DNA from: an uncultured Flavobacteriaceae bacterium
GTDB taxonomy: Bacteria > Bacteroidota > Bacteroidia > Flavobacteriales > Flavobacteriaceae
Assembly: GCA_947504035.1 (NCBI GenBank)
Contig: CANNGA010000018.1
Span: 1 to 64,000, forward strand
Reading direction: 5' to 3'
Length of the DNA: 64,000 nucleotides
Numbering within the stretch: position 1 is the first letter of the stretch; each line of letters begins with the position of its first letter. Position numbers and translations under genes: made by a program. Below the pieces are notes generated by a model. It did not search any database. It was not told the origin of the DNA and worked only from the letters and a program-made list of their open reading frames with translations. Of this stretch, positions 1-64,000 are shown one piece after another.

Positions 1-205
1 CTAACAAAAAACACACAAAGTATTGTAAACATTAGGGGTGTAAAAATATAAGTAGAAAATCAGCAAGCCCTAATTAGTCGTTTACTTGTATAAATAGTGT
101 GTACGCTTTTTTATCAAATTTTTATATTATTAGGTTTTTAGTGCTTTAATAGTAAATATATAGCATTATGTTTAAAAAAATAAGAATATGAATACCAGCT
201 TTAAT

Positions 206-1102
206 TCATAATTCTGTAATACAAGCAATTACTAGTCTATCGAAGAGTCTCTCATCAAAATACCTTTTATTAAACTTGTTAACAAACTCATTTAGGTATA
301 ACTGAAGATATTCTCTTTTAATTTTGTGAAGAGTACCAAGTAAGTCTCGCTTTGTATTACTAATGGTAATATGAACCCATTTTAGCACCTCATTATCTGA
401 TGTTTTGGTAATATAAAGTTCTACAAAATCAGAAATATCAACATATGAACAGTTCTTGGCAGAGAACACAATATTTGGATCATTTAATGAAGTTGTAATA
501 GAATCGTTGACGCTTTGCGCTTTAGGAGCATCTCGTACTGTAGCTTTAAAATAACGACATTGTCTTTCTTTCTTTTTGGTTTCAATGTTTTCTAATGGAT
601 TCGATTCTGCTAGAAGCAATACATACTGTTTCCTTAGGTTTTCATATTTTCTTTTTCTTATAAGTTGTTTTATTTTTGAAGGTTTAACAGTAAAATAGCC
701 TTTATCCATTTCAATCATCCCTTCTAAGGTGTAACGAGCTTCTTGATTGCCTATAGCTTTACGAAATTTATGAACCATAGCCCACACAGGCTCATACCTT
801 TTTAAGCCTAGTCGCTTTTGAATTTCTTTTGACGAGAAACCTTTTTTCGTAGTACTCATTAAAAGCATAGATTTATACCAGGTCATAAATGACAAATTAG
901 AACTTTGCATTATAGTACCACTACGCAGAGAAGTACGAGCTCTACATGACTTACATTCATAACTCCAAACAGATTTTATCCAATAATGCTTATTATGACC
1001 ACAGCGTCGGCATTTTACACCTATTTTATCGCGCTCGGATTTAAAATGTAGACGGCAGGATTCTTCACTATCAAAATGGACTTTAAAACGGAAGGTATTC
1101 AT
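206..1102 (-). CDS. IS1595-family (ISXO2-like) transposase
   Basis: A 298-residue protein. An N-terminal zinc ribbon (C31/C34 and C50/C53) is followed by the helix-turn-helix region that precedes the catalytic core in IS1595-family transposases. The core begins at EMDKGYF (first catalytic Asp). The C-terminal part has the family signature (HITISNTKRDLLGTLHK, then YLNEFVNKFNKRYF), where the ribonuclease-H-like fold carries its late catalytic residues. Family members move short DNA segments by a DDE-type mechanism. The length is close to full size and the frame is intact, so it may be functional. I could not find a convincing pair of terminal inverted repeats or a target duplication, so the limits of the element are not defined. 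No passenger gene is apparent. Confidence 0.8.
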   Translation of the reverse strand: MNTFRFKVHFDSEESCRLHFKSERDKIGVKCRRCGHNKHYWIKSVWSYECKSCRARTSLRSGTIMQSSNLSFMTWYKSMLLMSTTKKGFSSKEIQKRLGLKRYEPVWAMVHKFRKAIGNQEARYTLEGMIEMDKGYFTVKPSKIKQLIRKRKYENLRKQYVLLLAESNPLENIETKKKERQCRYFKATVRDAPKAQSVNDSITTSLNDPNIVFSAKNCSYVDISDFVELYITKTSDNEVLKWVHITISNTKRDLLGTLHKIKREYLQLYLNEFVNKFNKRYFDERLFDRLVIACITEL

Positions 1103-1737
1103 GATATTTTTTTATTTAATTATCTGTTTTTTTAATTGTTTATTGGTGATTGCGGATATTCAAAAGCATACAAATAGTGTATTAATTAAATTTCAAAATG
1201 ACAGTTAAATATTTTGTTTTAATAATGGATATGATTGCTATTTTTAATGATATTAGGATTTTTTATAAAATTCGTTTAGATAAGCTTTTAAGTGCGCTAA
1301 GTTTTCAAATATTTTGTTTTTATAAAACTGTTTTGTACATCTCAAAATGTTTATAAAAGCATTTAATTCAAGACTATAATGTAGTATTCTAATAAGCATA
1401 GTGTTATGTGGTATATCAAATTTTTTCATAAAATGAAATTCTATATGCTCAATAATTATTATCCTAAGTTTTTTGTTTATTTTTTGAAAATTCTATGAGC
1501 TATTTATAGAATAGCTTTCTTGTATTTTATGAACAAAAAAATGTCATTTTTAGATGATAATTTTTCCTACAAATTGGTGTTTTAATTAACATGTTGACGT
1601 TTTATAATAGGCTTAATTTCTTTAATTCTAAGAGATGTACCACTAGGTACCATGACACGAAACAAACTTATTTTTTGTCTTGAAAAGATAGATTAACACT
1701 AGTGTGTCTATCTTTTTAAGACGAATTCTAACGGTAT
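1103..1737. other. Gene-poor AT-rich interval between two transposase-type genes
   Basis: About 635 bases without a believable ORF on either strand. It is very AT-rich. The only clear structure is the long hairpin at 1677-1722, listed separately. It is probably decayed mobile-element DNA, since transposase genes lie on both sides. Confidence 0.5.
1677..1722. repeat. Long imperfect hairpin beside the IS630-type gene
   Basis: Arms GTCTTGAAAAGATAGA (1677-1692) and TCTATCTTTTTAAGAC (1707-1722) pair over 16 bases with one G-U. The loop holds a further palindrome, ACACTAGTGT. It lies 15 bases past the 3' end of the gene at 1738-2271. Neither side has the T-run expected of an intrinsic terminator, so it could be a transposon end or a decayed terminator. 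Confidence 0.55.
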
Positions 1738-2271
1738 TTAATTGTAATTAGAAAACTTTTTAAAAACTATAACGACTTGTTCTTCTTTTTTGTGACAAGA
1801 CTTTCTAGACACCTTAAGTTTTGTTTTATAATGCCGTTTCATGTAAGTTCTTAAAGTATTATATTCTATCTTGACTCCATAGCGTTTTTCTACCCACTTT
1901 ACAGCATCATTATAACCTGTAAAAGGGTGTTCTAAATCTTCTAACCTTTCTTTTAACCCCTTTGAAATAATATGAGTAATGACTTCTCGTCTTTTTCCTC
2001 CAAGAGGTATATTTAAAAATTGCTTTAGACCAAATTTATTATAGGTGTTTGTCCAACGACGAATAGTCGATTCGCTTACATCTAAATATCTAGATAATTC
2101 TTTTTGAGACTTAAACTTAGATTCTAACTTTAATAATAAAAAAAGAATGCGTGTCTTTTCTCTTTGAGATTTACTGGACTTACGAAGTAACTTAAGTTCT
2201 GACTTACTTTCCTTAATATTTATTTGAGTTTTTGCCACCATTTTATAAAAATATAAAAAAGTATCATTCAT
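1738..2271 (-). CDS. IS630-type winged-HTH transposase N-terminal part
   Basis: A 177-residue protein. Residues about 35-90 carry a helix-turn-helix (SQKELSRYLDVSESTIRRW). A second winged-helix part follows (GYNDAVKWVEKRYGVKIEYNTLRTYMKRH) and the protein ends in a basic LKVSRKSCHKK segment. This matches the DNA-binding half of IS630/Tc1-type transposases. The DDE catalytic domain that normally follows is absent, and the next 600 bases downstream do not encode it in any frame. It is either a truncated transposase or one of the free-standing HTH proteins derived from IS630 that are common in flavobacteria. It lies on the same strand as the IS1595 gene. Confidence 0.55.
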   Translation of the reverse strand: MNDTFLYFYKMVAKTQINIKESKSELKLLRKSSKSQREKTRILFLLLKLESKFKSQKELSRYLDVSESTIRRWTNTYNKFGLKQFLNIPLGGKRREVITHIISKGLKERLEDLEHPFTGYNDAVKWVEKRYGVKIEYNTLRTYMKRHYKTKLKVSRKSCHKKEEQVVIVFKKFSNYN

Positions 2272-2437
2272 AATGAAATTTAGTTATTATTGTGTTTAAT
2301 AGTCTGACAGTTAAATAGTTGTAAATACTGTATTTAATATTTAATTTTATAATGTTATATAACAATTTAACGTAAGATGCTACTTTTTGATCGTCATAAA
2401 GTTGTAGCTTATAATTTGTCACACAAAAAATTTAATT

Positions 2438-2710
2438 ATGAAAAATTTCATTTTATTAGCATGTTTTGCAGTATGCACAGTACTGTACAGTTCTAACCTG
2501 TCTACAGTTTCAGATGATGTAGACCAAACGACAAGTATTACTTCTAATCTCAGAATACCTGAGCGCGTTGAAGACTTGAACCAAAGACCCCCATTGCCTC
2601 GTTGTCCCGAATGTAGACGGGTTCCTGGATCTAATAGAGGTGAATGTAGACGGACAATAAGACGACCAGGACAGCCACCAAGACAAGTAGTTACTGCTTG
2701 TAGATTATAG
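2438..2710 (+). CDS. Small exported Cys/Arg-rich peptide, unknown function
   Basis: A 90-residue protein. The hydrophobic N-terminus (residues 4-18, after Lys2) looks like a signal peptide. The mature part is dominated by Arg and Pro and has four Cys (C56, C59, C70, C88), including a CPEC pair, which could form two disulfides or bind a metal. The start follows TTTAATT at a spacing usual for this genome. I recognise no family. The gene stands alone between a mobile-element region and a thioredoxin-fold gene on the same strand. Its small size, net positive charge and paired cysteines would suit a secreted peptide of antimicrobial type, but nothing in the sequence proves that. Confidence 0.6.
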   Translation: MKNFILLACFAVCTVLYSSNLSTVSDDVDQTTSITSNLRIPERVEDLNQRPPLPRCPECRRVPGSNRGECRRTIRRPGQPPRQVVTACRL

Positions 2711-2847
2711 GCTATTTAGATAGTATCCTATAGTCCTAATAATTCAATACCATATATATTATTATTCAATACCGTGAAATTTTTTTAGAAACTATAAATG
2801 AATAATAATAAAGGTATTTGGAATAGGTGATTTACGGTATTAAAAGT

Positions 2848-2935
2848 AACACATCTCCACCTGATTACTGCAAGAATTTTGTGTGTGGTATTAACACCAT
2901 ATGGTTTGATGCATGTGATTTATTGGAGATGTGTT
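2848..2935 (+). promoter_or_regulatory. Structured 5' leader with 12-bp closing stem
   Basis: AACACATCTCCA (2848-2859) and TGGAGATGTGTT (2924-2935) are perfect reverse complements 64 bases apart. Between them are weaker internal pairings, for example GTGT/ACAC around GGTATTA and the palindrome CCATATGG. The right arm carries the only GGAG near the ATG at 2949, so closing the stem would hide it. This could be a cis-acting RNA switch, a small RNA, or the two ends of a very short mobile element. Confidence 0.45.
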
Positions 2936-2948
2936 TATAATTATAATT

Positions 2949-3536
2949 ATGACTTTAATTAAAAAGAATTTGAATTTAGGATTATCAATTTTCCTATTAG
3001 GTGCATTAGTATTTAATGTATTTCGTTACAAGAAGTTAGTGACAAACTATACTACATTGTCTTTGAATTGTAAGGCATTTAGTGATAGTATTACAGCGCA
3101 ATATCAAGACGCATTAGATGATAAAATTAAACTAGAAAAAGGACAGGTCTTTAATACTATGGATGTGGTAGATACAGAAGGTAAAGCATTAGAAGTGCCA
3201 AATCAAGAGGCAAAAGTCAAAATGATAGTGTTTTCAAGCAGTACATGCCCTAATTGCGATACTTACCACCCAATTTTGAACAACTTTGCGAATACCCACG
3301 CTGATATTGATATTGTCGTATTACAATACGATACTAATCCAGAAGAACAACAAAAGGAGTTGAAAGATAAAAAGTATGAGTTTGCTTTGGTGAGCACATC
3401 TTTAAGTGTTCTAGATAGTTTAAATGTTGTTTACACGCCCACCACAGTTATTTTAAACAAAGAAAATAAAGTAGATACAGTGCTCATAGCACATCATGAT
3501 TTAGAACAGCTTAATCAAGTCGTAGCTAAATTGTAA
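2949..3536 (+). CDS. Membrane-anchored thioredoxin-fold protein
   Basis: A 195-residue protein from ATG 2949, preferred over the GTG at 2931 because the latter only adds a hydrophobic run (FIIIIM) and lies inside the inverted repeat. A transmembrane anchor (about residues 9-25) is followed by a periplasmic thioredoxin-like domain with the CPNC redox pair at C100/C103, typical strand spacing, and a cis-proline region (YTPTTVI). The CPNC dipeptide is unusual compared with CGPC or CPPC. It probably acts in disulfide exchange at the periplasmic face. It is monocistronic and ends before a strong bidirectional terminator. Confidence 0.7.
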   Translation: MTLIKKNLNLGLSIFLLGALVFNVFRYKKLVTNYTTLSLNCKAFSDSITAQYQDALDDKIKLEKGQVFNTMDVVDTEGKALEVPNQEAKVKMIVFSSSTCPNCDTYHPILNNFANTHADIDIVVLQYDTNPEEQQKELKDKKYEFALVSTSLSVLDSLNVVYTPTTVILNKENKVDTVLIAHHDLEQLNQVVAKL

Positions 3537-3644
3537 TCGTAATTGCGACCCGACTTAGGCTAGGCGTATAAATCAAGAGCTAAGGTCTAATAGAGAGACC
3601 TTTTCCTATGGTTATTAGAAAAAAGGGACGCCTTAGCTGTCTGT

Positions 3645-3685
3645 AAAAACCTATCCGTAGCAGGCTACGGATAGGTTTTTATTTT
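3645..3685. terminator. Bidirectional intrinsic terminator
   Basis: AAAAACCTATCCGTAG (3645-3660), loop CAGG, then the perfect complement CTACGGATAGGTTTTT (3665-3680) and more T. It lies between the convergent thioredoxin-fold gene and the ytxH-like gene and reads as a terminator on both strands. Confidence 0.85.
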
Positions 3686-4001
3686 AACTCGGGTGCTGAA
3701 ATGCTTTGTTTTTCTCTTTTAGTACAGACAATTGTTTCTCTAAAAAGCTAATAACATGTTCTGTTTTATAACTTGCTTTAGAGGCAACGTCTTTTAATTC
3801 TGCGTTAAATTTGGCTTTACCAGAGGCAGCCGTTTTAGAGACCTCTTCTTTAACCTCTTTAAAATCTTGGGTGATTTGATCTTTTACAGTTTGACCTTCC
3901 TTTTTAAGTTTCTCCCGAGTTGCTTTGCCTTTATTTGGTGCGAATAGCATGCCTAAACCAACACCAACTAGTGCACCTAAAATTACGGTTCCTTTGTTCA
4001 T
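3684..4001 (-). CDS. YtxH domain-containing protein
   Basis: A 105-residue protein with the YtxH pattern: a short glycine-rich membrane segment at the N-terminus (VILGALVGVGLGMLFAPNKG), then a long, highly charged Lys/Glu-rich helical region. YtxH proteins are small membrane-associated proteins linked to general stress; their biochemical role is not known. The start ATG follows an AT-rich leader. It shares the bidirectional terminator with the upstream convergent gene. Confidence 0.8.
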   Translation of the reverse strand: MNKGTVILGALVGVGLGMLFAPNKGKATREKLKKEGQTVKDQITQDFKEVKEEVSKTAASGKAKFNAELKDVASKASYKTEHVISFLEKQLSVLKEKNKAFQHPS

Positions 4002-4299
4002 TATATTTTAATTTAAAATTAGATATCTAAGGCTTAATGCCTTAAATATACAGCAATAAGATATCAAAAGCAATGCCGAAATTTTGTAATTAACTATGAT
4101 TTTCAATAGTCTACAGCATTTCTAATTCAAATTACCGTAATACAACGTCCTTTTCCTGTCTATTTCAGAATAAAAAATATAGCATAAGCCATGTTCTAGG
4201 TGTCTTCTTTGTATAAAGAAAAAAAAGATCATTTGGTGTTGCACTAATTGCAAACTAAAAAACAGTATTAACGTAGTTTAGATGTATAGTTATTGGGTT
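4002..4299. other. Intergenic region, no gene seen
   Basis: About 300 AT-rich bases upstream of the ytxH-like gene (minus) and downstream of the 4300-4683 gene (minus). No ORF, RNA gene or strong hairpin is visible. It probably holds the ytxH promoter. Confidence 0.4.
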
Positions 4300-4683
4300 T
4301 TAATTAAGGTCTTTAAGTTTAAAAATGGCACTGTCGTCTTTTAATTTTGTACCGTTTTCAAATCCTAAATAGTCAAGATCGCCATGTTTTTCAGACCAAA
4401 AGCCTTGAAGTGTATTTGTATCTTCATGATAACGGTAAACAACAACACCCTTAAACCGTTTACCAGCCTGTTCGGCTTCTCCTTCATAATAAAAATTGAT
4501 AACGAGGGTATTATCATGAAAAAAACCAGAACCTTTTAAGGTTTGGCTACCACTTATCACCCATTCGGCATCAACCCTATGAGGATGTGTTTGGTTTAAA
4601 TGTAAAAACCCCGAATAGGATGCCCCTGTAGCATCTTGATTCGTCCCTATCACTTTATACGTGCCTTCTATATGCGTTATCAT
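4300..4683 (-). CDS. Small beta-rich protein, unknown function
   Basis: A 127-residue protein without a signal peptide. Alternating hydrophobic and polar residues with frequent Gly and aromatic positions suggest an antiparallel beta barrel or a lipocalin-like fold (IEGTYKVIGTN at the start; FKGVVVYRYHEDTNTLQGFWSE in the middle). I do not recognise the family. It is divergent from the GbsR-type regulator gene and shares a 128-base intergenic region with it, so its promoter lies near that regulator's operator. Confidence 0.6.
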   Translation of the reverse strand: MITHIEGTYKVIGTNQDATGASYSGFLHLNQTHPHRVDAEWVISGSQTLKGSGFFHDNTLVINFYYEGEAEQAGKRFKGVVVYRYHEDTNTLQGFWSEKHGDLDYLGFENGTKLKDDSAIFKLKDLN

Positions 4684-4759
4684 GAATTCTGTAAATTATG
4701 TAGTGTCAAAATTAAAGATTACATAGGGTATCTTTTAATAAAAAGACAAAATAAATATT

Positions 4760-4789
4760 CTAAACTTTCAATAAATTTTGAAAGTTTAG
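4760..4789. promoter_or_regulatory. Putative GbsR operator 1
   Basis: A perfect 11-bp inverted repeat, CTAAACTTTCA (4760-4770) and TGAAAGTTTAG (4779-4789), with an 8-base spacer. It overlaps the -33 element of the promoter of the adjacent regulator gene, as expected for autorepression. A degenerate copy with the same spacing lies in front of the next operon. Confidence 0.7.
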
Positions 4790-4807
4790 AAAAAACCTAT
4801 ATATTTG
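4777..4807 (+). promoter_or_regulatory. Bacteroidetes-type promoter, nearly leaderless
   Basis: TTTG (4777-4780), a 19-base spacer, then TATATTTG (4800-4807), an exact match to the TTTG / TAnnTTTG consensus. The predicted transcription start falls at about 4812, which is the A of the ATG, so the mRNA may have no 5' leader. Confidence 0.7.
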
Positions 4808-4811
4808 TACC

Positions 4812-5318
4812 ATGGAATTAGAAGCGGCAAAATTAAAATACATTCAAACGTGGGGGAGTTTAGCAACCTCTTGGGGTATTAATAAAACCATGGCTCAGGT
4901 GCATGCACTACTTTTAGTCGCTGTAGAGCCGCTTTCGGCAGATGCTATCATGGAAACCTTAAAGATTTCTAGAGGTAATGTGAATATGAATGTACGTGCT
5001 TTGATCGACTGGGGCATTGTGAAAAAAGAATTTGTACCAGGAGAGCGTAAAGAGTTTTTTGTTGCAGATAAAGACATTTGGGAGTTGTTTAAACAAGTTA
5101 CTAAGGAACGTAAACGACGAGAAATAGAGCCTGTATTAAAAGTGTTGGATGAGTTGCAAAACGATGTTACCGCTACTACAGAAGAGGCGCAACAGTTTAA
5201 AGCGCTTATGAAAGACCTGTCTTCTGTTACTAATACAGTTAACGGCATTTTAGAAAAAGCCATTAAAGCAGATGAACATTGGTTATTATCTAGTTTCACG
5301 AAAATGATTAAAAAGTAA
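4812..5318 (+). CDS. GbsR/MarR-family transcriptional regulator
   Basis: A 168-residue protein. A winged helix at about residues 20-90 has the GbsR-like signature (WGSLATSWGINKTMAQVHALLL, then SRGNVNMNVRALIDWGIVKKE and the wing GERKEFF). A C-terminal helical dimerisation region follows. GbsR proteins are dimeric repressors; in Bacillus one responds to choline, but flavobacterial relatives are uncharacterised. The inverted repeat over its own promoter and the degenerate copy in front of the following membrane operon suggest that it represses both. The ATG at 4812 is supported by family alignment (the conserved part starts near residue 5) even though it lies only 5 bases past the -7 element. 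Confidence 0.8.
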   Translation: MELEAAKLKYIQTWGSLATSWGINKTMAQVHALLLVAVEPLSADAIMETLKISRGNVNMNVRALIDWGIVKKEFVPGERKEFFVADKDIWELFKQVTKERKRREIEPVLKVLDELQNDVTATTEEAQQFKALMKDLSSVTNTVNGILEKAIKADEHWLLSSFTKMIKK

Positions 5319-5331
5319 AAAAATTTGAATA

Positions 5332-5378
5332 TAAACTTTCAATAATTTCTGAAAATACAAAACATTTAAATAGTATTA
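5332..5378 (+). promoter_or_regulatory. Putative GbsR operator 2 and operon promoter
   Basis: The left arm TAAACTTTCA (5332-5341) is identical to operator 1. The right arm TGAAAATAC (5350-5358) is degenerate. The 8-base spacing is the same. A -33-like TCTG (5348-5351) and a weak -7-like TAGTATTA (5371-5378) are 19 bases apart, so a bound repressor would cover the promoter of the operon starting at 5396. Confidence 0.5.
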
Positions 5379-5395
5379 ATTTTAAACACGAAAAC

Positions 5396-5755
5396 ATGAC
5401 ATTACTAAATCTATTAGGGTATTCGCTATTTTTAGCCGTTGCGGTAGGCATAGTACTCTATGTTGGTAACGCGTGTTATTGCAATGGTAAACTATTTATA
5501 CACCACTATTTTTATAAGGATATAAAGTTTGCTAATACGATTAATAAAGTATTGCGAACAGCTTATTATGTTTTGAATATAGGGATGGTTGTTTGGACTT
5601 TACAAACAGTTCATCATATAGACAGTTATGCAGCATTAATTGAAATGCTAACAGCACGTTTAAGCTTCATTCTCCTTGTTATAGGTGTGTTGCATTTTAT
5701 CAATATGATCACAATTTATAAAACACATAATTATTTTAAAAACAGAAACTTATGA
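5396..5755 (+). CDS. Small integral membrane protein, paralogue A
   Basis: A 119-residue protein with about three hydrophobic segments (residues 5-27, about 52-70, about 88-108). No family recognised. It resembles the next gene product along its length: NTINKVLRTAYYVLNIGMVVWTL here against ATNKLFKIGFYLINIGFALKIV there, and LIEMLTARL against LIETLSAKL. It is therefore one of a tandem pair. It is the first gene of the operon under operator 2 and overlaps the second gene by 4 bases, so the two products are probably made together and may form a complex. Confidence 0.7.
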   Translation: MTLLNLLGYSLFLAVAVGIVLYVGNACYCNGKLFIHHYFYKDIKFANTINKVLRTAYYVLNIGMVVWTLQTVHHIDSYAALIEMLTARLSFILLVIGVLHFINMITIYKTHNYFKNRNL

Positions 5756-6144
5756 ATACTTCATTACAATTAATCGCTTACGCTATCTATTTACCAGTCA
5801 GTATCGTGTTAACCACTCTAGTAGCACAACATTTGTTTAAGCACAGTAAAATTTTTATGCGCGATATTTTCAATCAAAGAGAAGACATTGCTTTAGCGAC
5901 CAATAAGCTCTTTAAAATTGGATTTTACCTCATAAATATTGGTTTTGCGTTAAAGATTGTACGTACTTACAATATAACATCTTACCGGTATTTAATTGAA
6001 ACATTAAGCGCTAAACTTGGCGGCTTCTCTATCTATTTAGGTGTTGTTATGGTACTTTTTATAGTCTTTTTTCTAAAAGGAAGAAAAGCAAGTAAAGCTA
6101 ATAATCTTAAAGCACAACAGCATAAAACAACTCAAACAGAATAG
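5752..6144 (+). CDS. Small integral membrane protein, paralogue B
   Basis: A 130-residue protein homologous to the preceding one, with the same hydrophobic pattern, followed by a basic, Gln-rich cytoplasmic tail (KGRKASKANNLKAQQHK). The start ATG overlaps the previous stop region (ATGA), a sign of translational coupling. Function unknown. The pair sits upstream of a DCC1-type redox protein and an NAD-dependent epimerase in one operon. Confidence 0.7.
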   Translation: MNTSLQLIAYAIYLPVSIVLTTLVAQHLFKHSKIFMRDIFNQREDIALATNKLFKIGFYLINIGFALKIVRTYNITSYRYLIETLSAKLGGFSIYLGVVMVLFIVFFLKGRKASKANNLKAQQHKTTQTE

Positions 6145-6180
6145 CAGTTTTAGGAGGTCTATATTATAAACAGCACTATT

Positions 6181-7002
6181 ATGAAAACACTTCGCCATCA
6201 CACTTTACTTTACGATACAGCATGTCCATTATGTTGTGCTTATACCAGTAGCTTTATAACACATAAGATGTTAGATGCGCATGGGAGACAACCCTTTGAA
6301 ACACTGGCTACTTTCGAACAGGATTTTATAGATGTAGAACGTGCAGCAGACGAAATTGCTTTGGTGGATACCAAACATCAAAAAGTCTATTACGGTATAG
6401 ACAGTCTATTGAAAGTTATAGGAAATGCATGGCCTTGGGGTGCTTCTATAGCAAAAACGAAATGGATCTATTGGATGCTTAAAAAATTATATGCGTTGAT
6501 CTCTTTCAATCGAAAAGTGATTGTGCCTTCAGTAGCAACAACACAGGGGTTAAGCTGTACACCACGATTTAATTTAAAATACCGTCTCATATACATCTTG
6601 TTGTCAGTTTTTGCAGTGGGGTATAGTCTGTATTGTTTTTCGAATTGCATCATGGGCTTGCCTCAAACCAATTGGTACAGCGAATTGGGCATTGGCGTTG
6701 GACAAATTGTATTTCAAAGTGTATTCTTAATACGAAAAAAGATAGAAACGATATGGAATTATATAGGACATTTAATGACGGTTTCCCTAATGGGGAGTGG
6801 TGCATTAGGACTAATCCTCTTGCTGCATTATAGTGTTGGTTTTTCTCAGCCCCTTCTTCTTGCTCTTTTCGCAGCAGTGGTAGGTGGGATGTTTTATGAA
6901 CACAAACGCAGAATAACAATTTTAAAGTTGCCGTATTACATCACATATACATGGATCGCTTACCGCGTGTTGGTATTGGGGGTTTTAGTATTTATTTTAT
7001 AA
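6181..7002 (+). CDS. DCC1-like (DUF393) thiol-disulfide oxidoreductase with membrane domain
   Basis: A 273-residue protein. The N-terminal 120 residues are a DCC1/DUF393 domain, with YDTACPLC giving the CxxC pair at C15/C18. The rest is membrane-embedded (about four hydrophobic segments from residue 132 on). DCC1 proteins are named for the conserved DxxCxxC start and have a thioredoxin-like fold; electron partners are generally unknown. Fusion to a membrane domain suggests redox work at the membrane. It starts 37 bases after the previous gene, and a GGAGG lies about 20 bases upstream of the ATG. Confidence 0.75.
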   Translation: MKTLRHHTLLYDTACPLCCAYTSSFITHKMLDAHGRQPFETLATFEQDFIDVERAADEIALVDTKHQKVYYGIDSLLKVIGNAWPWGASIAKTKWIYWMLKKLYALISFNRKVIVPSVATTQGLSCTPRFNLKYRLIYILLSVFAVGYSLYCFSNCIMGLPQTNWYSELGIGVGQIVFQSVFLIRKKIETIWNYIGHLMTVSLMGSGALGLILLLHYSVGFSQPLLLALFAAVVGGMFYEHKRRITILKLPYYITYTWIAYRVLVLGVLVFIL

Positions 7003-7012
7003 CATCGAAATT

Positions 7013-7906
7013 ATGAAAGTAGTTATAGCAGGAGGTACAGGATATCTCGGTAGGTTGCTTACAGCACATTTTACCAAACATCAACATGCAGACGTTTATG
7101 TACTTACACGTCGGCAAATACAAAACGAAGCTCATGTGTATTACCTGCACTGGGATGGAGAAACGAAGGGAGATTGGACGGTCGTATTAGAAGGCGCAGA
7201 TCTGCTCATTAATCTATCGGGGAAATCTGTAAATTGTAGGTATACCCCTAAACATAAAGAAGAGATTTACGCCAGCAGATTGAAAAGCACCAAAGTGTTG
7301 TGTGAGGCTGTATTAGCATTGAAGCAGCCGCCTAAAGTATTTATACAATCGTCATCAGCTACCATTTATCAACATTCAGAAGAGGCGTTTATGACAGAAG
7401 CGGAGGGGCGTATAGGTGCCGATTTCTCAATGGATGTCTGTAAAGCCTGGGAGCAATTATTTCAGAGTTATACCTTTCGAAACACAAAAAAAATAATAAC
7501 GAGAACCTCTATAGTTTTGGGGAACAATGGTGGTGCATTTCCTATTATGAAGCGTATGACGCGATTGGGGTTAGGGGGCAAACAAGGTTCTGGTCGGCAA
7601 TACATCAGTTGGATTACAGAAGACGATTATACCCGCGCTATTGCCTTTTTAAGTACTCAAAACGAAGGTGTTTATAATATTTGTGTGCCCAACCCTATAC
7701 GTAATGCAGCCTTTCAAAAAACGTTGCGAAAAAAAATAAAAGTCGCTTTTGGATTTAACACGCCTAAGTGGTTATTACAACTGGGCGCAATAGGTATGGG
7801 AACAGAAACAGAGTTAATTTTAAAAAGCAGATGTGTCTATCCTGAAAAATTACTCAACTTAGGCTTTAAATTTAGAACTCCTACCTTTAAGGCGTTTGAC
7901 GTTTAA
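7013..7906 (+). CDS. TIGR01777-family NAD(P)-dependent epimerase (YfcH-like)
   Basis: A 297-residue protein. GGTGYLGRLL at residues 7-16 is the Rossmann dinucleotide-binding loop. The middle part has the extended-SDR pattern (SSSATIYQH, RTSIVLG). The C-terminal 50 residues match the DUF1731 tail (PKWLLQLGAIGMGTETELILKSRCVYPEKLLNLGFKF). TIGR01777 enzymes are extended short-chain dehydrogenases of unknown substrate. It lies 10 bases after the DCC1 gene; in flavobacteria these families are commonly neighbours. Full length and intact. Confidence 0.85.
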   Translation: MKVVIAGGTGYLGRLLTAHFTKHQHADVYVLTRRQIQNEAHVYYLHWDGETKGDWTVVLEGADLLINLSGKSVNCRYTPKHKEEIYASRLKSTKVLCEAVLALKQPPKVFIQSSSATIYQHSEEAFMTEAEGRIGADFSMDVCKAWEQLFQSYTFRNTKKIITRTSIVLGNNGGAFPIMKRMTRLGLGGKQGSGRQYISWITEDDYTRAIAFLSTQNEGVYNICVPNPIRNAAFQKTLRKKIKVAFGFNTPKWLLQLGAIGMGTETELILKSRCVYPEKLLNLGFKFRTPTFKAFDV

Positions 7907-7925
7907 TAGCGAAAATTTTAAACAG

Positions 7926-8810
7926 ATGAAAAAAATGAATTTTTTAAAAGGTCACACTAAGAAAAGAACCCTTTATCTCTTAATCGTTGTACTAGCTATT
8001 GCCAGTATAAGTTTTAGGTGTGTAGGGAATTATAGATTGGAGCAAACCTCTTTGTTATTTATTGGCATCCCCACACTTATAACACTTTTAATAGTGAGGT
8101 ATTCAAAGCGCCCTAAATCGGCTTATGGCATTGTATTTTTAACAATTACGATGTTTCTTTTAATAAGCGGTATCTTTTTAGGTGAAGGTTTGGTTTGTAT
8201 TCTATTTATGGCTCCAATTTTCTATGGTGTAGGCGCTATTGTGGTTTGGTGTTTCGAAATGTTGAAAAAGCGCAAATCCAATACCTATGCCTTTGCTATA
8301 ATCCCTTTGTTTTTACTACTTTTTCAGCCTTTAGACTATATAAAAGGCGATACAGTACATTCCATAACAACCGTACAATTCGTAAAGAACGCATCTCTAC
8401 AGCAATTAAATGCAAGGCCTGATTTTCAGGCTCATTTACCTCTGTTTTTTAAAATAGGATTTCCTAAACCCTTAGACATTAAAGGAGAAGGATTGGCTAT
8501 AGGTGCTCAAAGAACTATAGCATTTAAATCGTCGACCAAAGGAATAGGAACACTGGTTTTAGTGGTAAAAGAAAAAACAGAAGATGCCGTATATTTTACG
8601 GTGAAAAGTGATGATACACATATTGCGCACTGGTTGACTTTTAAAGATATAAAGGTGGAATTGCGAGAAAAAGAAGGACAAACAGAAGTGCTGTGGACAA
8701 CAAATTTTACTTGTGACTTAGGGCCTTCATGGTACTTTGAAACCTTCCAAACCTATGCCGTAGACCTTATGAATGCACATTTAATTCAATCGTATTTTAC
8801 AGAGAACTAA
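7926..8810 (+). CDS. Membrane protein with C-terminal soluble domain, unknown
   Basis: A 294-residue protein from ATG 7926. The longer TTG start at 7896 would run inside the previous gene and adds no conserved-looking sequence. Four or five hydrophobic segments lie in residues about 15-145. The last 145 or so residues are soluble, with beta-rich character (GTLVLVVKEKTEDAVYFTVKSDDTHIAHWLTFKDIKVEL and WYFETFQTYAVDLMNAHLIQSYF) resembling a ligand-binding START/SRPBCC-like fold. That resemblance is my inference. It overlaps the next gene by one base (TAATG). Confidence 0.65.
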   Translation: MKKMNFLKGHTKKRTLYLLIVVLAIASISFRCVGNYRLEQTSLLFIGIPTLITLLIVRYSKRPKSAYGIVFLTITMFLLISGIFLGEGLVCILFMAPIFYGVGAIVVWCFEMLKKRKSNTYAFAIIPLFLLLFQPLDYIKGDTVHSITTVQFVKNASLQQLNARPDFQAHLPLFFKIGFPKPLDIKGEGLAIGAQRTIAFKSSTKGIGTLVLVVKEKTEDAVYFTVKSDDTHIAHWLTFKDIKVELREKEGQTEVLWTTNFTCDLGPSWYFETFQTYAVDLMNAHLIQSYFTEN

Positions 8811-10066
8811 TGCGCACACCAACCGAAATTCGAACAGTTGTCCTAGCCTTAATCTTTGTGCTTTTAGCGTTTTTTATTTTAAAAAAACAGCAATCAAAGG
8901 CCTTAAACTGGGCCTTGTTCTATAATTTTATTTGGTTGCTATTTACCTTACCGTTAATCAACTATTACTGTGTGGGTTTAAATTTGTGGGTATTTCATGA
9001 ACACAATAGCATTAAAATGCCTTATGATATTTGCTTTATATGGCTTTTTTTATGGATGTTACCCTTCTATATCTGTAAAGGGAAACATGTACTTATTATA
9101 GGGTTAGGGCTTTTTTGGATAGATCTACTACTCATGCCTTTTCTTGAAACGCAAGAGATTTTAAGCTTAAAACCCAACTGGGTTTTAGGAGAATTAATGG
9201 TACTATTTGGAGCTTTCTTACCAGGGTATTTATGGGGGAAATGGAGTTTTGAATCCACAGCCTTACCTTATAGAGCAGCATTACAAGTTATCGTCATGGC
9301 TTTACTGTTGCTATGTGTGATTCCGTTTACGGTAGCGCTGTATGGGTGGGGCGAATTTCATGATGCAACATGGTCGGTATTAGAGTTTCAAATTATTTGT
9401 ATACTCGCATTACCTGCATTAATCGCTGTAGTCGATTTGGTAGATAAGGGGAAAGGCACCGCTTTTCCTTATGATAAAACCCAATTTTTTGTAACCACAG
9501 GCGTTTATGCTTATATTAAGAATCCTATACAGTGGTCGTTTACCGTACTATTTATACCTCTAAGTTTATTTTATAACTCCTATGCACTTGCTATGGGGGT
9601 TTTTATTTCTATAGCCTATACAATTGGAGTGTCTAATGCACAAGAGTATACCGATATGAAAAAACGATTTGGAAGCTCATGGCTACAGTATTTAAAACAA
9701 GTTCCAAGCTGGTATTTTCTATTTAAACCTAAACATATACCACAAGGCACGATATATTTTAAAGCACAATGTACCCCATGTGAAGCCTTAAAAACATGGT
9801 TTGAAAAACAAAATACGTTTAATTTAAAAATTGCATATGCCAGTACTTATAAGAGTGATGCGTTAAAACAGGTCACCTATGTGCATGTTTCGGGGCAAGA
9901 TTATAAAAGTATTAAAGCTCTAGCCCATGCTTTTGAGCATATACATTTAGGCTATGCTAGTTTGGGGTGGTTTATGAGGAGCCCTATAGTGTCTCATGTT
10001 TTACAAATTATTATAGACGGTTTAGGGGTTTGGGATGAAGCTCCAGCAACGACTTGTAAAAAGTGA
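8810..10066 (+). CDS. ICMT-like membrane methyltransferase fused to a C-terminal CxxC domain
   Basis: A 418-residue protein. The first 210 or so residues are polytopic membrane segments. Residues about 220-310 resemble the isoprenylcysteine carboxyl methyltransferase / phospholipid methyltransferase core (FFVTTGVYAYIKNPIQWSFTVLFIPL, then EYTDMKKRFGSSWLQYLKQVP), which uses S-adenosylmethionine at the membrane surface. The last 100 residues start with IYFKAQCTPC, a second DCC1-like redox motif in this operon. The substrate is unknown. It is the last gene of the GbsR-linked operon. The combination of a methylation core and a redox tail in one chain is unusual. Confidence 0.65.
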   Translation: MRTPTEIRTVVLALIFVLLAFFILKKQQSKALNWALFYNFIWLLFTLPLINYYCVGLNLWVFHEHNSIKMPYDICFIWLFLWMLPFYICKGKHVLIIGLGLFWIDLLLMPFLETQEILSLKPNWVLGELMVLFGAFLPGYLWGKWSFESTALPYRAALQVIVMALLLLCVIPFTVALYGWGEFHDATWSVLEFQIICILALPALIAVVDLVDKGKGTAFPYDKTQFFVTTGVYAYIKNPIQWSFTVLFIPLSLFYNSYALAMGVFISIAYTIGVSNAQEYTDMKKRFGSSWLQYLKQVPSWYFLFKPKHIPQGTIYFKAQCTPCEALKTWFEKQNTFNLKIAYASTYKSDALKQVTYVHVSGQDYKSIKALAHAFEHIHLGYASLGWFMRSPIVSHVLQIIIDGLGVWDEAPATTCKK

Positions 10067-10154
10067 GCGTTATTTTAATAAAGGGAACTGGGGTAATCGT
10101 GAATAAGAAGCATGACAAAACATTAGAAATTGTATTTTTACAAAAAAGAAACGA

Positions 10155-10928
10155 ATGAATAGCAGACAAGATCAGCTTAAGGCTTTTGATAGGTTATTGA
10201 CCATTATGGATGAGTTAAGAGACCAGTGCCCGTGGGATAAGAAACAAACTATGGAAACGCTACGCCACTTAACTATAGAAGAAACCTACGAGCTTGGTGA
10301 TGCCATTTTAGATCAAGATTTAGAAGAAGTAAAAAAAGAGCTTGGTGATGTCTTGTTACATATTGTCTTTTACTCTAAAATAGGAAGTGAAACTAAAGCG
10401 TTTGATATTGCTGATGTTTGCAATAGTATTTGTGAAAAGCTTATTAATAGGCATCCACACATTTACGGTGATGTTACGGTAGAAAATGAAGATGATGTGA
10501 AACGAAATTGGGAAAACTTAAAATTAAAGGAAGGCAAAACTAGTGTTTTAGAAGGAGTGCCTAAAAGTTTACCAGCATTAGTAAAGGCCAACCGTATACA
10601 AGAAAAAGTAGCAGGTGTTGGTTTCGATTGGGAAGCGCCAGAGCAGGTTTGGGAAAAAGTAGAGGAAGAATTAGAGGAGCTCAATGCCGAAATTAAACGC
10701 GGTGATGCCCAAGCTATGGAAAGTGAGTTTGGTGACGTGCTATTTTCTATGGTAAACTATGCGCGATTTTTAAATATAAATCCAGAAAATGCCCTAGAAC
10801 GTACCAATAAAAAATTCTCTAAACGTTTTAAATATTTAGAGGCCAAAGCGAAAGCTTTAAATAAACCACTAAAAGATATGACATTAGCAGAAATGGATGT
10901 GTTTTGGGAAGAAGCTAAGCGCATGTAA
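10155..10928 (+). CDS. mazG: Nucleoside triphosphate pyrophosphohydrolase MazG
   Basis: A 257-residue protein with two MazG domains in tandem, each with the EExxE...ExxD metal-binding pattern: first EETYELGDAILDQDLEEVKKELGDVLLH (about residues 46-73), second VEEELEELNAEI...ESEFGDVLFSMVNY (about 168-200). The start is the usual CPWDKKQT motif near residue 26. It hydrolyses NTPs to NMP and pyrophosphate, cleaning the nucleotide pool and modulating stress signals. The length is typical of the two-domain form. The tlpA gene follows 2 bases later, so the two are co-transcribed. A TATTTTTA box about 20 bases upstream may be its -7 element. Confidence 0.92.
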   Translation: MNSRQDQLKAFDRLLTIMDELRDQCPWDKKQTMETLRHLTIEETYELGDAILDQDLEEVKKELGDVLLHIVFYSKIGSETKAFDIADVCNSICEKLINRHPHIYGDVTVENEDDVKRNWENLKLKEGKTSVLEGVPKSLPALVKANRIQEKVAGVGFDWEAPEQVWEKVEEELEELNAEIKRGDAQAMESEFGDVLFSMVNYARFLNINPENALERTNKKFSKRFKYLEAKAKALNKPLKDMTLAEMDVFWEEAKRM

Positions 10929-10930
10929 TT

Positions 10931-11500
10931 ATGGGGTTTTCTAAGGCTAAGTTTAAAAATGGTATTTTTCTAGTGGTCATACTTCTTATGATAATACCGC
11001 AAACACGACAACCCATACAGGTATTTCTAAATAAAGGATTAGGACTGTTTGGGCCTTCTGTAGTTGCTACAGAAGCTCAAAAACAGGTTGAGGATTACGA
11101 GTGGCAATTGGAAGCTACAACTGGTGCACAATTGTCTTTTAAAGACTTAGAAGGTAAAGTTGTGCTGGTTAATTTTTGGGCGACGTGGTGTCCGCCATGT
11201 ATTGCAGAAATGGGGAGTTTACAAGATCTTTACAAGAGCTATAAAGATAAGGTCGCCTTTGTTTTTGTATCTCATGAAGACAAAGCGGTGATTCAAAAAT
11301 TTATAGAGGCCAAAGGCTATACCTTTCCAGTATTTAAACCTAGTACTTCTGCGCCAAAGGCATTTAATGTAAAAAGTATTCCGAGAACGTTTTTAATAGA
11401 TGCCCAAGGCAATATTGTTATCGATAAAACAGGAGCTGCCAATTGGAACAGTACTACCGTAAAGCAAACATTAGACACCTTATTGGCCGTTAAACACTAG
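10931..11500 (+). CDS. TlpA-family thiol:disulfide reductase
   Basis: A 189-residue protein. An N-terminal membrane anchor (about residues 11-24) precedes a periplasmic thioredoxin-like domain with WATWCPPC (redox pair about C88/C91), the TlpA/ResA signature, and a cis-Pro region (SIPRTFLID). Such proteins reduce disulfides in exported proteins, including apocytochromes. It follows mazG by 2 bases. Its 3' end overlaps that of crtY, on the other strand, by 4 bases. Confidence 0.85.
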   Translation: MGFSKAKFKNGIFLVVILLMIIPQTRQPIQVFLNKGLGLFGPSVVATEAQKQVEDYEWQLEATTGAQLSFKDLEGKVVLVNFWATWCPPCIAEMGSLQDLYKSYKDKVAFVFVSHEDKAVIQKFIEAKGYTFPVFKPSTSAPKAFNVKSIPRTFLIDAQGNIVIDKTGAANWNSTTVKQTLDTLLAVKH

Positions 11501-12642
11501 AGTGTTTTAAAAAAGGCTTTGATAAAAGACCAAGAAAATAAAGCGCTCATAATTTTAAGTTCTTCAGCAAAAGCAGACTCTTCATCTAAAAATCGAAACA
11601 TCGTAGACACCGTATTTTTACTGTAAAATTGCTCGAAGAGCCATTCGCCTTTATGATTTTCATCGCATAATACTTTTAAAAAGATTTTGTCATAAAACAG
11701 ATACTTCCTTTTAAAGAGGTGTTTAGAGGGTAGCGTGTTGGCTTTAATATTTTTTACAATTTGATTGACCTTTTTCTCGGTATGCGTAAATGCGTAGCCT
11801 GTAGATGCTTTTACCCAACCGCCACCAGTACCTATTTTTGTAATCCGCTTTGTTGAGTACTTTTGAAACGGAAAGGTCGTCATAGGAATTTGCCCTGTTT
11901 CTGCCTCTAGAATGTCATAAGTATCTACATTAAGGTAGGTTTTAATATAAGTATCAATATAGTGGTCGTAAGTTTGCTCGTCTACAGGGGTCTTGGTAAA
12001 ATAGGTAAACTCTACAAGAGCTTCATGCTTAGAAAACGGTAAGACATAAGTAAACGTCGTTTGCGCACCATCTTTTAACCTATAGTCCATCATGGTTATG
12101 GTATTGGTGTCGAAAACAGGGGCTTTAGTACGTATCACAATACCTTTAAAATGCTGTACGATAGCAATGGGGTGTTGAGAGGAGAAGTAAGCTTCTGGCA
12201 GTCTACTATCAAATACGTGGTGGGCTGTAAACGTTTCGTTTTCTGTAGTGATAGAAACGGTTGTTGGCGTTTCAGACGTTTCTTTAACCGTAGCTTTAAT
12301 GATATGGATGGTAGGCGATGCGTTTAATATCTTGAAGGCATGAGTGTAAAAATCTAAGGCTCTAATAGCATGGTAAGTATACGGCTTTAAGTTAAGCGGT
12401 ATATGCTTTGCAGAGGTATGGATATCTGCATGTGTCCAAGTTTTATGGATTAGAGATGCCCATGGTGTGGGTTTAGCTGTCCAAAAACTCCAGGTTCTAT
12501 CATTAACATCTTTGTCTAAGGGGTCTATAAGTGCAATATGTTTGGTACTAAACCAAGCATCGTTGCATAGGGCTAAAGCGAGTTGTAAACCCGCAAGGCC
12601 ATGACCAATAATTACATAATCAAAATGAGAACGCCCAGACAT
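11497..12642 (-). CDS. crtY: Lycopene beta-cyclase CrtY
   Basis: A 381-residue protein. The N-terminal FAD/NAD-binding loop DYVIIGHGLAGLQLA (residues 9-23) and the conserved DRTWSFW (about 47-53) are typical of CrtY-type cyclases, as is GGWVKASTGYAF near residue 275. It closes both ends of lycopene to make beta-carotene at the membrane. It is the last gene of the carotenoid operon, 5 bases after crtZ. The length matches the family. Confidence 0.9.
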   Translation of the reverse strand: MSGRSHFDYVIIGHGLAGLQLALALCNDAWFSTKHIALIDPLDKDVNDRTWSFWTAKPTPWASLIHKTWTHADIHTSAKHIPLNLKPYTYHAIRALDFYTHAFKILNASPTIHIIKATVKETSETPTTVSITTENETFTAHHVFDSRLPEAYFSSQHPIAIVQHFKGIVIRTKAPVFDTNTITMMDYRLKDGAQTTFTYVLPFSKHEALVEFTYFTKTPVDEQTYDHYIDTYIKTYLNVDTYDILEAETGQIPMTTFPFQKYSTKRITKIGTGGGWVKASTGYAFTHTEKKVNQIVKNIKANTLPSKHLFKRKYLFYDKIFLKVLCDENHKGEWLFEQFYSKNTVSTMFRFLDEESAFAEELKIMSALFSWSFIKAFFKTL

Positions 12643-12647
12643 GCGCG

Positions 12648-13100
12648 CTATTTACGTTTAAAATATTTAAAAGGAACAAATAGCATTCCAAAACATTCAC
12701 CATCACTTTTTCCTAAATGTTTATGATGCATTTTGTGGGCACGGCGTACGCCTTTGGCATACCAATTATTAGCATTTCTAAAGAGTTTAAAACGTTGGTG
12801 TATAAAAATATCATGGACTATAAAATAGGATAATCCATAGGCGAAAATACCTAAACCAATAGGGAGTCCTGGCCAAAAACCACCGTATTGCCAAGCACAA
12901 AAAAAGCCGATACTAACAATAGCATAGAAAATAAAAAACGCATCATTACGCTCAAACCAGCTGTCATGATCTTTATGGTGATGGTCTTTATGTAGAGACC
13001 ACAAAAACCCATGCATGATGTACTTGTGGGTAAACCAAGCCATAAATTCCATAAAGGCATAAGTGCTTAAAAAGACGAGTATCCAAAGTAAAATAGTCAT
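12648..13100 (-). CDS. crtZ: Beta-carotene hydroxylase CrtZ
   Basis: A 150-residue protein of the fatty-acid/sterol desaturase superfamily with four membrane segments. The histidine clusters that bind the di-iron centre are visible: HKYIMH (about 26-31), HKDHHHKDHD (about 38-47), FIVHDIFIHQRF (about 93-104) and HKMHHKH (about 122-128). It hydroxylates the rings of beta-carotene to give zeaxanthin, which gives many flavobacteria their yellow colour. It lies between crtB and crtY with gaps of 5-9 bases. Confidence 0.9.
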   Translation of the reverse strand: MTILLWILVFLSTYAFMEFMAWFTHKYIMHGFLWSLHKDHHHKDHDSWFERNDAFFIFYAIVSIGFFCAWQYGGFWPGLPIGLGIFAYGLSYFIVHDIFIHQRFKLFRNANNWYAKGVRRAHKMHHKHLGKSDGECFGMLFVPFKYFKRK

Positions 13101-13109
13101 GGTTTAAAA

Positions 13110-13949
13110 TTACATTAAATTTAATTGGTATTTGACATAACTACGCATTAAGAGCTCTATTTTTTTAGGATTAGAAACGCGAATGCGTGTATCTTTAATT
13201 TGTAGCGCAGGGGTTTTTTTAAGCTTTTTAAGCAATTGACTGTAATAGCGATACGCCATAAAAACACCAAATTTAGCTTCTATTGGTAAACGTTTAATAC
13301 CACTCAATCCCTTTTCGAAATCACTTTCAATATCGTCGATAATTTGCTGTTTTGCGTTTTCGTCAAGATTATCTAAGTCTACGTTAGGAAAATAACTTCT
13401 ATTTAATTCATTAAAGTCTGCTTTAAGATCTCTTAAAAAATTTACTTTTTGAAAGGCAGAGCCTAAAGACATCGCAGAATCCTTAAGTTCATTAAATTTA
13501 GTTGTGTCTCCCTTTACAAATATGGTCAAGCACATAAGGCCAACAACATCTGCAGAGCCGTATATGTATGCTTTGTATTCGTCATCAGATAGGTATGTAG
13601 ATTTGCTTAAATCTAAACGCATGCTTTTCATAAAGGCATCTACTAAACTCTTATCAATATTGTATTTGTGATAGGTATATTGAAAGGCATTTAAGATAGG
13701 ATTCAAGCTTATCTTTTGTTCCAAAGCATTTTCTAAGTCTTTACTAAAGCTATCAAACAGTTGTGTTTTATCAAAATCGTGAAAAGAGTCTACAATTTCA
13801 TCTGCAAAACGTACAAAACCATAGATGTTATAAATATGCGCTCTAATAGAATTTGAAAGCATTTTGGTGGCTAAGGAAAACGATGTGCTGTAGCTCTTAG
13901 TCACAAGCTTGCTACAATTATAAGAAACGGTATCGAATAGTGCTTTCAT
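13110..13949 (-). CDS. crtB: Phytoene synthase CrtB
   Basis: A 279-residue protein of the squalene/phytoene synthase family. It has both aspartate-rich motifs that bind the diphosphate-Mg2+ clusters: DEIVDSFHD (about residues 50-58) and DLKADFNELNRSYFP (about 173-187). It condenses two geranylgeranyl diphosphates into phytoene. It follows crtI by 3 bases, consistent with co-transcription. The length is typical. Confidence 0.9.
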   Translation of the reverse strand: MKALFDTVSYNCSKLVTKSYSTSFSLATKMLSNSIRAHIYNIYGFVRFADEIVDSFHDFDKTQLFDSFSKDLENALEQKISLNPILNAFQYTYHKYNIDKSLVDAFMKSMRLDLSKSTYLSDDEYKAYIYGSADVVGLMCLTIFVKGDTTKFNELKDSAMSLGSAFQKVNFLRDLKADFNELNRSYFPNVDLDNLDENAKQQIIDDIESDFEKGLSGIKRLPIEAKFGVFMAYRYYSQLLKKLKKTPALQIKDTRIRVSNPKKIELLMRSYVKYQLNLM

Positions 13950-13952
13950 AAA

Positions 13953-15416
13953 TTAATGGCTATGGTGTTTGTAAATAAGTTCAGAGACTAACTTTCCAGA
14001 GATTAAAGCAGGTGGTACACCAGGTCCTGGAACAGTAAGTTGACCTGTAAAATAAAGGTTATTCACCTTTTTACTCTTTAACTTAGGTCTTAAAAAAGCC
14101 GTTTGAGATAGGGTATTCGCCATCCCATAGGCATTGCCTTTGTACGAGTTGTAGTCTTTCATAAAATCTTTAATACAGAAAGACGATTTAAAGATAATGT
14201 TATTTTTAACATTTTGCTGTGTGAGCTTCTCAAATCGCGCTAAAATGATGTCAAAATAGTGTGCTCTTAATTGTGGTGTATCTTCTATACCTGGCGCAAT
14301 AGGAATGAGGAAAAATCCTGTTTCGCAACCTTCTGGTGCCATTGAAGCATCCGTTACAGAAGGAAAATTGGCGTAGAACAGCGGATCTTTAGGCCATTGT
14401 GGTGTATCATAGATATCTTCGGCATGTGTTTCGAAATTGGTGTCAAAAAATAAATTATGATGCTCTACACGCTCTATTTTTTTATTAAAACCTATATAAA
14501 ATAATAGGGAAGAGGGGGCAAAGGTTTTTTTATCCCAATAGGCTGGGGTATATTGTCTATGTACTTCATCAAGAAGTGTTTCAGAATGGTGGTAATCTGC
14601 GCCACTTAAAATAATATCAAAAGTTTTGAGGCTGCCATTAATAGAAAGTGCAGTGGCAGTCTTTCCCTCTACATGTATTTTTTCAATGGTGTTATTGGTA
14701 TGGATGTGTACACCTAATGTTGTAGCGAGGCTTTTCATCGCTTTAATTACTTCATACATGCCGCCCTTGGGATGCCATGTTCCAAGTCCAAAATCGGCAT
14801 AGTTCATAAAACTATAAAATGCGGGTGTATTGCTAGGTTTGGCACCTAAAAACAAAACGGGAAACTCTAAAGTAGAAATCAATTTAGGGTTTTTAAATTT
14901 ACGTCTAACATCACCGCTTATCGTTTTAAAAAATTGCCCTACGCGTACTGCGGTCTCTGGCGTGACCAATTCGAAAGGCGAAACCCCAGGCTTGAGCACC
15001 ACTTTATTAATGGCAATATCGTAGTTGGTTGCAGCCTTAGCGATAAATTGACGTAAAGGCTTAGAGCTGCCAGGTTCTATACGGTCAAATTCTGCACATA
15101 TTTTATCCATAGTATCTCCTATGGTAATCACTTCGTCTTTAAAGAAAATTTTATATGCAGGATCGAGTTTATCTAACGTATAGTAATCTGAAGTTTTTTT
15201 TCCGAAATCATTGAAGAATTTTTCGAAAATATCTGGCATCCAGTACCAGCTAGGACCAATATCAAATGTAAAGCCTTTTTGTTTTAATTGTCGCGCTCTA
15301 CCACCAACGGTGTCGTTTTTTTCATATACAGATACATCGTATCCATATTTTCTTAAATAACAACTTGCAGATAGTGCAGAGAATCCAGATCCTATTATGG
15401 CTATAGTGTGTTTCAT
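13953..15416 (-). CDS. crtI: Phytoene desaturase CrtI
   Basis: A 487-residue protein. The FAD-binding IGSGFSALSASCYLRKYG (residues 8-25) and VGGRARQ (about 42-48) mark the N-terminus, and the C-terminus has the carotenoid-oxidoreductase signature LYFTGQLTVPGPGVPPALISG. CrtI introduces the double bonds that turn colourless phytoene into red lycopene. It is the first crt gene after the regulator gene. Its start codon lies inside a palindromic operator, and a -7 element ends 7 bases upstream of the ATG, so its message is almost leaderless. Confidence 0.92.
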   Translation of the reverse strand: MKHTIAIIGSGFSALSASCYLRKYGYDVSVYEKNDTVGGRARQLKQKGFTFDIGPSWYWMPDIFEKFFNDFGKKTSDYYTLDKLDPAYKIFFKDEVITIGDTMDKICAEFDRIEPGSSKPLRQFIAKAATNYDIAINKVVLKPGVSPFELVTPETAVRVGQFFKTISGDVRRKFKNPKLISTLEFPVLFLGAKPSNTPAFYSFMNYADFGLGTWHPKGGMYEVIKAMKSLATTLGVHIHTNNTIEKIHVEGKTATALSINGSLKTFDIILSGADYHHSETLLDEVHRQYTPAYWDKKTFAPSSLLFYIGFNKKIERVEHHNLFFDTNFETHAEDIYDTPQWPKDPLFYANFPSVTDASMAPEGCETGFFLIPIAPGIEDTPQLRAHYFDIILARFEKLTQQNVKNNIIFKSSFCIKDFMKDYNSYKGNAYGMANTLSQTAFLRPKLKSKKVNNLYFTGQLTVPGPGVPPALISGKLVSELIYKHHSH

Positions 15417-15447
15417 TGTTTAACAAATATAATTAATTGTTAAACAA
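15416..15447 (-). promoter_or_regulatory. Tandem palindromic operator over the crtI promoter
   Basis: Two copies of TTGTT-N-AACAA, at 15416-15426 (TTGTTTAACAA) and 15437-15447 (TTGTTAAACAA), have centres 21 bases apart, about two helical turns. The first copy reaches the crtI ATG; the second sits in the promoter spacer. This layout suits cooperative binding by a tetrameric MerR/CarH repressor. Confidence 0.65.
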
Positions 15448-15454
15448 AATAAAA
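15424..15454 (-). promoter_or_regulatory. crtI promoter
   Basis: On the minus strand TATATTTG (15431-15424) is an exact -7 element, with a 19-base spacer from TTTT (15454-15451), one mismatch from the -33 TTTG. The predicted start of transcription is within a few bases of the ATG at 15416. Both operator copies lie within or next to this promoter. Confidence 0.6.
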
Positions 15455-15460
15455 TGAATT

Positions 15461-16363
15461 TTAAATATCTTTTACTAAGTTTTCTATAGAATCGTAAATA
15501 GTAATGCCTTCTGGAAGGTCTAAGTTTTCATCTAGAGACAATAACTTAGGGCCCAATAGCATGAGGTTAGTAGTAGCACTCGATAATAATAAAGATTTAA
15601 AATCGTTTAAATACTTTGGAATCTCACCTACTTCGGGGTTGACTGTGAAATACGAGATAAAGGTAATTTCGTTAAAAAATTCAAGAACACTTACCAAACT
15701 GGACATGGGGACGCTCTCTCCTAAGAAAATGGTATGGTAGCCTTTACTTCTTAATTGGTAATTAATAAAAAGGAGTCCAATATCATGGACCTCGTTATCT
15801 GGTAAAAAGAGTATAAACGTTTTAGAGACAGGTTTAGGTTCTAAGCTCTGTAAACGCTCTATATTTAAAAGTATTTTTTGTTTGATGTGCGCTGTTATAA
15901 AATGTTCGTGCGCTGGCGTAATGGTATCCGTTTGCCATAATAAGCCAATCTCATTAAGCAACGGAAGGAATATGGAATAGAAAATTTCATTAAAACTCTT
16001 GTTCTCTATAAGGTTGTTATATGTGTTATAAAACAAGACCTGATCAAAATTAAGCATAGAGAGCTTAAAGGCATTGATCGCATGGTCTTCTACTTTAGCA
16101 CGAGATGCAATTTCTCTAACCTTAATAGGAATCTCATCATCTGCTAATTGGGCTATTTTGGATATTTTATAACCACTATTGTTAAGAAAGGATATATTTA
16201 GAAGTTTCTGTAAACTGCTTAAGCTGTAATTTCTAATATTCGTATCGGTTCTATCTGGCTGTAATAAATTATAACGCTTTTCCCATATCCTTATGGTATG
16301 CGCCTTTATCCCAGTTAGATTTTCTAGATCTTTAATACTAAAAATTATCTTAATATTGTTCAT
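15461..16363 (-). CDS. CarH-like MerR-family regulator with B12-binding photosensory domain
   Basis: A 300-residue protein from ATG 16363, preferred to a TTG 24 bases upstream. A MerR winged helix (residues 8-75; GIKAHTIRIWEKRYNLLQP) is followed by the four-helix B12 cap with the Wx9EH motif (W143, E153, H154), and a Rossmann cobalamin domain with EVHDIG, giving the lower-axial His193. Wx9EH marks regulators that use adenosylcobalamin to sense light: in the dark the tetramer represses carotenoid genes and light breaks it up. The residue after the Trp is Gln144, where the Thermus protein has the His that captures cobalt after light exposure. The gene precedes crtI in the same direction. Confidence 0.82.
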   Translation of the reverse strand: MNNIKIIFSIKDLENLTGIKAHTIRIWEKRYNLLQPDRTDTNIRNYSLSSLQKLLNISFLNNSGYKISKIAQLADDEIPIKVREIASRAKVEDHAINAFKLSMLNFDQVLFYNTYNNLIENKSFNEIFYSIFLPLLNEIGLLWQTDTITPAHEHFITAHIKQKILLNIERLQSLEPKPVSKTFILFLPDNEVHDIGLLFINYQLRSKGYHTIFLGESVPMSSLVSVLEFFNEITFISYFTVNPEVGEIPKYLNDFKSLLLSSATTNLMLLGPKLLSLDENLDLPEGITIYDSIENLVKDI

Positions 16364-16384
16364 CAAATTCTGTTTTTTCTTAAA

Positions 16385-16416
16385 CAAAAATACACATTAC
16401 AAAGCAGAATACCATA
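16385..16416 (-). promoter_or_regulatory. Putative carH promoter with operator half-site
   Basis: TATTTTTG (16392-16385, minus) with TATG (16416-16413) 20 bases upstream approximates the consensus. The TTGTTTAAG that begins inside the -7 element (16387-16379) resembles the TTGTTTAACAA operator at crtI, suggesting autoregulation. Confidence 0.4.
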
Positions 16417-16566
16417 GGATTACCCCTAAACTTATAAAATTATAAGATTAACATTAGATAATTTTTGATTCTGTGGGAGATACTTGTTTCGAATTGAAGG
16501 TAAATCCTTCTATAAATTAGGAATAGAACTGCTACTACTGCGGTGTTATAGCATTTTGTATTGTAG

Positions 16567-16652
16567 TGCACACGAGAAGATTCGAACTTCCACATCCTAA
16601 AACGGATACTGGCCCCTCAAGCCAGCGCGTCTACCAATTCCGCCACGTGTGC
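16567..16652 (-). tRNA. tRNA-Leu (GAG)
   Basis: An 86-base cloverleaf on the minus strand. The acceptor GCACACG pairs with CGTGTGC. The anticodon stem CTGGC/GCCAG encloses loop TTGAGGG, so the anticodon is GAG. A long variable arm is typical of leucine. The T loop is TTCGAAT, and CCA is not encoded. Confidence 0.93.
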
Positions 16653-16675
16653 TTTTTTTGAATGTAACAAAAATA

Positions 16676-16706
16676 AAAAAAGTTAAGCAATTTGCTTAAC
16701 TTTTTT
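16676..16706. terminator. Hairpin between two tRNA genes
   Basis: AAAAAAGTTAAGC (16676-16688) and GCTTAACTTTTTT (16694-16706) are perfect complements around a 5-base loop, with T-runs on both strands. It probably ends the tRNA-Lys transcript. Confidence 0.75.
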
Positions 16707-16710
16707 CTTG

Positions 16711-16783
16711 TGACCGGGCTGGGGCTCGAACCCAGGACCCTCTCCTTAAAAGGGAGATGCTCTACCAACTGAGCTACCCGGTC
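16711..16783 (-). tRNA. tRNA-Lys (UUU)
   Basis: A 73-base cloverleaf on the minus strand. The acceptor GACCGGG pairs with CCCGGTC. The anticodon stem TCTCC/GGAGA encloses loop CTTTTAA, giving anticodon TTT. The T arm CTGGG-TTCGAGC-CCCAG is perfect. Confidence 0.95.
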
Positions 16784-16930
16784 TGTTTGTTTTTTTGACT
16801 AACTATCATTGCTGTTAGCGGGTGCAAATATAGAATGTTTTATTAATTAAACAATACTTTTTTTATATTTTTTTTTGTTTTTTTGCGGCACGATAATGTA
16901 TGTTTTTAATAATCAAATAATAGCAGTAAA

Positions 16931-17461
16931 ATGAAAATAATATTAATTGGGTATATGGGGTCTGGTAAATCTTCGATTGGAAAAATTTTGTCAGAAAAAT
17001 TAAACTATAAAGTGATTGATTTGGATGACTTTATTGAAGATAAGGAAAAAATGACCGTGAGCGAGATTTTTAAAACCAAAGGAGAACTGTATTTTAGAAA
17101 GAAAGAAACCGTGTATGTGAAGGAATTATTAGAACTAGAAGGTGATTTTATTCTATCTCTTGGAGGTGGTACACCTTGTTACGGCACTAATATGGATATT
17201 ATATTAGAGGCGAAGGAGGCTAAATCTGTATATTTAAAAGCGTCTTTGCCTAAATTGTCTAAAAAGTTGTTTAAAAAGAAAGCCAAACGCCCACTGATCG
17301 CTCATATCTCATCAGAAGCACAAATGATGGAGTTTATAGGCAAGCATCTGTTTGAACGCTCACAGTTTTACAGCAAGGCCGAATTTGTGGTGTCTACAGA
17401 TGATAAAACTAAAAAAGAAGTCGCAGACGCTGTATTAGAGTGTATGGCTACTCTAATATAA
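16931..17461 (+). CDS. aroK: Shikimate kinase
   Basis: A 176-residue protein. GYMGSGKSS at residues 7-15 is the Walker A loop. DLDDFIE (about 35-41) holds the shikimate-binding Asp pair. GGGTPC (about 80) is the conserved Gly-rich substrate loop. RPLI with the following lid region completes the family pattern. It phosphorylates shikimate with ATP in the route to chorismate and aromatic amino acids. It overlaps the convergent phosphoribosyltransferase gene by 14 bases. Confidence 0.92.
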   Translation: MKIILIGYMGSGKSSIGKILSEKLNYKVIDLDDFIEDKEKMTVSEIFKTKGELYFRKKETVYVKELLELEGDFILSLGGGTPCYGTNMDIILEAKEAKSVYLKASLPKLSKKLFKKKAKRPLIAHISSEAQMMEFIGKHLFERSQFYSKAEFVVSTDDKTKKEVADAVLECMATLI

Positions 17462-17954
17462 CGCTATACGCTTTATCTGTAAGGTTGACTTGTACGTGTT
17501 CTTGTAGGGATGTAGAAAGTGATATGCCTTTAAAATCGGCCTTAACAGGGTATTTTTTATGATTTCTGTTCACTAAGACAGCAGTTTTAAATTGTTTTAA
17601 AGGCACGTCTAAAAAGTGTTTTACACCATAGATAAGTGTCGTTCCAGAATTTAAAACGTCGTCTACAAGAATTAAAGATTTATTCGTATAGGCTTTGGGA
17701 GGAATAGAGGTGGTTATAGCTTCCCAAGGCTTGTGCTTATCAATAGATACTTTACAAAGTATTGGCGTCATCTCTGAAATATGTTCTAATATCGACTTTA
17801 ATTTCTCGGCTAACAGATAGCCATTATGCGCTATACCAGCAATAATAACTTCGGTTTCATCGACATTACTTTCATAAATTTGAAACGCAATGCGTCTTAT
17901 TTTATGTTCTATTTCAGCGTGATTTAAAATAACACTATTTTTTAATTCCATCAT
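17448..17954 (-). CDS. Phosphoribosyltransferase-domain protein (PyrR/PRTase type)
   Basis: A 168-residue protein. SLILVDDVLNSGTTL (about residues 102-116) is the PRPP-binding signature of type I phosphoribosyltransferases. The upstream IAGIAHNGYLLAEKL fits the hood/flexible-loop region. It resembles PyrR-like proteins more than salvage enzymes of defined specificity. It could be an enzyme or a regulatory PRTase; the substrate base cannot be read from sequence. It lies upstream of nothing obviously pyrimidine-related and shares its strand with the S4 gene 21 bases upstream. Confidence 0.75.
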   Translation of the reverse strand: MMELKNSVILNHAEIEHKIRRIAFQIYESNVDETEVIIAGIAHNGYLLAEKLKSILEHISEMTPILCKVSIDKHKPWEAITTSIPPKAYTNKSLILVDDVLNSGTTLIYGVKHFLDVPLKQFKTAVLVNRNHKKYPVKADFKGISLSTSLQEHVQVNLTDKAYSVILE

Positions 17955-17975
17955 ATCCTTATTAGCGGCCTAAAA

Positions 17976-18347
17976 TTAGTCATTTTCAGTATTAAAATCA
18001 TCAATATCCCTTCTATCTTTTTTAGTAGGTCTCCCCGTGCCTTTCTTACGGTAATAGTCTTTGGCGTATTTTAAGAGCTCTTGTGACTCAAACTCTGTTT
18101 TTGGGGTGGTATCTACTCTGTAGATGTCAACCAGCTTAGCAGACACCCTATTAGGAGGAATATCATTTATGGTAAGTTTGTAATTGATTTGATTCTTTCG
18201 CAATTCAATAGTATCTGTAGCATAAACATCTCTGCTTGGCTTTACAACTGCGCCGTTTACTTTTATGTGCCCTTTTTTACAAGCTGTAGTGGCAAGAGAC
18301 CTCGTTTTATAGTATCTCACACACCATAAATATTTATCTATTCGCAT
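17976..18347 (-). CDS. S4-domain RNA-binding protein (Hsp15-like)
   Basis: A 123-residue protein. The S4 domain fills residues 1-65 (MRIDKYLWCVRYYKTRSLATTACKKG start, then HIKVNGAVVKPSRDV). A basic, Lys/Arg-rich C-terminal tail ends in DDFNTEND. Hsp15 binds free 50S subunits carrying a nascent chain and helps recycle stalled ribosomes. Size and order of parts match that family. It is probably co-transcribed with the phosphoribosyltransferase. Confidence 0.82.
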   Translation of the reverse strand: MRIDKYLWCVRYYKTRSLATTACKKGHIKVNGAVVKPSRDVYATDTIELRKNQINYKLTINDIPPNRVSAKLVDIYRVDTTPKTEFESQELLKYAKDYYRKKGTGRPTKKDRRDIDDFNTEND

Positions 18348-18428
18348 ATAATTAGCTTAAAAACTACGTTAATTAATATAAAGCAAAATATATTTAAATT
18401 GTATCTTGCACGTCAAAAATAAACAATA

Positions 18429-19514
18429 ATGAGGTTTAAAAGAATAGTTTTAGGGGTGTTATGTATAGGATTAGGGTTTTGCGCTTGCAGTAACGATGAT
18501 AACCCTGGCGCAGCACGCCAACCTTTAACAACATTAGAAGAGCAGCAGGCTTTAGATGAGGTAACTATAGAAGAGTATTTGCGCACGCATTTTTACAACG
18601 CGAGTACATTTGATAATGAAGGCAGTAGGCTCCAAGATTTAGAAATTACAGAACGGCAGACAGAAGGTAGTATTCGGTTAATGGATGCAGTCACTGAAGC
18701 CGAATTGTCTTTAGGGGGCCTTACAGTAAAATATTATTTTCTTAACTTGAGACAAGGGGCGGGGACTAATTCTCCAACTTTTGCCGATCGGGTTAGGGTC
18801 GTATATAGAGGTGTTAATTTAGTGAATGATGCTGTTTTTGAAGACCAAATAGCAAATCCAATGGCTTTTAATTTACCAAGTACAATTATTGGATGGCAAA
18901 ACGTATTTCCTAATTTTAGAGCGGCTACTAATTTTTCAATAGAGAATGATGGTACAGTAAATTTCGAGTCTCCAGGTGTAGGTGTTATGTTCTTACCTTC
19001 TACAATTGCTTATTTTAGGCTTGAGACCAATGATAATACAGCTTCTACTGTATTTTTACCTTTACAGACTGCTAATGCAGCCGGTGGAGTAGATCGTATG
19101 CCTTTAATGTTTCAATTTGAGTTGTTACAGGTATTCGAGGATGATATTGACGGAGATGGTATACCGTCGCATTTAGAAGATTTAAATAACGATGGTGCTA
19201 TTATAAATGGAGAAGACGATGATACCGATTTAGATGGTACACCTAATGTTAATGATGCAGATGACGATAATGACGGTGTTTTAACAGAAGATGAGATCGT
19301 GGTAAGTTTCGTAGAAGAAACCACAAGGGCAGCTATCGAAAATACGGCTCTAGAAGACAATCAATTTTTGGCTAATTTCATTGAAGAACTACGTGATGAA
19401 ACTGGAAACATTACTGGATTTAGAGGGAGAATCATTACATTTTTTGATACAGACAATGATGGAGTTTTTAACCATTTGGATGCAAATGATACAACTGTGA
19501 TTTCAGAATTATAG
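18429..19514 (+). CDS. FKBP-type peptidyl-prolyl isomerase-like lipoprotein with Asp-rich Ca-type repeats
   Basis: A 361-residue protein. The signal peptide ends in a lipobox with the acylated Cys at residue 20. Residues about 90-225 resemble an FKBP isomerase core (RVRVVYRGVNLVNDAVFEDQ, IIGWQNVFPNF, VMFLPSTIAYF). The C-terminal third holds repeated DxDxDG loops like thrombospondin type 3 repeats (DDIDGDGIPSHLEDLNNDG, DTDLDGTPNVNDADDDNDG, FDTDNDGVFNHLDAND), expected to bind calcium. It probably acts as a folding helper at the outer membrane. It is monocistronic with a strong terminator downstream. Confidence 0.78.
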   Translation: MRFKRIVLGVLCIGLGFCACSNDDNPGAARQPLTTLEEQQALDEVTIEEYLRTHFYNASTFDNEGSRLQDLEITERQTEGSIRLMDAVTEAELSLGGLTVKYYFLNLRQGAGTNSPTFADRVRVVYRGVNLVNDAVFEDQIANPMAFNLPSTIIGWQNVFPNFRAATNFSIENDGTVNFESPGVGVMFLPSTIAYFRLETNDNTASTVFLPLQTANAAGGVDRMPLMFQFELLQVFEDDIDGDGIPSHLEDLNNDGAIINGEDDDTDLDGTPNVNDADDDNDGVLTEDEIVVSFVEETTRAAIENTALEDNQFLANFIEELRDETGNITGFRGRIITFFDTDNDGVFNHLDANDTTVISEL

Positions 19515-19595
19515 TTGTCTTGATTAAAAGAGAAGAGTAATACTCTGCTTTTATGAGTCCAATTTGTTCGTTTAGAATCTATTAATATAAGTAAG

Positions 19596-19628
19596 AAAGC
19601 CGTCATTTTAAAATGATGGCTTTTTTTC
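19596..19628 (+). terminator. Intrinsic terminator
   Basis: AAAGCCGTCATTTT (19596-19609) pairs with AAAATGATGGCTTT (19610-19623), apart from one G-U, and a T-run follows. It ends the FKBP lipoprotein transcript. Confidence 0.8.
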
Positions 19629-20142
19629 TATGTTAGAGTTCATAGAACGGTTTAAAAAAATCTCCAAGTTTAACTCTTGAAGCATGGCTACTGCGCTTTA
19701 GGTAAAGAGTTTGTTTTGTTTAAAAAAACAAAGCATTTGAGTTTTGAATATACCTTTTATTTAAACACAAAATGTTAATTTTCTTAAGTCTAAAAAACAT
19801 TTGCATTAGTTTCCTATAGAGGTTTAAAGACCTAAAAAAAAATAGGATTAGTTGCCAATTTATATTATTTTGACCCTAAAATGTAACATATTACATAAAG
19901 ACGAGACTTATTGTTGTTGACAGTAATGTAATCTATCGTATTTTAGAAATGTTAAAATAAATGTAGGACTTATGTTTGTACTATTGATGCCTATTCTTTT
20001 ACTATTGATCTATTTTTCTTGAATTTAAAAGCTTATAATAGTAATATTGAAATCCGAAAAATCTTTATTGTTTCTGATTACTAAACAAAGGTAAAAGTTG
20101 TATTAAAATTAAGTTTAACTCTCAACTCTCATAATTTTATAT
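19629..20142. other. Long upstream region of the response regulator, no gene seen
   Basis: About 510 AT-rich bases. The only open frame is a 16-residue hydrophobic run near 19971-20021, too short to support. Several poly-A and poly-T runs are present and no clear promoter match was found. The length suggests a regulated promoter or a small RNA that I cannot identify. Confidence 0.4.
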
Positions 20143-20823
20143 ATGTATAATGATTTATGTAAAGTTTTATTAATTGATGATCATCCATTAATAACTAGTG
20201 CTTATGCCTTGGCCTTTAACAAATTATCTAAAGAAAAAAAAGAGCTTGAATTTGAAATAGATGTGGCAAGAGATTGTGACTCTGCAATGGAGAAAATAAG
20301 AAATTCTCAACAAGATCGTAATTATGATTTTGTTTTTTTAGATGTGAAATTACCACCTTCTAAAAATAGAGAGTTTTTAAGTGGAGAAGATATAGGCGTT
20401 TTTCTTAAAAAAAATTTCAAAAAAACTAAGATTGTAATTTCTACATCTGTTAATGATAACTACATGGTCAGTTCTATTCTTAAAAAAATAGACCCAGAGG
20501 CATTTTTAATTAAAACAGATGCTACAATTGAAGTGTTGTTAGAATGTGTTGATACGATTTTATTAGACCCTCCTTATTATAGTAAATCTGTTATAAAATT
20601 ATTTAGAAAGCAGTCGGCAAATAATCTTGTTATAGATGATATTGACCGTCAAATTTTATATGAGTTATCAAATGGTACTAAAATGAGTGAATTACCCAAT
20701 ATATTGCCGTTATCTATGGCTGCTCTTGAAAGAAGAAAACGCATGCTAAAAGAGATGTTTAATGTGAATTCAAGAGGAGATAGAGAGTTGTTAAAAAAAG
20801 CACATGAAAAAGGTGTGATTTAG
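20143..20823 (+). CDS. Response regulator with C-terminal HTH
   Basis: A 226-residue protein. The receiver domain spans residues 7-140: acidic pair D12/D13, phosphoacceptor D67 in FVFLDVKLPP, the S/T position in VISTS, and Lys near 124 in FLIKTD. Residues about 160-215 form a helix-turn-helix of the NarL/LuxR kind, though divergent (IDDIDRQILYELSNGTKMSELPNILPLSMAALERRKRML). It probably receives phosphate from a histidine kinase that is not in this window. It stands 189 bases upstream of the secretion/pilus locus on the same strand, so it may regulate that locus. Confidence 0.82.
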   Translation: MYNDLCKVLLIDDHPLITSAYALAFNKLSKEKKELEFEIDVARDCDSAMEKIRNSQQDRNYDFVFLDVKLPPSKNREFLSGEDIGVFLKKNFKKTKIVISTSVNDNYMVSSILKKIDPEAFLIKTDATIEVLLECVDTILLDPPYYSKSVIKLFRKQSANNLVIDDIDRQILYELSNGTKMSELPNILPLSMAALERRKRMLKEMFNVNSRGDRELLKKAHEKGVI

Positions 20824-21011
20824 TTGTGGTATGTTTAAATGACTTTAGTTTGAATGTTTTTAATTAGAAAGTGTTAGAGATTTGTTAACTAAGGTAAATA
20901 CCATCAAAATAGAGGGCATTACCCTAATATCGTTGTGGGAGTATTGCATATTTTTGAAATGTATTAATTTTATTTCTACAATTAAAAACGCTCTCACAAG
21001 TATTGAATTAT

Positions 21012-22244
21012 ATGAATTTAAAAAGTGCTTCTCTTATAAATGCAATTTTTGTTTGCTTGATGGTGTCTATAATTTCAAGTGGTCTAATCTCAATATCATA
21101 TTATCATAAAATGTTTGAGAATAAATTGGAATCGTTAGAAGCTCACATCAACAGGAATGAGTCAGCCTTGAATTATTATTTAAATAATAAAGAATTAGTT
21201 AATTCTGAGGGAGGTATTCATGAATTTGATCTTTTTGATGACGGTATAGTATCTCATGTTAAAAAAAAAAGTTGGGGGTTTTATGATGTTGTAACTTGTA
21301 AAACAGAGCATAAAACAGATTCTATTAGAAAAACGGTTCTAGTAGGTTATGGAAATAATAAAAGTAAACAATTAGCACTTTATCTAACAGATTATGATAA
21401 AGCTTTAAAATTATCAGGAGCAACCCAAATTACAGGGACTATGTTTGTGCCTAACGGAAGAACAGAACTTGCTTATATAAATGGAAATAAAGGAAACTCT
21501 GTTGTATTAAAAGGATCGCAAAAAGAATCAAAAAATAGGCTTCCCAAATTAGATAAGGATGTGTCTATAGAGGTGGAAAGGTATCCGTTTTTAACTATTA
21601 ATGCCCTTAAAGAAAAGGCCGATTTAGTTAATGCTTTTGATGCACCAACTAAAGTTCTTGATTTTAGAGGTATTGAACATGTTAAAGATGTATCTTTTAA
21701 AGGGAATTTTATACTTTATTCCAATTCAGCGTTAAGTATTAATGCTTCAGCTGTATTAGAAGATATTATTGTAAAAGCACCTGTTGTTAATATTGCTGCA
21801 GGATTTAAAGGAACGGTACAAATTATTGCAGACACACAGGTTGTTGTAGAAGAGAATGTCGTGCTGCGTTACCCTTCAAGTATTTATATTAAAAATGATG
21901 AAGAAGATGTATCTGTCGTGTTAAATGGTAATAGTAAGGTTTTGGGAGGGATTGTAATACATGGAAATACTTATAACAATTCGTTACAAAGACAATTAAC
22001 TATAAGTAAAGACGCTATGTTAATAGGGGATATATATTGCTACGGGCGTTTGCAATTAGACGGAAGTGTTTTGGGAAGTGTCTACACAGATCGTTTTACT
22101 TTAAAAACAAAATCATCGTCTTATGAAAATACGATTTTAAATGGGAAAATAGATAATAGTAAGTTACCAGCCTTTTTTGTAAGGCTACCTTTATTTAACA
22201 GAGCAATAGATAAAAGTGCATATGAAGTTATTAAAACATTTTAA
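21012..22244 (+). CDS. Pseudopilin-like or GspK/PilX-position membrane protein with beta-solenoid tail
   Basis: A 410-residue protein from ATG 21012; a TTG 9 bases upstream is possible. One N-terminal membrane segment (about residues 5-25: SASLINAIFVCLMVSIISSGL) sits where a pilin helix would be, but the Glu5 of classical pilins is missing. A coiled section follows. The C-terminal half shows a repeating pattern (VVLNGNSKVLGGIVIHGNT, LIGDIYCYGRLQLDGSVLGSVYTD) like a bactofilin or other beta-solenoid. It is the first gene of the locus and overlaps the next pseudopilin by 23 bases. By position it may be the tip pseudopilin (GspK/PilX role). That is inference. Confidence 0.6.
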   Translation: MNLKSASLINAIFVCLMVSIISSGLISISYYHKMFENKLESLEAHINRNESALNYYLNNKELVNSEGGIHEFDLFDDGIVSHVKKKSWGFYDVVTCKTEHKTDSIRKTVLVGYGNNKSKQLALYLTDYDKALKLSGATQITGTMFVPNGRTELAYINGNKGNSVVLKGSQKESKNRLPKLDKDVSIEVERYPFLTINALKEKADLVNAFDAPTKVLDFRGIEHVKDVSFKGNFILYSNSALSINASAVLEDIIVKAPVVNIAAGFKGTVQIIADTQVVVEENVVLRYPSSIYIKNDEEDVSVVLNGNSKVLGGIVIHGNTYNNSLQRQLTISKDAMLIGDIYCYGRLQLDGSVLGSVYTDRFTLKTKSSSYENTILNGKIDNSKLPAFFVRLPLFNRAIDKSAYEVIKTF

Positions 22245-22578
22245 AAGCTTAAAGGCATCATCTATTGTAGAATCTGTAATAGCAATAGCAATTATTTCTA
22301 TTTGTGTCTTAATAGCTTTTATGGTTTATATAAATATTAGTAAACAAAAAACACCGTTAAATTATTATAAGGCAAAACACCATATAGAGGTTTTAATACA
22401 TGATATAGAACACCAAAAAGATTATGAAAATGATATATTTACTTATAGAGGCTACACCATAGCTAAAACCGTAGATGTAGATGCTAAAGAAGGTATTGCA
22501 AGAGTATTGTTTTTAATCACGATTGGTGGACATAAAGTATATGAAATTATTAAGGTAATACCTTATAAAGAAAGCTAA
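22222..22578 (+). CDS. Minor pseudopilin (GspI/PilV-like)
   Basis: A 118-residue protein from ATG 22222; a GTG two codons upstream is the alternative. A short basic leader (MKLLKHFKSLKA) precedes SSIVESVIAIAIISI, with Glu at +5 after the predicted cleavage A/S. That is the class III signal of type IV pilins and pseudopilins processed by prepilin peptidase. The globular part is small. It overlaps its upstream neighbour by 23 bases and shares one base with the next gene, so translation is coupled. Confidence 0.75.
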   Translation: MKLLKHFKSLKASSIVESVIAIAIISICVLIAFMVYINISKQKTPLNYYKAKHHIEVLIHDIEHQKDYENDIFTYRGYTIAKTVDVDAKEGIARVLFLITIGGHKVYEIIKVIPYKES

Positions 22579-23048
22579 TGTATATAAAAAGTTTTACGAT
22601 ATTAGAAGCTTTAATAAGTTTAATCCTAATGGGAATAATAATCTCATTAACATATAGTGTGTTTAATTTGGTAGAGCGGCAAATGTATATGTTTAAAAAT
22701 GAAAATGGTACTGTGTTGCAATACAACCTTTTTAATACAACATTAAAACAAGACATATACAAGGCAGCCGATTTTGAGGTAAGCGAGAAAGGGGTGCTAT
22801 TAAAACCCTATAACGGTGTAAATGTGAGTTATGAAATTTTAAAACCTTATGTTCTTAGGACGCAAGAACAACAAATAGATACGTTTGAAATTAAAACATT
22901 AAGTCATTCTTTTTTTCAAGCAGAACGGCTAACCTTAATATCTGAAAAATTGCAATTAGGTATAGCGCTATTAGGAGATACTATTCCCGCAGTATATTAT
23001 TTAAATAGAGATAACGCAAATCTTGTAAATAGCCATTTCTTAAAATGA
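22578..23048 (+). CDS. Minor pseudopilin (GspJ/PilW-like)
   Basis: A 156-residue protein. The very short leader MYIKS precedes FTILEALISLILMGIII: Phe at +1 and Glu at +5, a textbook prepilin site. A 100-residue globular domain follows. Its length and position after the GspI-like gene fit the GspJ role. It overlaps gspF by 4 bases. The start is set by TAATG, where the previous stop and this ATG share a base. Confidence 0.78.
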   Translation: MYIKSFTILEALISLILMGIIISLTYSVFNLVERQMYMFKNENGTVLQYNLFNTTLKQDIYKAADFEVSEKGVLLKPYNGVNVSYEILKPYVLRTQEQQIDTFEIKTLSHSFFQAERLTLISEKLQLGIALLGDTIPAVYYLNRDNANLVNSHFLK

Positions 23049-24169
23049 AGATAGGAACAACGGCACATACAGTAAGGCAACAAAAAAAGAAAAAAGTATT
23101 TGAAGGTTTTAATATGCCTATATCTTTTTTTAAACGCTTTTCGGATAAGCAAAAAGAAGATTTCTATAGAGAATTTTCAACATTGATAAAATCGGGTGTG
23201 GATTTTAATCAAGCTTTAGAAATATTAACATCTCAACAAAAATCAGATTTTATTAAGACAATATATAAAGCTATAAATACGGATGTGGTACGGGGAAAAT
23301 CTTTATACCAAGCAATAAAAGATCATAAATATTTTTCGCCTTACGAATACCATAGTATCAAAATAGGAGAAGATACGAGGCGTTTACCAGATATTTTTGA
23401 TGAGCTTAAAACTTTCTTTTCACGAAAGATTAAAATGAAACGACAAATAGTGTCTGTACTAGCTTATCCAATATTTGTTCTAATTATAACATTTGCCGTT
23501 CTTTATTTTATGTTAAATTTCGTGGTACCAATGTTCGCATCTGTATTTCAGCAATTTGGGAAAGATTTGCCAGAGATCACCCAATTTGTAGTTAATGTAT
23601 CTAATAACTTCAATGTTATTTTAGTTGTAGCACTGGGTGTTGTTTTATCCATTTTTGTAGGCCATAAATTACTTAAAGACACTATTAAGTACAAGAGTAT
23701 AACCTCAAATATGTTACTTAAACTCCCTTATTTTGGGAGCCTGGTTAAAAAAATCTATTTAGCGCGATTTTGTCAGTCGTTTGGATTGCTACTTTCAGCT
23801 AAAACGCCCTTAATAGATGCGATAGAATTAACAGAGAAAATGATTTCGTTTTATCCTCTAAAGAATGCACTGTCATTAACTAGAAAAGATATTTTAAAAG
23901 GAGAAACTTTTGCAGATAGTTTGAAAAAACACGCTTTTTTTACGCCTAAATTAATTTCGTTAACGGCAATAGGAGAGCAAATTAATGAGTTAGGTCCCAT
24001 GTATGACGGATTAGCAAATCAATATAACGAAGAAGTAGAACACTCAACCAAAATGATAGGAACTATTTTAGAGCCAATAATGATTGTGTTGATAGGAGGT
24101 ATTGTTGGCTTTATTATGATAGCGATGTATTCTCCAATATTTAATTTAAGTAAAGTAATTCAAAATTAA
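23045..24169 (+). CDS. gspF: Inner-membrane platform protein GspF/PilC
   Basis: A 374-residue protein. Two GspF repeats are visible: residues about 30-155 (FYREFSTLIKSGVDFNQALEIL) and about 240-360 (ARFCQSFGLLLSAKTPLIDAIEL). Each has the family's F..L..L...G. pattern and each ends near membrane helices (about 135-160, 190-210, 345-365). GspF/PilC is the membrane hub that couples ATPase motion to pseudopilus assembly. It is somewhat shorter than the usual 400 residues at the N-terminus. No fusion is seen. Confidence 0.9.
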   Translation: MKIGTTAHTVRQQKKKKVFEGFNMPISFFKRFSDKQKEDFYREFSTLIKSGVDFNQALEILTSQQKSDFIKTIYKAINTDVVRGKSLYQAIKDHKYFSPYEYHSIKIGEDTRRLPDIFDELKTFFSRKIKMKRQIVSVLAYPIFVLIITFAVLYFMLNFVVPMFASVFQQFGKDLPEITQFVVNVSNNFNVILVVALGVVLSIFVGHKLLKDTIKYKSITSNMLLKLPYFGSLVKKIYLARFCQSFGLLLSAKTPLIDAIELTEKMISFYPLKNALSLTRKDILKGETFADSLKKHAFFTPKLISLTAIGEQINELGPMYDGLANQYNEEVEHSTKMIGTILEPIMIVLIGGIVGFIMIAMYSPIFNLSKVIQN

Positions 24170-24184
24170 TTTCAAATAGTAATT

Positions 24185-24622
24185 ATGATGAAAATGAAAA
24201 AGCAGCTGTTAAAGCTTAGAAATAAACAATTGCAGTTAAAAGCCTATTCCATGTCAGAGATTCTTATAGTGCTCTGTATAATAGGTATTTTGATTTATTT
24301 AGTTGTACCCAATCAAACTTCTGTGGTAACGAGTGCTAAGTCTATAGAAGCTCAGAATATGTTAAGTATGATTCATGGTTTAGAAAAAAGTCATTTTTAT
24401 AGACACTCGAAGTACACTTCAGATTTCAATGAATTGGGATTTGAAGAAGCTTTAACAATAGATAAAGGTGGGCAAGCAGTGTATAAAATAGAGATCACCG
24501 AGGCATCTTTAAATGCTTTTAAAGCAACGGCAACAGCATTACAAGATTTTGATGGAGATGGTATTTATAACACATGGGAAATAGACCAAGATCGAAAGCT
24601 TAAAGAGATTGTTAAAGACTAA
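24185..24622 (+). CDS. Major pseudopilin (GspG/PilE-like) with a Ca-type loop
   Basis: A 145-residue protein. The basic 20-residue leader ends in KA, cleaved before YSMSEILIVLCIIGILIYLVVP, with Glu at +5. The globular tail ends with DFDGDGIYNTWEIDQD, a DxDGDG loop like those that bind calcium. Major pseudopilins of type II systems also have a C-terminal calcium site, but of different sequence, so this could be a convergent solution. It is preceded by its own small gap (15 bases) and followed by the peptidase gene 2 bases later. Confidence 0.78.
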   Translation: MMKMKKQLLKLRNKQLQLKAYSMSEILIVLCIIGILIYLVVPNQTSVVTSAKSIEAQNMLSMIHGLEKSHFYRHSKYTSDFNELGFEEALTIDKGGQAVYKIEITEASLNAFKATATALQDFDGDGIYNTWEIDQDRKLKEIVKD

Positions 24623-24624
24623 AT

Positions 24625-25107
24625 ATGGAGCTAATTTTGGTTTATAGTGTTTTAGTAATTTTGCTATGTTTTGTTTTGTTTTACGATGTAAAACAACGTA
24701 GCATACATGCTATCTTACCTGTTCTGATTTTTATAACCAGTGTATCAATTAATATCTTTTCAGAAGACTTACTATCTATTTATATCGTTTATAATTTGGG
24801 GTTTTTAAGTCTTAATATCATTGGTTTATGGCTTTATTTTTCTGTAAAAAAAGGTAAACTATCCAACCCTATTGATAAAGAGATAGGGTTGGGAGATATT
24901 TTAATGTTTGTAGCTATAACACCATTGTATAATTTAAAAACATTTGCTTTAATTTTTAGTAGTGGCTTGGTATTTTCTCTGGTTCTGTATTTTATTGTAA
25001 CTCTATTTAAACAGATTGAAACGATCCCTTTAGCTGGATATTTAGCTCTGTTTTTAGTGTTAATCATTCTCATAGAATCTATTTTTAATATTAAAATAGC
25101 AGTTTAA
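24625..25107 (+). CDS. Prepilin peptidase (A24 family, no methylase domain)
   Basis: A 160-residue membrane protein with about five helices. The two catalytic aspartates of type IV prepilin peptidases are visible: D21 in FYDVKQR and D91 in GLGD (the GxGD motif). The methyltransferase region and its cysteines, found in PilD/GspO, are absent, as in TadV/CpaA-type enzymes. It should cleave the class III leaders of the pseudopilins in this locus. It shares one base with the start of gspE. Confidence 0.82.
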   Translation: MELILVYSVLVILLCFVLFYDVKQRSIHAILPVLIFITSVSINIFSEDLLSIYIVYNLGFLSLNIIGLWLYFSVKKGKLSNPIDKEIGLGDILMFVAITPLYNLKTFALIFSSGLVFSLVLYFIVTLFKQIETIPLAGYLALFLVLIILIESIFNIKIAV

Positions 25108-26513
25108 TGAATTTAGAAAAAACGGAATCTATAACGCTAGAAGTAGCGCTGCAACAGGCTATAAGTCCAGAAATAGCACATCATTTTCTTATTATACCTA
25201 AGGCGATTTCTGAAACGACTCATACTTATTATATAGACGAGGAAAAGGAGACTGAATTAGATAGTATAGCTGAAGAGTTAGAGTTGCTTTTTAATAAAAG
25301 AATCGTATTTGAAAAAAAAGCCTCATCAGTAGTACGAACGGCTTTATCTATGTACTATAGAAGACATAATGATGCGCCAAGGCAAGTTCATTATGAAAAC
25401 GATTTTTTAGAAAACTTAATTTTTGAAGCCAAAGATATTAATGCTAGTGATATTCATATCGAAATATACGAAGATGATGTTAGAGTGCGGTTAAGAATTG
25501 ATGGCCAGCTTATAGAAAAGAATAACATAAAAAAAGACAATTATTTAGAATTAATTAATCAAATAAAAATTAAATCTAATCTAGATATTACAGAAAAAAG
25601 GTTGCCTCAAGATGGACGAATCGAATATGATGATTTCGATATAAGGGTTTCTATCTTACCAACCCACCATGGTGAAAAAGTAGTCATGCGTATTCTTGGG
25701 AGAGATGCTTCTCATTTAGATATTTACCAGTTAGGTCTAGAAGACGAAGCATTATACTTGTATTTAGAAGCGGTTAAAAAAACCAATGGTATTATTCTTA
25801 TTAGTGGTCCTACTGGATCCGGTAAGACCACAACACTATATGGAACGTTAAAACATTTAAATAATATTAATACCAATATTGTTACTGTAGAAGATCCCAT
25901 AGAATACACGTTAAAAGGGATTAATCAGGTTCAACTAAAAGAAAATATTGGACTCACATTTACGGCAGCATTGCGTTCTTTTTTACGTCAAGACCCAGAT
26001 ATTATTATGCTTGGAGAAATAAGGGATGCGCAGACAGCTCAAATGGCCATTAGAGCATCATTAACAGGGCATTTAGTGCTTTCAACCATTCATACAAATT
26101 CAGCTATTGGTACGATTTCTAGATTAGTAGATATGGGCGTGCCTTCATTTCTTATTGCAGAAACTATAAACATATCTGTAGCGCAGCGTCTTGTGAGAAC
26201 CTTATGTTCACATTGTAAAAAAGAAGTAGATTTTAATACCAAAGATTTGCCCATAGCTTTTAAACCTTCTAAAGAAGTCTTAAAGCATTTTGTACCTGTA
26301 GGTTGCGATGCATGTTATTATACGGGGTATAAAGGAAGACGCGCGATCTATGAAATTTTACCCATAACGCTAGAAGTTACAGAGGCAATAAAAACAAATA
26401 CATTGGAACACTCCGATATTATGAAAAATAAAAAATTATCAGATAAAGCATTTGCTTTGTTGTGTGAAGGAAAAACATCTTTAGATGAAATTTATGGAAT
26501 ACTCATCAACTAA
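25107..26513 (+). CDS. gspE: Assembly ATPase GspE/PilB
   Basis: A 468-residue protein. The N-terminal domain (1-100) is short. Walker A GPTGSGKTTTLYG is near residues 232-244, the Asp box precedes VEDPIEY, Walker B IIMLGEIRD is near 297-305, and the His box LTGHLVLSTIHTN follows. A tetracysteine zinc motif is present (CSHC about 366, CDAC about 399). It powers pseudopilus extension by hydrolysing ATP at the inner face. The motif set matches GspE/PilB rather than the retraction ATPase PilT, of which no copy is seen here. Confidence 0.93.
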   Translation: MNLEKTESITLEVALQQAISPEIAHHFLIIPKAISETTHTYYIDEEKETELDSIAEELELLFNKRIVFEKKASSVVRTALSMYYRRHNDAPRQVHYENDFLENLIFEAKDINASDIHIEIYEDDVRVRLRIDGQLIEKNNIKKDNYLELINQIKIKSNLDITEKRLPQDGRIEYDDFDIRVSILPTHHGEKVVMRILGRDASHLDIYQLGLEDEALYLYLEAVKKTNGIILISGPTGSGKTTTLYGTLKHLNNINTNIVTVEDPIEYTLKGINQVQLKENIGLTFTAALRSFLRQDPDIIMLGEIRDAQTAQMAIRASLTGHLVLSTIHTNSAIGTISRLVDMGVPSFLIAETINISVAQRLVRTLCSHCKKEVDFNTKDLPIAFKPSKEVLKHFVPVGCDACYYTGYKGRRAIYEILPITLEVTEAIKTNTLEHSDIMKNKKLSDKAFALLCEGKTSLDEIYGILIN

Positions 26514-26517
26514 GAAT

Positions 26518-28455
26518 ATGATACGTAAAATAATAACGGTACTATTATTATGTGTTGCTTCTAAGGGAGTGGCGCAAATAGATATCAATAATTTTGAAGA
26601 AGAATTAGACCAATTGGCCGTAAGTAAAAAAGGCTTAAAAGAGAATATTAGAATAGATCTAAGTGGTTTAACATTATACGACTTTATTAATACTCTAGCC
26701 GAAGAACATCAGCTTAATGTAAGTGTTGATTCTAGATTGAACCAACTTGTTACAAGCAACTTTTTTGATGTAACGGTTAAAGACGTATTTCTATTTTTAA
26801 TTAAAAAGCACAATTTAAAGGTGGACGTATCTAATAACATTCTCATGTTTGATAAAAAACCAGAAGCAATTATTATAGAAAAGCCTAAACCTTTAAAAAA
26901 AATAGATGTATCCTATAATGCGCAGAATAAGTTTTTATCATTAAAATTAAAGAATGATTCATTGCCTCGCGTATCTCAAGCCATAACAGATGCTTCGGGT
27001 AAAAACATCATTTTAGCACCTAATATTAAAGATCAAAAGGTGTCTGCATATATTTTAAATAGACCTATTGACCAGGTGTTAGAGATGATGGCAAAGTCGA
27101 ATAACTTGGTTTTGATTAAAGACGAAAATGATAATTATTTTTTAGAAAAAGATTTAGAGTCTATAGAAAACCAAAATGCCAAAGCAAAATCTCAAAATAC
27201 GAGAACACGACGCGCTTATTCTGGCGCTGTTAAAAAGGATAAAACGCAACAATTCACAGAAGGTTTAAATATAGAGGTTGATTCACATGGTTATTTAGAA
27301 ATAAGTGCTTTTGAGGTTGATGCCAATACATTAATTACGAAAGCAGCTGAAAAATTAGGAGTTAATTTTTTTATGTACAATACTCCAGATGGGGTAACAA
27401 CAACTTTGGTTGCAAATGGTATTGGTTTTGATGATTTATTAAGTCATTTATTTAAGGGAACAAACTATACTTACAAAAAAGTAGACAATTTATATCTTAT
27501 AGGGGGGCATGAAACAGAAGGCTTAAGAACAACAGAGTTGATTCAGTTAGAAAACAGAACCATAGAAACGGTACTACAGTCTTTGCCATCATCATTAACG
27601 CAATCTGTTGAGGTAAAGGAGTTTATAGAGCTTAATGGATTTGTCGTTACGGGGTCTAAAGCTCATATACAGGAATTTAAAGATTATATCTACGAAATAG
27701 ATCGAGTAGTTCCAGTAATTCAAATAGAAGTGTTGATCGTACAATATCAAAAATCCTATAATATTCAAACAGGGTTACAAGCGGGAATAGATAATGAAAA
27801 TAGACCTCCAACATCGGGTGTCTTATTCCCTTCACCAGAAGTGAATTTAAACGCGAATTCTGTAAATAGTTTAATAGATGCTTTTAATGGTTTGGGATTC
27901 ATTAATTTAGGGAAGGTTACCGAGCAATTCTATTTAAATTTAAGTGCTTTAGAAAATAATTCACTCATAAAACTGTCTTCTACACCAAAATTAGTTACAC
28001 TTAATGGACATGAAGCTTCATCTAGTATTGGAGAAACAAATTACTATTTTGAGCAGAATAATAGACTGATTAATTCGGGCATTGGAAACGATATTTTACA
28101 ATCGGGTGTATGGAAACCTACAGAAGCGAATTTAGGTATAAGCATACGACCATTTGTGTCTAAAGATGAAAATGTAACTTTAACTATTTCGGTAGAAAAA
28201 AGTGCATTCTTGGGTAGGGCAGGAGAAAATGCACCTCCTGGAAAAACCACTCAAAAATTTGAATCGATGATTAGCGTTCGAAATAATGAAATGATATTAT
28301 TAGGCGGACTTGATGAAGTGGAAAACGAGAATTCGGGAACAGGTACTCCTTTACTTTCTAGACTACCTATTATTAAATGGTTTTTTAGTGGGCGAACTAA
28401 ACGAAAAGAAAAATCGAAACTACATATATTTATAAAACCAACGGTAACCTATTAA
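26518..28455 (+). CDS. Secretin GspD/PilQ
   Basis: A 645-residue protein from ATG 26518, 4 bases after gspE. An in-frame start 33 bases upstream is inside gspE and would bury the signal peptide. Signal peptide residues 1-20 (cut after GVAQ). Two or three N domains, including STN/N-type sections near residues 40-100 and 135-185. Then the secretin core (VEVKEFIELNGFVVTGSKAHIQEF, SSTPKLVTLNGHEASSSIGE, ISVRNNEMILLGGL). It forms the outer-membrane gate of the system. No lipobox or pilotin-binding S domain is evident. Confidence 0.9.
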   Translation: MIRKIITVLLLCVASKGVAQIDINNFEEELDQLAVSKKGLKENIRIDLSGLTLYDFINTLAEEHQLNVSVDSRLNQLVTSNFFDVTVKDVFLFLIKKHNLKVDVSNNILMFDKKPEAIIIEKPKPLKKIDVSYNAQNKFLSLKLKNDSLPRVSQAITDASGKNIILAPNIKDQKVSAYILNRPIDQVLEMMAKSNNLVLIKDENDNYFLEKDLESIENQNAKAKSQNTRTRRAYSGAVKKDKTQQFTEGLNIEVDSHGYLEISAFEVDANTLITKAAEKLGVNFFMYNTPDGVTTTLVANGIGFDDLLSHLFKGTNYTYKKVDNLYLIGGHETEGLRTTELIQLENRTIETVLQSLPSSLTQSVEVKEFIELNGFVVTGSKAHIQEFKDYIYEIDRVVPVIQIEVLIVQYQKSYNIQTGLQAGIDNENRPPTSGVLFPSPEVNLNANSVNSLIDAFNGLGFINLGKVTEQFYLNLSALENNSLIKLSSTPKLVTLNGHEASSSIGETNYYFEQNNRLINSGIGNDILQSGVWKPTEANLGISIRPFVSKDENVTLTISVEKSAFLGRAGENAPPGKTTQKFESMISVRNNEMILLGGLDEVENENSGTGTPLLSRLPIIKWFFSGRTKRKEKSKLHIFIKPTVTY

Positions 28456-29637
28456 ATGGTAAAACACATAAAAAAACTATATAATCATTTTTGTAGATAT
28501 TATGTGCTGTCTTTAAGCACTAAAGGCGATCGTACAAGCTATCATTTAGCGGTGGTTTTATTTCGAGAAAATGAATTTTTAATTGAAGAACAATGGAGTA
28601 CAGTTATTTTAGAAGAGCTCATAGAGTACGCCACTAAAGAGTACCCTTTAATTGTACATATAGAGGGAGATAATATTATTAATAAATCTGTAGAGAACAG
28701 GGCAGGGTATAGAAAAAACTTAATATTTAAAGCGGCTATAGACGATTTTTACTTTTATGAATATAAGCAAGATGATGTTGTATATGTGTCTGTCGCAAGA
28801 AAAGCGTTTATAGACACACATCTAAAGCGATTAGGAGATTTAAATACATACATCGTAAATGTAAGTTATGGCCCTTTTGTAATGGCTAATCTATTATTCG
28901 CACTAAAAGGTACAGCTAAAATAGCATCTTCTAATTATTGTTTAGATGTTGAAAAATCTAAAATTATAGCTTTTAAAAAACATGAAGAGTCAGCTGTAAA
29001 TTATACCATTAATGATGATAATTTTAGTCAAAAAGAAGTGCCTTTAGTAGCGGCATTTTTTAATTACAAGTTACCGATTGAAGCTATAGAATTTGATACT
29101 GATTTTCTACGTACGAATCGAGAAGAATTTAAGTTTAAACGGTGGTTTAAAATAGCGGGAATAAGTGCATTGGTGTTTCTGTTATTAAGTATTGTGACGA
29201 GTAACGTATTGTTAGATGTTTATCTTAATGCTTTGTCTAAAAAAGAAACGACTTATCTTATGTTTCAACAAACATCAGCAAAAGTGAAAGCTTTAAAAGA
29301 AGAAAAAGCTTTAAAAGAAAAGATTTTGAAAACAAGTGGCATGGTGAGTCACAATTTTATTGCTAGGTATATGGTAGATATAGGAAATTCTATACCTCAA
29401 GGTATTGCTTTAAAAGCCATAGATGTCAATCCTTTATTGAAAAAAATTAAACCCAAAACTAGTGTAGGTTTTACTTTTAATACGATTAAAGTTAGAGGAA
29501 CAACCCACAGAGATGGTGTTTTTAACGCTTGGATTAAAAATATAAAAACGTTGTCATGGGTAAGACACATCGAAATTATAGCCTACGACCAAGAATATAA
29601 AAGTATGAATACATTTGAAATAGAAATATACATTTAA
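28456..29637 (+). CDS. GspL / PilM-PilN-like assembly protein
   Basis: A 393-residue protein. Residues 1-225 form a cytoplasmic domain with the actin-like/GspL position and length. A transmembrane helix lies at about 232-252 (FKIAGISALVFLLLSIVTSNVLLDVY), followed by a coiled coil (about 258-300) and a small C-terminal domain of ferredoxin-like pattern (KVRGTTHRDGVFNAWIKNIKTLSWVRHIEII). This order corresponds to PilM joined to PilN, as in GspL. It would connect the ATPase to the periplasmic parts. The similarity to either family is weak by eye. Confidence 0.7.
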   Translation: MVKHIKKLYNHFCRYYVLSLSTKGDRTSYHLAVVLFRENEFLIEEQWSTVILEELIEYATKEYPLIVHIEGDNIINKSVENRAGYRKNLIFKAAIDDFYFYEYKQDDVVYVSVARKAFIDTHLKRLGDLNTYIVNVSYGPFVMANLLFALKGTAKIASSNYCLDVEKSKIIAFKKHEESAVNYTINDDNFSQKEVPLVAAFFNYKLPIEAIEFDTDFLRTNREEFKFKRWFKIAGISALVFLLLSIVTSNVLLDVYLNALSKKETTYLMFQQTSAKVKALKEEKALKEKILKTSGMVSHNFIARYMVDIGNSIPQGIALKAIDVNPLLKKIKPKTSVGFTFNTIKVRGTTHRDGVFNAWIKNIKTLSWVRHIEIIAYDQEYKSMNTFEIEIYI

Positions 29638-30165
29638 GTGTTAGATAATTTAACATATAAGAAAAAGTTTTTTGCAGTATTAATAGGTTTTGTATTGCTC
29701 TTTTTAGCATGTTACAAAAAGACCTATAAGCATATGTTTGCGGCGAAGAAACAGCTTAACCAAGTCTCACAAAAATTGAATATCGTAGATAATTCTCATG
29801 TAGAATTGGCAAGTCTAAACCAAGAGATAAAAGGTATAAATAACGCAATAGGAGGGCAAACTAAAGTACCAGAAGATGTGGCGCAGGAACTGTTAGATTT
29901 TATATCGAAAACAGCATTGAATATAGACATTGTAGCAATAGAAGATGTACATATAGCGACCAGTGACGAATTTTTGGTATATACAAACCAAGTTACGCTA
30001 CAAGGTGATTATGAAATCCTTTTAAAATTATTGTATCGAATTGAGTTAAAGTTTAAAAACTCGAGGATTATGAATTCTCAATTTTATACTAAAAAAAATT
30101 ACAGAACAAATAAGAATATATTATACCTAAAAATAATTTTGCAGAATTATGAGAAATCTAAATAG
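29638..30165 (+). CDS. PilO/GspM-like inner-membrane protein
   Basis: A 175-residue protein starting with GTG directly after the previous stop. One membrane helix (residues about 11-26), a coiled coil (about 35-75), then a small alpha-beta domain (DIVAIEDVHIATSDEFLVYTNQVTLQGDYEILLKLLYRIELKF). This is the PilO/GspM architecture, and its place right after the PilN-like gene supports the call. It overlaps the next gene by 17 bases. Confidence 0.7.
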   Translation: MLDNLTYKKKFFAVLIGFVLLFLACYKKTYKHMFAAKKQLNQVSQKLNIVDNSHVELASLNQEIKGINNAIGGQTKVPEDVAQELLDFISKTALNIDIVAIEDVHIATSDEFLVYTNQVTLQGDYEILLKLLYRIELKFKNSRIMNSQFYTKKNYRTNKNILYLKIILQNYEKSK

Positions 30166-31114
30166 AATAGTAGTATTAATGTTTCTAACACTATTATTGA
30201 CTTGTGACGATATTTTAGAAGAAGACATTAGAAACGTTACAGTTGAAACTTTTGCCCCTGTAAATAATGCCATAATAGAAGGTAATGTTGTACAATTTTC
30301 ATGGAACCGTATTGATGGTGCAGATAATTACAGGTTACAAATATTGACTAGCGATCAGCGTATTGTACTAGATTCATTAGTACCAGCATTAACTATTGAT
30401 ATTCCTTTAGAAGAGGGCGAATATCAATGGCGATTAAGAGCAGAAAATTTTGCGTATACATCGCCTTATGCTTTTCCTACGAATTTTACACTTTCAGCGT
30501 CTCAGGATCTTAGTAATCAGATGGTTATTTTAAGAAGCCCAGAGGATAATGTTTACAGGAATGTTCCAATTACAACATTTAGTTGGAATGCTATTTCTAC
30601 AGCTAATGATTATAGTTTTGAGCTGGTTAGAAGAAATGACTCGGGAGAATCTGTAATTTTTGGTCCAGAGACACTAACAGATATTAGTATTAATGTAGAG
30701 GACGCTATCGTGGATGAAGATGCGGAATATATATGGCGTGTTATGGCTTTTAATAGAACATCAAATACAAATACAGAGATTACTGAATATTCTTTTTTTA
30801 TTGATACCGAAATACCTAACCTCCCTGTGTTAATAGCTCCAGAAGATATGGTATCTATACAGCAGTCTGTGCAAACCTTCGAGTGGAGTAATAGTGAAGA
30901 TACAGGTAATGTGATGTCTCCAGTAACACTTATTTTTGAGATCTCTAAAGATTCTAATTTTGAAGTATTAGAGGAGACATTAATGACAACGAGCGAGTCT
31001 GTTGAGTATGAGTTTACAGAGGAGGGAACTTATTATTGGCGAGTGCGTGTAAGAGATGCAGCCGGTAACGAAAATGGGAATAGCGTTAGTCGAACTTTAA
31101 ATATTATAAATTAG
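30149..31114 (+). CDS. Lipoprotein with three fibronectin-III-like domains
   Basis: A 321-residue protein. The signal peptide ends LLTC, giving an acylated Cys at residue 19. Three repeats of about 95 residues follow, each with the hallmark sequence of FN3-like folds near its end (YQWRLRAENFAY, YIWRVMAFNRTS, YYWRVRVRDAAG). A lipoprotein inside this operon, just before a PilP-like gene, could be a pilotin or surface part of the machine. Its domains suggest extended contacts rather than enzyme activity. It overlaps both neighbours by 17 bases and 1 base. Confidence 0.72.
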   Translation: MRNLNRIVVLMFLTLLLTCDDILEEDIRNVTVETFAPVNNAIIEGNVVQFSWNRIDGADNYRLQILTSDQRIVLDSLVPALTIDIPLEEGEYQWRLRAENFAYTSPYAFPTNFTLSASQDLSNQMVILRSPEDNVYRNVPITTFSWNAISTANDYSFELVRRNDSGESVIFGPETLTDISINVEDAIVDEDAEYIWRVMAFNRTSNTNTEITEYSFFIDTEIPNLPVLIAPEDMVSIQQSVQTFEWSNSEDTGNVMSPVTLIFEISKDSNFEVLEETLMTTSESVEYEFTEEGTYYWRVRVRDAAGNENGNSVSRTLNIIN

Positions 31115-31602
31115 TGAACAAACGATATTTAAATGGATTATTGTTAGCATTTCTATTACTTATATGGGGAGGTGTCATCTATAAGTTTTTCGGTAAGGCA
31201 AAACACAATACGGCAGTAAATACAGTGTCTAATGTTGTTGCTCATCATAAACCTAAGTATACAGCTAATAGAGATACATTCAAGCTTGATATTAAAAATA
31301 AAAATCCATTTAAGACCTCGAGGTATTATGTGGAAACAAATAAAAATACGCCTCAGAAAAGTAAAAAGAGTGTAAAAAAGACAACAGCATTACCTATAAA
31401 GTGGCCTTCAATTACCTATCATGGTTTTGTAAAAAGTCCCAATAAATCTAAAATGTTGATTTTAGTAAAGGTAGATCAAAAGGTATACAGAAAAAGAGAA
31501 AAGGATGTTGTAAAAGATATAAAATTAGAAAAAGCATACAGCGATTCCTTGGTTGTATCCTTTCAAAAGAAGACTAAAACCGTAAAGAAGTACCATGAAT
31601 AA
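31114..31602 (+). CDS. PilP/GspC-like periplasmic connector
   Basis: A 162-residue protein with a GTG start sharing a base with the previous stop. One membrane helix (about residues 6-26), a Lys-rich linker, then a short beta domain (KWPSITYHGFVKSPNKSKMLILVKVDQKVYRKREKDVVKDIKLEKAYSDSLVVSF). The NPF motif followed by YxGFV and the conserved pattern of strands match the homology region of PilP and GspC, which binds the secretin. The resemblance is moderate but the position supports it. Confidence 0.65.
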   Translation: MNKRYLNGLLLAFLLLIWGGVIYKFFGKAKHNTAVNTVSNVVAHHKPKYTANRDTFKLDIKNKNPFKTSRYYVETNKNTPQKSKKSVKKTTALPIKWPSITYHGFVKSPNKSKMLILVKVDQKVYRKREKDVVKDIKLEKAYSDSLVVSFQKKTKTVKKYHE

Positions 31603-32104
31603 ATTCAATAAATTAACCATAGTAAATGCTGTAATAGTAGTATTACTCGTTACATATATCGTATTTCAAACGTTACAACCTAAACCTCAAACGACAGTAT
31701 ATGTAGATACTATTAAGTTATTCAATGGGTTTAATATGACAGCAGATATAAAGCGTATCGAAGAAGCGAAAATAAAAGCTAAAGTAAAAGTATTAGAAGA
31801 CTTGTATAAAACGTTCAATGCGTTATCTGATAAAGAAAAACAGTTGGATGTAAATAAAAATTTACAACAGCAAATAGCTTACAAGAGCAAAGATTTGCAA
31901 GAACTACAAGATGCACTAGTACAAAATTTGAATAAAAATGTATGGGGACGGCTAAATAGACATCTCAAGACTTATGCAGAAGCAAAAAAGTTGACGCTTA
32001 TTTTAGGTAAAACAAACACCGGTAATGTCATGTATGCCAAAGATGCCATAGATATTACAGATGCTGTTCTAGAGTATGCGAATAAAGTATATGAAGGCGA
32101 ATAA
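31595..32104 (+). CDS. OmpH/Skp-like membrane-anchored protein
   Basis: A 169-residue protein. An N-terminal hydrophobic segment (residues 8-24) is followed by VYVDTIKLFNGFNMT, then a long helical hairpin region, and the end LTLILGKTNTGNVMYAKDAIDITDAVLEYANKVY. That beginning and end are typical of OmpH/Skp chaperones, which hold unfolded outer-membrane proteins. As the last gene of the locus (8-base overlap with the PilP-like gene) it may help the secretin or a substrate cross the periplasm. That role is inference. Confidence 0.75.
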   Translation: MNKFNKLTIVNAVIVVLLVTYIVFQTLQPKPQTTVYVDTIKLFNGFNMTADIKRIEEAKIKAKVKVLEDLYKTFNALSDKEKQLDVNKNLQQQIAYKSKDLQELQDALVQNLNKNVWGRLNRHLKTYAEAKKLTLILGKTNTGNVMYAKDAIDITDAVLEYANKVYEGE

Positions 32105-32134
32105 TGTAAAAGAAAAAATAGATTTCCATTAATA

Positions 32135-32177
32135 AACTAAGGTTTATCCTTAGTTGTAATTGAGGGGCTTTTTTTAA
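32135..32177 (+). terminator. Likely terminator of the secretion/pilus operon
   Basis: AACTAAGG (32135-32142), loop TTTAT, CCTTAGTT (32148-32155). A T-run follows after GAGGGGC, somewhat far from the stem. It is the only hairpin between the OmpH-like gene and the next gene. Confidence 0.5.
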
Positions 32178-32205
32178 TTTTACAACCTAAAGCTAAATAC
32201 AATAT

Positions 32206-32790
32206 ATGAATTATAAAAGGGGAGGAGTTATAATAGCAGTAGCTATACTTGTTATAATTATATTTTTATTTTACAAAAAGCGAGATGTCCCTCAATATAA
32301 AGTCTATGAATCTCCAAACGGCAATTGGAAGTCTTTAACAGTACGCAAGTATATCAATGATATTAATTATACGGCAACAGAAGTCCCTTTACAATATTAT
32401 TTATTGAAAAATAATACCAATGCTCCAGAAAAAGTAGCACTTTTAGCTAAAGAATTAGAACGTGAAAGAATTGTAGAAGTAGAATTTCAACATACTAATG
32501 GCGTAGATCTTTTACTTGACACATACACGAATCGCAGCTATGAAGCCTCTGTTAAATACATGGCATTTGGTATAGAGAAAGATTTTTCTGTGGTAACATC
32601 ATCTAATGACACCATAGCCTGTTCGGGAGTTAATTTCGAACGCAATTTTAAATTAGCCCCTTTTAAACGTATTCTATTATATTTTAATGGCATCGCGCCA
32701 GAAGATAAAATAAAACTTTTGTATGAAGATCGTTTATTTGGTAACGGTATAATGAAATTTAATTTTGGAACAGCGCCACTTAAATTATAG
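32206..32790 (+). CDS. Membrane-anchored protein, unknown function
   Basis: A 194-residue protein with an N-terminal membrane anchor (about residues 7-23) and a soluble part with no recognised motif. The stop codon lies inside the 3' end of the IS1380 fragment on the other strand (11-base overlap), so its natural C-terminus may have been altered by the insertion. It is separated from the secretion/pilus operon by about 100 bases and a hairpin, so it may not belong to it. Confidence 0.55.
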   Translation: MNYKRGGVIIAVAILVIIIFLFYKKRDVPQYKVYESPNGNWKSLTVRKYINDINYTATEVPLQYYLLKNNTNAPEKVALLAKELERERIVEVEFQHTNGVDLLLDTYTNRSYEASVKYMAFGIEKDFSVVTSSNDTIACSGVNFERNFKLAPFKRILLYFNGIAPEDKIKLLYEDRLFGNGIMKFNFGTAPLKL

Positions 32791-33388
32791 ACATTCTCGA
32801 TAATGTTTCATGTTGTAGGATACCTGCATGGCTATTGCCATTTCTATTCTCAACATATACAATATTGTTTCCTATAATGCCAACTCCTGGACAATAACCA
32901 TATTGCTTTAAATAAGTATTGTTGCTGTCCGCTTTATTATTGAAAACATAGGTGTTGTCATAATCAAGAGTTAACGGAGCTTTGCCTAAACCTTGAACTT
33001 TCATTAATATTTTTATGTTCAGTGCATTGATATGCTCATGAATACTTAATTGATGATCCCGCTTACCTCTTGGAGTTTTTATTGTAGTTTTTGGTAACGA
33101 CAGTTCTTTAAACCTATCCAATATTCTATCTGGGCTCGGAATTTGTAAGTATGGTATTCCTTCTAAGAATTTTTTTAGATTAGTAGCTATATCTTCAATA
33201 CAATCGCCTCCACAGAAGTAAATAGACCAAAAGGCATATAAAATATCCTTCCAACTGTATTTACATTGATTAGGTAATTTAGGTAAATTTTGTTCTAGCA
33301 ATTCACCTATTCCTTGTTGCTCAAATTCTTCTAGAACAAAGTTTAAGCCGCCAAATGGATTTACATGAGTAGAATTGATTATTTTCAT
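32780..33388 (-). pseudogene. IS1380-family transposase, N-terminal fragment
   Basis: 202 residues, against about 420-450 in complete IS1380 transposases. The start (NPFGGLNFVLEEFEQQGIGELLEQ) and the region LTLDYDNTYVFNNK, with the first catalytic Asp, and GYCPGVGIIGNNIVYVENRNGNSHAG fit the family. Homology stops at the end of the frame, and the second half with the remaining catalytic residues is not present downstream. It should be inactive. Confidence 0.7.
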
Positions 33389-33432
33389 AGCTGTGTTTTA
33401 TCGCAACACCAATTTAGGTGAAAACACAAAAA

Positions 33433-33467
33433 ACCGCAAACCCAATTATAACAAAGGTTTGCGGTTA
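33433..33467. repeat. 11-bp inverted repeat beside the IS1380 fragment
   Basis: AACCGCAAACC (33433-33443) and GGTTTGCGGTT (33457-33467) are perfect complements around 13 bases. It may be a terminator or part of the old element end. Confidence 0.5.
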
Positions 33468-33500
33468 CATCTTACTATTAACATACGGATTTAAGGTTAT

Positions 33501-33577
33501 AACTAGTGCTGTACTGAGTAAGTGTACAGGGAAAGAATAAAAATAAAAAGCTTTTACAGCAATGTAAAGGCTTTTTG
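33501..33577 (+). repeat. RAYT-associated REP-like repeat, copy 1
   Basis: It begins ACTAGTG, continues GTACTGAGTAAGTGTACAGG and ends in the hairpin AAAGCTTTTAC-AGCAAT-GTAAAGGCTTT (33547-33574). It lies directly in front of the tyrosine transposase gene. Three related copies follow downstream of that gene. Confidence 0.75.
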
Positions 33578-33589
33578 TATTTTGGTATC

Positions 33590-34147
33590 ATGAGTAGGAA
33601 GTACAAGTTTCATAACAAAGGCGGTTTATATTTTGTGAGTTTTGCTACTATAAATTGGATAGATGTATTTACAAGAGAAGTCTATTTTAATATATTGGTA
33701 GAAAGTATAAACTACTGTAGAAAAGAAAAAGGTATGGAATTATACTGTTATTGCTTTATGCCAAGTCATGTACATTTAATCTTTAGGTCAAGCATAGAAG
33801 AGCCATCAAGTTTACTAAGAGATTTTAAAAGTTATACAGCAAAGAAAGTCATAGAGACTATAGAGAACAATGCACAAGAGAGTAGAAAAGAATATTTACT
33901 TTGGTTTTTTGAGCGTGCAGCCAAAAAGAAGAGTAATGGCTCTAAATACCAATTCTGGCAGCATCACAATAAACCCATTGAATTATGGAGTGAAAAGGTG
34001 ATTAAACAAAAGATAGATTATATTCATAACAATCCAGTAGTGAGTGGTTTTGTAACCAATCCAATAGATTGGAAATACTCAAGTGCAAGAAACTATCAAG
34101 AAGATAATACGATTTTGGATATTGATAGTGTTGGGTTTTTCGATTAA
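33590..34147 (+). CDS. REP-associated tyrosine transposase (RAYT, Y1 family)
   Basis: A 185-residue protein from ATG 33590. A TTG 15 bases upstream lies inside the REP-like repeat. The HUH motif is H60-V-H62 in MPSHVHLIF. The catalytic Tyr is probably Y144 in KIDYIHNNPV, both standard for Y1 single-strand transposases of the IS200/RAYT kind. RAYTs are single-copy genes flanked by the palindromic repeats they are thought to mobilise, and here repeats occur on both sides. The length is within the family range and the frame is intact. Confidence 0.88.
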   Translation: MSRKYKFHNKGGLYFVSFATINWIDVFTREVYFNILVESINYCRKEKGMELYCYCFMPSHVHLIFRSSIEEPSSLLRDFKSYTAKKVIETIENNAQESRKEYLLWFFERAAKKKSNGSKYQFWQHHNKPIELWSEKVIKQKIDYIHNNPVVSGFVTNPIDWKYSSARNYQEDNTILDIDSVGFFD

Positions 34148-34168
34148 ATTAAGAATAGGCTTTTCTTT

Positions 34169-34320
34169 TTATGAGTAAGCTAGACGTGCTTTAGTATCTC
34201 TAATCATGGCGTCAAGGGCAAAAAGTATATGCTTACGGTCTTCATCAGGGAATTTTTGAATGGTAAGTACTCTTTTAGATATATCTTCATCAATTAACAA
34301 TTCTGTTTTACCCCCGCTAG
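34169..34320 (-). pseudogene. C-terminal remnant of an XRE-type HTH regulator gene
   Basis: The minus strand reads GKTELLIDEDISKRVLTIQK, then FPDEDRKHILFALDAMIRDT and KARLAYS, to a stop at 34169-34171. The sequence resembles the C-terminal tail of small flavobacterial helix-turn-helix regulators. The DNA-binding half is missing; the frame runs into REP-like repeat copy 2. It was probably cut by the repeat or by recombination. Confidence 0.5.
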
Positions 34321-34331
34321 CACTAGTTTGT

Positions 34332-34408
34332 AACTAGTACCGTACTGAGTAAGTGTACAGGGAAAGAATAAAAAGGGAAAGCTTTTACGGCGACGTAGAG
34401 GCTTTTTT
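34332..34408 (+). repeat. RAYT-associated REP-like repeat, copy 2
   Basis: Starts AACTAGTACCGTACTGAG and ends in a hairpin AAAGCTTTTAC-GGCGAC-GTAGAGGCTTT. The middle GTACTGAGTAAGTGTACAGG is identical to copy 1. It abuts the HTH remnant. Confidence 0.75.
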
Positions 34409-34500
34409 ATTGCGCTAATTTTTGGACTTTCTTTTTCGTGATAAAGGCGTCAATGCCTTTGCTCGCGCTAGTTTGTCCACGTAACGGCTACCGCTAGTTT

Positions 34501-34570
34501 GTGACTAGTCGCGGCAACAATGAGAAAAATACAAAGAGAAAAAGCTTTTAGGGCAACGTAAAGGCTTTTG
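34501..34570 (+). repeat. RAYT-associated REP-like repeat, copy 3 (degenerate)
   Basis: GTGACTAGTCGCGG start, the GTACTGAG section lost, hairpin AAAGCTTTTAG-GGCAAC-GTAAAGGCTTT retained. It is preceded by CGCTAGTTTGT, which also occurs in front of copy 2. Confidence 0.6.
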
Positions 34571-34620
34571 TTAGTTCGTTTACGGTCACTAGTAGATACT
34601 AGCGGTAGACATGATATTTG

Positions 34621-34698
34621 TAATTAGTGTCGTACTGAGTGAGTGTACAGGAAAAAAATAGGAAGAGAAAGCTTTTATAGAGATGTGAAGGCTTTTAT
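34621..34698 (+). repeat. RAYT-associated REP-like repeat, copy 4
   Basis: TAATTAGTGTCGTACTGAG start, GTGAGTGTACAGG middle and the hairpin AAAGCTTTTAT-AGAGAT-GTGAAGGCTTT. Compensating changes keep the stem (TTTTAT against GTGAAG), which supports selection or transposase recognition of the hairpin. Confidence 0.7.
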
Positions 34699-34949
34699 GG
34701 TTTTAATGACAATTTATTAGCATTCATTAAGTAGGGAGGGCTTAGCGACAAGTCTTAAAACGAGAAAAAACCAGTTTTTAAATAGCCTTGTTTTTTAGTT
34801 AAAGCTTATAAATAGGAGGTCTAAAAGCACAATCACTAATTTTTTAATAATAAACACAAATTGTAGGGTAACGTATTGTCTAGTCAGGACATTAAGCTAC
34901 GTAACTTAAGAATTAACTTTTATTATTTAGAATTTTAGAAACAAAAATT

Positions 34950-37715
34950 ATGAGAAAAATTAACGTACTATTATTACTGTTTTATACAGGTTTAATGTTT
35001 TCTAAGGAGAATGTCTTAGAATTTGTCCCTGGTTTAAGTCCTCAAGATGCGTATCCCGTGGGTGTGAATGAGAATGGGGGATTCTTAGCAGAAGAAGCAC
35101 GCTCTTGTTCCGATTACGTATTGATTCCAGATAATACGTTTGAGTCAGCGTTATTGGATCAAGGTATTGATACAGATGGTGCCTTAAATGGTCAGATTTG
35201 TAGAGCAGATGCAGAAAAAATTACATTACTAAGTATTAGAGGTGTTCTTATTAGAGATCTTACAGGAATAGAAGCATTTGTGAATCTTACGAATTTGTTT
35301 ATGCCAAATACAGCACTCACCTCAGTTGATCTGTCTGCAAATATAGTATTGAGAAAAGTTACGTTTACAAATAATAATTTGAGGACTATTAATTTGTCTA
35401 AAAACACTAAAATAGAAGAATTATATCTTAGTGGTAATGAGTTAACGGACATCGATTTGAGCAATAATAAGGCTTTGGTTGTGGCTTATTTGGATGATAA
35501 TGCATTAAGCGTTTTAGATCTAGACGCGAATATTAATTTGCGTACGCTTTCTTTTAATACTAATAAAGTTCGTACTTTAAATTTATCAAATAATATAGAA
35601 TTAAAGGAATTTGAAGCTAAGAATAATTTATTAGAGGTTATAGATTTTAGTATGAATCTTGGAGTAGAAAAGATTTTCCTTCAGGATAATTTAAATTTAG
35701 AACGTATTGATTTAAGAAATGGGTATTTTAGTTATTCTGATGGTTTGGGAGAAACGGGGTCGTGGCTAGATAGTTCGAACAGCCCAAATCTTAAAGAAGT
35801 TTGTGTAGATAGTGTTTCGGGTGCTTTAGCAAATCCGTTTTTCATTGTAGATAATTCTACGGTAATTTTAACCTGCGAAGTTGAGCCTTCATGTCCAGAC
35901 TTTGTGCTACTTCCAGATGTTAATTTCGAGCAATCTTTATTAGATCAGGGTATTGATACAGACGGCGCCTTAAATGGCCAGATTTGTAGAGCAGATGCAG
36001 AAGCCGTGACGGATTTAAATGTTAGTACTAAAGCCATAGCAGATGCTAGTGGTATAGAGGCTTTTATCAATGTAGTAGCTTTGGATATGTCATCCAATCA
36101 AATACCGACTATAGACTTGTCTAATTTGGTAAAACTTGAAACGTTAAACCTTTCTGATAATGCTTTAGTCCAACTAGATATTGATCTTAATGTTAATTTA
36201 ATGACATTAGAAGCAGATAATAACGCATTGGTTGCTATAGATCTTAATCAGAATCTGAATCTTGAACATATGTCGCTTACAAATAATGACTTAATAGCTG
36301 TTAATTTCTCTCAGAATTTAGCATTAACACATGTCGCGCTTTCAAATAACTTCTTAACCAGTTTTAATGTTGATAGAAACCTATCGTTGTCTCATATAGA
36401 TGTTAGTGATAATGATATTCAATTTTTTATAAATTTAAAAGAAAATACGCAACTCTCTTATGTTGATATTTCAAATAATCAAACGCTTCAGCTAGTACTT
36501 ATGGATAATGGTAATAATACCAATTTAATAACCTTTTTAGCGACAGGAATGACAGGATGTGTACAAATTGATGATGAAGCCTATACGGAATCTCAATTAA
36601 TTGCAGGAAATTGGGATATCGATATTTCTGATGCGAGATATAATGTGAATTGTTTTGGAAGTAAGGCTGTAGGACGTAAAACGTTAATGGAAGCCGAAGA
36701 TTTTATGGGGCAAAAAGGAGTGCGTCTTATCGATGTTACAGATGCGGGTGTTTCAAGTAAGGGAGTAGGGTATTTACAACCTGGTGATGCTGTAACCTAC
36801 TTGATAGACGTTGAAGAAGCAGGTAGGTATGATCTCGATTTAAGAGTTGCAGGGGTGTTTTCTGGTGGTAAGGTTACAATTAAGTCAAAAGGTCAAATAC
36901 TAAGTGTTGTCGATATGGTTGTAACAGGTGGTTGGCAAAACTGGGACACTATAAAAACAGATTTTGATTTAGAGGCAGGAATTCAAGATTTTACCTTAGA
37001 GTTTTCTGGAGCATCTCAAATAGGGAATGTGAATTGGTTGGAGTTCATTAAGAGAGATGGTCAATTTATCCCAGGAAAAGTACAGGCAGAAACGTTTATT
37101 TCTCAAGAGGGAATTACCATTATAGATACAGAAGGCACAGGAGAAGAAGACGGTATTGGCTATTTGCAACCGGGCGATTCTGTAACCTATAAATTGGATG
37201 TAACCCAAAGTGGTAGCTATAAGTTAGATTTAAGCGTGGCTAATATTTTTTCTAATGGTAGTATTGCTATAGTGGCTAATGGGGTAGTAATAGGCCAAGT
37301 TGTTGTTCCAAATACAGGCGGATGGTTAACTTGGGAAACGGTAAGTACAGAGCTTGAATTTACAAAAGGACCTCTAGTGCTTCAGCTTGTTTTTTCTGGG
37401 GCAGCATATATTGGTAATATCGATTGGATGGACTTTAAAGTGTTATCTTCTAATAAATCGCACAGTACTGCTATTAAGACGAAAGACAGTGTATTTAAGG
37501 TATATCCAAACCCTGTAGACAATGGTGTTGTAAAATTCGCATCTGGAACCGAAATTATAGCAGTTACACTATACACGATAAATGGTCAAAAGGTAATTGA
37601 GAAATTAGGAAACGTAACAGATATAAATGTTTCAGAATTACCTGAAGGGCTTTATATCTTAAAAACAAAGACTACTGAAGGGCGTTTTATGTCTAAAATT
37701 TCTATTCAGAACTAA
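34950..37715 (+). CDS. Secreted LRR protein with two CBM6 domains and T9SS sorting domain
   Basis: A 921-residue protein. A signal peptide (1-18) is followed by two blocks of leucine-rich repeats. Each block opens with the same 26 or so residues (LLDQGIDTDGALNGQICRADAE near 68 and 331), a clear internal duplication. Two carbohydrate-binding modules of CBM6 type follow (MEAEDF near 580 and AETFIS near 710; both with GIGYLQPGD/GVGYLQPGD). The C-terminal type A sorting domain (VYPNP near 850) sends it through the type IX system to the cell surface. It probably binds polysaccharide or holds a surface complex. No catalytic domain is visible. Confidence 0.85.
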   Translation: MRKINVLLLLFYTGLMFSKENVLEFVPGLSPQDAYPVGVNENGGFLAEEARSCSDYVLIPDNTFESALLDQGIDTDGALNGQICRADAEKITLLSIRGVLIRDLTGIEAFVNLTNLFMPNTALTSVDLSANIVLRKVTFTNNNLRTINLSKNTKIEELYLSGNELTDIDLSNNKALVVAYLDDNALSVLDLDANINLRTLSFNTNKVRTLNLSNNIELKEFEAKNNLLEVIDFSMNLGVEKIFLQDNLNLERIDLRNGYFSYSDGLGETGSWLDSSNSPNLKEVCVDSVSGALANPFFIVDNSTVILTCEVEPSCPDFVLLPDVNFEQSLLDQGIDTDGALNGQICRADAEAVTDLNVSTKAIADASGIEAFINVVALDMSSNQIPTIDLSNLVKLETLNLSDNALVQLDIDLNVNLMTLEADNNALVAIDLNQNLNLEHMSLTNNDLIAVNFSQNLALTHVALSNNFLTSFNVDRNLSLSHIDVSDNDIQFFINLKENTQLSYVDISNNQTLQLVLMDNGNNTNLITFLATGMTGCVQIDDEAYTESQLIAGNWDIDISDARYNVNCFGSKAVGRKTLMEAEDFMGQKGVRLIDVTDAGVSSKGVGYLQPGDAVTYLIDVEEAGRYDLDLRVAGVFSGGKVTIKSKGQILSVVDMVVTGGWQNWDTIKTDFDLEAGIQDFTLEFSGASQIGNVNWLEFIKRDGQFIPGKVQAETFISQEGITIIDTEGTGEEDGIGYLQPGDSVTYKLDVTQSGSYKLDLSVANIFSNGSIAIVANGVVIGQVVVPNTGGWLTWETVSTELEFTKGPLVLQLVFSGAAYIGNIDWMDFKVLSSNKSHSTAIKTKDSVFKVYPNPVDNGVVKFASGTEIIAVTLYTINGQKVIEKLGNVTDINVSELPEGLYILKTKTTEGRFMSKISIQN

Positions 37716-37743
37716 AAAAATGAGATCATTTTAAGAACAGAAT

Positions 37744-37771
37744 AAGGCTATCAGCAATGGTGGCCTTTTTT
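37744..37771 (+). terminator. Intrinsic terminator with GCAA loop
   Basis: AAGGCTATCA (37744-37753), GNRA-type loop GCAA, TGGTGGCCTT (37758-37767) and a T-run. It has two G-U pairs and sits just past the LRR/CBM6 gene. Confidence 0.65.
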
Positions 37772-37808
37772 GTATTATTCATACAAACTATTTTTTAAAG
37801 ATAAAACG

Positions 37809-40226
37809 ATGATACACTACTTTTATAAAATAATACCAATTACCATTGTATTTTTTATCACAAGCATTATTTGCGCGCAGCAAAAAACAGTTCTTGTAGA
37901 TTTTGGAACTTCGACTACGGTGGTGCCCTGGAATACACTTTCTAACCCCGTATCAGGAGTTATAGACAATCTTAAAGATACCAGTATGGAAGCCACAGGA
38001 ATTCGTCTTTTTGTGTCGGATGCTTTTAGCAACATAAACCAAAGCGGCACGACAGAATCATCTTTATTAGACTATTCTTCTTTGGTTTCTAACGATAGTT
38101 TCTATGGCAATGCGCAAAGTTTTGCAGGTGCTATAGAGCCTACTGCGGGGATTACTTTAGAAGGCTTAGATCCCGAAAAAGACTATGAGTTTACTTTTTT
38201 TGCTTCAAGAATGGGGGCAGCCGATGTAAGAGAAACACAGTACGATATTACAGGAACGACAACACTAACGCGCGTTCTTGATGTGTCGCAGAATACCAAT
38301 ACGTTGGTAACAGCCCATATGAAGCCGAGAGCAGATGGAACCATTAGTATTGCTGTTTCTGCAGGAGCAAATAATACCAATAGTTTTGGGTTTTTCTATT
38401 TGGGGGCGATGACATTAACTTTTGAAGGAGATGCGCGTCCTGTAAATGAAGAAACGGTTTTAGTCGATTTTGGAAATGTTGCGAGTGCGGCGCCATGGCA
38501 TACCATAAGTAATCCGCAATCTGGGGAAATTACAAACCTAAAAAACACGTCTGGACGACTCTCTGGTATTGGCGTAGCGATAACAGATGCTTTTAATGGC
38601 GTAAACACAAATGGAACAACATCTACAACTGAAATTTTGGAATTGCCAGCTACAGCATCTGGAGATAGTTTTTATGGGAATACGAGTTTGTTTGGTGGTC
38701 AAGTGGAAGCTACTGGTGGAATTACATTTTACAATTTAGATTCTAGTAAGACCTATACATTGTCTTTATTTGCGTCTAGAATGGGTGTTACAGACCAACG
38801 TGATACCAAATATGAAGTTTCTGGGGCTGAAGCTAAAATAGCAACCTTAAATGTGAGTAACAATACCAGTGAGCGTATAGTGCTAACAATGGAACCCGAT
38901 GCCGAAGGGCGCATAACTGTAACAGCAGCACCAGCTGTAACCAATACAAATACCTTTGGGTTTTACTATTTAGGAGCGGTTGGGTTAACCTATGCCTCTA
39001 CATTAGAAATAGACCCTAAATTACAAGTGCTAGCTCCAACAGGAGGAGAACTCTGGCAAGTTGGAAAATCGCCAGAGATACAATGGGCAAGCCAAGATAT
39101 TACTACCGTTACATTAGAGTATTCTGTAGATAATGGTAACAGTTGGTTTTTAATAGACACTGTAGCTGCAGCGGCTCAAAGTTACCAATGGGACATCCCT
39201 GATAACCAATCTGCAAATTGTTTGGTGCGTGTATCTTCGGGAGATATAATGGCCGAAAGTCCCAGTGTTTTTGAAATTTCAGAAGCTGGAATAAGTTGCC
39301 CAATTGTTATTGTAGGCTCTTCTACAGCGGCAGGCACAGGTGCTTCCTCTCTTCAAAACAGTTGGGTAGAACGGTATAAGAAGGTATTATTTCAAAAAAA
39401 CACGAGGTACGCAATTACTAATCTTGCAAAAGGCGGGTATTCTACTTATGAGGTTTTACCAACAGGTACTGAGATTCCAGCCCATAGGGCTGTATCTATT
39501 GATGTGGAGCGTAATATCACCAAAGCGATAGCTTTAAATCCGTTTGGGGTGATTGTAAACCTACCATCTAACGACACGGCAAAAGGGTATACCGTAACAG
39601 AACAAATGGATAATTATGCAACCATAGTAAATACAGCACGTGATGCTGGTATTAGGGTTTGGATTGCGACACCGCAGCCTAGAAATTTTCCGTTTCCACA
39701 TTTCTTTGAAACTCAGTTAGTAGTTAGAGACGCACTTATGGCGACTTATGGAGATCAAGTGATTGATTTTTGGTCTGTTTCTGCCGCAACAGATGGTACT
39801 ATAAAAGCAGCTTTAAATTCTGGAGATGGCATTCATCTTAATGATAGAGGGCATGAATTGTTGTTTCAACAAACGTTTGCTAAAAATATTCAGGAGATCG
39901 ATTGTGGGGTTTCAACTTCAAAAGTAAAACAGACCGATAAAGTTGGCAAAATTACAACGAATGAATTTTATCCCAACCCATTTAAAGAGGACTTGTTTTT
40001 AACTTATAAGGCGACTATGCCGGGTGTTTTGGAGGTGCATTTATACGATATTACATCTAAAAGGATTTTTCAACAGGTGCTTATGGTGTCATCTGCAGGT
40101 GTAAAACGTTTGAAATTGAAAATGGATAAGATAGCGCATTTAGAGTCTAAGCTGTTGTTTGCTAAAGTGAGTTTTAAAACAAAAGCAGGAACGTCTTTTA
40201 AGACTGTAAAATTATTACGAGAGTAG
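37809..40226 (+). CDS. Secreted SGNH-type esterase with duplicated N-terminal domain and T9SS tail
   Basis: An 805-residue protein from ATG 37809; a start 39 bases upstream adds a non-signal stretch and overlaps the terminator. Signal peptide 1-22 (cut near CAQ). Two copies of a 185 or so residue domain (LVDFGTSTT...VPWNTLSNPVSG and LVDFGNVAS...APWHTISNPQSG). An Ig-like part near 400-490. SGNH hydrolase core from about 497: block I VGSSTAAGTG and block V DGIHLND. A C-terminal T9SS domain starts at FYPNP. Such esterases remove acetyl or similar groups from polysaccharides. The frame is intact and the usual GDS is GSS. Confidence 0.82.
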   Translation: MIHYFYKIIPITIVFFITSIICAQQKTVLVDFGTSTTVVPWNTLSNPVSGVIDNLKDTSMEATGIRLFVSDAFSNINQSGTTESSLLDYSSLVSNDSFYGNAQSFAGAIEPTAGITLEGLDPEKDYEFTFFASRMGAADVRETQYDITGTTTLTRVLDVSQNTNTLVTAHMKPRADGTISIAVSAGANNTNSFGFFYLGAMTLTFEGDARPVNEETVLVDFGNVASAAPWHTISNPQSGEITNLKNTSGRLSGIGVAITDAFNGVNTNGTTSTTEILELPATASGDSFYGNTSLFGGQVEATGGITFYNLDSSKTYTLSLFASRMGVTDQRDTKYEVSGAEAKIATLNVSNNTSERIVLTMEPDAEGRITVTAAPAVTNTNTFGFYYLGAVGLTYASTLEIDPKLQVLAPTGGELWQVGKSPEIQWASQDITTVTLEYSVDNGNSWFLIDTVAAAAQSYQWDIPDNQSANCLVRVSSGDIMAESPSVFEISEAGISCPIVIVGSSTAAGTGASSLQNSWVERYKKVLFQKNTRYAITNLAKGGYSTYEVLPTGTEIPAHRAVSIDVERNITKAIALNPFGVIVNLPSNDTAKGYTVTEQMDNYATIVNTARDAGIRVWIATPQPRNFPFPHFFETQLVVRDALMATYGDQVIDFWSVSAATDGTIKAALNSGDGIHLNDRGHELLFQQTFAKNIQEIDCGVSTSKVKQTDKVGKITTNEFYPNPFKEDLFLTYKATMPGVLEVHLYDITSKRIFQQVLMVSSAGVKRLKLKMDKIAHLESKLLFAKVSFKTKAGTSFKTVKLLRE

Positions 40227-40290
40227 AATTTATAGACTACTATATCGTGTAATTTGTAGAGCTTAATAATAAGCCAATTCTAACAGAAGT

Positions 40291-40330
40291 AAAGGGTTCT
40301 AAATACAATTATTTAGAACCCTTTTTTAGT
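40291..40330 (+). terminator. Intrinsic terminator
   Basis: AAAGGGTTCTAAATA (40291-40305), loop CAAT, perfect complement TATTTAGAACCCTTT (40310-40324), then T-run. It lies between convergent genes; A-rich sequence on the other side makes partial use from the minus strand possible. Confidence 0.8.
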
Positions 40331-40389
40331 ATTAAATTATTTCGAATTTTAAAGGAAATACGAAACAATTTATTTTAGAGAAACAGGTA

Positions 40390-42741
40390 TTAGTTATTGT
40401 TTTCTAATACAATATTTGATGTTGTAAAGTGATGTGTAACACTTACGTTGGATGAATTCTTAACGGTAATATTATTAGAGCCTGAAAAGACAATAGGAAC
40501 TACTGTGCCGTCTGCTTTGTTTTCAAAAGTACATCCATCGAAGACAATGTAAGGTGTATTAGTATTGGCCTTTTTATTAATGTTTCCAAAACTAACATGC
40601 CTTTCTTGTACGTTTACGGTGTTGTTGGTAATTAAAACATCTTCAATCTCTCCGATAAGTGCCGAAAAACCAATAGACGTCTCTAATGCACTTGAGATGC
40701 TGTTATTATCTATAAGAATGCCGTTACTATTTCCATTAAAAAAGGAAATACCTTCTGTACAATCGCGTATGTTATTGTTTAAGACCTTAGCGTTCTTACC
40801 GCCAATACCAACGCCAAGACCATAGCCTGTTACGGTATTATTAGTAAAACTATTGTTTGTGTTTTGATGCACACCATTACGAAGAAAAGAGGTGAAGTAA
40901 CAAGCTCTATCTAATACAGGGTCGTAGTTAGAGGTTGGGCCTTTATCAAAAATATTGTTGTCTACAGTTATATGAGAAGATTGTAACATTGTAACGCCAT
41001 CATCAAAGTGATTAAGCGTCACAGTTACATTTGAAGTTGAAAAGAAATTAATACCTCTAAAATTACCTCTAAAATCGTTGTTTCTAATCGTGACATTGGT
41101 TACAATCTCATATTCGTTTAAGATGTTGGTGCCATTAATAGTTTCTGTTTCTCGAAACGCTTCCAGATCGATAGAAGCTCTAGGATCTGTACCCTTAGCG
41201 TCTGGGTTTTCAGGAACTTCTAGTCCAGCATTTAGAATGGTATTATTCTCAATTAATACATTTTCACAACTGGTTAGACTTATGTTGTTTCTTCGGGCAC
41301 CATCTAAAATACAATTTGTAATTCTAATGTTTTTGGTGTAAGTTTCCCCTGGTACAGGCGCACCATCTTTTCTTCGGTTTCCGCTAGACTGAATTTGGAT
41401 ACAATCTCCAGTATGATCTTTCATCTGTATGTTATCGATGTCGGCATTTATAACACCTCCAAAATAGACCAAAGACCCATATTCATGCGTGCTTCTATCT
41501 GCAGCGCTATCTCCATCTGCAGCGCTAACATAATCGTGCTGTATACGGTCTCCTATTAAATGTCCTCCAGAAATTTGTACATTTTCTGTTTGGCTGCTGT
41601 ACAAAAGTTGATCGGCCCAACCACTACTAGGTTGAACACGTAAAAAAGTGCGTGGACTCATCTTAAAGTGAAAATTAGAGGGAATTCTAATAGAGAACGG
41701 TGCAAAGTTCTTAGGGTTGTAAGCGGCTACGCCAGAGACATCAAAATAAGCATCTAATTGATCGATTTCAAATACAGTAGCTCCCAATCGTTTTACTAGT
41801 TCGATAATGCTATTAAGGTGTTTTCTATTGTTTAGAGCTAAGGTTTTAGAAACAGGACCTTCTGTTAACGACCAGTTCTCCTTTTCGAAACTAAATTCTG
41901 GAGTTATAAGTGTTGCATTTCCTGTTCCAATTTTTAGGGTACTGTTTAATAATTTGCCGTCTATTTTAAGGTTATCACCAGATATAGTTCCATTAATGAG
42001 TTTTCCTTCAGCACCATGTTTTAGTGTAACGCCATTAGGCATTGTTAGAGTTTCTCCGTTTAGGTCGTAGATACAGTTTATTAAAATATCTGTATGAGGC
42101 GCTATAGTGGATACATCAAAATCGCAAGGCGGTGTTTCTGCGGGTTCTAACATCCATCTTTGATTGGGGCCTCCCCAGAATACCCACTGTTGTACATTAG
42201 CACCATCGCCGATACTTTTGGCTTCTACATCAAGGCTCTTGTTGCTATCTGCGTTATTTATTTTAAATGTATGGTCTTCAAGCACAGTAATAGTCCATTC
42301 TTGATGTGATGTACCTGTTGTTAGAGGCGCTTGTATAATATTAGCACCATTAGCAGAGCTGTTATTGGCTATGCTAATAACTTTAGTGCTACTTCTATTT
42401 TTAATATAATAGGTGTTTGCAGTTGGGGTGCTTATCAATTCCCACTGTTGATTCGCTGTTTGTGTGCCAACAGATTGGATAATATTAGGGCCTAACGTAT
42501 CTGTTAATTTGGCAACATCAAGGTATAAATCGCTATTCACATTTTTAATGTAATATATAGCGTTAGCAACTGGTGCTAATTTTGCAGATCTATTTTGAGA
42601 TGTTTTTGCACTAGAGTCTGTTGTTAGGGCATCTACATCATCATTAGAGCAGCTAAAAAAAGTAAGGCTGTTAGCGATACTTAAAAAGATGATTACTGCT
42701 AAATACTGTCTTTTTAAAGACAAATAATAGGGTGTTCTCAT
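40390..42741 (-). CDS. Lipoprotein with ricin-type lectin and parallel beta-helix (pectate-lyase-like)
   Basis: A 783-residue protein. Signal peptide with lipobox ending FFSC (acylated Cys about residue 31). Residues about 60-200 form a ricin B-type trefoil with three QxW motifs (QQW, QEW, QRW). From about 330 on, a right-handed beta-helix with many short repeats (ITNCILDGARRNNISLTSC, ENVLIENNTILNAG, VTIRNNDFRGNFRGINFFSTSN), typical of polysaccharide lyases and hydrolases. No catalytic pair can be named with safety. It is probably a surface-exposed glycan-active or glycan-binding protein. It stands alone on the minus strand. Confidence 0.75.
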   Translation of the reverse strand: MRTPYYLSLKRQYLAVIIFLSIANSLTFFSCSNDDVDALTTDSSAKTSQNRSAKLAPVANAIYYIKNVNSDLYLDVAKLTDTLGPNIIQSVGTQTANQQWELISTPTANTYYIKNRSSTKVISIANNSSANGANIIQAPLTTGTSHQEWTITVLEDHTFKINNADSNKSLDVEAKSIGDGANVQQWVFWGGPNQRWMLEPAETPPCDFDVSTIAPHTDILINCIYDLNGETLTMPNGVTLKHGAEGKLINGTISGDNLKIDGKLLNSTLKIGTGNATLITPEFSFEKENWSLTEGPVSKTLALNNRKHLNSIIELVKRLGATVFEIDQLDAYFDVSGVAAYNPKNFAPFSIRIPSNFHFKMSPRTFLRVQPSSGWADQLLYSSQTENVQISGGHLIGDRIQHDYVSAADGDSAADRSTHEYGSLVYFGGVINADIDNIQMKDHTGDCIQIQSSGNRRKDGAPVPGETYTKNIRITNCILDGARRNNISLTSCENVLIENNTILNAGLEVPENPDAKGTDPRASIDLEAFRETETINGTNILNEYEIVTNVTIRNNDFRGNFRGINFFSTSNVTVTLNHFDDGVTMLQSSHITVDNNIFDKGPTSNYDPVLDRACYFTSFLRNGVHQNTNNSFTNNTVTGYGLGVGIGGKNAKVLNNNIRDCTEGISFFNGNSNGILIDNNSISSALETSIGFSALIGEIEDVLITNNTVNVQERHVSFGNINKKANTNTPYIVFDGCTFENKADGTVVPIVFSGSNNITVKNSSNVSVTHHFTTSNIVLENNN

Positions 42742-42913
42742 GGTGTTTAAAAGTTTGTTTTAAAATTAAATAATGGATCTGGCCAGATCTTTTGTCTTAG
42801 TGTTGGTTAAGAAAAAGCTGATACCCTAATTTGTGTATTTTAACATATTATTAAGTGTTATTTCATACAATAGAAACGATGAGACGAGATGAAAATACAT
42901 TCAATCGTAAAAA

Positions 42914-42952
42914 ACCTGTTAATTGCTAATTTGAAGTTAGCAGTTAACAGGT
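42914..42952 (-). terminator. Terminator of the CHAT-protein gene
   Basis: ACCTGTTAATTGCTAA (42914-42929), 7-base loop, TTAGCAGTTAACAGGT (42937-42952), with one G-U. On the minus strand it is followed by TTTTT. It lies about 60 bases past the CHAT gene stop. Confidence 0.75.
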
Positions 42953-43015
42953 GCTATATGTAACAGTTGTATTTTGATGTTATACCTGAATCTGAAAAAT
43001 AAAATAGTATATGCT

Positions 43016-46000
43016 TTATACCGTTTTTCTTTTAAGGGCAAAGAGGGCGATTAACGCTATCGCTAATATTCCTATTCCCCAATACCACCAGTTGGTACCT
43101 CCTAAATTGATTGGAGCAGGGTTTCCTATAAGATAAAATCCACCCCAATAGAAAGGGGCGGCCTTATAGAGATCTGCTTGTTGTAAATATTGAAGTTTAG
43201 CCTGTTGTAAGGCTTTAGATTTGTTCATGCCTTCTTTAAGATTGGTGTAAAAGTTTTGCATGAGTTGTGGCGTGGTATCATCTGGTATTTCCCAGCTGCT
43301 TAACAGTAAACTTTTAGTCCCCGCATATTGAAAGGCATTCCCTAAGCTCATAATGCCTTCGCCTTTGGCTATTTTACCCGTGCCCGTATTACAGGCGCTA
43401 AGTACGGTAAGTTCTGTTGGGATATTGAGCGCGAATAATTCATGGCTATAGAGGAGGTCGTCTTCTATGGAGTCTTTACTTTTAGTAAAATAGAGTTTTG
43501 AGTTTTCAGGGTTTTCATTATCGACATCGCCGTGTAGAGCGAGGTGTAAAATAGTATAGTTTCCAGCATTTTTCTTAAAATTAGCCTCATTAGCATGGGC
43601 GCCAAAGTAATACTGCCCATCTACAATTTTAGAAATGGCCTTAATTTCTTTACGTGTACCAGGTAGATCCTCTCCAGCAGCGCGCAGTGTCGCCAAACTC
43701 ATAGTGTTTGATGTTGTATTTGTAGGGTCTGAAAACGAAAAGGCCAAGCAACCTTTTAGACTGTTTTTTTGTTTTTTTTGTCGAAAAGTATTGAAGAGCA
43801 AGGAGGCAGAGTTGGCATAAGTAATGGCGTAGTCTCTTAACAAGTAAGGAAGCGTTTTTGGAGACATATCAGCAGCTTTTTTACTAAGCAATACCTCAAA
43901 ATTAAGATGCCATAACGGGCCATCTGGAACAATGATTAATTCGTCGCCTATGAGTTCTTCTTGTATAGGAGCGATAAGGGTGTTGTACAATTCTAACCCT
44001 AATGTTTTGTATTGTTTTATGTTTTTGGATATGGTGGCCTTTCTAAATGCATTAATTTTCTCAGTTAGTTCTGGTGTTGCTAATTCTTTTACGGCATAGT
44101 TGTCTTTGGAAATTGTAAAGGCATAGGTGGTGCTATCCGCAACATAAAATTTTAATAGCGTAGTATGTTTTGGAAGTTTTTGTTGGACTTCTATTGCTTG
44201 AATAATTTTAGTTTGATGCTTTAGTTGGTAGTGTTTTGTATATTGTTTTTCAATGAGTTTAGTAATTGAGTCTATTTTTTGGTTGGAATTAAATAATTTA
44301 TCTCTTAAGGCCATGATGCGTTTTACATCTTTTTTTTCTTTTGATTGGTGTTGTATAATTTGAGAGGTATAGAAGGCTTTGTTTGTTTTTAGAGATTTAA
44401 TTGATGTCAGTAATGGCTTTGGTAATTCAGAATTAGCGTTAGCTACATGCATATTTACCAATTCTCTTAGTGTGTTAGAGGTGCTTTCCTCTAGATAGTT
44501 AAATATCTGGTCTAAATAGAAGGCGTCTTTGTGTGTATTATAAGAGAGGATTAATGTTGAGATAACCTGATCGTAAGTCTTTTTAGCTTCTTCAGAAAAT
44601 TGTATTTTATCTTTATAGTGTTGGTGGTTTTGTCGTATTGATTTAATGGTACTGTTGGCTTTTTCAAAACAGACCAAAGCCTTCTGTAGGTAGGTTATAT
44701 CGTTATTTTTTTTGTAAATGGTCTTAAAAATAATACCTTTTAGGTTAAGCGCTCTCAATAAGCTAAGTAAGTCCCAATAATTATCTGGATTAAATGCGTC
44801 TTTATTAGTAACATTAGAGTTCGTCTTTTTTTTGCGATTAGATCTTAATGAATTGTCAAACGATTTTAGAGCTAAATCTAGGTTGCCTAGTTTTTTGTGA
44901 CACATACCAACAATGAGATGATTGCGTGTACTCCTTAAATGATTTTTTCCTAGAGAATTAGAAATTATATGTAAAGCTTTGTTTTGATAATTGATGGATT
45001 GGAGGTATTGTTTGTTGAGAAAATAGTGGTTTGAAATTCCCATATAAGAATAGGCTATTTGTAAATTGCCTTCTAGTTTAAGCTTAAATTTAATGTCTAA
45101 AGCATTAAGATGATATTTCAGGGCTTTTTCTGGATTTATAAAAATATGAGCTTCTCCCAAAATATGGTATAAATATGCCAGATCGAGATTGTCTTCCTTG
45201 TATGTTTTTTTATATATGTTTAAGGCTTTATTTAAATAAGAGAGCGCTTTTTTGTTATTTTTCTCTAATAGACATATCTCTGCTATGGCTATCTGGCTGT
45301 AGGCAACGTTAAAGTTTTCAGGACCATATGTAGCTGTTGCGATATAGATGCTTTTTTCATAATAGGTTACAGCATCACTGTATTGACCTTTATCTCTATA
45401 AGCATTACCAAGGCTATGATAGGTTTTTAACAATCCATAAGGGTTCTCTTCTTTTAAAAATATAGGCAAGGCTTTTGATAAGTTTTCTAATGCTTGGTCT
45501 GTTTCAAACTGGTCTTGCTTTATAGAGGATATGTTAAGGTAAGCAAAACCGGCATATAGATGGGTTTCATCATAGTTACACAACACACTATTAAGAAACG
45601 TTTCATGACATTCAAGAGCCTTTTGCGTCATACCGAGATTAAGATAAATATTGCCTAGGTTGGTATAAGCAATGCCTATCTTGATACTGTTTTTAGGATA
45701 GATCTCCTTATTGAGAGACAGGCCTTTTAAATGGTATTCTAATGCCTTGGAATATTGAGAAAGCACCATGTAATTGTTCGCTAAATTGAGAAACGCTGCT
45801 GAAATACTTTTCTTAGGATAAGGACTTATAGTTTTGAAAATTTCAAGGGCTTTGTTTAGATAATGAATAGATTTTTCATGATTTGAAATCTGGTTATAGT
45901 AATGTGAAAAGTTCATTAAAGTAGCGCCTCGCTCCTTATGGTTTTTAGGTAAATGGGTTTCACATAGTCTCCAAGCTTCTTTTGTGTGCGAAAGGGAATG

Positions 46001-46258
46001 TTCATGTTGGTGTAATTTCCAATAAGCAACAGATATATTATTGTAAGAAGCGGCTATCTTATCCCATGTTTTAAGAGGTTTATAAATAGATAAGGCTTTT
46101 TGAGTGAACTTGATAGATGCCTTAAATTTTGAAGATTCAATTAAAGAATCTCCTTTTTTAAAATGTTGGTCGGCTATTACTATGGCCTCCTCGGTTTGAC
46201 TGAAACTAGATGAGGTGTAAACTAAAAAGAGTACTAATATCCCTAAGGTTTTTTTCAT
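43016..46258 (-). CDS. Exported TPR-CHAT protein (caspase-like fold)
   Basis: A 1080-residue protein. A signal peptide (1-20) is followed by about ten tetratricopeptide repeats (residues about 30-480; e.g. AYTNLGNIYLNLGMTQKALECHE), a helical linker with coiled coil, and a CHAT domain (about 740-1030). The catalytic His lies in HLALHG near 910 and Cys in LSACNTGTG near 954. A C-terminal membrane helix (WWYWGIGILAIALIALFALK) would anchor it. The family includes proteases such as separase and the CRISPR-linked Craspase. With the protease-like domain outside the cytoplasm, the substrate is not obvious. The upstream ECF sigma and TPR genes suggest stress or surface signalling. Confidence 0.85.
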   Translation of the reverse strand: MKKTLGILVLFLVYTSSSFSQTEEAIVIADQHFKKGDSLIESSKFKASIKFTQKALSIYKPLKTWDKIAASYNNISVAYWKLHQHEHSLSHTKEAWRLCETHLPKNHKERGATLMNFSHYYNQISNHEKSIHYLNKALEIFKTISPYPKKSISAAFLNLANNYMVLSQYSKALEYHLKGLSLNKEIYPKNSIKIGIAYTNLGNIYLNLGMTQKALECHETFLNSVLCNYDETHLYAGFAYLNISSIKQDQFETDQALENLSKALPIFLKEENPYGLLKTYHSLGNAYRDKGQYSDAVTYYEKSIYIATATYGPENFNVAYSQIAIAEICLLEKNNKKALSYLNKALNIYKKTYKEDNLDLAYLYHILGEAHIFINPEKALKYHLNALDIKFKLKLEGNLQIAYSYMGISNHYFLNKQYLQSINYQNKALHIISNSLGKNHLRSTRNHLIVGMCHKKLGNLDLALKSFDNSLRSNRKKKTNSNVTNKDAFNPDNYWDLLSLLRALNLKGIIFKTIYKKNNDITYLQKALVCFEKANSTIKSIRQNHQHYKDKIQFSEEAKKTYDQVISTLILSYNTHKDAFYLDQIFNYLEESTSNTLRELVNMHVANANSELPKPLLTSIKSLKTNKAFYTSQIIQHQSKEKKDVKRIMALRDKLFNSNQKIDSITKLIEKQYTKHYQLKHQTKIIQAIEVQQKLPKHTTLLKFYVADSTTYAFTISKDNYAVKELATPELTEKINAFRKATISKNIKQYKTLGLELYNTLIAPIQEELIGDELIIVPDGPLWHLNFEVLLSKKAADMSPKTLPYLLRDYAITYANSASLLFNTFRQKKQKNSLKGCLAFSFSDPTNTTSNTMSLATLRAAGEDLPGTRKEIKAISKIVDGQYYFGAHANEANFKKNAGNYTILHLALHGDVDNENPENSKLYFTKSKDSIEDDLLYSHELFALNIPTELTVLSACNTGTGKIAKGEGIMSLGNAFQYAGTKSLLLSSWEIPDDTTPQLMQNFYTNLKEGMNKSKALQQAKLQYLQQADLYKAAPFYWGGFYLIGNPAPINLGGTNWWYWGIGILAIALIALFALKRKTV

Positions 46259-46553
46259 AAGTATTTTTGTTTAGTATTTAATCATTAACTTTTGTTAAGC
46301 GTAAAGAGATAAAGCGTGTTTAGAATAAAAACGTTCTATCTTATATTGAAGCTTAACTGTTAAAAATGTTTTAAAAAACCTCCCTTAGGGAAGAGGTACT
46401 ACATTTTTGTAATGAGTTGCTATTAAAAGAATTATTAAAGGTTAAAAGGAATTATTGTATTGCATAATGGGTGTGCTAGGTGTCATGTTTAAAATGAGAA
46501 TTATGATTTGAAAATTCGTTAAAATTAATCTTATTTCTATATTAAAAAACGTT
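46259..46553. other. Intergenic region between TPR and CHAT genes
   Basis: About 295 AT-rich bases on the same-strand path from the TPR protein gene to the CHAT gene. I see no ORF and no strong hairpin. A promoter for the CHAT gene could lie here, perhaps read by the linked sigma factor. Confidence 0.4.
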
Positions 46554-47309
46554 CTACTTTTTTTCATGAATTATATCATGTAGTAATTTTTTAGCTTTAA
46601 GACTATATAAATTAGGCCTATGAGTTAAATTATGCAGTTGTGTTTTTGTAGCTTTAAAATTGTTCATCTTTAAATGTGTTAAGGCTAAAAACCATTGGGC
46701 ATCATCATAATATAAATCGTTTTCTTTAAAAGAACGGAAGAGTGTAAGTGCTTTTTCTTCTAAACAAGTATTCAAATAACTATTTCCTAAATATAATTTT
46801 AATTGCGCATCATTAGGATGCTGTTTTATAAGGTTTTCGAGTGCACAGATTGTTTTTCTATATTTTTTATGTTTGTAATCTACCGCAATTTTTATGAGTT
46901 CAGGTTGGCCATTAGCGGCGCCTCTATTGGGGGCATTTATAGGATAGGGGACGTAGTAAGTAGAGAAAAGGTCTTCTTCTTGTGGCATATTCCAAAACCA
47001 AATGAGAGAAGGCAAGCCTATAAAAATGATGAAAATAGCAGCAATTTTCCAAAAATACCGTGTTCCTTTTTTTGTAGAGGCGTTTAAGTCATTTTCGTGC
47101 AATTCTTGATCTATAACTCTTAATTTCTCTCTAAATAAAAGGGTGTCTTCATCTTTTAGCGCTTGTTGTACTAATCTATGCTTTTCTACTTCTAGTTGAA
47201 ATACCTTGTCCGTTTTTAGCAGATCTTCAAAAGCTTTCAATGTATTACCTTTCATCTCGTTATTAAGGTAACTATTTATTTTTTCGAATAATTCTTGAGT
47301 TCTTTCCAT
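46554..47309 (-). CDS. Membrane-anchored TPR protein beside an ECF sigma gene (anti-sigma-like)
   Basis: A 251-residue protein. An N-terminal cytoplasmic part of about 80 residues (charged helices such as FEKINSYLNNEM and FQLEVEKHRLVQQAL), a membrane helix (about 86-106), and a C-terminal part with TPR-like helices (LKLYLGNSYLNTCLEEKALTLFRSFKE). It lies 5 bases after the sigma gene, the usual place of an anti-sigma factor, and the layout cytoplasmic helices / membrane / sensor domain fits. No standard zinc anti-sigma motif is seen. Confidence 0.65.
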   Translation of the reverse strand: MERTQELFEKINSYLNNEMKGNTLKAFEDLLKTDKVFQLEVEKHRLVQQALKDEDTLLFREKLRVIDQELHENDLNASTKKGTRYFWKIAAIFIIFIGLPSLIWFWNMPQEEDLFSTYYVPYPINAPNRGAANGQPELIKIAVDYKHKKYRKTICALENLIKQHPNDAQLKLYLGNSYLNTCLEEKALTLFRSFKENDLYYDDAQWFLALTHLKMNNFKATKTQLHNLTHRPNLYSLKAKKLLHDIIHEKK

Positions 47310-47314
47310 GCTAA

Positions 47315-47893
47315 TTATTCTTTAGAAGATCGTTTCAACTCTTTAAATATAGGATCTTTTTCTGCCATTTCTATTAATTTTTTTTGACAGACAAATTTTC
47401 GTTTTCGTGTATAACCCTCTGTGAAATTTTGTCTTTTTGCAATTTCCTGAGTCGTATACCCTTTGAAAAAAAGTGCTAAAATAGCTTTACAGCTTTCACC
47501 TAATTTTATAAAATATTTTTGAATTACAGCTCGTTTTTCGGCATTATCTAAATCTTCCACGATAGTCTCTTCTTCTAGGAAATGCAATTCATTTAGAGTC
47601 GCGTTGTGAATCGTTTTGTTTCTTTTTCGCAGTCGGTTAAGCCATAGATTTCTGCAAACAGCATAAACATAAGTGCCCAATGCACAGTTGATGTTTAAAT
47701 TGTCGTTTTTTAATTTTTCAAAAACGATAACTAAAGCATCTTGGAAAATATCTCTTGCTTCCGATTCATCTCCAGAGTTATTTACGATATAAGCTGTAAC
47801 TTGAGGCAGATGTTTCTTGTAGAATTCTTTAAGAATTTTATGGTCACCACGTAAAATACCTTCGGTAATAGTATGGTCTTCTTTTTTTTTCAT
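47315..47893 (-). CDS. ECF-type RNA polymerase sigma factor
   Basis: A 192-residue protein. Region 2 is near residues 20-90 (YVVNN...EARDIFQDALVIVFEKL, then YVYAVCRNLWLNRLRKR) and region 4 near 125-180 (CKAILALFFKGYTTQEIAKRQNFTEGYTRKRKFVCQKKL). The lack of regions 1 and 3 marks it as an extracytoplasmic-function factor. It may direct expression of the anti-sigma-like and CHAT genes downstream. The start ATG is followed by KKKEDH, and a poly-T stretch lies upstream. Confidence 0.88.
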   Translation of the reverse strand: MKKKEDHTITEGILRGDHKILKEFYKKHLPQVTAYIVNNSGDESEARDIFQDALVIVFEKLKNDNLNINCALGTYVYAVCRNLWLNRLRKRNKTIHNATLNELHFLEEETIVEDLDNAEKRAVIQKYFIKLGESCKAILALFFKGYTTQEIAKRQNFTEGYTRKRKFVCQKKLIEMAEKDPIFKELKRSSKE

Positions 47894-48116
47894 TAAGAGT
47901 ATATATCCTTATATCCATTCAGGGAATAAAGTTATTTATAATTCTGATAACGTTTATATTTTCTTGGTTTTTTTTGTAAAAAAAATATTATCACGATAAG
48001 CTTTTCGTAAGGTTTTTAAGGTTAACGTGCTAAAAAACAGATGTGTATATGTGTTTAAAAAGAGGAGGTACTAGATAATTAAATTTTTTAGTAAAAGCTT
48101 GATTGGAAATTGTTTG

Positions 48117-48156
48117 CCATCAAAATATAGTTTTAATAAAAATTATATTTTGATGG
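48117..48156 (-). terminator. Hairpin downstream of tRNA-Ala
   Basis: CCATCAAAATATA (48117-48129) and TATATTTTGATGG (48144-48156) are perfect complements around 14 bases. It lies 6 bases past the 3' end of the minus-strand tRNA-Ala and may protect or end the transcript. Confidence 0.6.
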
Positions 48157-48161
48157 CCTAG

Positions 48162-48235
48162 TGGAGAAGATCGGATTCGAACCGACGACCTCTTGACTGC
48201 CAGTCAAGCGCTCTAGCCAACTGAGCTACATCCCC
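48162..48235 (-). tRNA. tRNA-Ala (GGC)
   Basis: A 74-base cloverleaf on the minus strand. The anticodon stem CTTGA/TCAAG encloses loop CTGGCAG, anticodon GGC. The acceptor GGGGATG/CTTCTCC contains the G3-U70 pair that identifies alanine tRNAs, and also a U6-U67 mismatch. T loop TTCGAAT. CCA is not encoded. Confidence 0.88.
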
Positions 48236-48573
48236 AGTGTTTTTAAAATAGGCTTGAAAATGCGAAGCAATACCATGCCTTTTTAGAAGAATGCATGCAA
48301 ATGTAAACATTTAGTTGCAAAACAACATCAAGAAATGTATTGAGATCGCAGTTTTATATTCGAAAAATAACAATTGTTATAGGTTATGCTGTAGCGGACT
48401 TATAAAGACACGCAAAACCAGTTTTTGCAAAGGATGTTGCGTTTAAATTGTGATTTTAACCTCCTGCAGAAGTAGAGGGATGTTTAAAGATAAGATTTTT
48501 AGGTTTTTAAGAATGTCTGCGGAAGCTGCAGTGCGCGGTAGGACACTTCATCATTAAAATGTACTTTTAGCTC
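48236..48573. other. Intergenic region, 12-base palindrome only
   Basis: About 340 bases with no gene. TAACAATTGTTA at 48368-48379 is a perfect palindrome that could be a regulator site. No clear consensus promoter was found for the following gene. Confidence 0.4.
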
Positions 48574-49101
48574 ATGAAATTAGCAATAGTATTTTTTATA
48601 TGCAGTTTAAGTTTATCTGTGCCAGTCATCGCGCAAGAGAATGATAACATAAGATGTTCTGAAAAAGGATGTGAGGGGACTTACAAAGGGCCTGAGTTTG
48701 TTGATGGCACCGATGTTGCTCACCAATTTTCAAATACAATGTCTGCAGCTGTGGGCGATGCATTAAAAGCATGCTACAGAAAGGGTGCATATGCCAAAGT
48801 AGATTTCTTTAATATAAGAATGACAACGGAAGGCATGGGGTCGGGTATGGTTACTTACAGCTTATACGTCCCTTTTAAAAGAGTGTCCACAGCATGTGAG
48901 GCGTATACGGCATTCGACCATGTTGGTGGTTGGAACCATAAACCTGCTTTACACCAGAGAAAAGCAGAATTAAGCCGACTTTTAATGAGAGGACAGGCTT
49001 TAGCTATAAGTCCTTTAAAAACAACTCCCGAAGGGTTACAGGAATATTGGATACAATGGCGACATCGTACTGTGCAAGTAGCTTGTAAAGCTAACGACTA
49101 A
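48574..49101 (+). CDS. Exported protein, unknown function
   Basis: A 175-residue protein. Signal peptide 1-20 (cut after VIAQ), then a Cys-containing mature part (C28, C33 and later C67, C107, C171), which suggests disulfides in the periplasm or outside. No family recognised. It is followed 11 bases later by the gene for a beta-barrel or toxin-23-like protein and then an LRR lipoprotein, all on one strand, so the three may be one operon. Its size would suit a partner or a small ligand of the next protein. Confidence 0.6.
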   Translation: MKLAIVFFICSLSLSVPVIAQENDNIRCSEKGCEGTYKGPEFVDGTDVAHQFSNTMSAAVGDALKACYRKGAYAKVDFFNIRMTTEGMGSGMVTYSLYVPFKRVSTACEAYTAFDHVGGWNHKPALHQRKAELSRLLMRGQALAISPLKTTPEGLQEYWIQWRHRTVQVACKAND

Positions 49102-49112
49102 GCGAGTGCTAA

Positions 49113-50138
49113 TTGGCAGACGACTTTAAGGTATATGCCATTAATTTTTATAATTTTACAGATAATCTTAATAAACTCCTCGTTATTCCTAAATCCTATA
49201 CATATATTTTAGCGCTTTATATAGCCTTCACAGGCGGTGTTGTTGCGCAAAGTTTTAAAGTAAATGGGGGGGTTACGGCAAGCGTCGCTATCGTTTTAGG
49301 AAATCAAAATCAAACCCTTAAGGGGAACATCGCGGCAATTGGAGCACTTCGTTATGGTGAGGCGGCACTAGAATCTGGATTAAGTTTTTCTTTAGGACAG
49401 CTGTTAAAACGCCATACTGTAAAGACCAAAGGAGCATTCTACGCGTACGACTTTTTCACGCTATTGGGCGTAGGTAAAAATGATAATTTGTTAGGCGCTG
49501 CGCTTATAGATATTACGCCTACTTTTAGTTTCAACCCTAATACAAGTGGGACGTTTACGGGGGTAGGGTTTGGATTTCAAAAGGAAATATTGCCTAATGC
49601 CCTTTCTGTATTTAATAACAGACGCGGGAAGCTTTTATTGCGTTTTGCCAATGCGCAACATTCTATAGCAGTGACTTTTTTTAATGATTTAAGGTTTGGT
49701 AGGTTGTTTTATGGAGAAGGGACAGACTATGGAAGTACCGGGGCTTTAAAAGTGTCGTATACCGAAATAGTAGCACGAAATGAAATTTATAGTGCAGGTG
49801 TGGGGCTAGAGCTTTTTACGCCGAAGCAGGACTATACAAGAACACCGGATAATGGTTTAAATTCAGATGATGGTCGTAAAAATGTATGGCACACATTAGC
49901 ACCTCATGAGTGTTTGTTTTACACCAATTTATATGCGTTTGGGGCGTATCAAAATACATTTTACAATACGGCGGCAAAAGTTGGCATAAACAGTGAGAAA
50001 ATGGGAGCTTTTGTTCAGAATACGTTACATGATGGTTCTGGATTAAATCCCAGATTTCCTTGGGATGTCACAGCGAAAGATAAACTGTTTTTCGAAGTTG
50101 AAGGCGCGCTATTATACACAAAAAGCAATGATGATTAG
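49113..50138 (+). CDS. Beta-rich exported protein resembling polymorphic toxin type 23
   Basis: Up to 341 residues. There is no ATG in frame upstream of the hydrophobic segment; the first possible start is the TTG at 49113. The putative signal segment (YILALYIAFTGGVVAQ) lies about 30 residues in, so the true start is uncertain. The body is glycine- and aromatic-rich beta structure (GTFTGVGFGFQKE, FYGEGTDYGSTGALKVSY). The end, AAKVGINSEKMGAFVQNTLHD, resembles the tail of the Bacteroidetes toxin-23 domain from memory. It could equally be an outer-membrane barrel. The next gene overlaps by 11 bases. Confidence 0.5.
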   Translation: MADDFKVYAINFYNFTDNLNKLLVIPKSYTYILALYIAFTGGVVAQSFKVNGGVTASVAIVLGNQNQTLKGNIAAIGALRYGEAALESGLSFSLGQLLKRHTVKTKGAFYAYDFFTLLGVGKNDNLLGAALIDITPTFSFNPNTSGTFTGVGFGFQKEILPNALSVFNNRRGKLLLRFANAQHSIAVTFFNDLRFGRLFYGEGTDYGSTGALKVSYTEIVARNEIYSAGVGLELFTPKQDYTRTPDNGLNSDDGRKNVWHTLAPHECLFYTNLYAFGAYQNTFYNTAAKVGINSEKMGAFVQNTLHDGSGLNPRFPWDVTAKDKLFFEVEGALLYTKSNDD

Positions 50139-51048
50139 AAAATTAGGGTATTGTTGTGTGCTTATTTTGGTCTTGACGGGTTGCGAGACGTATACTACGT
50201 TTTATAAAGAAACAGCTAGACTTTCTAGTGCAACCGTTAAAAGAGCACAGCGCTTAGATTTAAGACAGGAAGCTACCGATAGTATGCTAAAATTAGTTCC
50301 TAAATTTGAGAATTTACGTTCTTTAAATTTAACAGCAAGGTCTGCATCTGAAATTGATACTGTACTAAAATTGGTAGCGCGTCCAGAGCTGTTGCGTGTG
50401 CTTATCTTAGACAGTACAAACCTTAAACAGTTGCCTGAGAGTATACGTCGATTTTCTAATTTAAAGCAGTTGGCTTTAAATCATACGCCACATTTAGATT
50501 TTCAAACGGCTTTTTATACGCTCGAAGGTTTGCCTTTAGTGTTTTTAAATTTACAGCATAATCAGTTAACGGTTGTGCCAGAAGGTATTGGTAAACTAAA
50601 GCATTTAACCGATCTTAATCTTTCGCATAATCAATTAACTACGGGTTTTTTTAGATTGCAAGCCATTCCAAGGTTGAAATCACTATGGTTAACCGCTAAT
50701 GCATTGGAGGTTTTGCCAGAGCCTTTGTTTCAGCTTAAAACTTTAAAGAATTTATATATAGAACACAATTCGCTGTCTCATATACCAGAAGGTATTACAG
50801 CTTTAAAAAAAGTATGGGTGATCCATGCTGGACATAACGCATTTACAGAATTGCCAGAAGCATTTTCTAAAATGAATTGCTTGTTATTATTACATATTAA
50901 TGATTGTCCTATCGCGCGTATACCAGAAAGTTACTTGCACAAGGATTCTAAAGTGGCAGGACTTCTGTTAGATAATAATCAACTTTCAGAAAAAGCAAAG
51001 CGGTACTGGCGCAAAACATTTCAGCATTTTTTTATACTCTCATTATAA
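50128..51048 (+). CDS. Leucine-rich-repeat lipoprotein
   Basis: A 306-residue protein from the ATG at 50128; the next codon is also ATG. An in-frame start 63 bases upstream would bury the signal peptide. The lipobox gives an acylated Cys near residue 20 (VLTGCE). About nine leucine-rich repeats follow (LVFLNLQHNQLTVVPEGIGK, LTDLNLSHNQLTTGFFR, LKNLYIEHNSLSHIPEGI), a typical 23-residue bacterial type. LRR lipoproteins usually bind proteins or glycans at the cell surface. It overlaps the toxin-23-like gene by 11 bases, so it may be its partner or protector, which is inference. Confidence 0.75.
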   Translation: MMIRKLGYCCVLILVLTGCETYTTFYKETARLSSATVKRAQRLDLRQEATDSMLKLVPKFENLRSLNLTARSASEIDTVLKLVARPELLRVLILDSTNLKQLPESIRRFSNLKQLALNHTPHLDFQTAFYTLEGLPLVFLNLQHNQLTVVPEGIGKLKHLTDLNLSHNQLTTGFFRLQAIPRLKSLWLTANALEVLPEPLFQLKTLKNLYIEHNSLSHIPEGITALKKVWVIHAGHNAFTELPEAFSKMNCLLLLHINDCPIARIPESYLHKDSKVAGLLLDNNQLSEKAKRYWRKTFQHFFILSL

Positions 51049-51093
51049 TATCGTTGTTTCACCTAGATTTAAAGACAGAAACATATTAAAAAG

Positions 51094-51129
51094 AACAGAG
51101 GCACTTTTTGTAAAAGGCCTCTGTTTTAA
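51094..51129. terminator. Bidirectional terminator
   Basis: AACAGAGGC (51094-51102) and GCCTCTGTT (51117-51125), perfect 9-bp stem, with TTTT on the plus side. It lies between the LRR lipoprotein gene and the convergent xylanase gene and can serve both. Confidence 0.7.
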
Positions 51130-51147
51130 TTTAGAAAGAATTATGTG

Positions 51148-52551
51148 TTAGTCTACTGTTAGGGCTTCCATAAAGCCATCGTATGCTGGTTTCTGGGTAT
51201 AATTATCATTAAACATTAATGGGAATTCAGGAACTTTCCAAAAATCGGTGAGCCAAGTTTCATTGTCTCTAAGCCCCCAAACCGTTAGTGCAAACTTATT
51301 AGCTTGAGGTATCGCATTATAAATTTCTACGACTTCTTTATATTTCGCTTTTTGAGCTTCTGCTCTAGGTGTAGATAAAGCGGCAAGAGACGCATTACCT
51401 TCTGTATTTACTCTTACATCTAACTCTGCGAAATGTAATAACAGATTTCTAGATACAACGCCATCAACAAGCTGTTGAATTCTAGATTGAGAAGGGGAAT
51501 TAAACGAGATGTGCATTTGCGCACCAACACCATCAATAAGATCACCAAGATCATCTACCAATCTAAACATGGCGTCGCGTTTACTCACGCTAGAAGCCAT
51601 ATTGTAATCATTATAAAACAACTTGACGTCTGGATCGGCATTTCTAGCAAATTGGAAACATTTTTTAACATAATCTGGACCCATTTTTTGTCTAAAAATA
51701 GAGCCTAAACCATTGCCTTCTGTATTTCTTAAAGGGTTACCTCTGGAATCGCTAATGGCTTCGTTTACCAAATCCCAAGACCGTACTTTACCCTTAAAGT
51801 GTTGTAGCGTTGTTGTAATATAGTTCTCTACCATAGCCTCAAATTGGGCATCAGTACCCGAAAAGTTCTTTACCCAGTTTGGCAAAGCAAACTCATTATG
51901 CCATATTAAAGTATGGCCGTGTACTTCCATACCGTTGGCCTCGGCAAAAGCGACAATAGCATCGCCAGCATCAAAATTAAATGTGGTTGGCGTAGGGTGC
52001 ATGATGTCCATTTTCATTTCGAATTCAGCCGTCAAATTATTAAAGTCTTTTCTATAAACTTCAGCATGCTGCGGTATGTTTAAACGCTCTAAGGTTATAG
52101 CCATACCTACCGAGAAATCGGCAAAATCTTTTAGACCTACTTGAGGTTCTAAAGGCACTTCAGGTTCTACGGGGCTACACACACCATCTGGACAAATACC
52201 ATTTATATCTACGAGAATTTCTTGTGTTGCTGTATCGGTTACGCCTTCTCCTGTAACTGTTAGCGTTATCGTGTATCGGCCTGGTGTCGCATAACGCACC
52301 ATTTCGTTTCCAGGGCCATCTGTGACAGCAGGATCACCCAAGCCATAATCCCAACTACTGGTGAAATCAAATTCATAAGTTGTGGTGTTATTTAATATAA
52401 GGACATTGGGGTCTGTGGTAGATATTGTAGCCTCAAAAGCGGCTGTAATGGGTTCTAGTCTTTGTTCCGTTCCACCATCATCACTGTTAGAACAACTAAA
52501 CATAATTGTAATAAGGCATAAGCCTAATACGTATTGGAGCTTTTTTTTCAT
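51148..52551 (-). CDS. GH10 endo-1,4-beta-xylanase lipoprotein with PKD domain
   Basis: A 467-residue protein. Lipobox with acylated Cys20, a PKD-like domain (about 35-115; YATPGRYTITLTVTG), a Cys-containing linker, then a GH10 barrel (about 140-460). The acid/base is E264 in WDLVNEA and the nucleophile is E376 in FAELDV. HGHTLIWHNE and the late conserved VWGLRDNETW complete the signature. GH10 enzymes cut the backbone of xylan. Surface attachment by the lipid anchor would suit a glycan-degrading flavobacterium, though no SusCD pair is next to it. Confidence 0.92.
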   Translation of the reverse strand: MKKKLQYVLGLCLITIMFSCSNSDDGGTEQRLEPITAAFEATISTTDPNVLILNNTTTYEFDFTSSWDYGLGDPAVTDGPGNEMVRYATPGRYTITLTVTGEGVTDTATQEILVDINGICPDGVCSPVEPEVPLEPQVGLKDFADFSVGMAITLERLNIPQHAEVYRKDFNNLTAEFEMKMDIMHPTPTTFNFDAGDAIVAFAEANGMEVHGHTLIWHNEFALPNWVKNFSGTDAQFEAMVENYITTTLQHFKGKVRSWDLVNEAISDSRGNPLRNTEGNGLGSIFRQKMGPDYVKKCFQFARNADPDVKLFYNDYNMASSVSKRDAMFRLVDDLGDLIDGVGAQMHISFNSPSQSRIQQLVDGVVSRNLLLHFAELDVRVNTEGNASLAALSTPRAEAQKAKYKEVVEIYNAIPQANKFALTVWGLRDNETWLTDFWKVPEFPLMFNDNYTQKPAYDGFMEALTVD

Positions 52552-52714
52552 AATTTTTTTTTAAGAGTGAATGATATTTAGTGCGTTACCTCCTTTAATT
52601 TTGATACTTGTAAAATCGATGGTAATTCACCAAAAAAAACTTGTTAAATTTACAAAAAAATAAATGTAGCCTCTCTTAAAACAGGGTTAAATTATAGCAA
52701 TTTTGGAGCAATTA

Positions 52715-54028
52715 ATGCAACATTTCCGTCTAAAAACCATCAATAGGCTTGCTATCCCTGCATTAATTTCGGGGATCTCAGAACCTTTGTTATCCCTTAC
52801 AGATACGGCTATTATTGGTCATATACCAGTGCATGCAACAGAGGCTTTAGCGGCCGTTGGTATCGTAGGCACGTTTCTATCTATGTTAGTGTGGGTTTTA
52901 GGGCAAACACGAAGTGCACTTTCCGCCATTATAGCTCAATATTTTGGAGCAAATCAATTACATGCTATAAAACGTTTGCCCGCTCAGGCTGTATTTTTGG
53001 TGGTTGTAAGTGGTGTTTTGCTTATAGCGCTGACCTACCCTTTTACAGCGTACATTTTTAAATGCTATAATGCCACTGGGCTTATTTTAGAGTATTGCGA
53101 AGCGTATTATAAAATTAGGGTATTTGGTTTTCCGTTTACACTTTTAACCATGGCTGCTTTTGGAACGTTTAATGGGTTTCAAAATACAAATTTGCCCATG
53201 CGTATCGCTGTTTTTGGAGCGGTACTTAACGTGGTTTTAGATCTTATTTTAGTTTATGGTATTTCTGGAATTATAGCGCCAATGCATATTGAGGGTGCGG
53301 CGTATGCAAGTGTCATTGCGCAGATAGCCATGGCCTTGCTAACCTTGTACTACCTCGTGCGTAAGATGGCGATCTCTCTAGTGCCTAGATTGCCATTGCA
53401 CCCTGAATTGTCTCGACTTTTAACACTGGTATTGCATTTATTTGTGAGAACCTTAGCTTTAAATGTTACATTGTATTTCGCAACAAGAATGGCCACTGGC
53501 TATGGTGAAAATTACATAGCCGCTTATACTATAGCCATTAATTTATGGTTTTTAGGGGCATTTATTATCGATGGGTATGCTGCAGCGGGACAGATATTGT
53601 CTGGTAAGCTTTTTGGAGCTAAAGCCTATAAAGAGTTACGAGAACTTAATATTAAACTGTTAAAAATAGGTGTCGTTGTGGGCTGTCTTTTAGCGTTGCT
53701 AGGAGGGAGCATGTATGTATTTGTCGGCGCTTTTTTTACAAAAAATGTTGAGGTCTTATCACGATTTTATGAGGTGTTTTGGATTGTATTACTCATGCAA
53801 CCCTTGTGCGCCGTAGCCTTTATTTTTGATGGAATATTTAAAGGGTTGGCTAAAATGAAGTTGTTAAGAAATGTGCTGTTAGGCGCTACGTTTGCCGTGT
53901 TTTTGCCCTTAGTCTATCTATTAGATGGTTTGGATCTAAAATTAAAAGGGGTGTTTATAGCTATTGCATTTTGGATGCTGGCCAGAACAGTGCCGTTATA
54001 TTTGTATTTTTATCAGAAATTTACGTAA
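52715..54028 (+). CDS. MATE-family efflux transporter
   Basis: A 437-residue protein from ATG 52715; the TTG at 52703 is less likely. Twelve hydrophobic segments in two similar halves. The start FRLKTINRLAIPALISGISEPLLSLTDTAIIGH is the conserved MATE N-terminus, with PALIS and the DTAIIGH helix. DinF-type transporters export cationic or oxidised compounds using a sodium or proton gradient. The substrate cannot be named. Single gene, 161 bases after the xylanase gene's start on the other strand. Confidence 0.88.
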   Translation: MQHFRLKTINRLAIPALISGISEPLLSLTDTAIIGHIPVHATEALAAVGIVGTFLSMLVWVLGQTRSALSAIIAQYFGANQLHAIKRLPAQAVFLVVVSGVLLIALTYPFTAYIFKCYNATGLILEYCEAYYKIRVFGFPFTLLTMAAFGTFNGFQNTNLPMRIAVFGAVLNVVLDLILVYGISGIIAPMHIEGAAYASVIAQIAMALLTLYYLVRKMAISLVPRLPLHPELSRLLTLVLHLFVRTLALNVTLYFATRMATGYGENYIAAYTIAINLWFLGAFIIDGYAAAGQILSGKLFGAKAYKELRELNIKLLKIGVVVGCLLALLGGSMYVFVGAFFTKNVEVLSRFYEVFWIVLLMQPLCAVAFIFDGIFKGLAKMKLLRNVLLGATFAVFLPLVYLLDGLDLKLKGVFIAIAFWMLARTVPLYLYFYQKFT

Positions 54029-54114
54029 CTATAGCGTTGTAATGTGGTATTTTATGCTGTTAAGTTGTAAATATTACATTTAAACTTTATTATTACATCT
54101 TAAACCGTAACGTC

Positions 54115-54213
54115 ATGGAAATTTTAAGCTTTTTAGGAGGTAATGGCCTTTTTTTAATATTAGGAATTGTATTAATTATTATTTATTTTATTAATAGGAA
54201 CCGCAGAAGATAG
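54115..54213 (+). CDS. 32-residue single-pass membrane peptide
   Basis: A short ORF with a strongly hydrophobic segment (about residues 12-26) and a basic end (NRNRRR), the arrangement expected of a small inner-membrane protein with a cytoplasmic basic tail. The next gene's -7 element (TATATTTG, 54214-54221) begins on the base after its stop codon. No known family is recognised by eye. Real expression is uncertain, but the strict membrane-peptide layout makes it more than a chance ORF. Confidence 0.45.
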   Translation: MEILSFLGGNGLFLILGIVLIIIYFINRNRRR

Positions 54214-54221
54214 TATATTTG
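54214..54221 (+). promoter_or_regulatory. queD -7 promoter element
   Basis: TATATTTG, an exact TAnnTTTG match 20 bases before the queD ATG. The expected -33 partner is weak (TTTA about 23 bases upstream), so this is a partial promoter call. Confidence 0.5.
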
Positions 54222-54241
54222 CCATCCAATACAACGTTAAG

Positions 54242-54694
54242 ATGAGCAATATACGTATTACAAAGCAATTTTCTTTTGAAACTGGTCATGCCCTATATGG
54301 TTATGATGGGAAGTGCAAAAATGTACATGGCCATAGTTACCGTTTAGATGTTACAGTAATAGGTAAGCCAATTAACGATAGCTCTAATGTAAAGTACGGG
54401 ATGGTCATCGATTTTGGAGATCTTAAAAAGATTGTAAAAGAAGAGATTGTAGATGTATTTGATCATGCTACAGTTTTCAATAAAAATACCCCGCACGTAG
54501 AGCTAGCTAAGGAACTTAGTGATAGAGGTCATAATGTGTTGTTGGTAGATTACCAGCCTACAAGTGAAATGATGGTGATTGACTTTGCTCAAAAAATAAA
54601 GACGCGTTTACCAGAAAACATCAAACTACATTCGCTTAAATTACAAGAAACAGCAACTAGTTTTGCAGAGTGGTTTGCTTACGACCAAAAGTAA
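54242..54694 (+). CDS. queD: 6-carboxytetrahydropterin synthase QueD
   Basis: A 150-residue protein. The zinc ligands H16, H29 and H31 (FETGHAL, VHGHSY) and the catalytic Cys25 (KCKNVHGH) match the QueD/6-pyruvoyltetrahydropterin synthase family. DHATVFNKNTP (about 79) and the late ETATSFAEW, with the conserved Glu, are also present. It makes the first dedicated pterin intermediate of queuosine, a modified base of some tRNAs. Other queuosine genes are not in the window. Confidence 0.9.
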   Translation: MSNIRITKQFSFETGHALYGYDGKCKNVHGHSYRLDVTVIGKPINDSSNVKYGMVIDFGDLKKIVKEEIVDVFDHATVFNKNTPHVELAKELSDRGHNVLLVDYQPTSEMMVIDFAQKIKTRLPENIKLHSLKLQETATSFAEWFAYDQK

Positions 54695-55164
54695 CGCTGT
54701 AAGTGTAAATCTTGAATCCGTAAGGATACGTATTTTTTTTTGTAAAAATAAAGGGATTTACCTTTGTTTTTCTAAGGTAAAGCCTTAGTTCATTTTCTGA
54801 GAACTAAATTATATTTGTCTTCAATTGCTTAACGACAATGGCTTTATCATATAATCTTTTTTATACTACTTGTAGTCTTTTTGCATGTTTGCTTAAATGA
54901 CGCTTTAGCAAAACGGTCTTTGTTTTGTGGGAGGCCTTGCATGTTTAGTTGTTGTAACACCTGTGCAAAATGTAAGATATTAAAGGATTGTTTTTTTCAA
55001 TAGAGCATATGTTTTTTTAGTAAATAGTGTCATGAAATGTGTCCCATGGTATGTTTAAGCGGTGCTAAACTCATGAGACATGTTAGAGGCTTAAATGCAG
55101 TAATAGAAGACGCCTTTAAGTACCTAAAAGTAGATTATATACTGTTTAATTATCCATACGAATT
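54695..55164. other. Intergenic region with one small hairpin
   Basis: About 470 bases without a believable ORF. TTTACCTT (54757-54764) pairs with AAGGTAAA (54774-54781). This weak hairpin may end the queD message. The remainder is AT-rich leader of the giant gene at 55165. Confidence 0.4.
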
Positions 55165-58100
55165 ATGATTCATAGTATTCGCAAAAGTAAATTTTCTAAA
55201 GTATTAGCAAGTTATTTAGCCATTCAACTTATTTTAATGAGTGCACAACCATTCCGGTTATTTGCTTTAACAAGTGGGCCGTCACAGCCAGAGTTTAATG
55301 CATTTACCCCTATAGGGACTTCCGATATGGTGAATTTATCATCAGGAGACTTTAATTATAATATCCCTATTATGGATGTTGGGGGGTACCCTCTAAATTT
55401 AGCTTACGATTCTGGAATAACAATGGATCAAGAGGCCTCTTGGGTAGGTCTAGGATGGAATTTAAATGTCGGACAAATTAATCGTCAAGTTCGTGGGATT
55501 CCAGACGATTTTCAGGGGGATGAAATGGTTTATGAAAATAATGTAAAACCAAATGTTAACGTTGGTATTAGCGCCCAATTTGGAGGGCAGATCTTTGGAA
55601 TAGAAGGAGAAGATGCTGTGAAGGAAGTTGTGAGTACAGGAACTTCACTTTCTGTTGGAATGGGGGTTAATTATAACAATTATACAGGAGTTAGTTTTAA
55701 ACCTTCATTTGGATTGTCTTTTGATTTGGGAGATTATGTAAGCGTAGGTATGGATGTACAAAGTTCTACAATTGAAGGCGCTACAATCTCACCAAAAGTA
55801 AATGCTAAAGCTAAGATTGGAGAACTAGAAAAGTTAGGGGTAATGGGGAGTTTAAATGCTGGACTTTCCTATAATTCAAATAGAGGACTTAGTTCTTTTG
55901 GTTTGTCTGCATCGGTTTCGATGCCTTATAATAAAGTAGTAGTAAGTTCAACAGAAGGTATTAGTACTCAATCAGGGGCTAATAGCGCAGGAGGAACGTC
56001 TGGGAATATATCTTTTTCAAGACCAACTTTTACACCAAGAAAGCGTACTGCATTTACAGATTTTAATAGTACATTTTCATTTTCCACAGGTATTGATTTG
56101 TGGGGTGGAGACGGTGAAGTAGAAATATCGGCAACAGCTTCAGTTCAAAAAATAAAAGACCCTATAAAAATAGAGAAGGCTTATGGCTATGAGCATACAG
56201 GTAAAGCTAGTATTCATGATGTTTTAGATTATAATAGAGAAAACGATAGAATAATCAGTCGAAATACTTTAGCACTGCCAACTACAAACTATACGTACGA
56301 TTTGTATAGTGTAAAAGGTCAAGGGGTTGGAGGGATGTTTAGACCGCATCGCAGTCAAATAGGACAAATTTACGATGAGTATGTACAGGATGAATCAAAA
56401 TCTTTCAGTTTAGGTGTAGAGGCTGAAGGAGGAACGGGATGGCATTATGGAGGTAATTTTGTGACAGCACCATCAGAAAGTCATACAGGTGTTTGGAATA
56501 CGAAAGCTTCGACATCTTTTAAAAATCAGAGAGAAGATGTTATACCATCAAATTTAGATTATGAAGCAGTTTACTTTAAATATATTGGAGAGCATAAAGT
56601 AGATCAAGAGCGTTCCCTTTTTACAGAACAATTGGAGGGAGATAAAGCCATGTCTCTTAAAATTGTTGGTAAAAATAATACCTCTGGAAATAATTTTATT
56701 GGGGCTAATGTTGGTAATGTATTTCGAGTAAAACGTTCTCAACCTAATTCTAACATAGCTACTTATCAAGATAAGCCTTTTACAGGAACATTTAAAAGGC
56801 GTAACAGAGATATACGTAACCAATCTGTTCAAAAATTAAGTGTAGCAGAACTACGTGATTTTTATGAAGATGGCTATGCTCTAAATCGTATTAATACGTA
56901 TGCAAAAGAACATCATACCGCAGAGATTAGAATAGTGCAACCAGATGGAGGAACCTATGTTTATGGAGAGACAGCGTACAATTCAGATAAACAAGAGGTT
57001 ACGTTTGCTACAGACTCGAATACATATGATTGTGCTTCGGGAACTGTGGATTATAGATCTAGAGAAAATACTTTAGATAATAGGTCAGGTGTAGACCATT
57101 TTTATAATAATGTAAAGACACCTGCTTATGCACATACTTACTTGTTATCATCAGTACTATCTTCAGACTATGAGGACCTAACAGGAAATGGGCCTAGTGC
57201 AGACGATCTAGGAGCCTATACATTATTTGAATACGTTAAACAAGATGCACCTTTTCAATGGCGTATCCCATATGGATACAAAAAGGCTTCCTACAATGCG
57301 GGTTTAAATGCAAATTCTTCAGACCAAAAGGGAAGTTATATTTATGGAGAGAAAGAGATAAAATACATTAGAAAGATAGAAACCAAAACACATATTGCTA
57401 TATTCGATATTACCGCACGTAAAGATGGACGAGGTGTATTAGATGTTAATGGCACTGTGCCTCTGGCAAATGATGGTGAGCAAGAAGTTTATAAATTAAA
57501 CACGATAAAACTATATTCTAAACCAGAATATGATGCCTTTAAATTACAGAATGCTGGTTTAAACAGGGCGCCTACGTTGGAAGAGTTAGCACCAATAAAA
57601 ACAGCCCATTTTGTATATGATTACAGTTTATGTAAAGGTGTACTTAATAATTTAAGAGGTAATCTCGATTCTAATGAGATTGAAAACCAACTTGGTAAGT
57701 TAACTCTTAAAAAAGTATACTTTACATACAGATCTTCTAAAATGGGTAAGCACACACCATACATCTTTAATTATGAGAAAAATTTTGAGATAGAAAATGC
57801 AAATGGTGTTGGTGTCACTATCATGAATAATAATCCTAATTATAGCTTAAAGGCCTTTGATATTTGGGGAAACTACAAGCCTAACGAAGGTGGCTGTAAA
57901 ACAGATGACCCTCTAACAACTTCAGAATACCCCTTTGTTAATCAGGAAAGTAAAGCTGTTCAGGATGTGTATGCTGCTGCATGGGCATTAACATCTATAG
58001 AGTTGCCGTCTGGAGGGCGTATAGATTTGTCTTATGAAAGTGATGATTATCAATATGTACAAGACCGTGACACTCAAAAAATGTTTAAGGTTGTAGGTGT

Positions 58101-61100
58101 GGGAAGCTCTAATGCAAGTAATACAGATGGTACAAATCCAAAACGTAGTACACTACTTTATAAAAATAATGGTGAGGCCAAGTATTTATATGTCCATTTG
58201 CCAGAAGAAACAGAGTCTATGAGCTCAAGTGCATTTGCATTAAAATATTTAAAAGGTATTGCAGATAAACCTATTTATTTTAGATTTTTAATGAATATGA
58301 CTAAAGAAGGCGCGTTAAATCCTTCTAGTAGCGCTTACGATTATATAACGGGTTATTTTCAAAGAGATGCTCCTGTAAAAGTGTTTCAAGGCAATGATAA
58401 TTTAATTTACGCGGCCATTCCTATGCAATTTTCGTCATTAGAAGGTGGCCTTAGTGGCAATAAAGATGTCAATCCTATAACGAAAGCAGGTTTGTTTTTT
58501 GGGAGAACGTATTTAAATGGTATTGTTTATGGCTTAAATCAAGACCATCGCACAGAAAATATAGTTACCATTGCAAAACAATTAGTTTCAGATATAGAGG
58601 CTGTAGGGCAGATATTTACGGGGCCAAACGGAAAATTAAGAAGTGATGAGTTTTTGTGTGCACAACGATTTATACCAAATAAATCTTGGATACGTCTGTC
58701 AAACCCGAAAACCGATAAACTTGGTGGGGGCGCTAGAATAAAACGTATAGAAATGCAAGACAATTGGGATGTTATGACGAATGGAGCACCTAAGCAATCT
58801 TATGGTCAAATCTATGACTATAAGTTGAATGATAACTCTAGTAGTGGTGTAGCTACTTTCGAGCCAAACGATAGTGCCGAAAACCCATTTGTAGAACCCT
58901 TTTACGATAAAGGAGAACGACTTATTTCTCCAAGAGAATTAAGTTATATTGAGAAGCCTTTTGGAAAAGCCTTTTTTCCAACTTCTAAAGTTACTTATAG
59001 TAGAGTAACAGTTAAAAATTTAGATAGAAAAAGCGATGATATTACAAGTCATGCTACAGGTAAAGTTGTTTCAGAATACTATACTTCAAAAGATTTTCCA
59101 ACAAAAGTGGACTATACAGATATTGATTCAGACTATTCAAGTAATCAAAGAAGTGTTCTTGAAAATGTAATAGGAGGCCTTTTCGGAATTCCTATTCATG
59201 TTAAAAACGAATTAACCTTATCGCAAGGTTATGTTGTTCATACTAATGATATGGATGGTAAAATGCGTACACAAAAAGTATTTCAAGAAGGTGTTAAGCA
59301 ACCTATTTCTGCAGTAGAATATAGATATAGTACAAAAGAAGGACAGGAAGGAGAGTTAAGTAATAGACTCCCTGTAATTAATAAGCAAGGTATTGTAGAG
59401 GATAAAGAAATAGCAGTAGATTACGATGTGATTACAGATTTTAGAGAATCTTACTCCAAATCGCAAACATTGGGTGCTAATGCCAATGTTGCAGCACTTC
59501 CTTTTCCATTGTTCGTGTTAATTATAGCAACTGTTTTTCCTATTTCTACAACTCAAGAAAACATAGGGCATAGCGCTATAACAACAAAAACAGTACATAC
59601 TACAGCATTATTAAAAGAAAAAATAGCAACAGATTTGGGAGCTAGAGTATCTACGGTAAATGAAGCTTGGGATGCCGAAACAGGACAAGTATTGTTAACG
59701 AAAACAATAAATGAATATGATGACTCGTATTATAATTTCAATTTCCCAGCTTATTGGAGGTATAATGAAATGGGGCAAGCTACAACAAACATAGGGCTTA
59801 GAGGTAAGTTAGAATATTCGGGAAATTATTTTAGGCTACAGGGCATAAGCGATGCTAGTAACTATTTTGCTTTAGGAGATGAAATAATGGCACGTACCCC
59901 CGCCATCAATAAAGGAAAACGTCTTTGGGTTGTTGCTTATGCGGGAGGAGGCAATGGTATTAAATTAATGGATAGAAATGGGGTAATTATAGATGGTTCT
60001 GAGTTTCAAAATTTTGATTTTAAAATTATTCGTTCAGGATACCGTAACCAACAACAAGGGAACATGGGAGCTGTGACCATGATGAAAGATCCACTACCTG
60101 TTAAAGACAACAACGGAAATTACACTTCAGGTATTAATACAGCAACGTTTCATCAAACAGCAACAAGTTTGCGCATAGTAAATGCAAGTGCTGTAAAATA
60201 TAAAGATTTTTGGAACTGCCAATGTGAAAATAATTTGCCTTATATCCCTAATGCAAGTGTGGATAGTGATGTCTTGGCAGAAATACCAATAGAAGAGTAT
60301 GGGTTTAATCCTTATGTTTATAATGTAAAAGGTGAGTGGCGTGCAGACAAATCGTATGCCTATTTAACAGAACGTGTAGCTATTTCACAAGAAACAACAG
60401 CTAAGCGTCACACCAGAAATGAAGGTTATTTTAAAGATTTCACACCATTTTATGCCTTAAACGGAGCCTCTGGATGGGTAGAAAATACGGCTGTACTTAA
60501 CCAAATAGAAAACAAAGAAGGGCCTTGGACTTTTGCTAGCGAGGTAACGCAATACAGTCCTTTTGGTGCAGAAATAGAAAATAGAGATGCTTTAAATAGG
60601 TATTCTTCTGCACAATATGGTTATAACTTTACTTTGCCAATTGCTGTGGCATCTAATAGCAAGTATGGGCATATGGGAACTGATAATTTTGAAGATTATA
60701 GCTTTTTAAATACAGACGAAGGCCATTTTAATTTTAAAAATACGATTGTTGATGATGGGCCTAAAGGCGCAGAAATATCAGAAGACCAGTCGCATACAGG
60801 ATTGCGTAGTTTGTTTTTACCTACAGGTGCTTCTGCTCTTAAAACGGTTGAGCTTAAAGGGATATCGGGTAATGAAGATGATATAGATCACGATAGGATA
60901 CCTAATGCTACAGATAAATGTGTGTATACACCTAACACGAGTCAAGCAGATCGTGATAATGATGGTATTGGAGATGCCTGTGATGATAACTCTAATTTAA
61001 AAATTACAGACCTTGTCCAATCAGAGCGATTAAGTTTCCATTGTGGCAAACATATGACCTTTACAGTAAATGGGACACCAAATGATACAGCTACTTTTAT

Positions 61101-61425
61101 TATAGAAGTAACACGAACTCCTAGGGGGTGGTGGCATATTTTCCTTAATGGCGTTAAAATGGAAAACGGAGAACACATCAATGGTATTTTAACATTTACC
61201 ACTCCCATAACATTAGATGCTACAGGGCGCTTTAATGCCCAATTAGAAATCGGTGGGCAGCGAAAGAAGAAGAGTACGCTGGCAACAAACTTTAGACTTG
61301 TAGATACTAGGGGAAATGTGCGTTTTACAAAGGCATTTGATGTAACGGTTTTTAAAGATGACAATTGCCATGGAAAATCGTATAATAAATTTCAGTTGTT
61401 TAAATCTAATTTAGATAATAACTAG
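55165..61425 (+). CDS. Giant Rhs/SpvB-like surface protein with Asp-rich Ca repeats
   Basis: A 2086-residue protein. A hydrophobic N-terminal segment (about residues 15-35) probably serves as signal peptide. The section near residues 50-125 (MVNLSSGDFNYNIPIMDVGG, DQEASWVGLGWNLNVGQINR, VRGIPDDFQGDEM) resembles the start of Bacteroidetes Rhs/SpvB-type proteins, which build a shell around a toxin or adhesin. A long beta-rich body follows. Near 1905-1945 are thrombospondin type 3-like loops (DHDRIPNATDK, DRDNDGIGDACDD). No T9SS tail or toxin domain is seen. The next gene begins a few bases later, so this may be the first part of a larger locus. Confidence 0.65.
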   Translation: MIHSIRKSKFSKVLASYLAIQLILMSAQPFRLFALTSGPSQPEFNAFTPIGTSDMVNLSSGDFNYNIPIMDVGGYPLNLAYDSGITMDQEASWVGLGWNLNVGQINRQVRGIPDDFQGDEMVYENNVKPNVNVGISAQFGGQIFGIEGEDAVKEVVSTGTSLSVGMGVNYNNYTGVSFKPSFGLSFDLGDYVSVGMDVQSSTIEGATISPKVNAKAKIGELEKLGVMGSLNAGLSYNSNRGLSSFGLSASVSMPYNKVVVSSTEGISTQSGANSAGGTSGNISFSRPTFTPRKRTAFTDFNSTFSFSTGIDLWGGDGEVEISATASVQKIKDPIKIEKAYGYEHTGKASIHDVLDYNRENDRIISRNTLALPTTNYTYDLYSVKGQGVGGMFRPHRSQIGQIYDEYVQDESKSFSLGVEAEGGTGWHYGGNFVTAPSESHTGVWNTKASTSFKNQREDVIPSNLDYEAVYFKYIGEHKVDQERSLFTEQLEGDKAMSLKIVGKNNTSGNNFIGANVGNVFRVKRSQPNSNIATYQDKPFTGTFKRRNRDIRNQSVQKLSVAELRDFYEDGYALNRINTYAKEHHTAEIRIVQPDGGTYVYGETAYNSDKQEVTFATDSNTYDCASGTVDYRSRENTLDNRSGVDHFYNNVKTPAYAHTYLLSSVLSSDYEDLTGNGPSADDLGAYTLFEYVKQDAPFQWRIPYGYKKASYNAGLNANSSDQKGSYIYGEKEIKYIRKIETKTHIAIFDITARKDGRGVLDVNGTVPLANDGEQEVYKLNTIKLYSKPEYDAFKLQNAGLNRAPTLEELAPIKTAHFVYDYSLCKGVLNNLRGNLDSNEIENQLGKLTLKKVYFTYRSSKMGKHTPYIFNYEKNFEIENANGVGVTIMNNNPNYSLKAFDIWGNYKPNEGGCKTDDPLTTSEYPFVNQESKAVQDVYAAAWALTSIELPSGGRIDLSYESDDYQYVQDRDTQKMFKVVGVGSSNASNTDGTNPKRSTLLYKNNGEAKYLYVHLPEETESMSSSAFALKYLKGIADKPIYFRFLMNMTKEGALNPSSSAYDYITGYFQRDAPVKVFQGNDNLIYAAIPMQFSSLEGGLSGNKDVNPITKAGLFFGRTYLNGIVYGLNQDHRTENIVTIAKQLVSDIEAVGQIFTGPNGKLRSDEFLCAQRFIPNKSWIRLSNPKTDKLGGGARIKRIEMQDNWDVMTNGAPKQSYGQIYDYKLNDNSSSGVATFEPNDSAENPFVEPFYDKGERLISPRELSYIEKPFGKAFFPTSKVTYSRVTVKNLDRKSDDITSHATGKVVSEYYTSKDFPTKVDYTDIDSDYSSNQRSVLENVIGGLFGIPIHVKNELTLSQGYVVHTNDMDGKMRTQKVFQEGVKQPISAVEYRYSTKEGQEGELSNRLPVINKQGIVEDKEIAVDYDVITDFRESYSKSQTLGANANVAALPFPLFVLIIATVFPISTTQENIGHSAITTKTVHTTALLKEKIATDLGARVSTVNEAWDAETGQVLLTKTINEYDDSYYNFNFPAYWRYNEMGQATTNIGLRGKLEYSGNYFRLQGISDASNYFALGDEIMARTPAINKGKRLWVVAYAGGGNGIKLMDRNGVIIDGSEFQNFDFKIIRSGYRNQQQGNMGAVTMMKDPLPVKDNNGNYTSGINTATFHQTATSLRIVNASAVKYKDFWNCQCENNLPYIPNASVDSDVLAEIPIEEYGFNPYVYNVKGEWRADKSYAYLTERVAISQETTAKRHTRNEGYFKDFTPFYALNGASGWVENTAVLNQIENKEGPWTFASEVTQYSPFGAEIENRDALNRYSSAQYGYNFTLPIAVASNSKYGHMGTDNFEDYSFLNTDEGHFNFKNTIVDDGPKGAEISEDQSHTGLRSLFLPTGASALKTVELKGISGNEDDIDHDRIPNATDKCVYTPNTSQADRDNDGIGDACDDNSNLKITDLVQSERLSFHCGKHMTFTVNGTPNDTATFIIEVTRTPRGWWHIFLNGVKMENGEHINGILTFTTPITLDATGRFNAQLEIGGQRKKKSTLATNFRLVDTRGNVRFTKAFDVTVFKDDNCHGKSYNKFQLFKSNLDNN

Positions 61426-61471
61426 AATTATGAAGCTGAACACAACATATGGCACAATACAATATCAATAT

Positions 61472-64000
61472 ATGGCAAATTTATATCGTAATTTAAGCGT
61501 AATACTAATATTAATTATAGGCAATGTCGCGCTATATGGTCAAAATAATGACTGTAATATTCCACAAATTAGCCAAAAAGAAGCTTTAAGAGCCCTGTAT
61601 AATGCCACAGGAGGGCCTAACTGGAAAAATGAAAGAGATGCTGTAAATCCTTGGGATGATGCACAAAATATCGAAAATTGGCATGGTGTTTATCTTACAG
61701 GTAATGGAAATGTATATATGTTAGATTTGTCTGAAAATGATTTGGAAGGCGTTTTGCCTATAGAAATTGCGGCATTGACAAATTTGCAAGTTTTAAAATT
61801 AGGAGGTAATAAATTAAGAGGTAGCTTAGGGGAAGGCTGTCTTTTTCCTCGTTTTATAGAAGACTTAGATTTATCTAACAACTATTATACAGCAACAGCA
61901 TTTGAAGCTTCAAACATAAATGATGATAATGTTTTTAGACATATATATGCTCCACAAAGAGAGGACAGACCTTCAGATGTAATGATAATAAAAAACGTAA
62001 CAGAAGCAGAAGTACTTCACTTAGATGGGCCCCTTCAAACCCCAAGAAACATAAGATATACTGGTTTAGAATGGTCATTTAGAAATGAATTTCAAACGCA
62101 ATTTTACCGTGTGTCAGGTGGAAACAGACATACTATAAACTTTGTAAGGAAAAGAAATCAAGGGACTTATAGGTTAACAATGCAAAGCGTAAAATTTCCT
62201 CTTTTACCTATACGATGGGATTTTTATTTAAATGTGGAGGAAATAGAACCTAGTCCAAACATTTTATGTATTAGTGGTGAATTTCGAGGTTTCAGGAATG
62301 AAAATGATAATAATGTTACAGATGCAACTCTTAATTTAAATATAGGTATGCATGATAATAGCGCGTTTGATATTGAGTCTATTAATGTTGTTGATGCCTA
62401 TTTGTTAGACGAAGATGATTTAGACAATACTAGTGGCGATATAGGAGTACATGGAGTACATGAGCTATACGAAAATCTATTGCATTTAAATGAGTTTTTA
62501 GAAGCAAATAATGGTAATACAACACAAAACACTTATGGTTATGAGTCGTTTTGCCTTTTTGAGCCAGGACTTATTTGTACATCTGATTTATGGGTAACGC
62601 TATTTCTAAATTTGAGAATACAGACCGCTAATGAAGCTATCACTATTAAAGGGGTAGAAGTAAAGGGAAGAGCCATAGCTAATGGAGACTCTTATAAGAT
62701 TGTATACGACTGTGAAGTTCCAGTAGTACCACCAGTAGTTCCAGAAGTATTAATATTGTGTTTAGATGCGTACGAAGATTACCCAAGGGTAGCGAACTTA
62801 TTTCCTCAAGGTGCTAACGTGTCTTGGTATAGAACAGAGACAGGAGGTACTGCTCTTAATAATTCAGAGCAAGTTAGCGCTACAGCAAATGATACATTTT
62901 ATTGGTGGGATGATAGTAGTGATGCTATTAGTTCTCGTACACCAGTATCTGTTAGAACATTTGAGAGTCCAGATGGTTATTCGGAAGAATTGTTTAATAT
63001 TTACGAAACCCCAAGAGCTCAAGTTAAAGATATTTATATAGAGAATGATGGTGCTACGTATTGGTATTCAGTTAGTTCTGGTGGAACTCCATTGGATGCA
63101 AATACAACTGTTGTTAATGGTAATACCTATTATGCGGCATCTTGTAGAGGTTGCGAATGCCGTTTTCCTGTAACAGTCGAACTTGGTGTTATGCCTCCCA
63201 CAGGAGATCCAGTACAAGTTTTATGTACAACATCTACGCTAGATGATATTGTATTAGAAGTAGAACCAGGACTAACGGTAGTTTGGTATAACGGTAGTAC
63301 AGGAGGTCAAGTGTTAAATGCGGAAACAGTTATACAACCTAACACTTCTTATTATGCAGCGCAGCGAGATCCTAGAAATGGAGCAGAAAGTAAAACCCGT
63401 TTTCAAGTAAGGGTATTTGCCAATTTTGTAGAGCCACCACTAATAACGAACCCGATACAGAAATTTTATGCAGACGAATCTCAAACTGTAGGCGATTTAA
63501 TTGCTTTTGGAAATGAGATTGTTTGGTATGCCGTTCCTACTGGGGGAGAACAACTTAACCCAGCTGCGTCACTTGTTAATGATCGTTTCTATTATGCAGC
63601 ACAAGTAATAGATGGTTGTTATAGTGCTAGAGAGCGTATATACGTCACGCTCTCCCCAGAAATAGGAGATCCTCTATTTGGATGTGAATTGTTTAAGCCA
63701 GAGTTGCTAAAACCATATGTTATAGAAGCTTGGGTTAATGAAAGAGAGGTTACTGCTAACACTACACGCACCATTAGTTTTAATAATAGTACAGAGAGTA
63801 GTTTATTTGTAGGGTTACTAAATCATCTTAAAAACAGGTTGTTGAGTAAAAATGTAGATACCGATTTATATGATTTTCCCGAAGAATACGAACCAGAATT
63901 TATTGGAGGCGAACCAGAATTAGATTTTAGATTACTTATGCCCTTTATAGAAGGGTTAAGTTTTAGGGATAAAAAGTTTAAAGTGTATGGTTTTAAAGCA
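61472..64000 (+). CDS. Partial surface protein: LRR followed by Ig-like repeats (runs off window)
   Basis: Open to the last base: 843 residues from ATG 61472, whose signal peptide (about 5-20, cut near YGQ) is better than that from ATG 61430. Leucine-rich region near residues 30-145 (ALYNATGGPNWKN, then MLDLSENDLEGVLPIEIAAL). From about residue 440 on, four Ig-like repeats show WYxxxTGGxxL followed by YYAA or similar (e.g. VVWYNGSTGGQVLNAE, IVWYAVPTGGEQLNPA). The end near 750 (ELLKPYVIEAWVNERE) resembles a section found in Bacteroidetes Rhs-locus proteins. It follows the giant gene by fewer than 50 bases and is probably co-transcribed. Confidence 0.7.
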   Translation, partial: MANLYRNLSVILILIIGNVALYGQNNDCNIPQISQKEALRALYNATGGPNWKNERDAVNPWDDAQNIENWHGVYLTGNGNVYMLDLSENDLEGVLPIEIAALTNLQVLKLGGNKLRGSLGEGCLFPRFIEDLDLSNNYYTATAFEASNINDDNVFRHIYAPQREDRPSDVMIIKNVTEAEVLHLDGPLQTPRNIRYTGLEWSFRNEFQTQFYRVSGGNRHTINFVRKRNQGTYRLTMQSVKFPLLPIRWDFYLNVEEIEPSPNILCISGEFRGFRNENDNNVTDATLNLNIGMHDNSAFDIESINVVDAYLLDEDDLDNTSGDIGVHGVHELYENLLHLNEFLEANNGNTTQNTYGYESFCLFEPGLICTSDLWVTLFLNLRIQTANEAITIKGVEVKGRAIANGDSYKIVYDCEVPVVPPVVPEVLILCLDAYEDYPRVANLFPQGANVSWYRTETGGTALNNSEQVSATANDTFYWWDDSSDAISSRTPVSVRTFESPDGYSEELFNIYETPRAQVKDIYIENDGATYWYSVSSGGTPLDANTTVVNGNTYYAASCRGCECRFPVTVELGVMPPTGDPVQVLCTTSTLDDIVLEVEPGLTVVWYNGSTGGQVLNAETVIQPNTSYYAAQRDPRNGAESKTRFQVRVFANFVEPPLITNPIQKFYADESQTVGDLIAFGNEIVWYAVPTGGEQLNPAASLVNDRFYYAAQVIDGCYSARERIYVTLSPEIGDPLFGCELFKPELLKPYVIEAWVNEREVTANTTRTISFNNSTESSLFVGLLNHLKNRLLSKNVDTDLYDFPEEYEPEFIGGEPELDFRLLMPFIEGLSFRDKKFKVYGFKA

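Follow-up and report, generated by a model that had tools for sequence, protein, structure and literature searches.

What does a pilus-like secretion machine export in a phylum that sends many of its surface proteins out by type IX secretion (T9SS)? The question is raised by a gene cluster in a 64,000-nucleotide stretch of DNA from an uncultured Flavobacteriaceae bacterium (contig CANNGA010000018.1, positions 1 to 64,000; hereafter the window). The initial annotation drew the limits of the cluster at 21012–32104, which stop short of the likely cargo genes, and gave what it moves as unknown; co-occurrence and linkage now provide a candidate cargo, the giant Rhs proteins. In our view the locus probably encodes a type IV pilus-derived machine dedicated to exporting giant Rhs/YD-repeat proteins whose C-terminal tips vary. 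The gene sets, their conserved order, a near one-to-one co-occurrence and linkage, the match of machine subtype with cargo and the absence of PilT were all observed directly; because the machine mostly travels with genes for Rhs giants, we suggest that it is their exporter.

A compact type IV filament machine

Thirteen genes, all on the forward strand and overlapping their neighbours or lying a few bases from them, occupy 21003–32104 and together constitute a compact machine of the type IV filament kind, confirming the one-strand type II secretion (T2SS)/type IV pilus-like locus first described. All parts of the type IV filament superfamily are present, with profile matches for the core: AAA+ ATPase, platform, major pilin, prepilin peptidase (by a weak profile match and its GxGD motif) and secretin. 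Profile calls are firm for the inner-membrane platform GspF/PilC (23045–24169; T2SSF, E 4e-45), the assembly ATPase GspE/PilB (25107–26513; T2SSE, E 1e-121, and trees), the outer-membrane secretin (26485–28455; Secretin, E 6e-32) and an OmpH/Skp-like chaperone, membrane-anchored as judged by eye (31595–32104; OmpH, E 6e-13), and weaker for the pilins and peptidase.

The first gene (21003–22244, starting at TTG 21003 or ATG 21012) had been called a beta-solenoid membrane protein. Its solenoid-type domain stands: among 21 relatives, 19 have a bactofilin-like match (E up to 0.1). Since it also has a pilin-like N-terminus, lacking Glu5, the protein is probably better named a minor pilin that carries such a domain, possibly forming the tip; from position and N-terminus we take it to be GspK/PilX-like. 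Two further putative minor pilins follow at 22216–22578 (ComGE-like, E 0.017; Glu5 in 40/40 aligned) and 22578–23048 (ComGF-like, E 6.5e-7). The major pilin or pseudopilin (24185–24622; PilA_Myxo, E 5e-9; GspG, E 3e-5) carries Ala or Ser immediately before the cleavage site (−1) in 77 of 79 aligned sequences, and the three minor pilins carry Gly there in 5/40, 1/40 and 9/40. The candidate prepilin peptidase, without a methylase domain, lies at 24625–25107 (weak Peptidase_A24 match, E 0.37). In the 81 loci compared, comprising the window and the best 80 of 211 relatives, it has a median length of 160 aa; its GxGD motif is found in 79 and a methylase-type CxxC in none.

A single gene (28456–29637) may take the place of PilM and PilN. 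It is GspL-like, with a cytoplasmic N-terminal part that has no profile match, one transmembrane segment (by eye) and a PilN-like periplasmic domain; among 20 relatives, PilN matched 8 at E up to 0.1 (best 7.9e-5), and the search of solved structures returned a chance-level match only. The next gene (29638–30165) is putatively PilO/GspM-like, as judged from its position and a weak match to a PilO chain (E 0.075), the Pfam search giving no support. The PilP/GspC-like protein (31114–31602) is assigned from T2SSC matches in 3 of 20 relatives (best 7.6e-6) and from PilP and GspC chains at E 0.1–0.25. Between these two lies an FN3/Ig-like lipoprotein gene (30149–31114), whose product has a Cys19 that is invariant in 18 aligned sequences.

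The lipoprotein and OmpH-like genes had been regarded as extra to the standard set. The lipoprotein is a part of the machine, because it is present in 41 of the 81 loci, as compared with 42 for the PilP-like gene; OmpH belongs with the cargo. OmpH was found in 16 of 19 loci with a giant of the gA type (described below), in 0 of 26 with gC-type giants only and in 8 of 35 without a detected giant.

Gene order is conserved in relatives, as the initial annotation had proposed to check: of 35 complete loci, 21 share the window's order without any change, nine more show a two-block rearrangement and five are spread over two strands. The response regulator noted just upstream (20143–20823, forward strand; Response_reg, E 4e-7) is probably a regulator of the locus; in 16 of the 81 loci a homologue immediately precedes the first machine gene.

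The reading of a single ATPase with no PilT also held. The genome has one PF00437 match over cut-off, and none of the 149 family genomes had a PilT above its cut-off; at E up to 1e-20, matches to the PilT profile were GspE genes only. Retraction is thus unlikely and a secretion-type machine is supported. Scores fell below the curated cut-offs both of type IVa pili (equivalog or subfamily; PilB 454.3 of 675.65 bits, PilQ 119 of 284.35) and of the classical T2SS (equivalog; GspE 455.9 of 630.25 bits, GspD 115.5 of 351.35, GspG 24 of 88.85). With both of these systems the machine shares ATPase, platform, secretin, pilins, a GspL-like topology (by eye) and a PilP/GspC-like protein. Unlike them, it has no PilT, a peptidase without the methylase-type CxxC, Ala or Ser rather than Gly before the major-pilin cleavage site, and an additional FN3 lipoprotein and solenoid pilin.

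Relation to described systems

The machine itself has been described before, as the Bacteroidetes ‘T2SS’ (PMC5553014, PMC6668835), and the cargo proposal is what is added here. The view that such systems are poorly described in Bacteroidetes therefore needs qualification: the genes are listed and studied in PMC5553014 and placed in PMC6668835, though no cargo has been settled. Putative T2SS genes with the same components are described at CHU_3191-3202 of Cytophaga hutchinsonii and Fjoh_0611-0622 of Flavobacterium johnsoniae (PMC5553014). The Fjoh numbering follows the order of the window, with minor pilins, F, G, O, E and D and then C/L/M-like genes; for this comparison the gene order of the window and 80 relatives was set against the order printed in that paper, in which the ATPase gene is Fjoh_0617. 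The C. hutchinsonii study proposes cellulose-related cargo, and its description of the system leaves the Rhs giants unmentioned and the solenoid pilin and FN3 lipoprotein unassigned (PMC5553014). By its description, the Bacteroidetes ‘T2SS’ of Denise et al. (2019) is the same system; it clusters with type IVa pili, is considered a possibly novel secretion system and is given no named cargo in the passages concerned (PMC6668835).

Also similar is the 35-kb island of Flavobacterium psychrophilum CC-ST10. Its T2S genes form two blocks facing opposite ways, accompanied by an OmpH gene and by genes for two proteins that have ABC-toxin-like domains, and its authors suggest a dedicated translocation role (PMC5808330). 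That island differs in being described for one clonal complex of one species, and its description gives no co-occurrence or subtype test.

Co-occurrence and linkage with giant Rhs genes

DUF6443 served as the marker of giant Rhs/YD-repeat proteins. In a sample of 149 genomes, taken as Flavobacteriaceae on the basis of named relatives (best 80 of 211), 31 had the ATPase and 31 had DUF6443 (over the curated cut-off in 30); 29 had both, two the ATPase only, two DUF6443 only and 116 neither (Fisher 3e-26, in a test that ignores relatedness). Among 12 genomes of the genus, the same eight had ATPase and DUF6443, and four had neither. DUF6443 lay within 45 kb of 25 of 33 ATPase copies, compared with 1.8 expected. 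The 45-kb limit was set after the window's own distance of 40 kb had been seen; 24 of the 25, or 24/33, lie within 26 kb, in a count that leaves out second pieces of one DUF6443 frame. The same count for the control gene comEC gave 2/31. Two genomes (G138 and G148) have two machines each, and every machine has its own DUF6443 gene nearby.

The exceptions in the family sample count against the export reading. G115 and G130 have DUF6443 without a related ATPase, and G084 has a full machine with no DUF6443 in the genome and no giant in the 20 kb read; G057 was counted as an exception, though its contig has giant pieces at both ends. Of the 44 named loci whose 10-kb flanks are complete, 11 showed no giant, two Flavivirga loci nearest to the window being among them, which again speaks against it. 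Among the 80 named relatives (best 80 of 211), 29 showed no giant in the DNA available, 18 of them with a flank well short of 10 kb. Large neighbours at two Crocinitomix loci (L054 and L055) had no match to the giant families. Named loci and numbered genomes overlap (for example L088/L150 and L098/L156), so they are not independent samples.

Across the phylum, linkage followed the kind of ATPase. Among the matches listed, all 11 genomes with an ATPase of at least 53% identity had DUF6443, and 8 of 11 places had it within 45 kb; at 45–52% identity this was so at 10 of 17 places, and for PilB-like ATPases (37–44%) at 2 of 122, DUF6443 places in genomes without an ATPase match being left out. Two observations in this sample weigh against export of the giants: 6 of 16 genomes with a 45–52% ATPase had no DUF6443 among the matches listed, and 32 of 53 DUF6443 genomes had no GspE match of at least 45% identity, with at most five candidates scored per genome.

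Machine subtype follows cargo type. LolA3 exceeded its cut-off in 8 of 9 subtype I genomes and in 0 of 140 others, and DUF6443 frames of at least 2900 aa occurred in 6 of 8 subtype I genomes as compared with one among the other 22 (G148, which has both, being left out). ‘Subtype II’ denotes everything at 53–60% identity and is not one clade. The careful ATPase tree omits L141–L146, three of which were long-branched in an earlier tree, as well as some subtype II rows taken out at random; by its own warning, long branches meet in it.

The proposed cargo cassette

Beyond the machine lies a gene for a conserved protein, x32 (32206–32790, forward strand), which in relatives adjoins gA-type giants. 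Of the 17 long gA-type giants in relatives, 10 lie 4–38 bases from x32, and in L045, L049 and L053 the giant starts 4–8 bases after it; of the remaining giants, one has a gap of 131 bases and five gaps of 1.5–2.6 kb, and one has neither x32 nor OmpH. In the window, transposase remnants and unrelated genes (32791–55164) part the block of machine, OmpH and x32 from its giant, gA (55165–61425, forward strand; 2086 aa), a proposed cargo component homologous to giants beside relatives' loci. The profile search gave no Rhs match for gA itself, which tells against the export reading, and the structure search found thrombospondin-type repeats only.

The cassette continues past the window (C18, 61430–75619) with gB, LolA3 (E 1e-47) and a 3357-aa DUF6443/Rhs protein (DUF6443, E 2e-9; Rhs core, E 9e-7, just under cut-off), followed by an uncharacterised 155-aa ORF. 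A second LolA3/DUF6443 (Rhs) cassette lies on C6, away from any machine, a further observation against the export reading. LolA3 is unlikely to be a machine part, because there are two such cassettes in this genome and a single machine ATPase.

In the giants compared, an Rhs core is followed by a non-conserved C-terminal domain, as in polymorphic toxins: median identity was 47% for cores and 19% for tails (91 pairs, involving 14 of 15 proteins selected by core motif). In some cassettes one giant ends in a YD repeat and an Rhs-core protein follows. YD repeats, Rhs core, unalignable tails and this two-gene arrangement are shared with Rhs polymorphic toxins and Tc BC components. The difference lies in export, which here would be by Sec and a pilus-like machine.

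Other routes for the giants were considered. TssC (PF17541) was absent from 23 of 30 ATPase-bearing family genomes (G057 not included), which makes type VI secretion (T6SS) an unlikely general route. The organism studied here is among the seven with TssC, so that a T6SS could serve its Rhs proteins, and this counts against the export reading. In the 23 genomes that have DUF6443 but lack the ATPase (the sub-threshold G331 not included), TssC occurred in 4/5 of family f2, 2/5 of the organism's own family and 0/13 of other families of the class. The giants were rejected as T9SS substrates, no sorting domain being found in those scanned (L049 being truncated where its locus ends). Yet gB has an Ig_7 domain, CHU_C-associated according to Pfam, and one gC giant has a sub-threshold SprB repeat; these presumably hint at T9SS-type proteins and weigh against the export reading.

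Alternative explanations

The machine might instead secrete enzymes and outer-membrane proteins generally, with the Rhs giants as one cargo of many. T9SS is the usual export route in this group, 118 of the 149 family genomes manage without the machine, and its presence tracks DUF6443 closely. We therefore regard general secretion as unlikely, though it is compatible with export of the giants. In its favour, C. hutchinsonii T2S-D, -F and -G mutants are impaired in cellulose use, and cellulose-bound outer-membrane proteins are missing or weakened in them (PMC5553014); these defects suggest other or broader cargo, a point against the export reading.

Alternatively, machine and Rhs cassettes could be separate accessory modules that share hot spots or plasmids, the machine exporting something else. 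Consistent with this, the window has transposase remnants at 32780–34147 with integrase-like ORFs downstream (by eye), Rhs cassettes also occur without a machine, and plasmids carry both: each of two Persicobacter plasmids has machine and Rhs cassette, and 4 of 4 inspected Bacteroidota plasmid records with the ATPase have Rhs genes or pieces, an observation that also supports the export reading. Hitch-hiking nevertheless seems quite doubtful, given the near one-to-one occurrence in 149 genomes, a linkage that survives different gene arrangements and holds in other classes of the phylum, the match of subtype with cargo and the short x32–giant gaps.

A static adhesive pseudopilus would suit the lack of PilT, the solenoid-type pilin and an FN3 lipoprotein that could be surface-exposed; it leaves the linkage to giants, OmpH and LolA3 unexplained, does not fit the secretion-like defects of the C. 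hutchinsonii mutants (PMC5553014), and strikes us as highly improbable.

A DNA-uptake (competence) pilus is scarcely credible, and no link to competence was found that would assign the locus there: the minor pilins match ComGE/ComGF best, the major pilin weakly matches ComP and F. johnsoniae pilus-like homologues may suffice for a type IV pilus-type uptake system (PMC7965970), but ComEC, the one uptake gene covered, is nearly universal without the locus (104/118, against 31/31 with the ATPase, which is slightly more; of the 14 genomes lacking it, 12 are of 2.4 Mb or less) and unlinked to DUF6443 genes, PilT is absent, transformation of F. johnsoniae, a species that has the system (PMC5553014), failed in one test (PMC7965970), and the Riemerella screen, in its account of essential genes, names no pilus machine gene, one essential protein being predicted fimbrial (PMC8459023).

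Proposed mechanism and implications

If the locus exports the giants, Sec would bring them into the periplasm, where the OmpH/Skp-like protein, together with LolA3 in subtype I, would keep them exportable. The PilP/GspC-like and GspL/PilO-like parts would couple them to the secretin, and the ATPase would drive a short pseudopilus, with the solenoid pilin at its tip, which would expel them in one direction. Once they are outside, the variable tip would act on neighbouring cells, or the protein would stay surface-bound. A folded Rhs shell may exceed the width of the secretin, which counts against this reading.

About evenly balanced, in our judgement, is the broader proposal of a pilus-derived weapon exporter of Bacteroidota, separate from the classical T2SS, in which machine subtype, OmpH/x32/LolA3 and a two-part Rhs cocoon co-evolve as an exchangeable plasmid or island module. 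Export of the giants by this machine, if true, would answer the open question of the cargo of the Bacteroidota ‘T2SS’ and show how many Rhs giants of the Sec type leave the cell. LolA3 might gain a role as well; deleting it in F. johnsoniae (Fjoh_0605) had no effect on gliding or on the secretion of amylase (PMC11885536).

The secretion locus and its conservation

The locus described in the initial annotation exists at the position claimed: 13 open reading frames run on the plus strand at 21003–32104, with overlaps or gaps of a few bases. Profile searches firmly identified the ATPase, platform, secretin and OmpH genes and, more weakly, the pilins, peptidase, GspL-like and PilP/GspC-like genes; the PilO-like gene was assigned by position and one weak match. 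The first gene had been read as a beta-solenoid membrane protein; a solenoid-type part is supported, as a bactofilin-like domain in 19 of 21 relatives, but the product is better described as pilin-like than as a membrane protein. The expectation of one ATPase and no PilT was confirmed, with a single PF00437 match above cut-off in this genome and PilT above cut-off in 0 of 149 family genomes, where the PilT profile at E ≤1e-20 matched the GspE genes themselves and nothing else. In the major pilins (24185–24622 in the window, and relatives), the residue preceding the cleavage site, usually Gly, is Ala or Ser in 77 of 79 aligned sequences; the accompanying peptidase is without a methylase part.

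The gene-order comparison covered 81 loci: the window's own and those of 80 named relatives, chosen as the best of 211. In 76 of them, major pilin, prepilin peptidase, ATPase and secretin form a block on one strand. Conservation of the window's order was borne out in 21 of the 35 loci that carry all twelve machine families; nine others run from the major pilin to the PilP-like gene, followed by the pilin/platform block, and five are split over two strands. Of the 81 loci, 41 have the FN3 lipoprotein and 42 the PilP-like gene; we therefore take the lipoprotein to be part of the machine, and not extra to the standard set as had been suggested.

Elsewhere in the window, inspection by eye revealed a minus-strand carotenoid-type cluster with a MerR-like regulator (11497–16387), a large TPR/CHAT-like protein neighboured by a sigma-factor-like gene and a membrane-anchored partner (43016–47893), and a lipoprotein resembling GH10 xylanase (51148–52551).

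Giant and Rhs proteins adjoin the machine

In many relatives proteins of 1000–2100 aa adjoin the machine; such giants were found in 51 of the 80 named loci (the best 80 of 211), and in 33 of the 44 with full 10-kb flanks. One family, gA, includes the window's 2086-aa protein (55165–61425). This protein did not match the RHS repeat profile and its relative in L064 matched weakly at its end; in a second family, gC, 13 of 13 aligned members matched. Giants of both families are accompanied by DUF6443/Rhs-core proteins. Beyond the window end, the contig goes on to encode gB (1124 aa), LolA3, a protein of 3357 aa and a short uncharacterized ORF. In the 3357-aa protein DUF6443 is joined by a YD repeat and a weakly matching Rhs core; its matches among solved structures are an Rhs family protein, Tse5 and Tre23 (E 0.001–0.064).

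In L045, L049 and L053 the gA giant begins 4–8 bases from x32, the conserved gene 3′ of the OmpH gene; in the window ∼22 kb with transposase remnants separates the two. A transposase-associated fragment and an IS200-like transposase (32780–34147) lie at the start of the stretch parting machine from giant, and in L147 integrase-like ORFs (18476–19998, by eye) downstream of the Rhs cassette hint at a mobile cassette end. A second LolA3/DUF6443 cassette lies on another contig of this genome (C6, 183784–185789), and the genome as a whole is without a second machine ATPase.

The Rhs core is conserved ahead of unalignable tails, median identity being 47% in the core versus 19% in the tails (91 pairs from 14 proteins picked by core motif). 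The giants' N-termini appear hydrophobic and signal-like by eye, and no T9SS sorting domain was detected in the giants scanned.

The ATPase and DUF6443 occur together

Among 149 family genomes the ATPase was present in 31 and DUF6443 in 31 (30 above the curated cut-off); both were present in 29 and neither in 116 (Fisher P = 3e-26). The exceptions were G057 and G084, with the ATPase alone, and G115 and G130, with DUF6443 alone; the G057 contig has giant pieces at both ends. Within the genus, 8 of 12 genomes carry both and 4 neither. A DUF6443 gene shared the contig of 25 of 33 ATPase copies at a distance of at most 45 kb, where random placement expects 1.8 and the ComEC control in the same genomes gave 2 of 31. 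In a phylum sample of 296 genomes, with ATPase places binned by identity, DUF6443 lay within 45 kb of 8 of 11 places at ≥53% and 10 of 17 at 45–52%, and, among the matches listed, of 2 of 122 PilB-like places (37–44%); 20 PilB-like rows also separate in the ATPase tree with full support.

The phylum sample also holds cases against a simple tie. An ATPase match of ≥45% is absent from 32 of 53 DUF6443 genomes, including all 5 such genomes of one other family (f2), 14 from the remaining families of that class and 3 from the family itself; an ATPase at 45–52% occurs in 16 genomes, of which 6 lack DUF6443. Among DUF6443 genomes lacking the ATPase, the T6SS marker TssC was present in 4 of 5 from f2, 0 of 13 tested at class level and 2 of 5 from the family itself, and it also occurs in 7 of 30 ATPase genomes, this one included. 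These distributions indicate that cells can also release Rhs giants through routes other than this machine. Our claim is accordingly that where a closely related machine is present Rhs cargo is present, and that in the family sample the converse is true as well.

Machine subtypes match proposed cargo types

ATPases at ≥61% identity (subtype I) form one clade of 17 rows (support 100/98). LolA3 exceeded its cut-off in 8 of 9 family genomes with subtype I versus 0 of 140 others, and DUF6443 frames of ≥2900 aa occurred in 6 of 8 subtype I genomes versus 1 of 22 of the rest (P = 3e-4; G148, bearing both, excluded). In the genus, subtype I is found in 3 genomes, which have the long frames, other ATPases in 5 and none in 4. 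In G148, a long DUF6443 frame shares a contig with the subtype I copy, together with gA, gB and LolA3; on the contig of the other copy, a shorter Rhs protein is encoded alongside a gC-type giant. The OmpH-like gene, initially considered extra to the standard set, tracks gA-type giants: of the loci carrying such giants 16 of 19 have the gene, compared with 0 of 26 where all giants are gC-type and 8 of 35 where no giant was detected.

Four plasmids, the Bacteroidota records among the matches listed (10 listed, 547 further), carry machine genes. In Persicobacter sp. JZB09 (Cytophagales, another order), a 40-kb plasmid holds all twelve machine genes, OmpH, x32, a gA-type giant and a 2421-aa Rhs-core protein, and a 110-kb plasmid has the full twelve as well, together with two gC/Rhs pairs; this one strain (L180, L181) has two complete machines, each with a different Rhs cassette type. 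Machine genes also accompany Rhs pieces, one named Rhs by public annotation, in an 11-kb Flavobacterium jumunjinense plasmid record and a plasmid of Flavobacterium sp. N1861.

Discussion

Such systems had been called poorly described in Bacteroidetes. This is only partly right. The machine was described as a putative T2SS in Cytophaga hutchinsonii by Wang et al. (PMC5553014), who also list F. johnsoniae Fjoh_0611–0622, numbered along the window's gene order, and was grouped with T4aP, as a possible novel secretion system, by Denise et al. (PMC6668835); a dedicated cargo is newly proposed here. In F. psychrophilum one 35-kb island holds T2S genes, OmpH and two ABC-toxin-like proteins, and a dedicated role was suggested (PMC5808330). 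LolA3 is Fjoh_0605 (PMC11885536), six numbers away from the first machine gene; the relevant sections of that paper draw no link to the machine. Bacteroidetes Rhs toxins are entered under ‘T2SS’ in a table that defines this as T2SS/Sec-dependent with signal peptide (PMC3482391). The pertinent parts of PMC12487129, PMC13104615 and PMC5524665 add nothing on a machine–Rhs link, and a search mostly outside subscription journals found no general statement of one.

Beside the observed gene content, machine–giant linkage and absence of PilT, we envisage that Sec would export the giants and that the OmpH-like protein may hold them, together with LolA3 in subtype I. The PilP/GspC-like protein could then recruit them, a short pseudopilus would push them one way through the secretin, and the variable tip would act outside. 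A secretin is probably too narrow to pass a complete Rhs shell; this would be consistent with the giants being exported before they fold and needing chaperones. We propose that the Rhs giants are a dedicated cargo of an already known machine.
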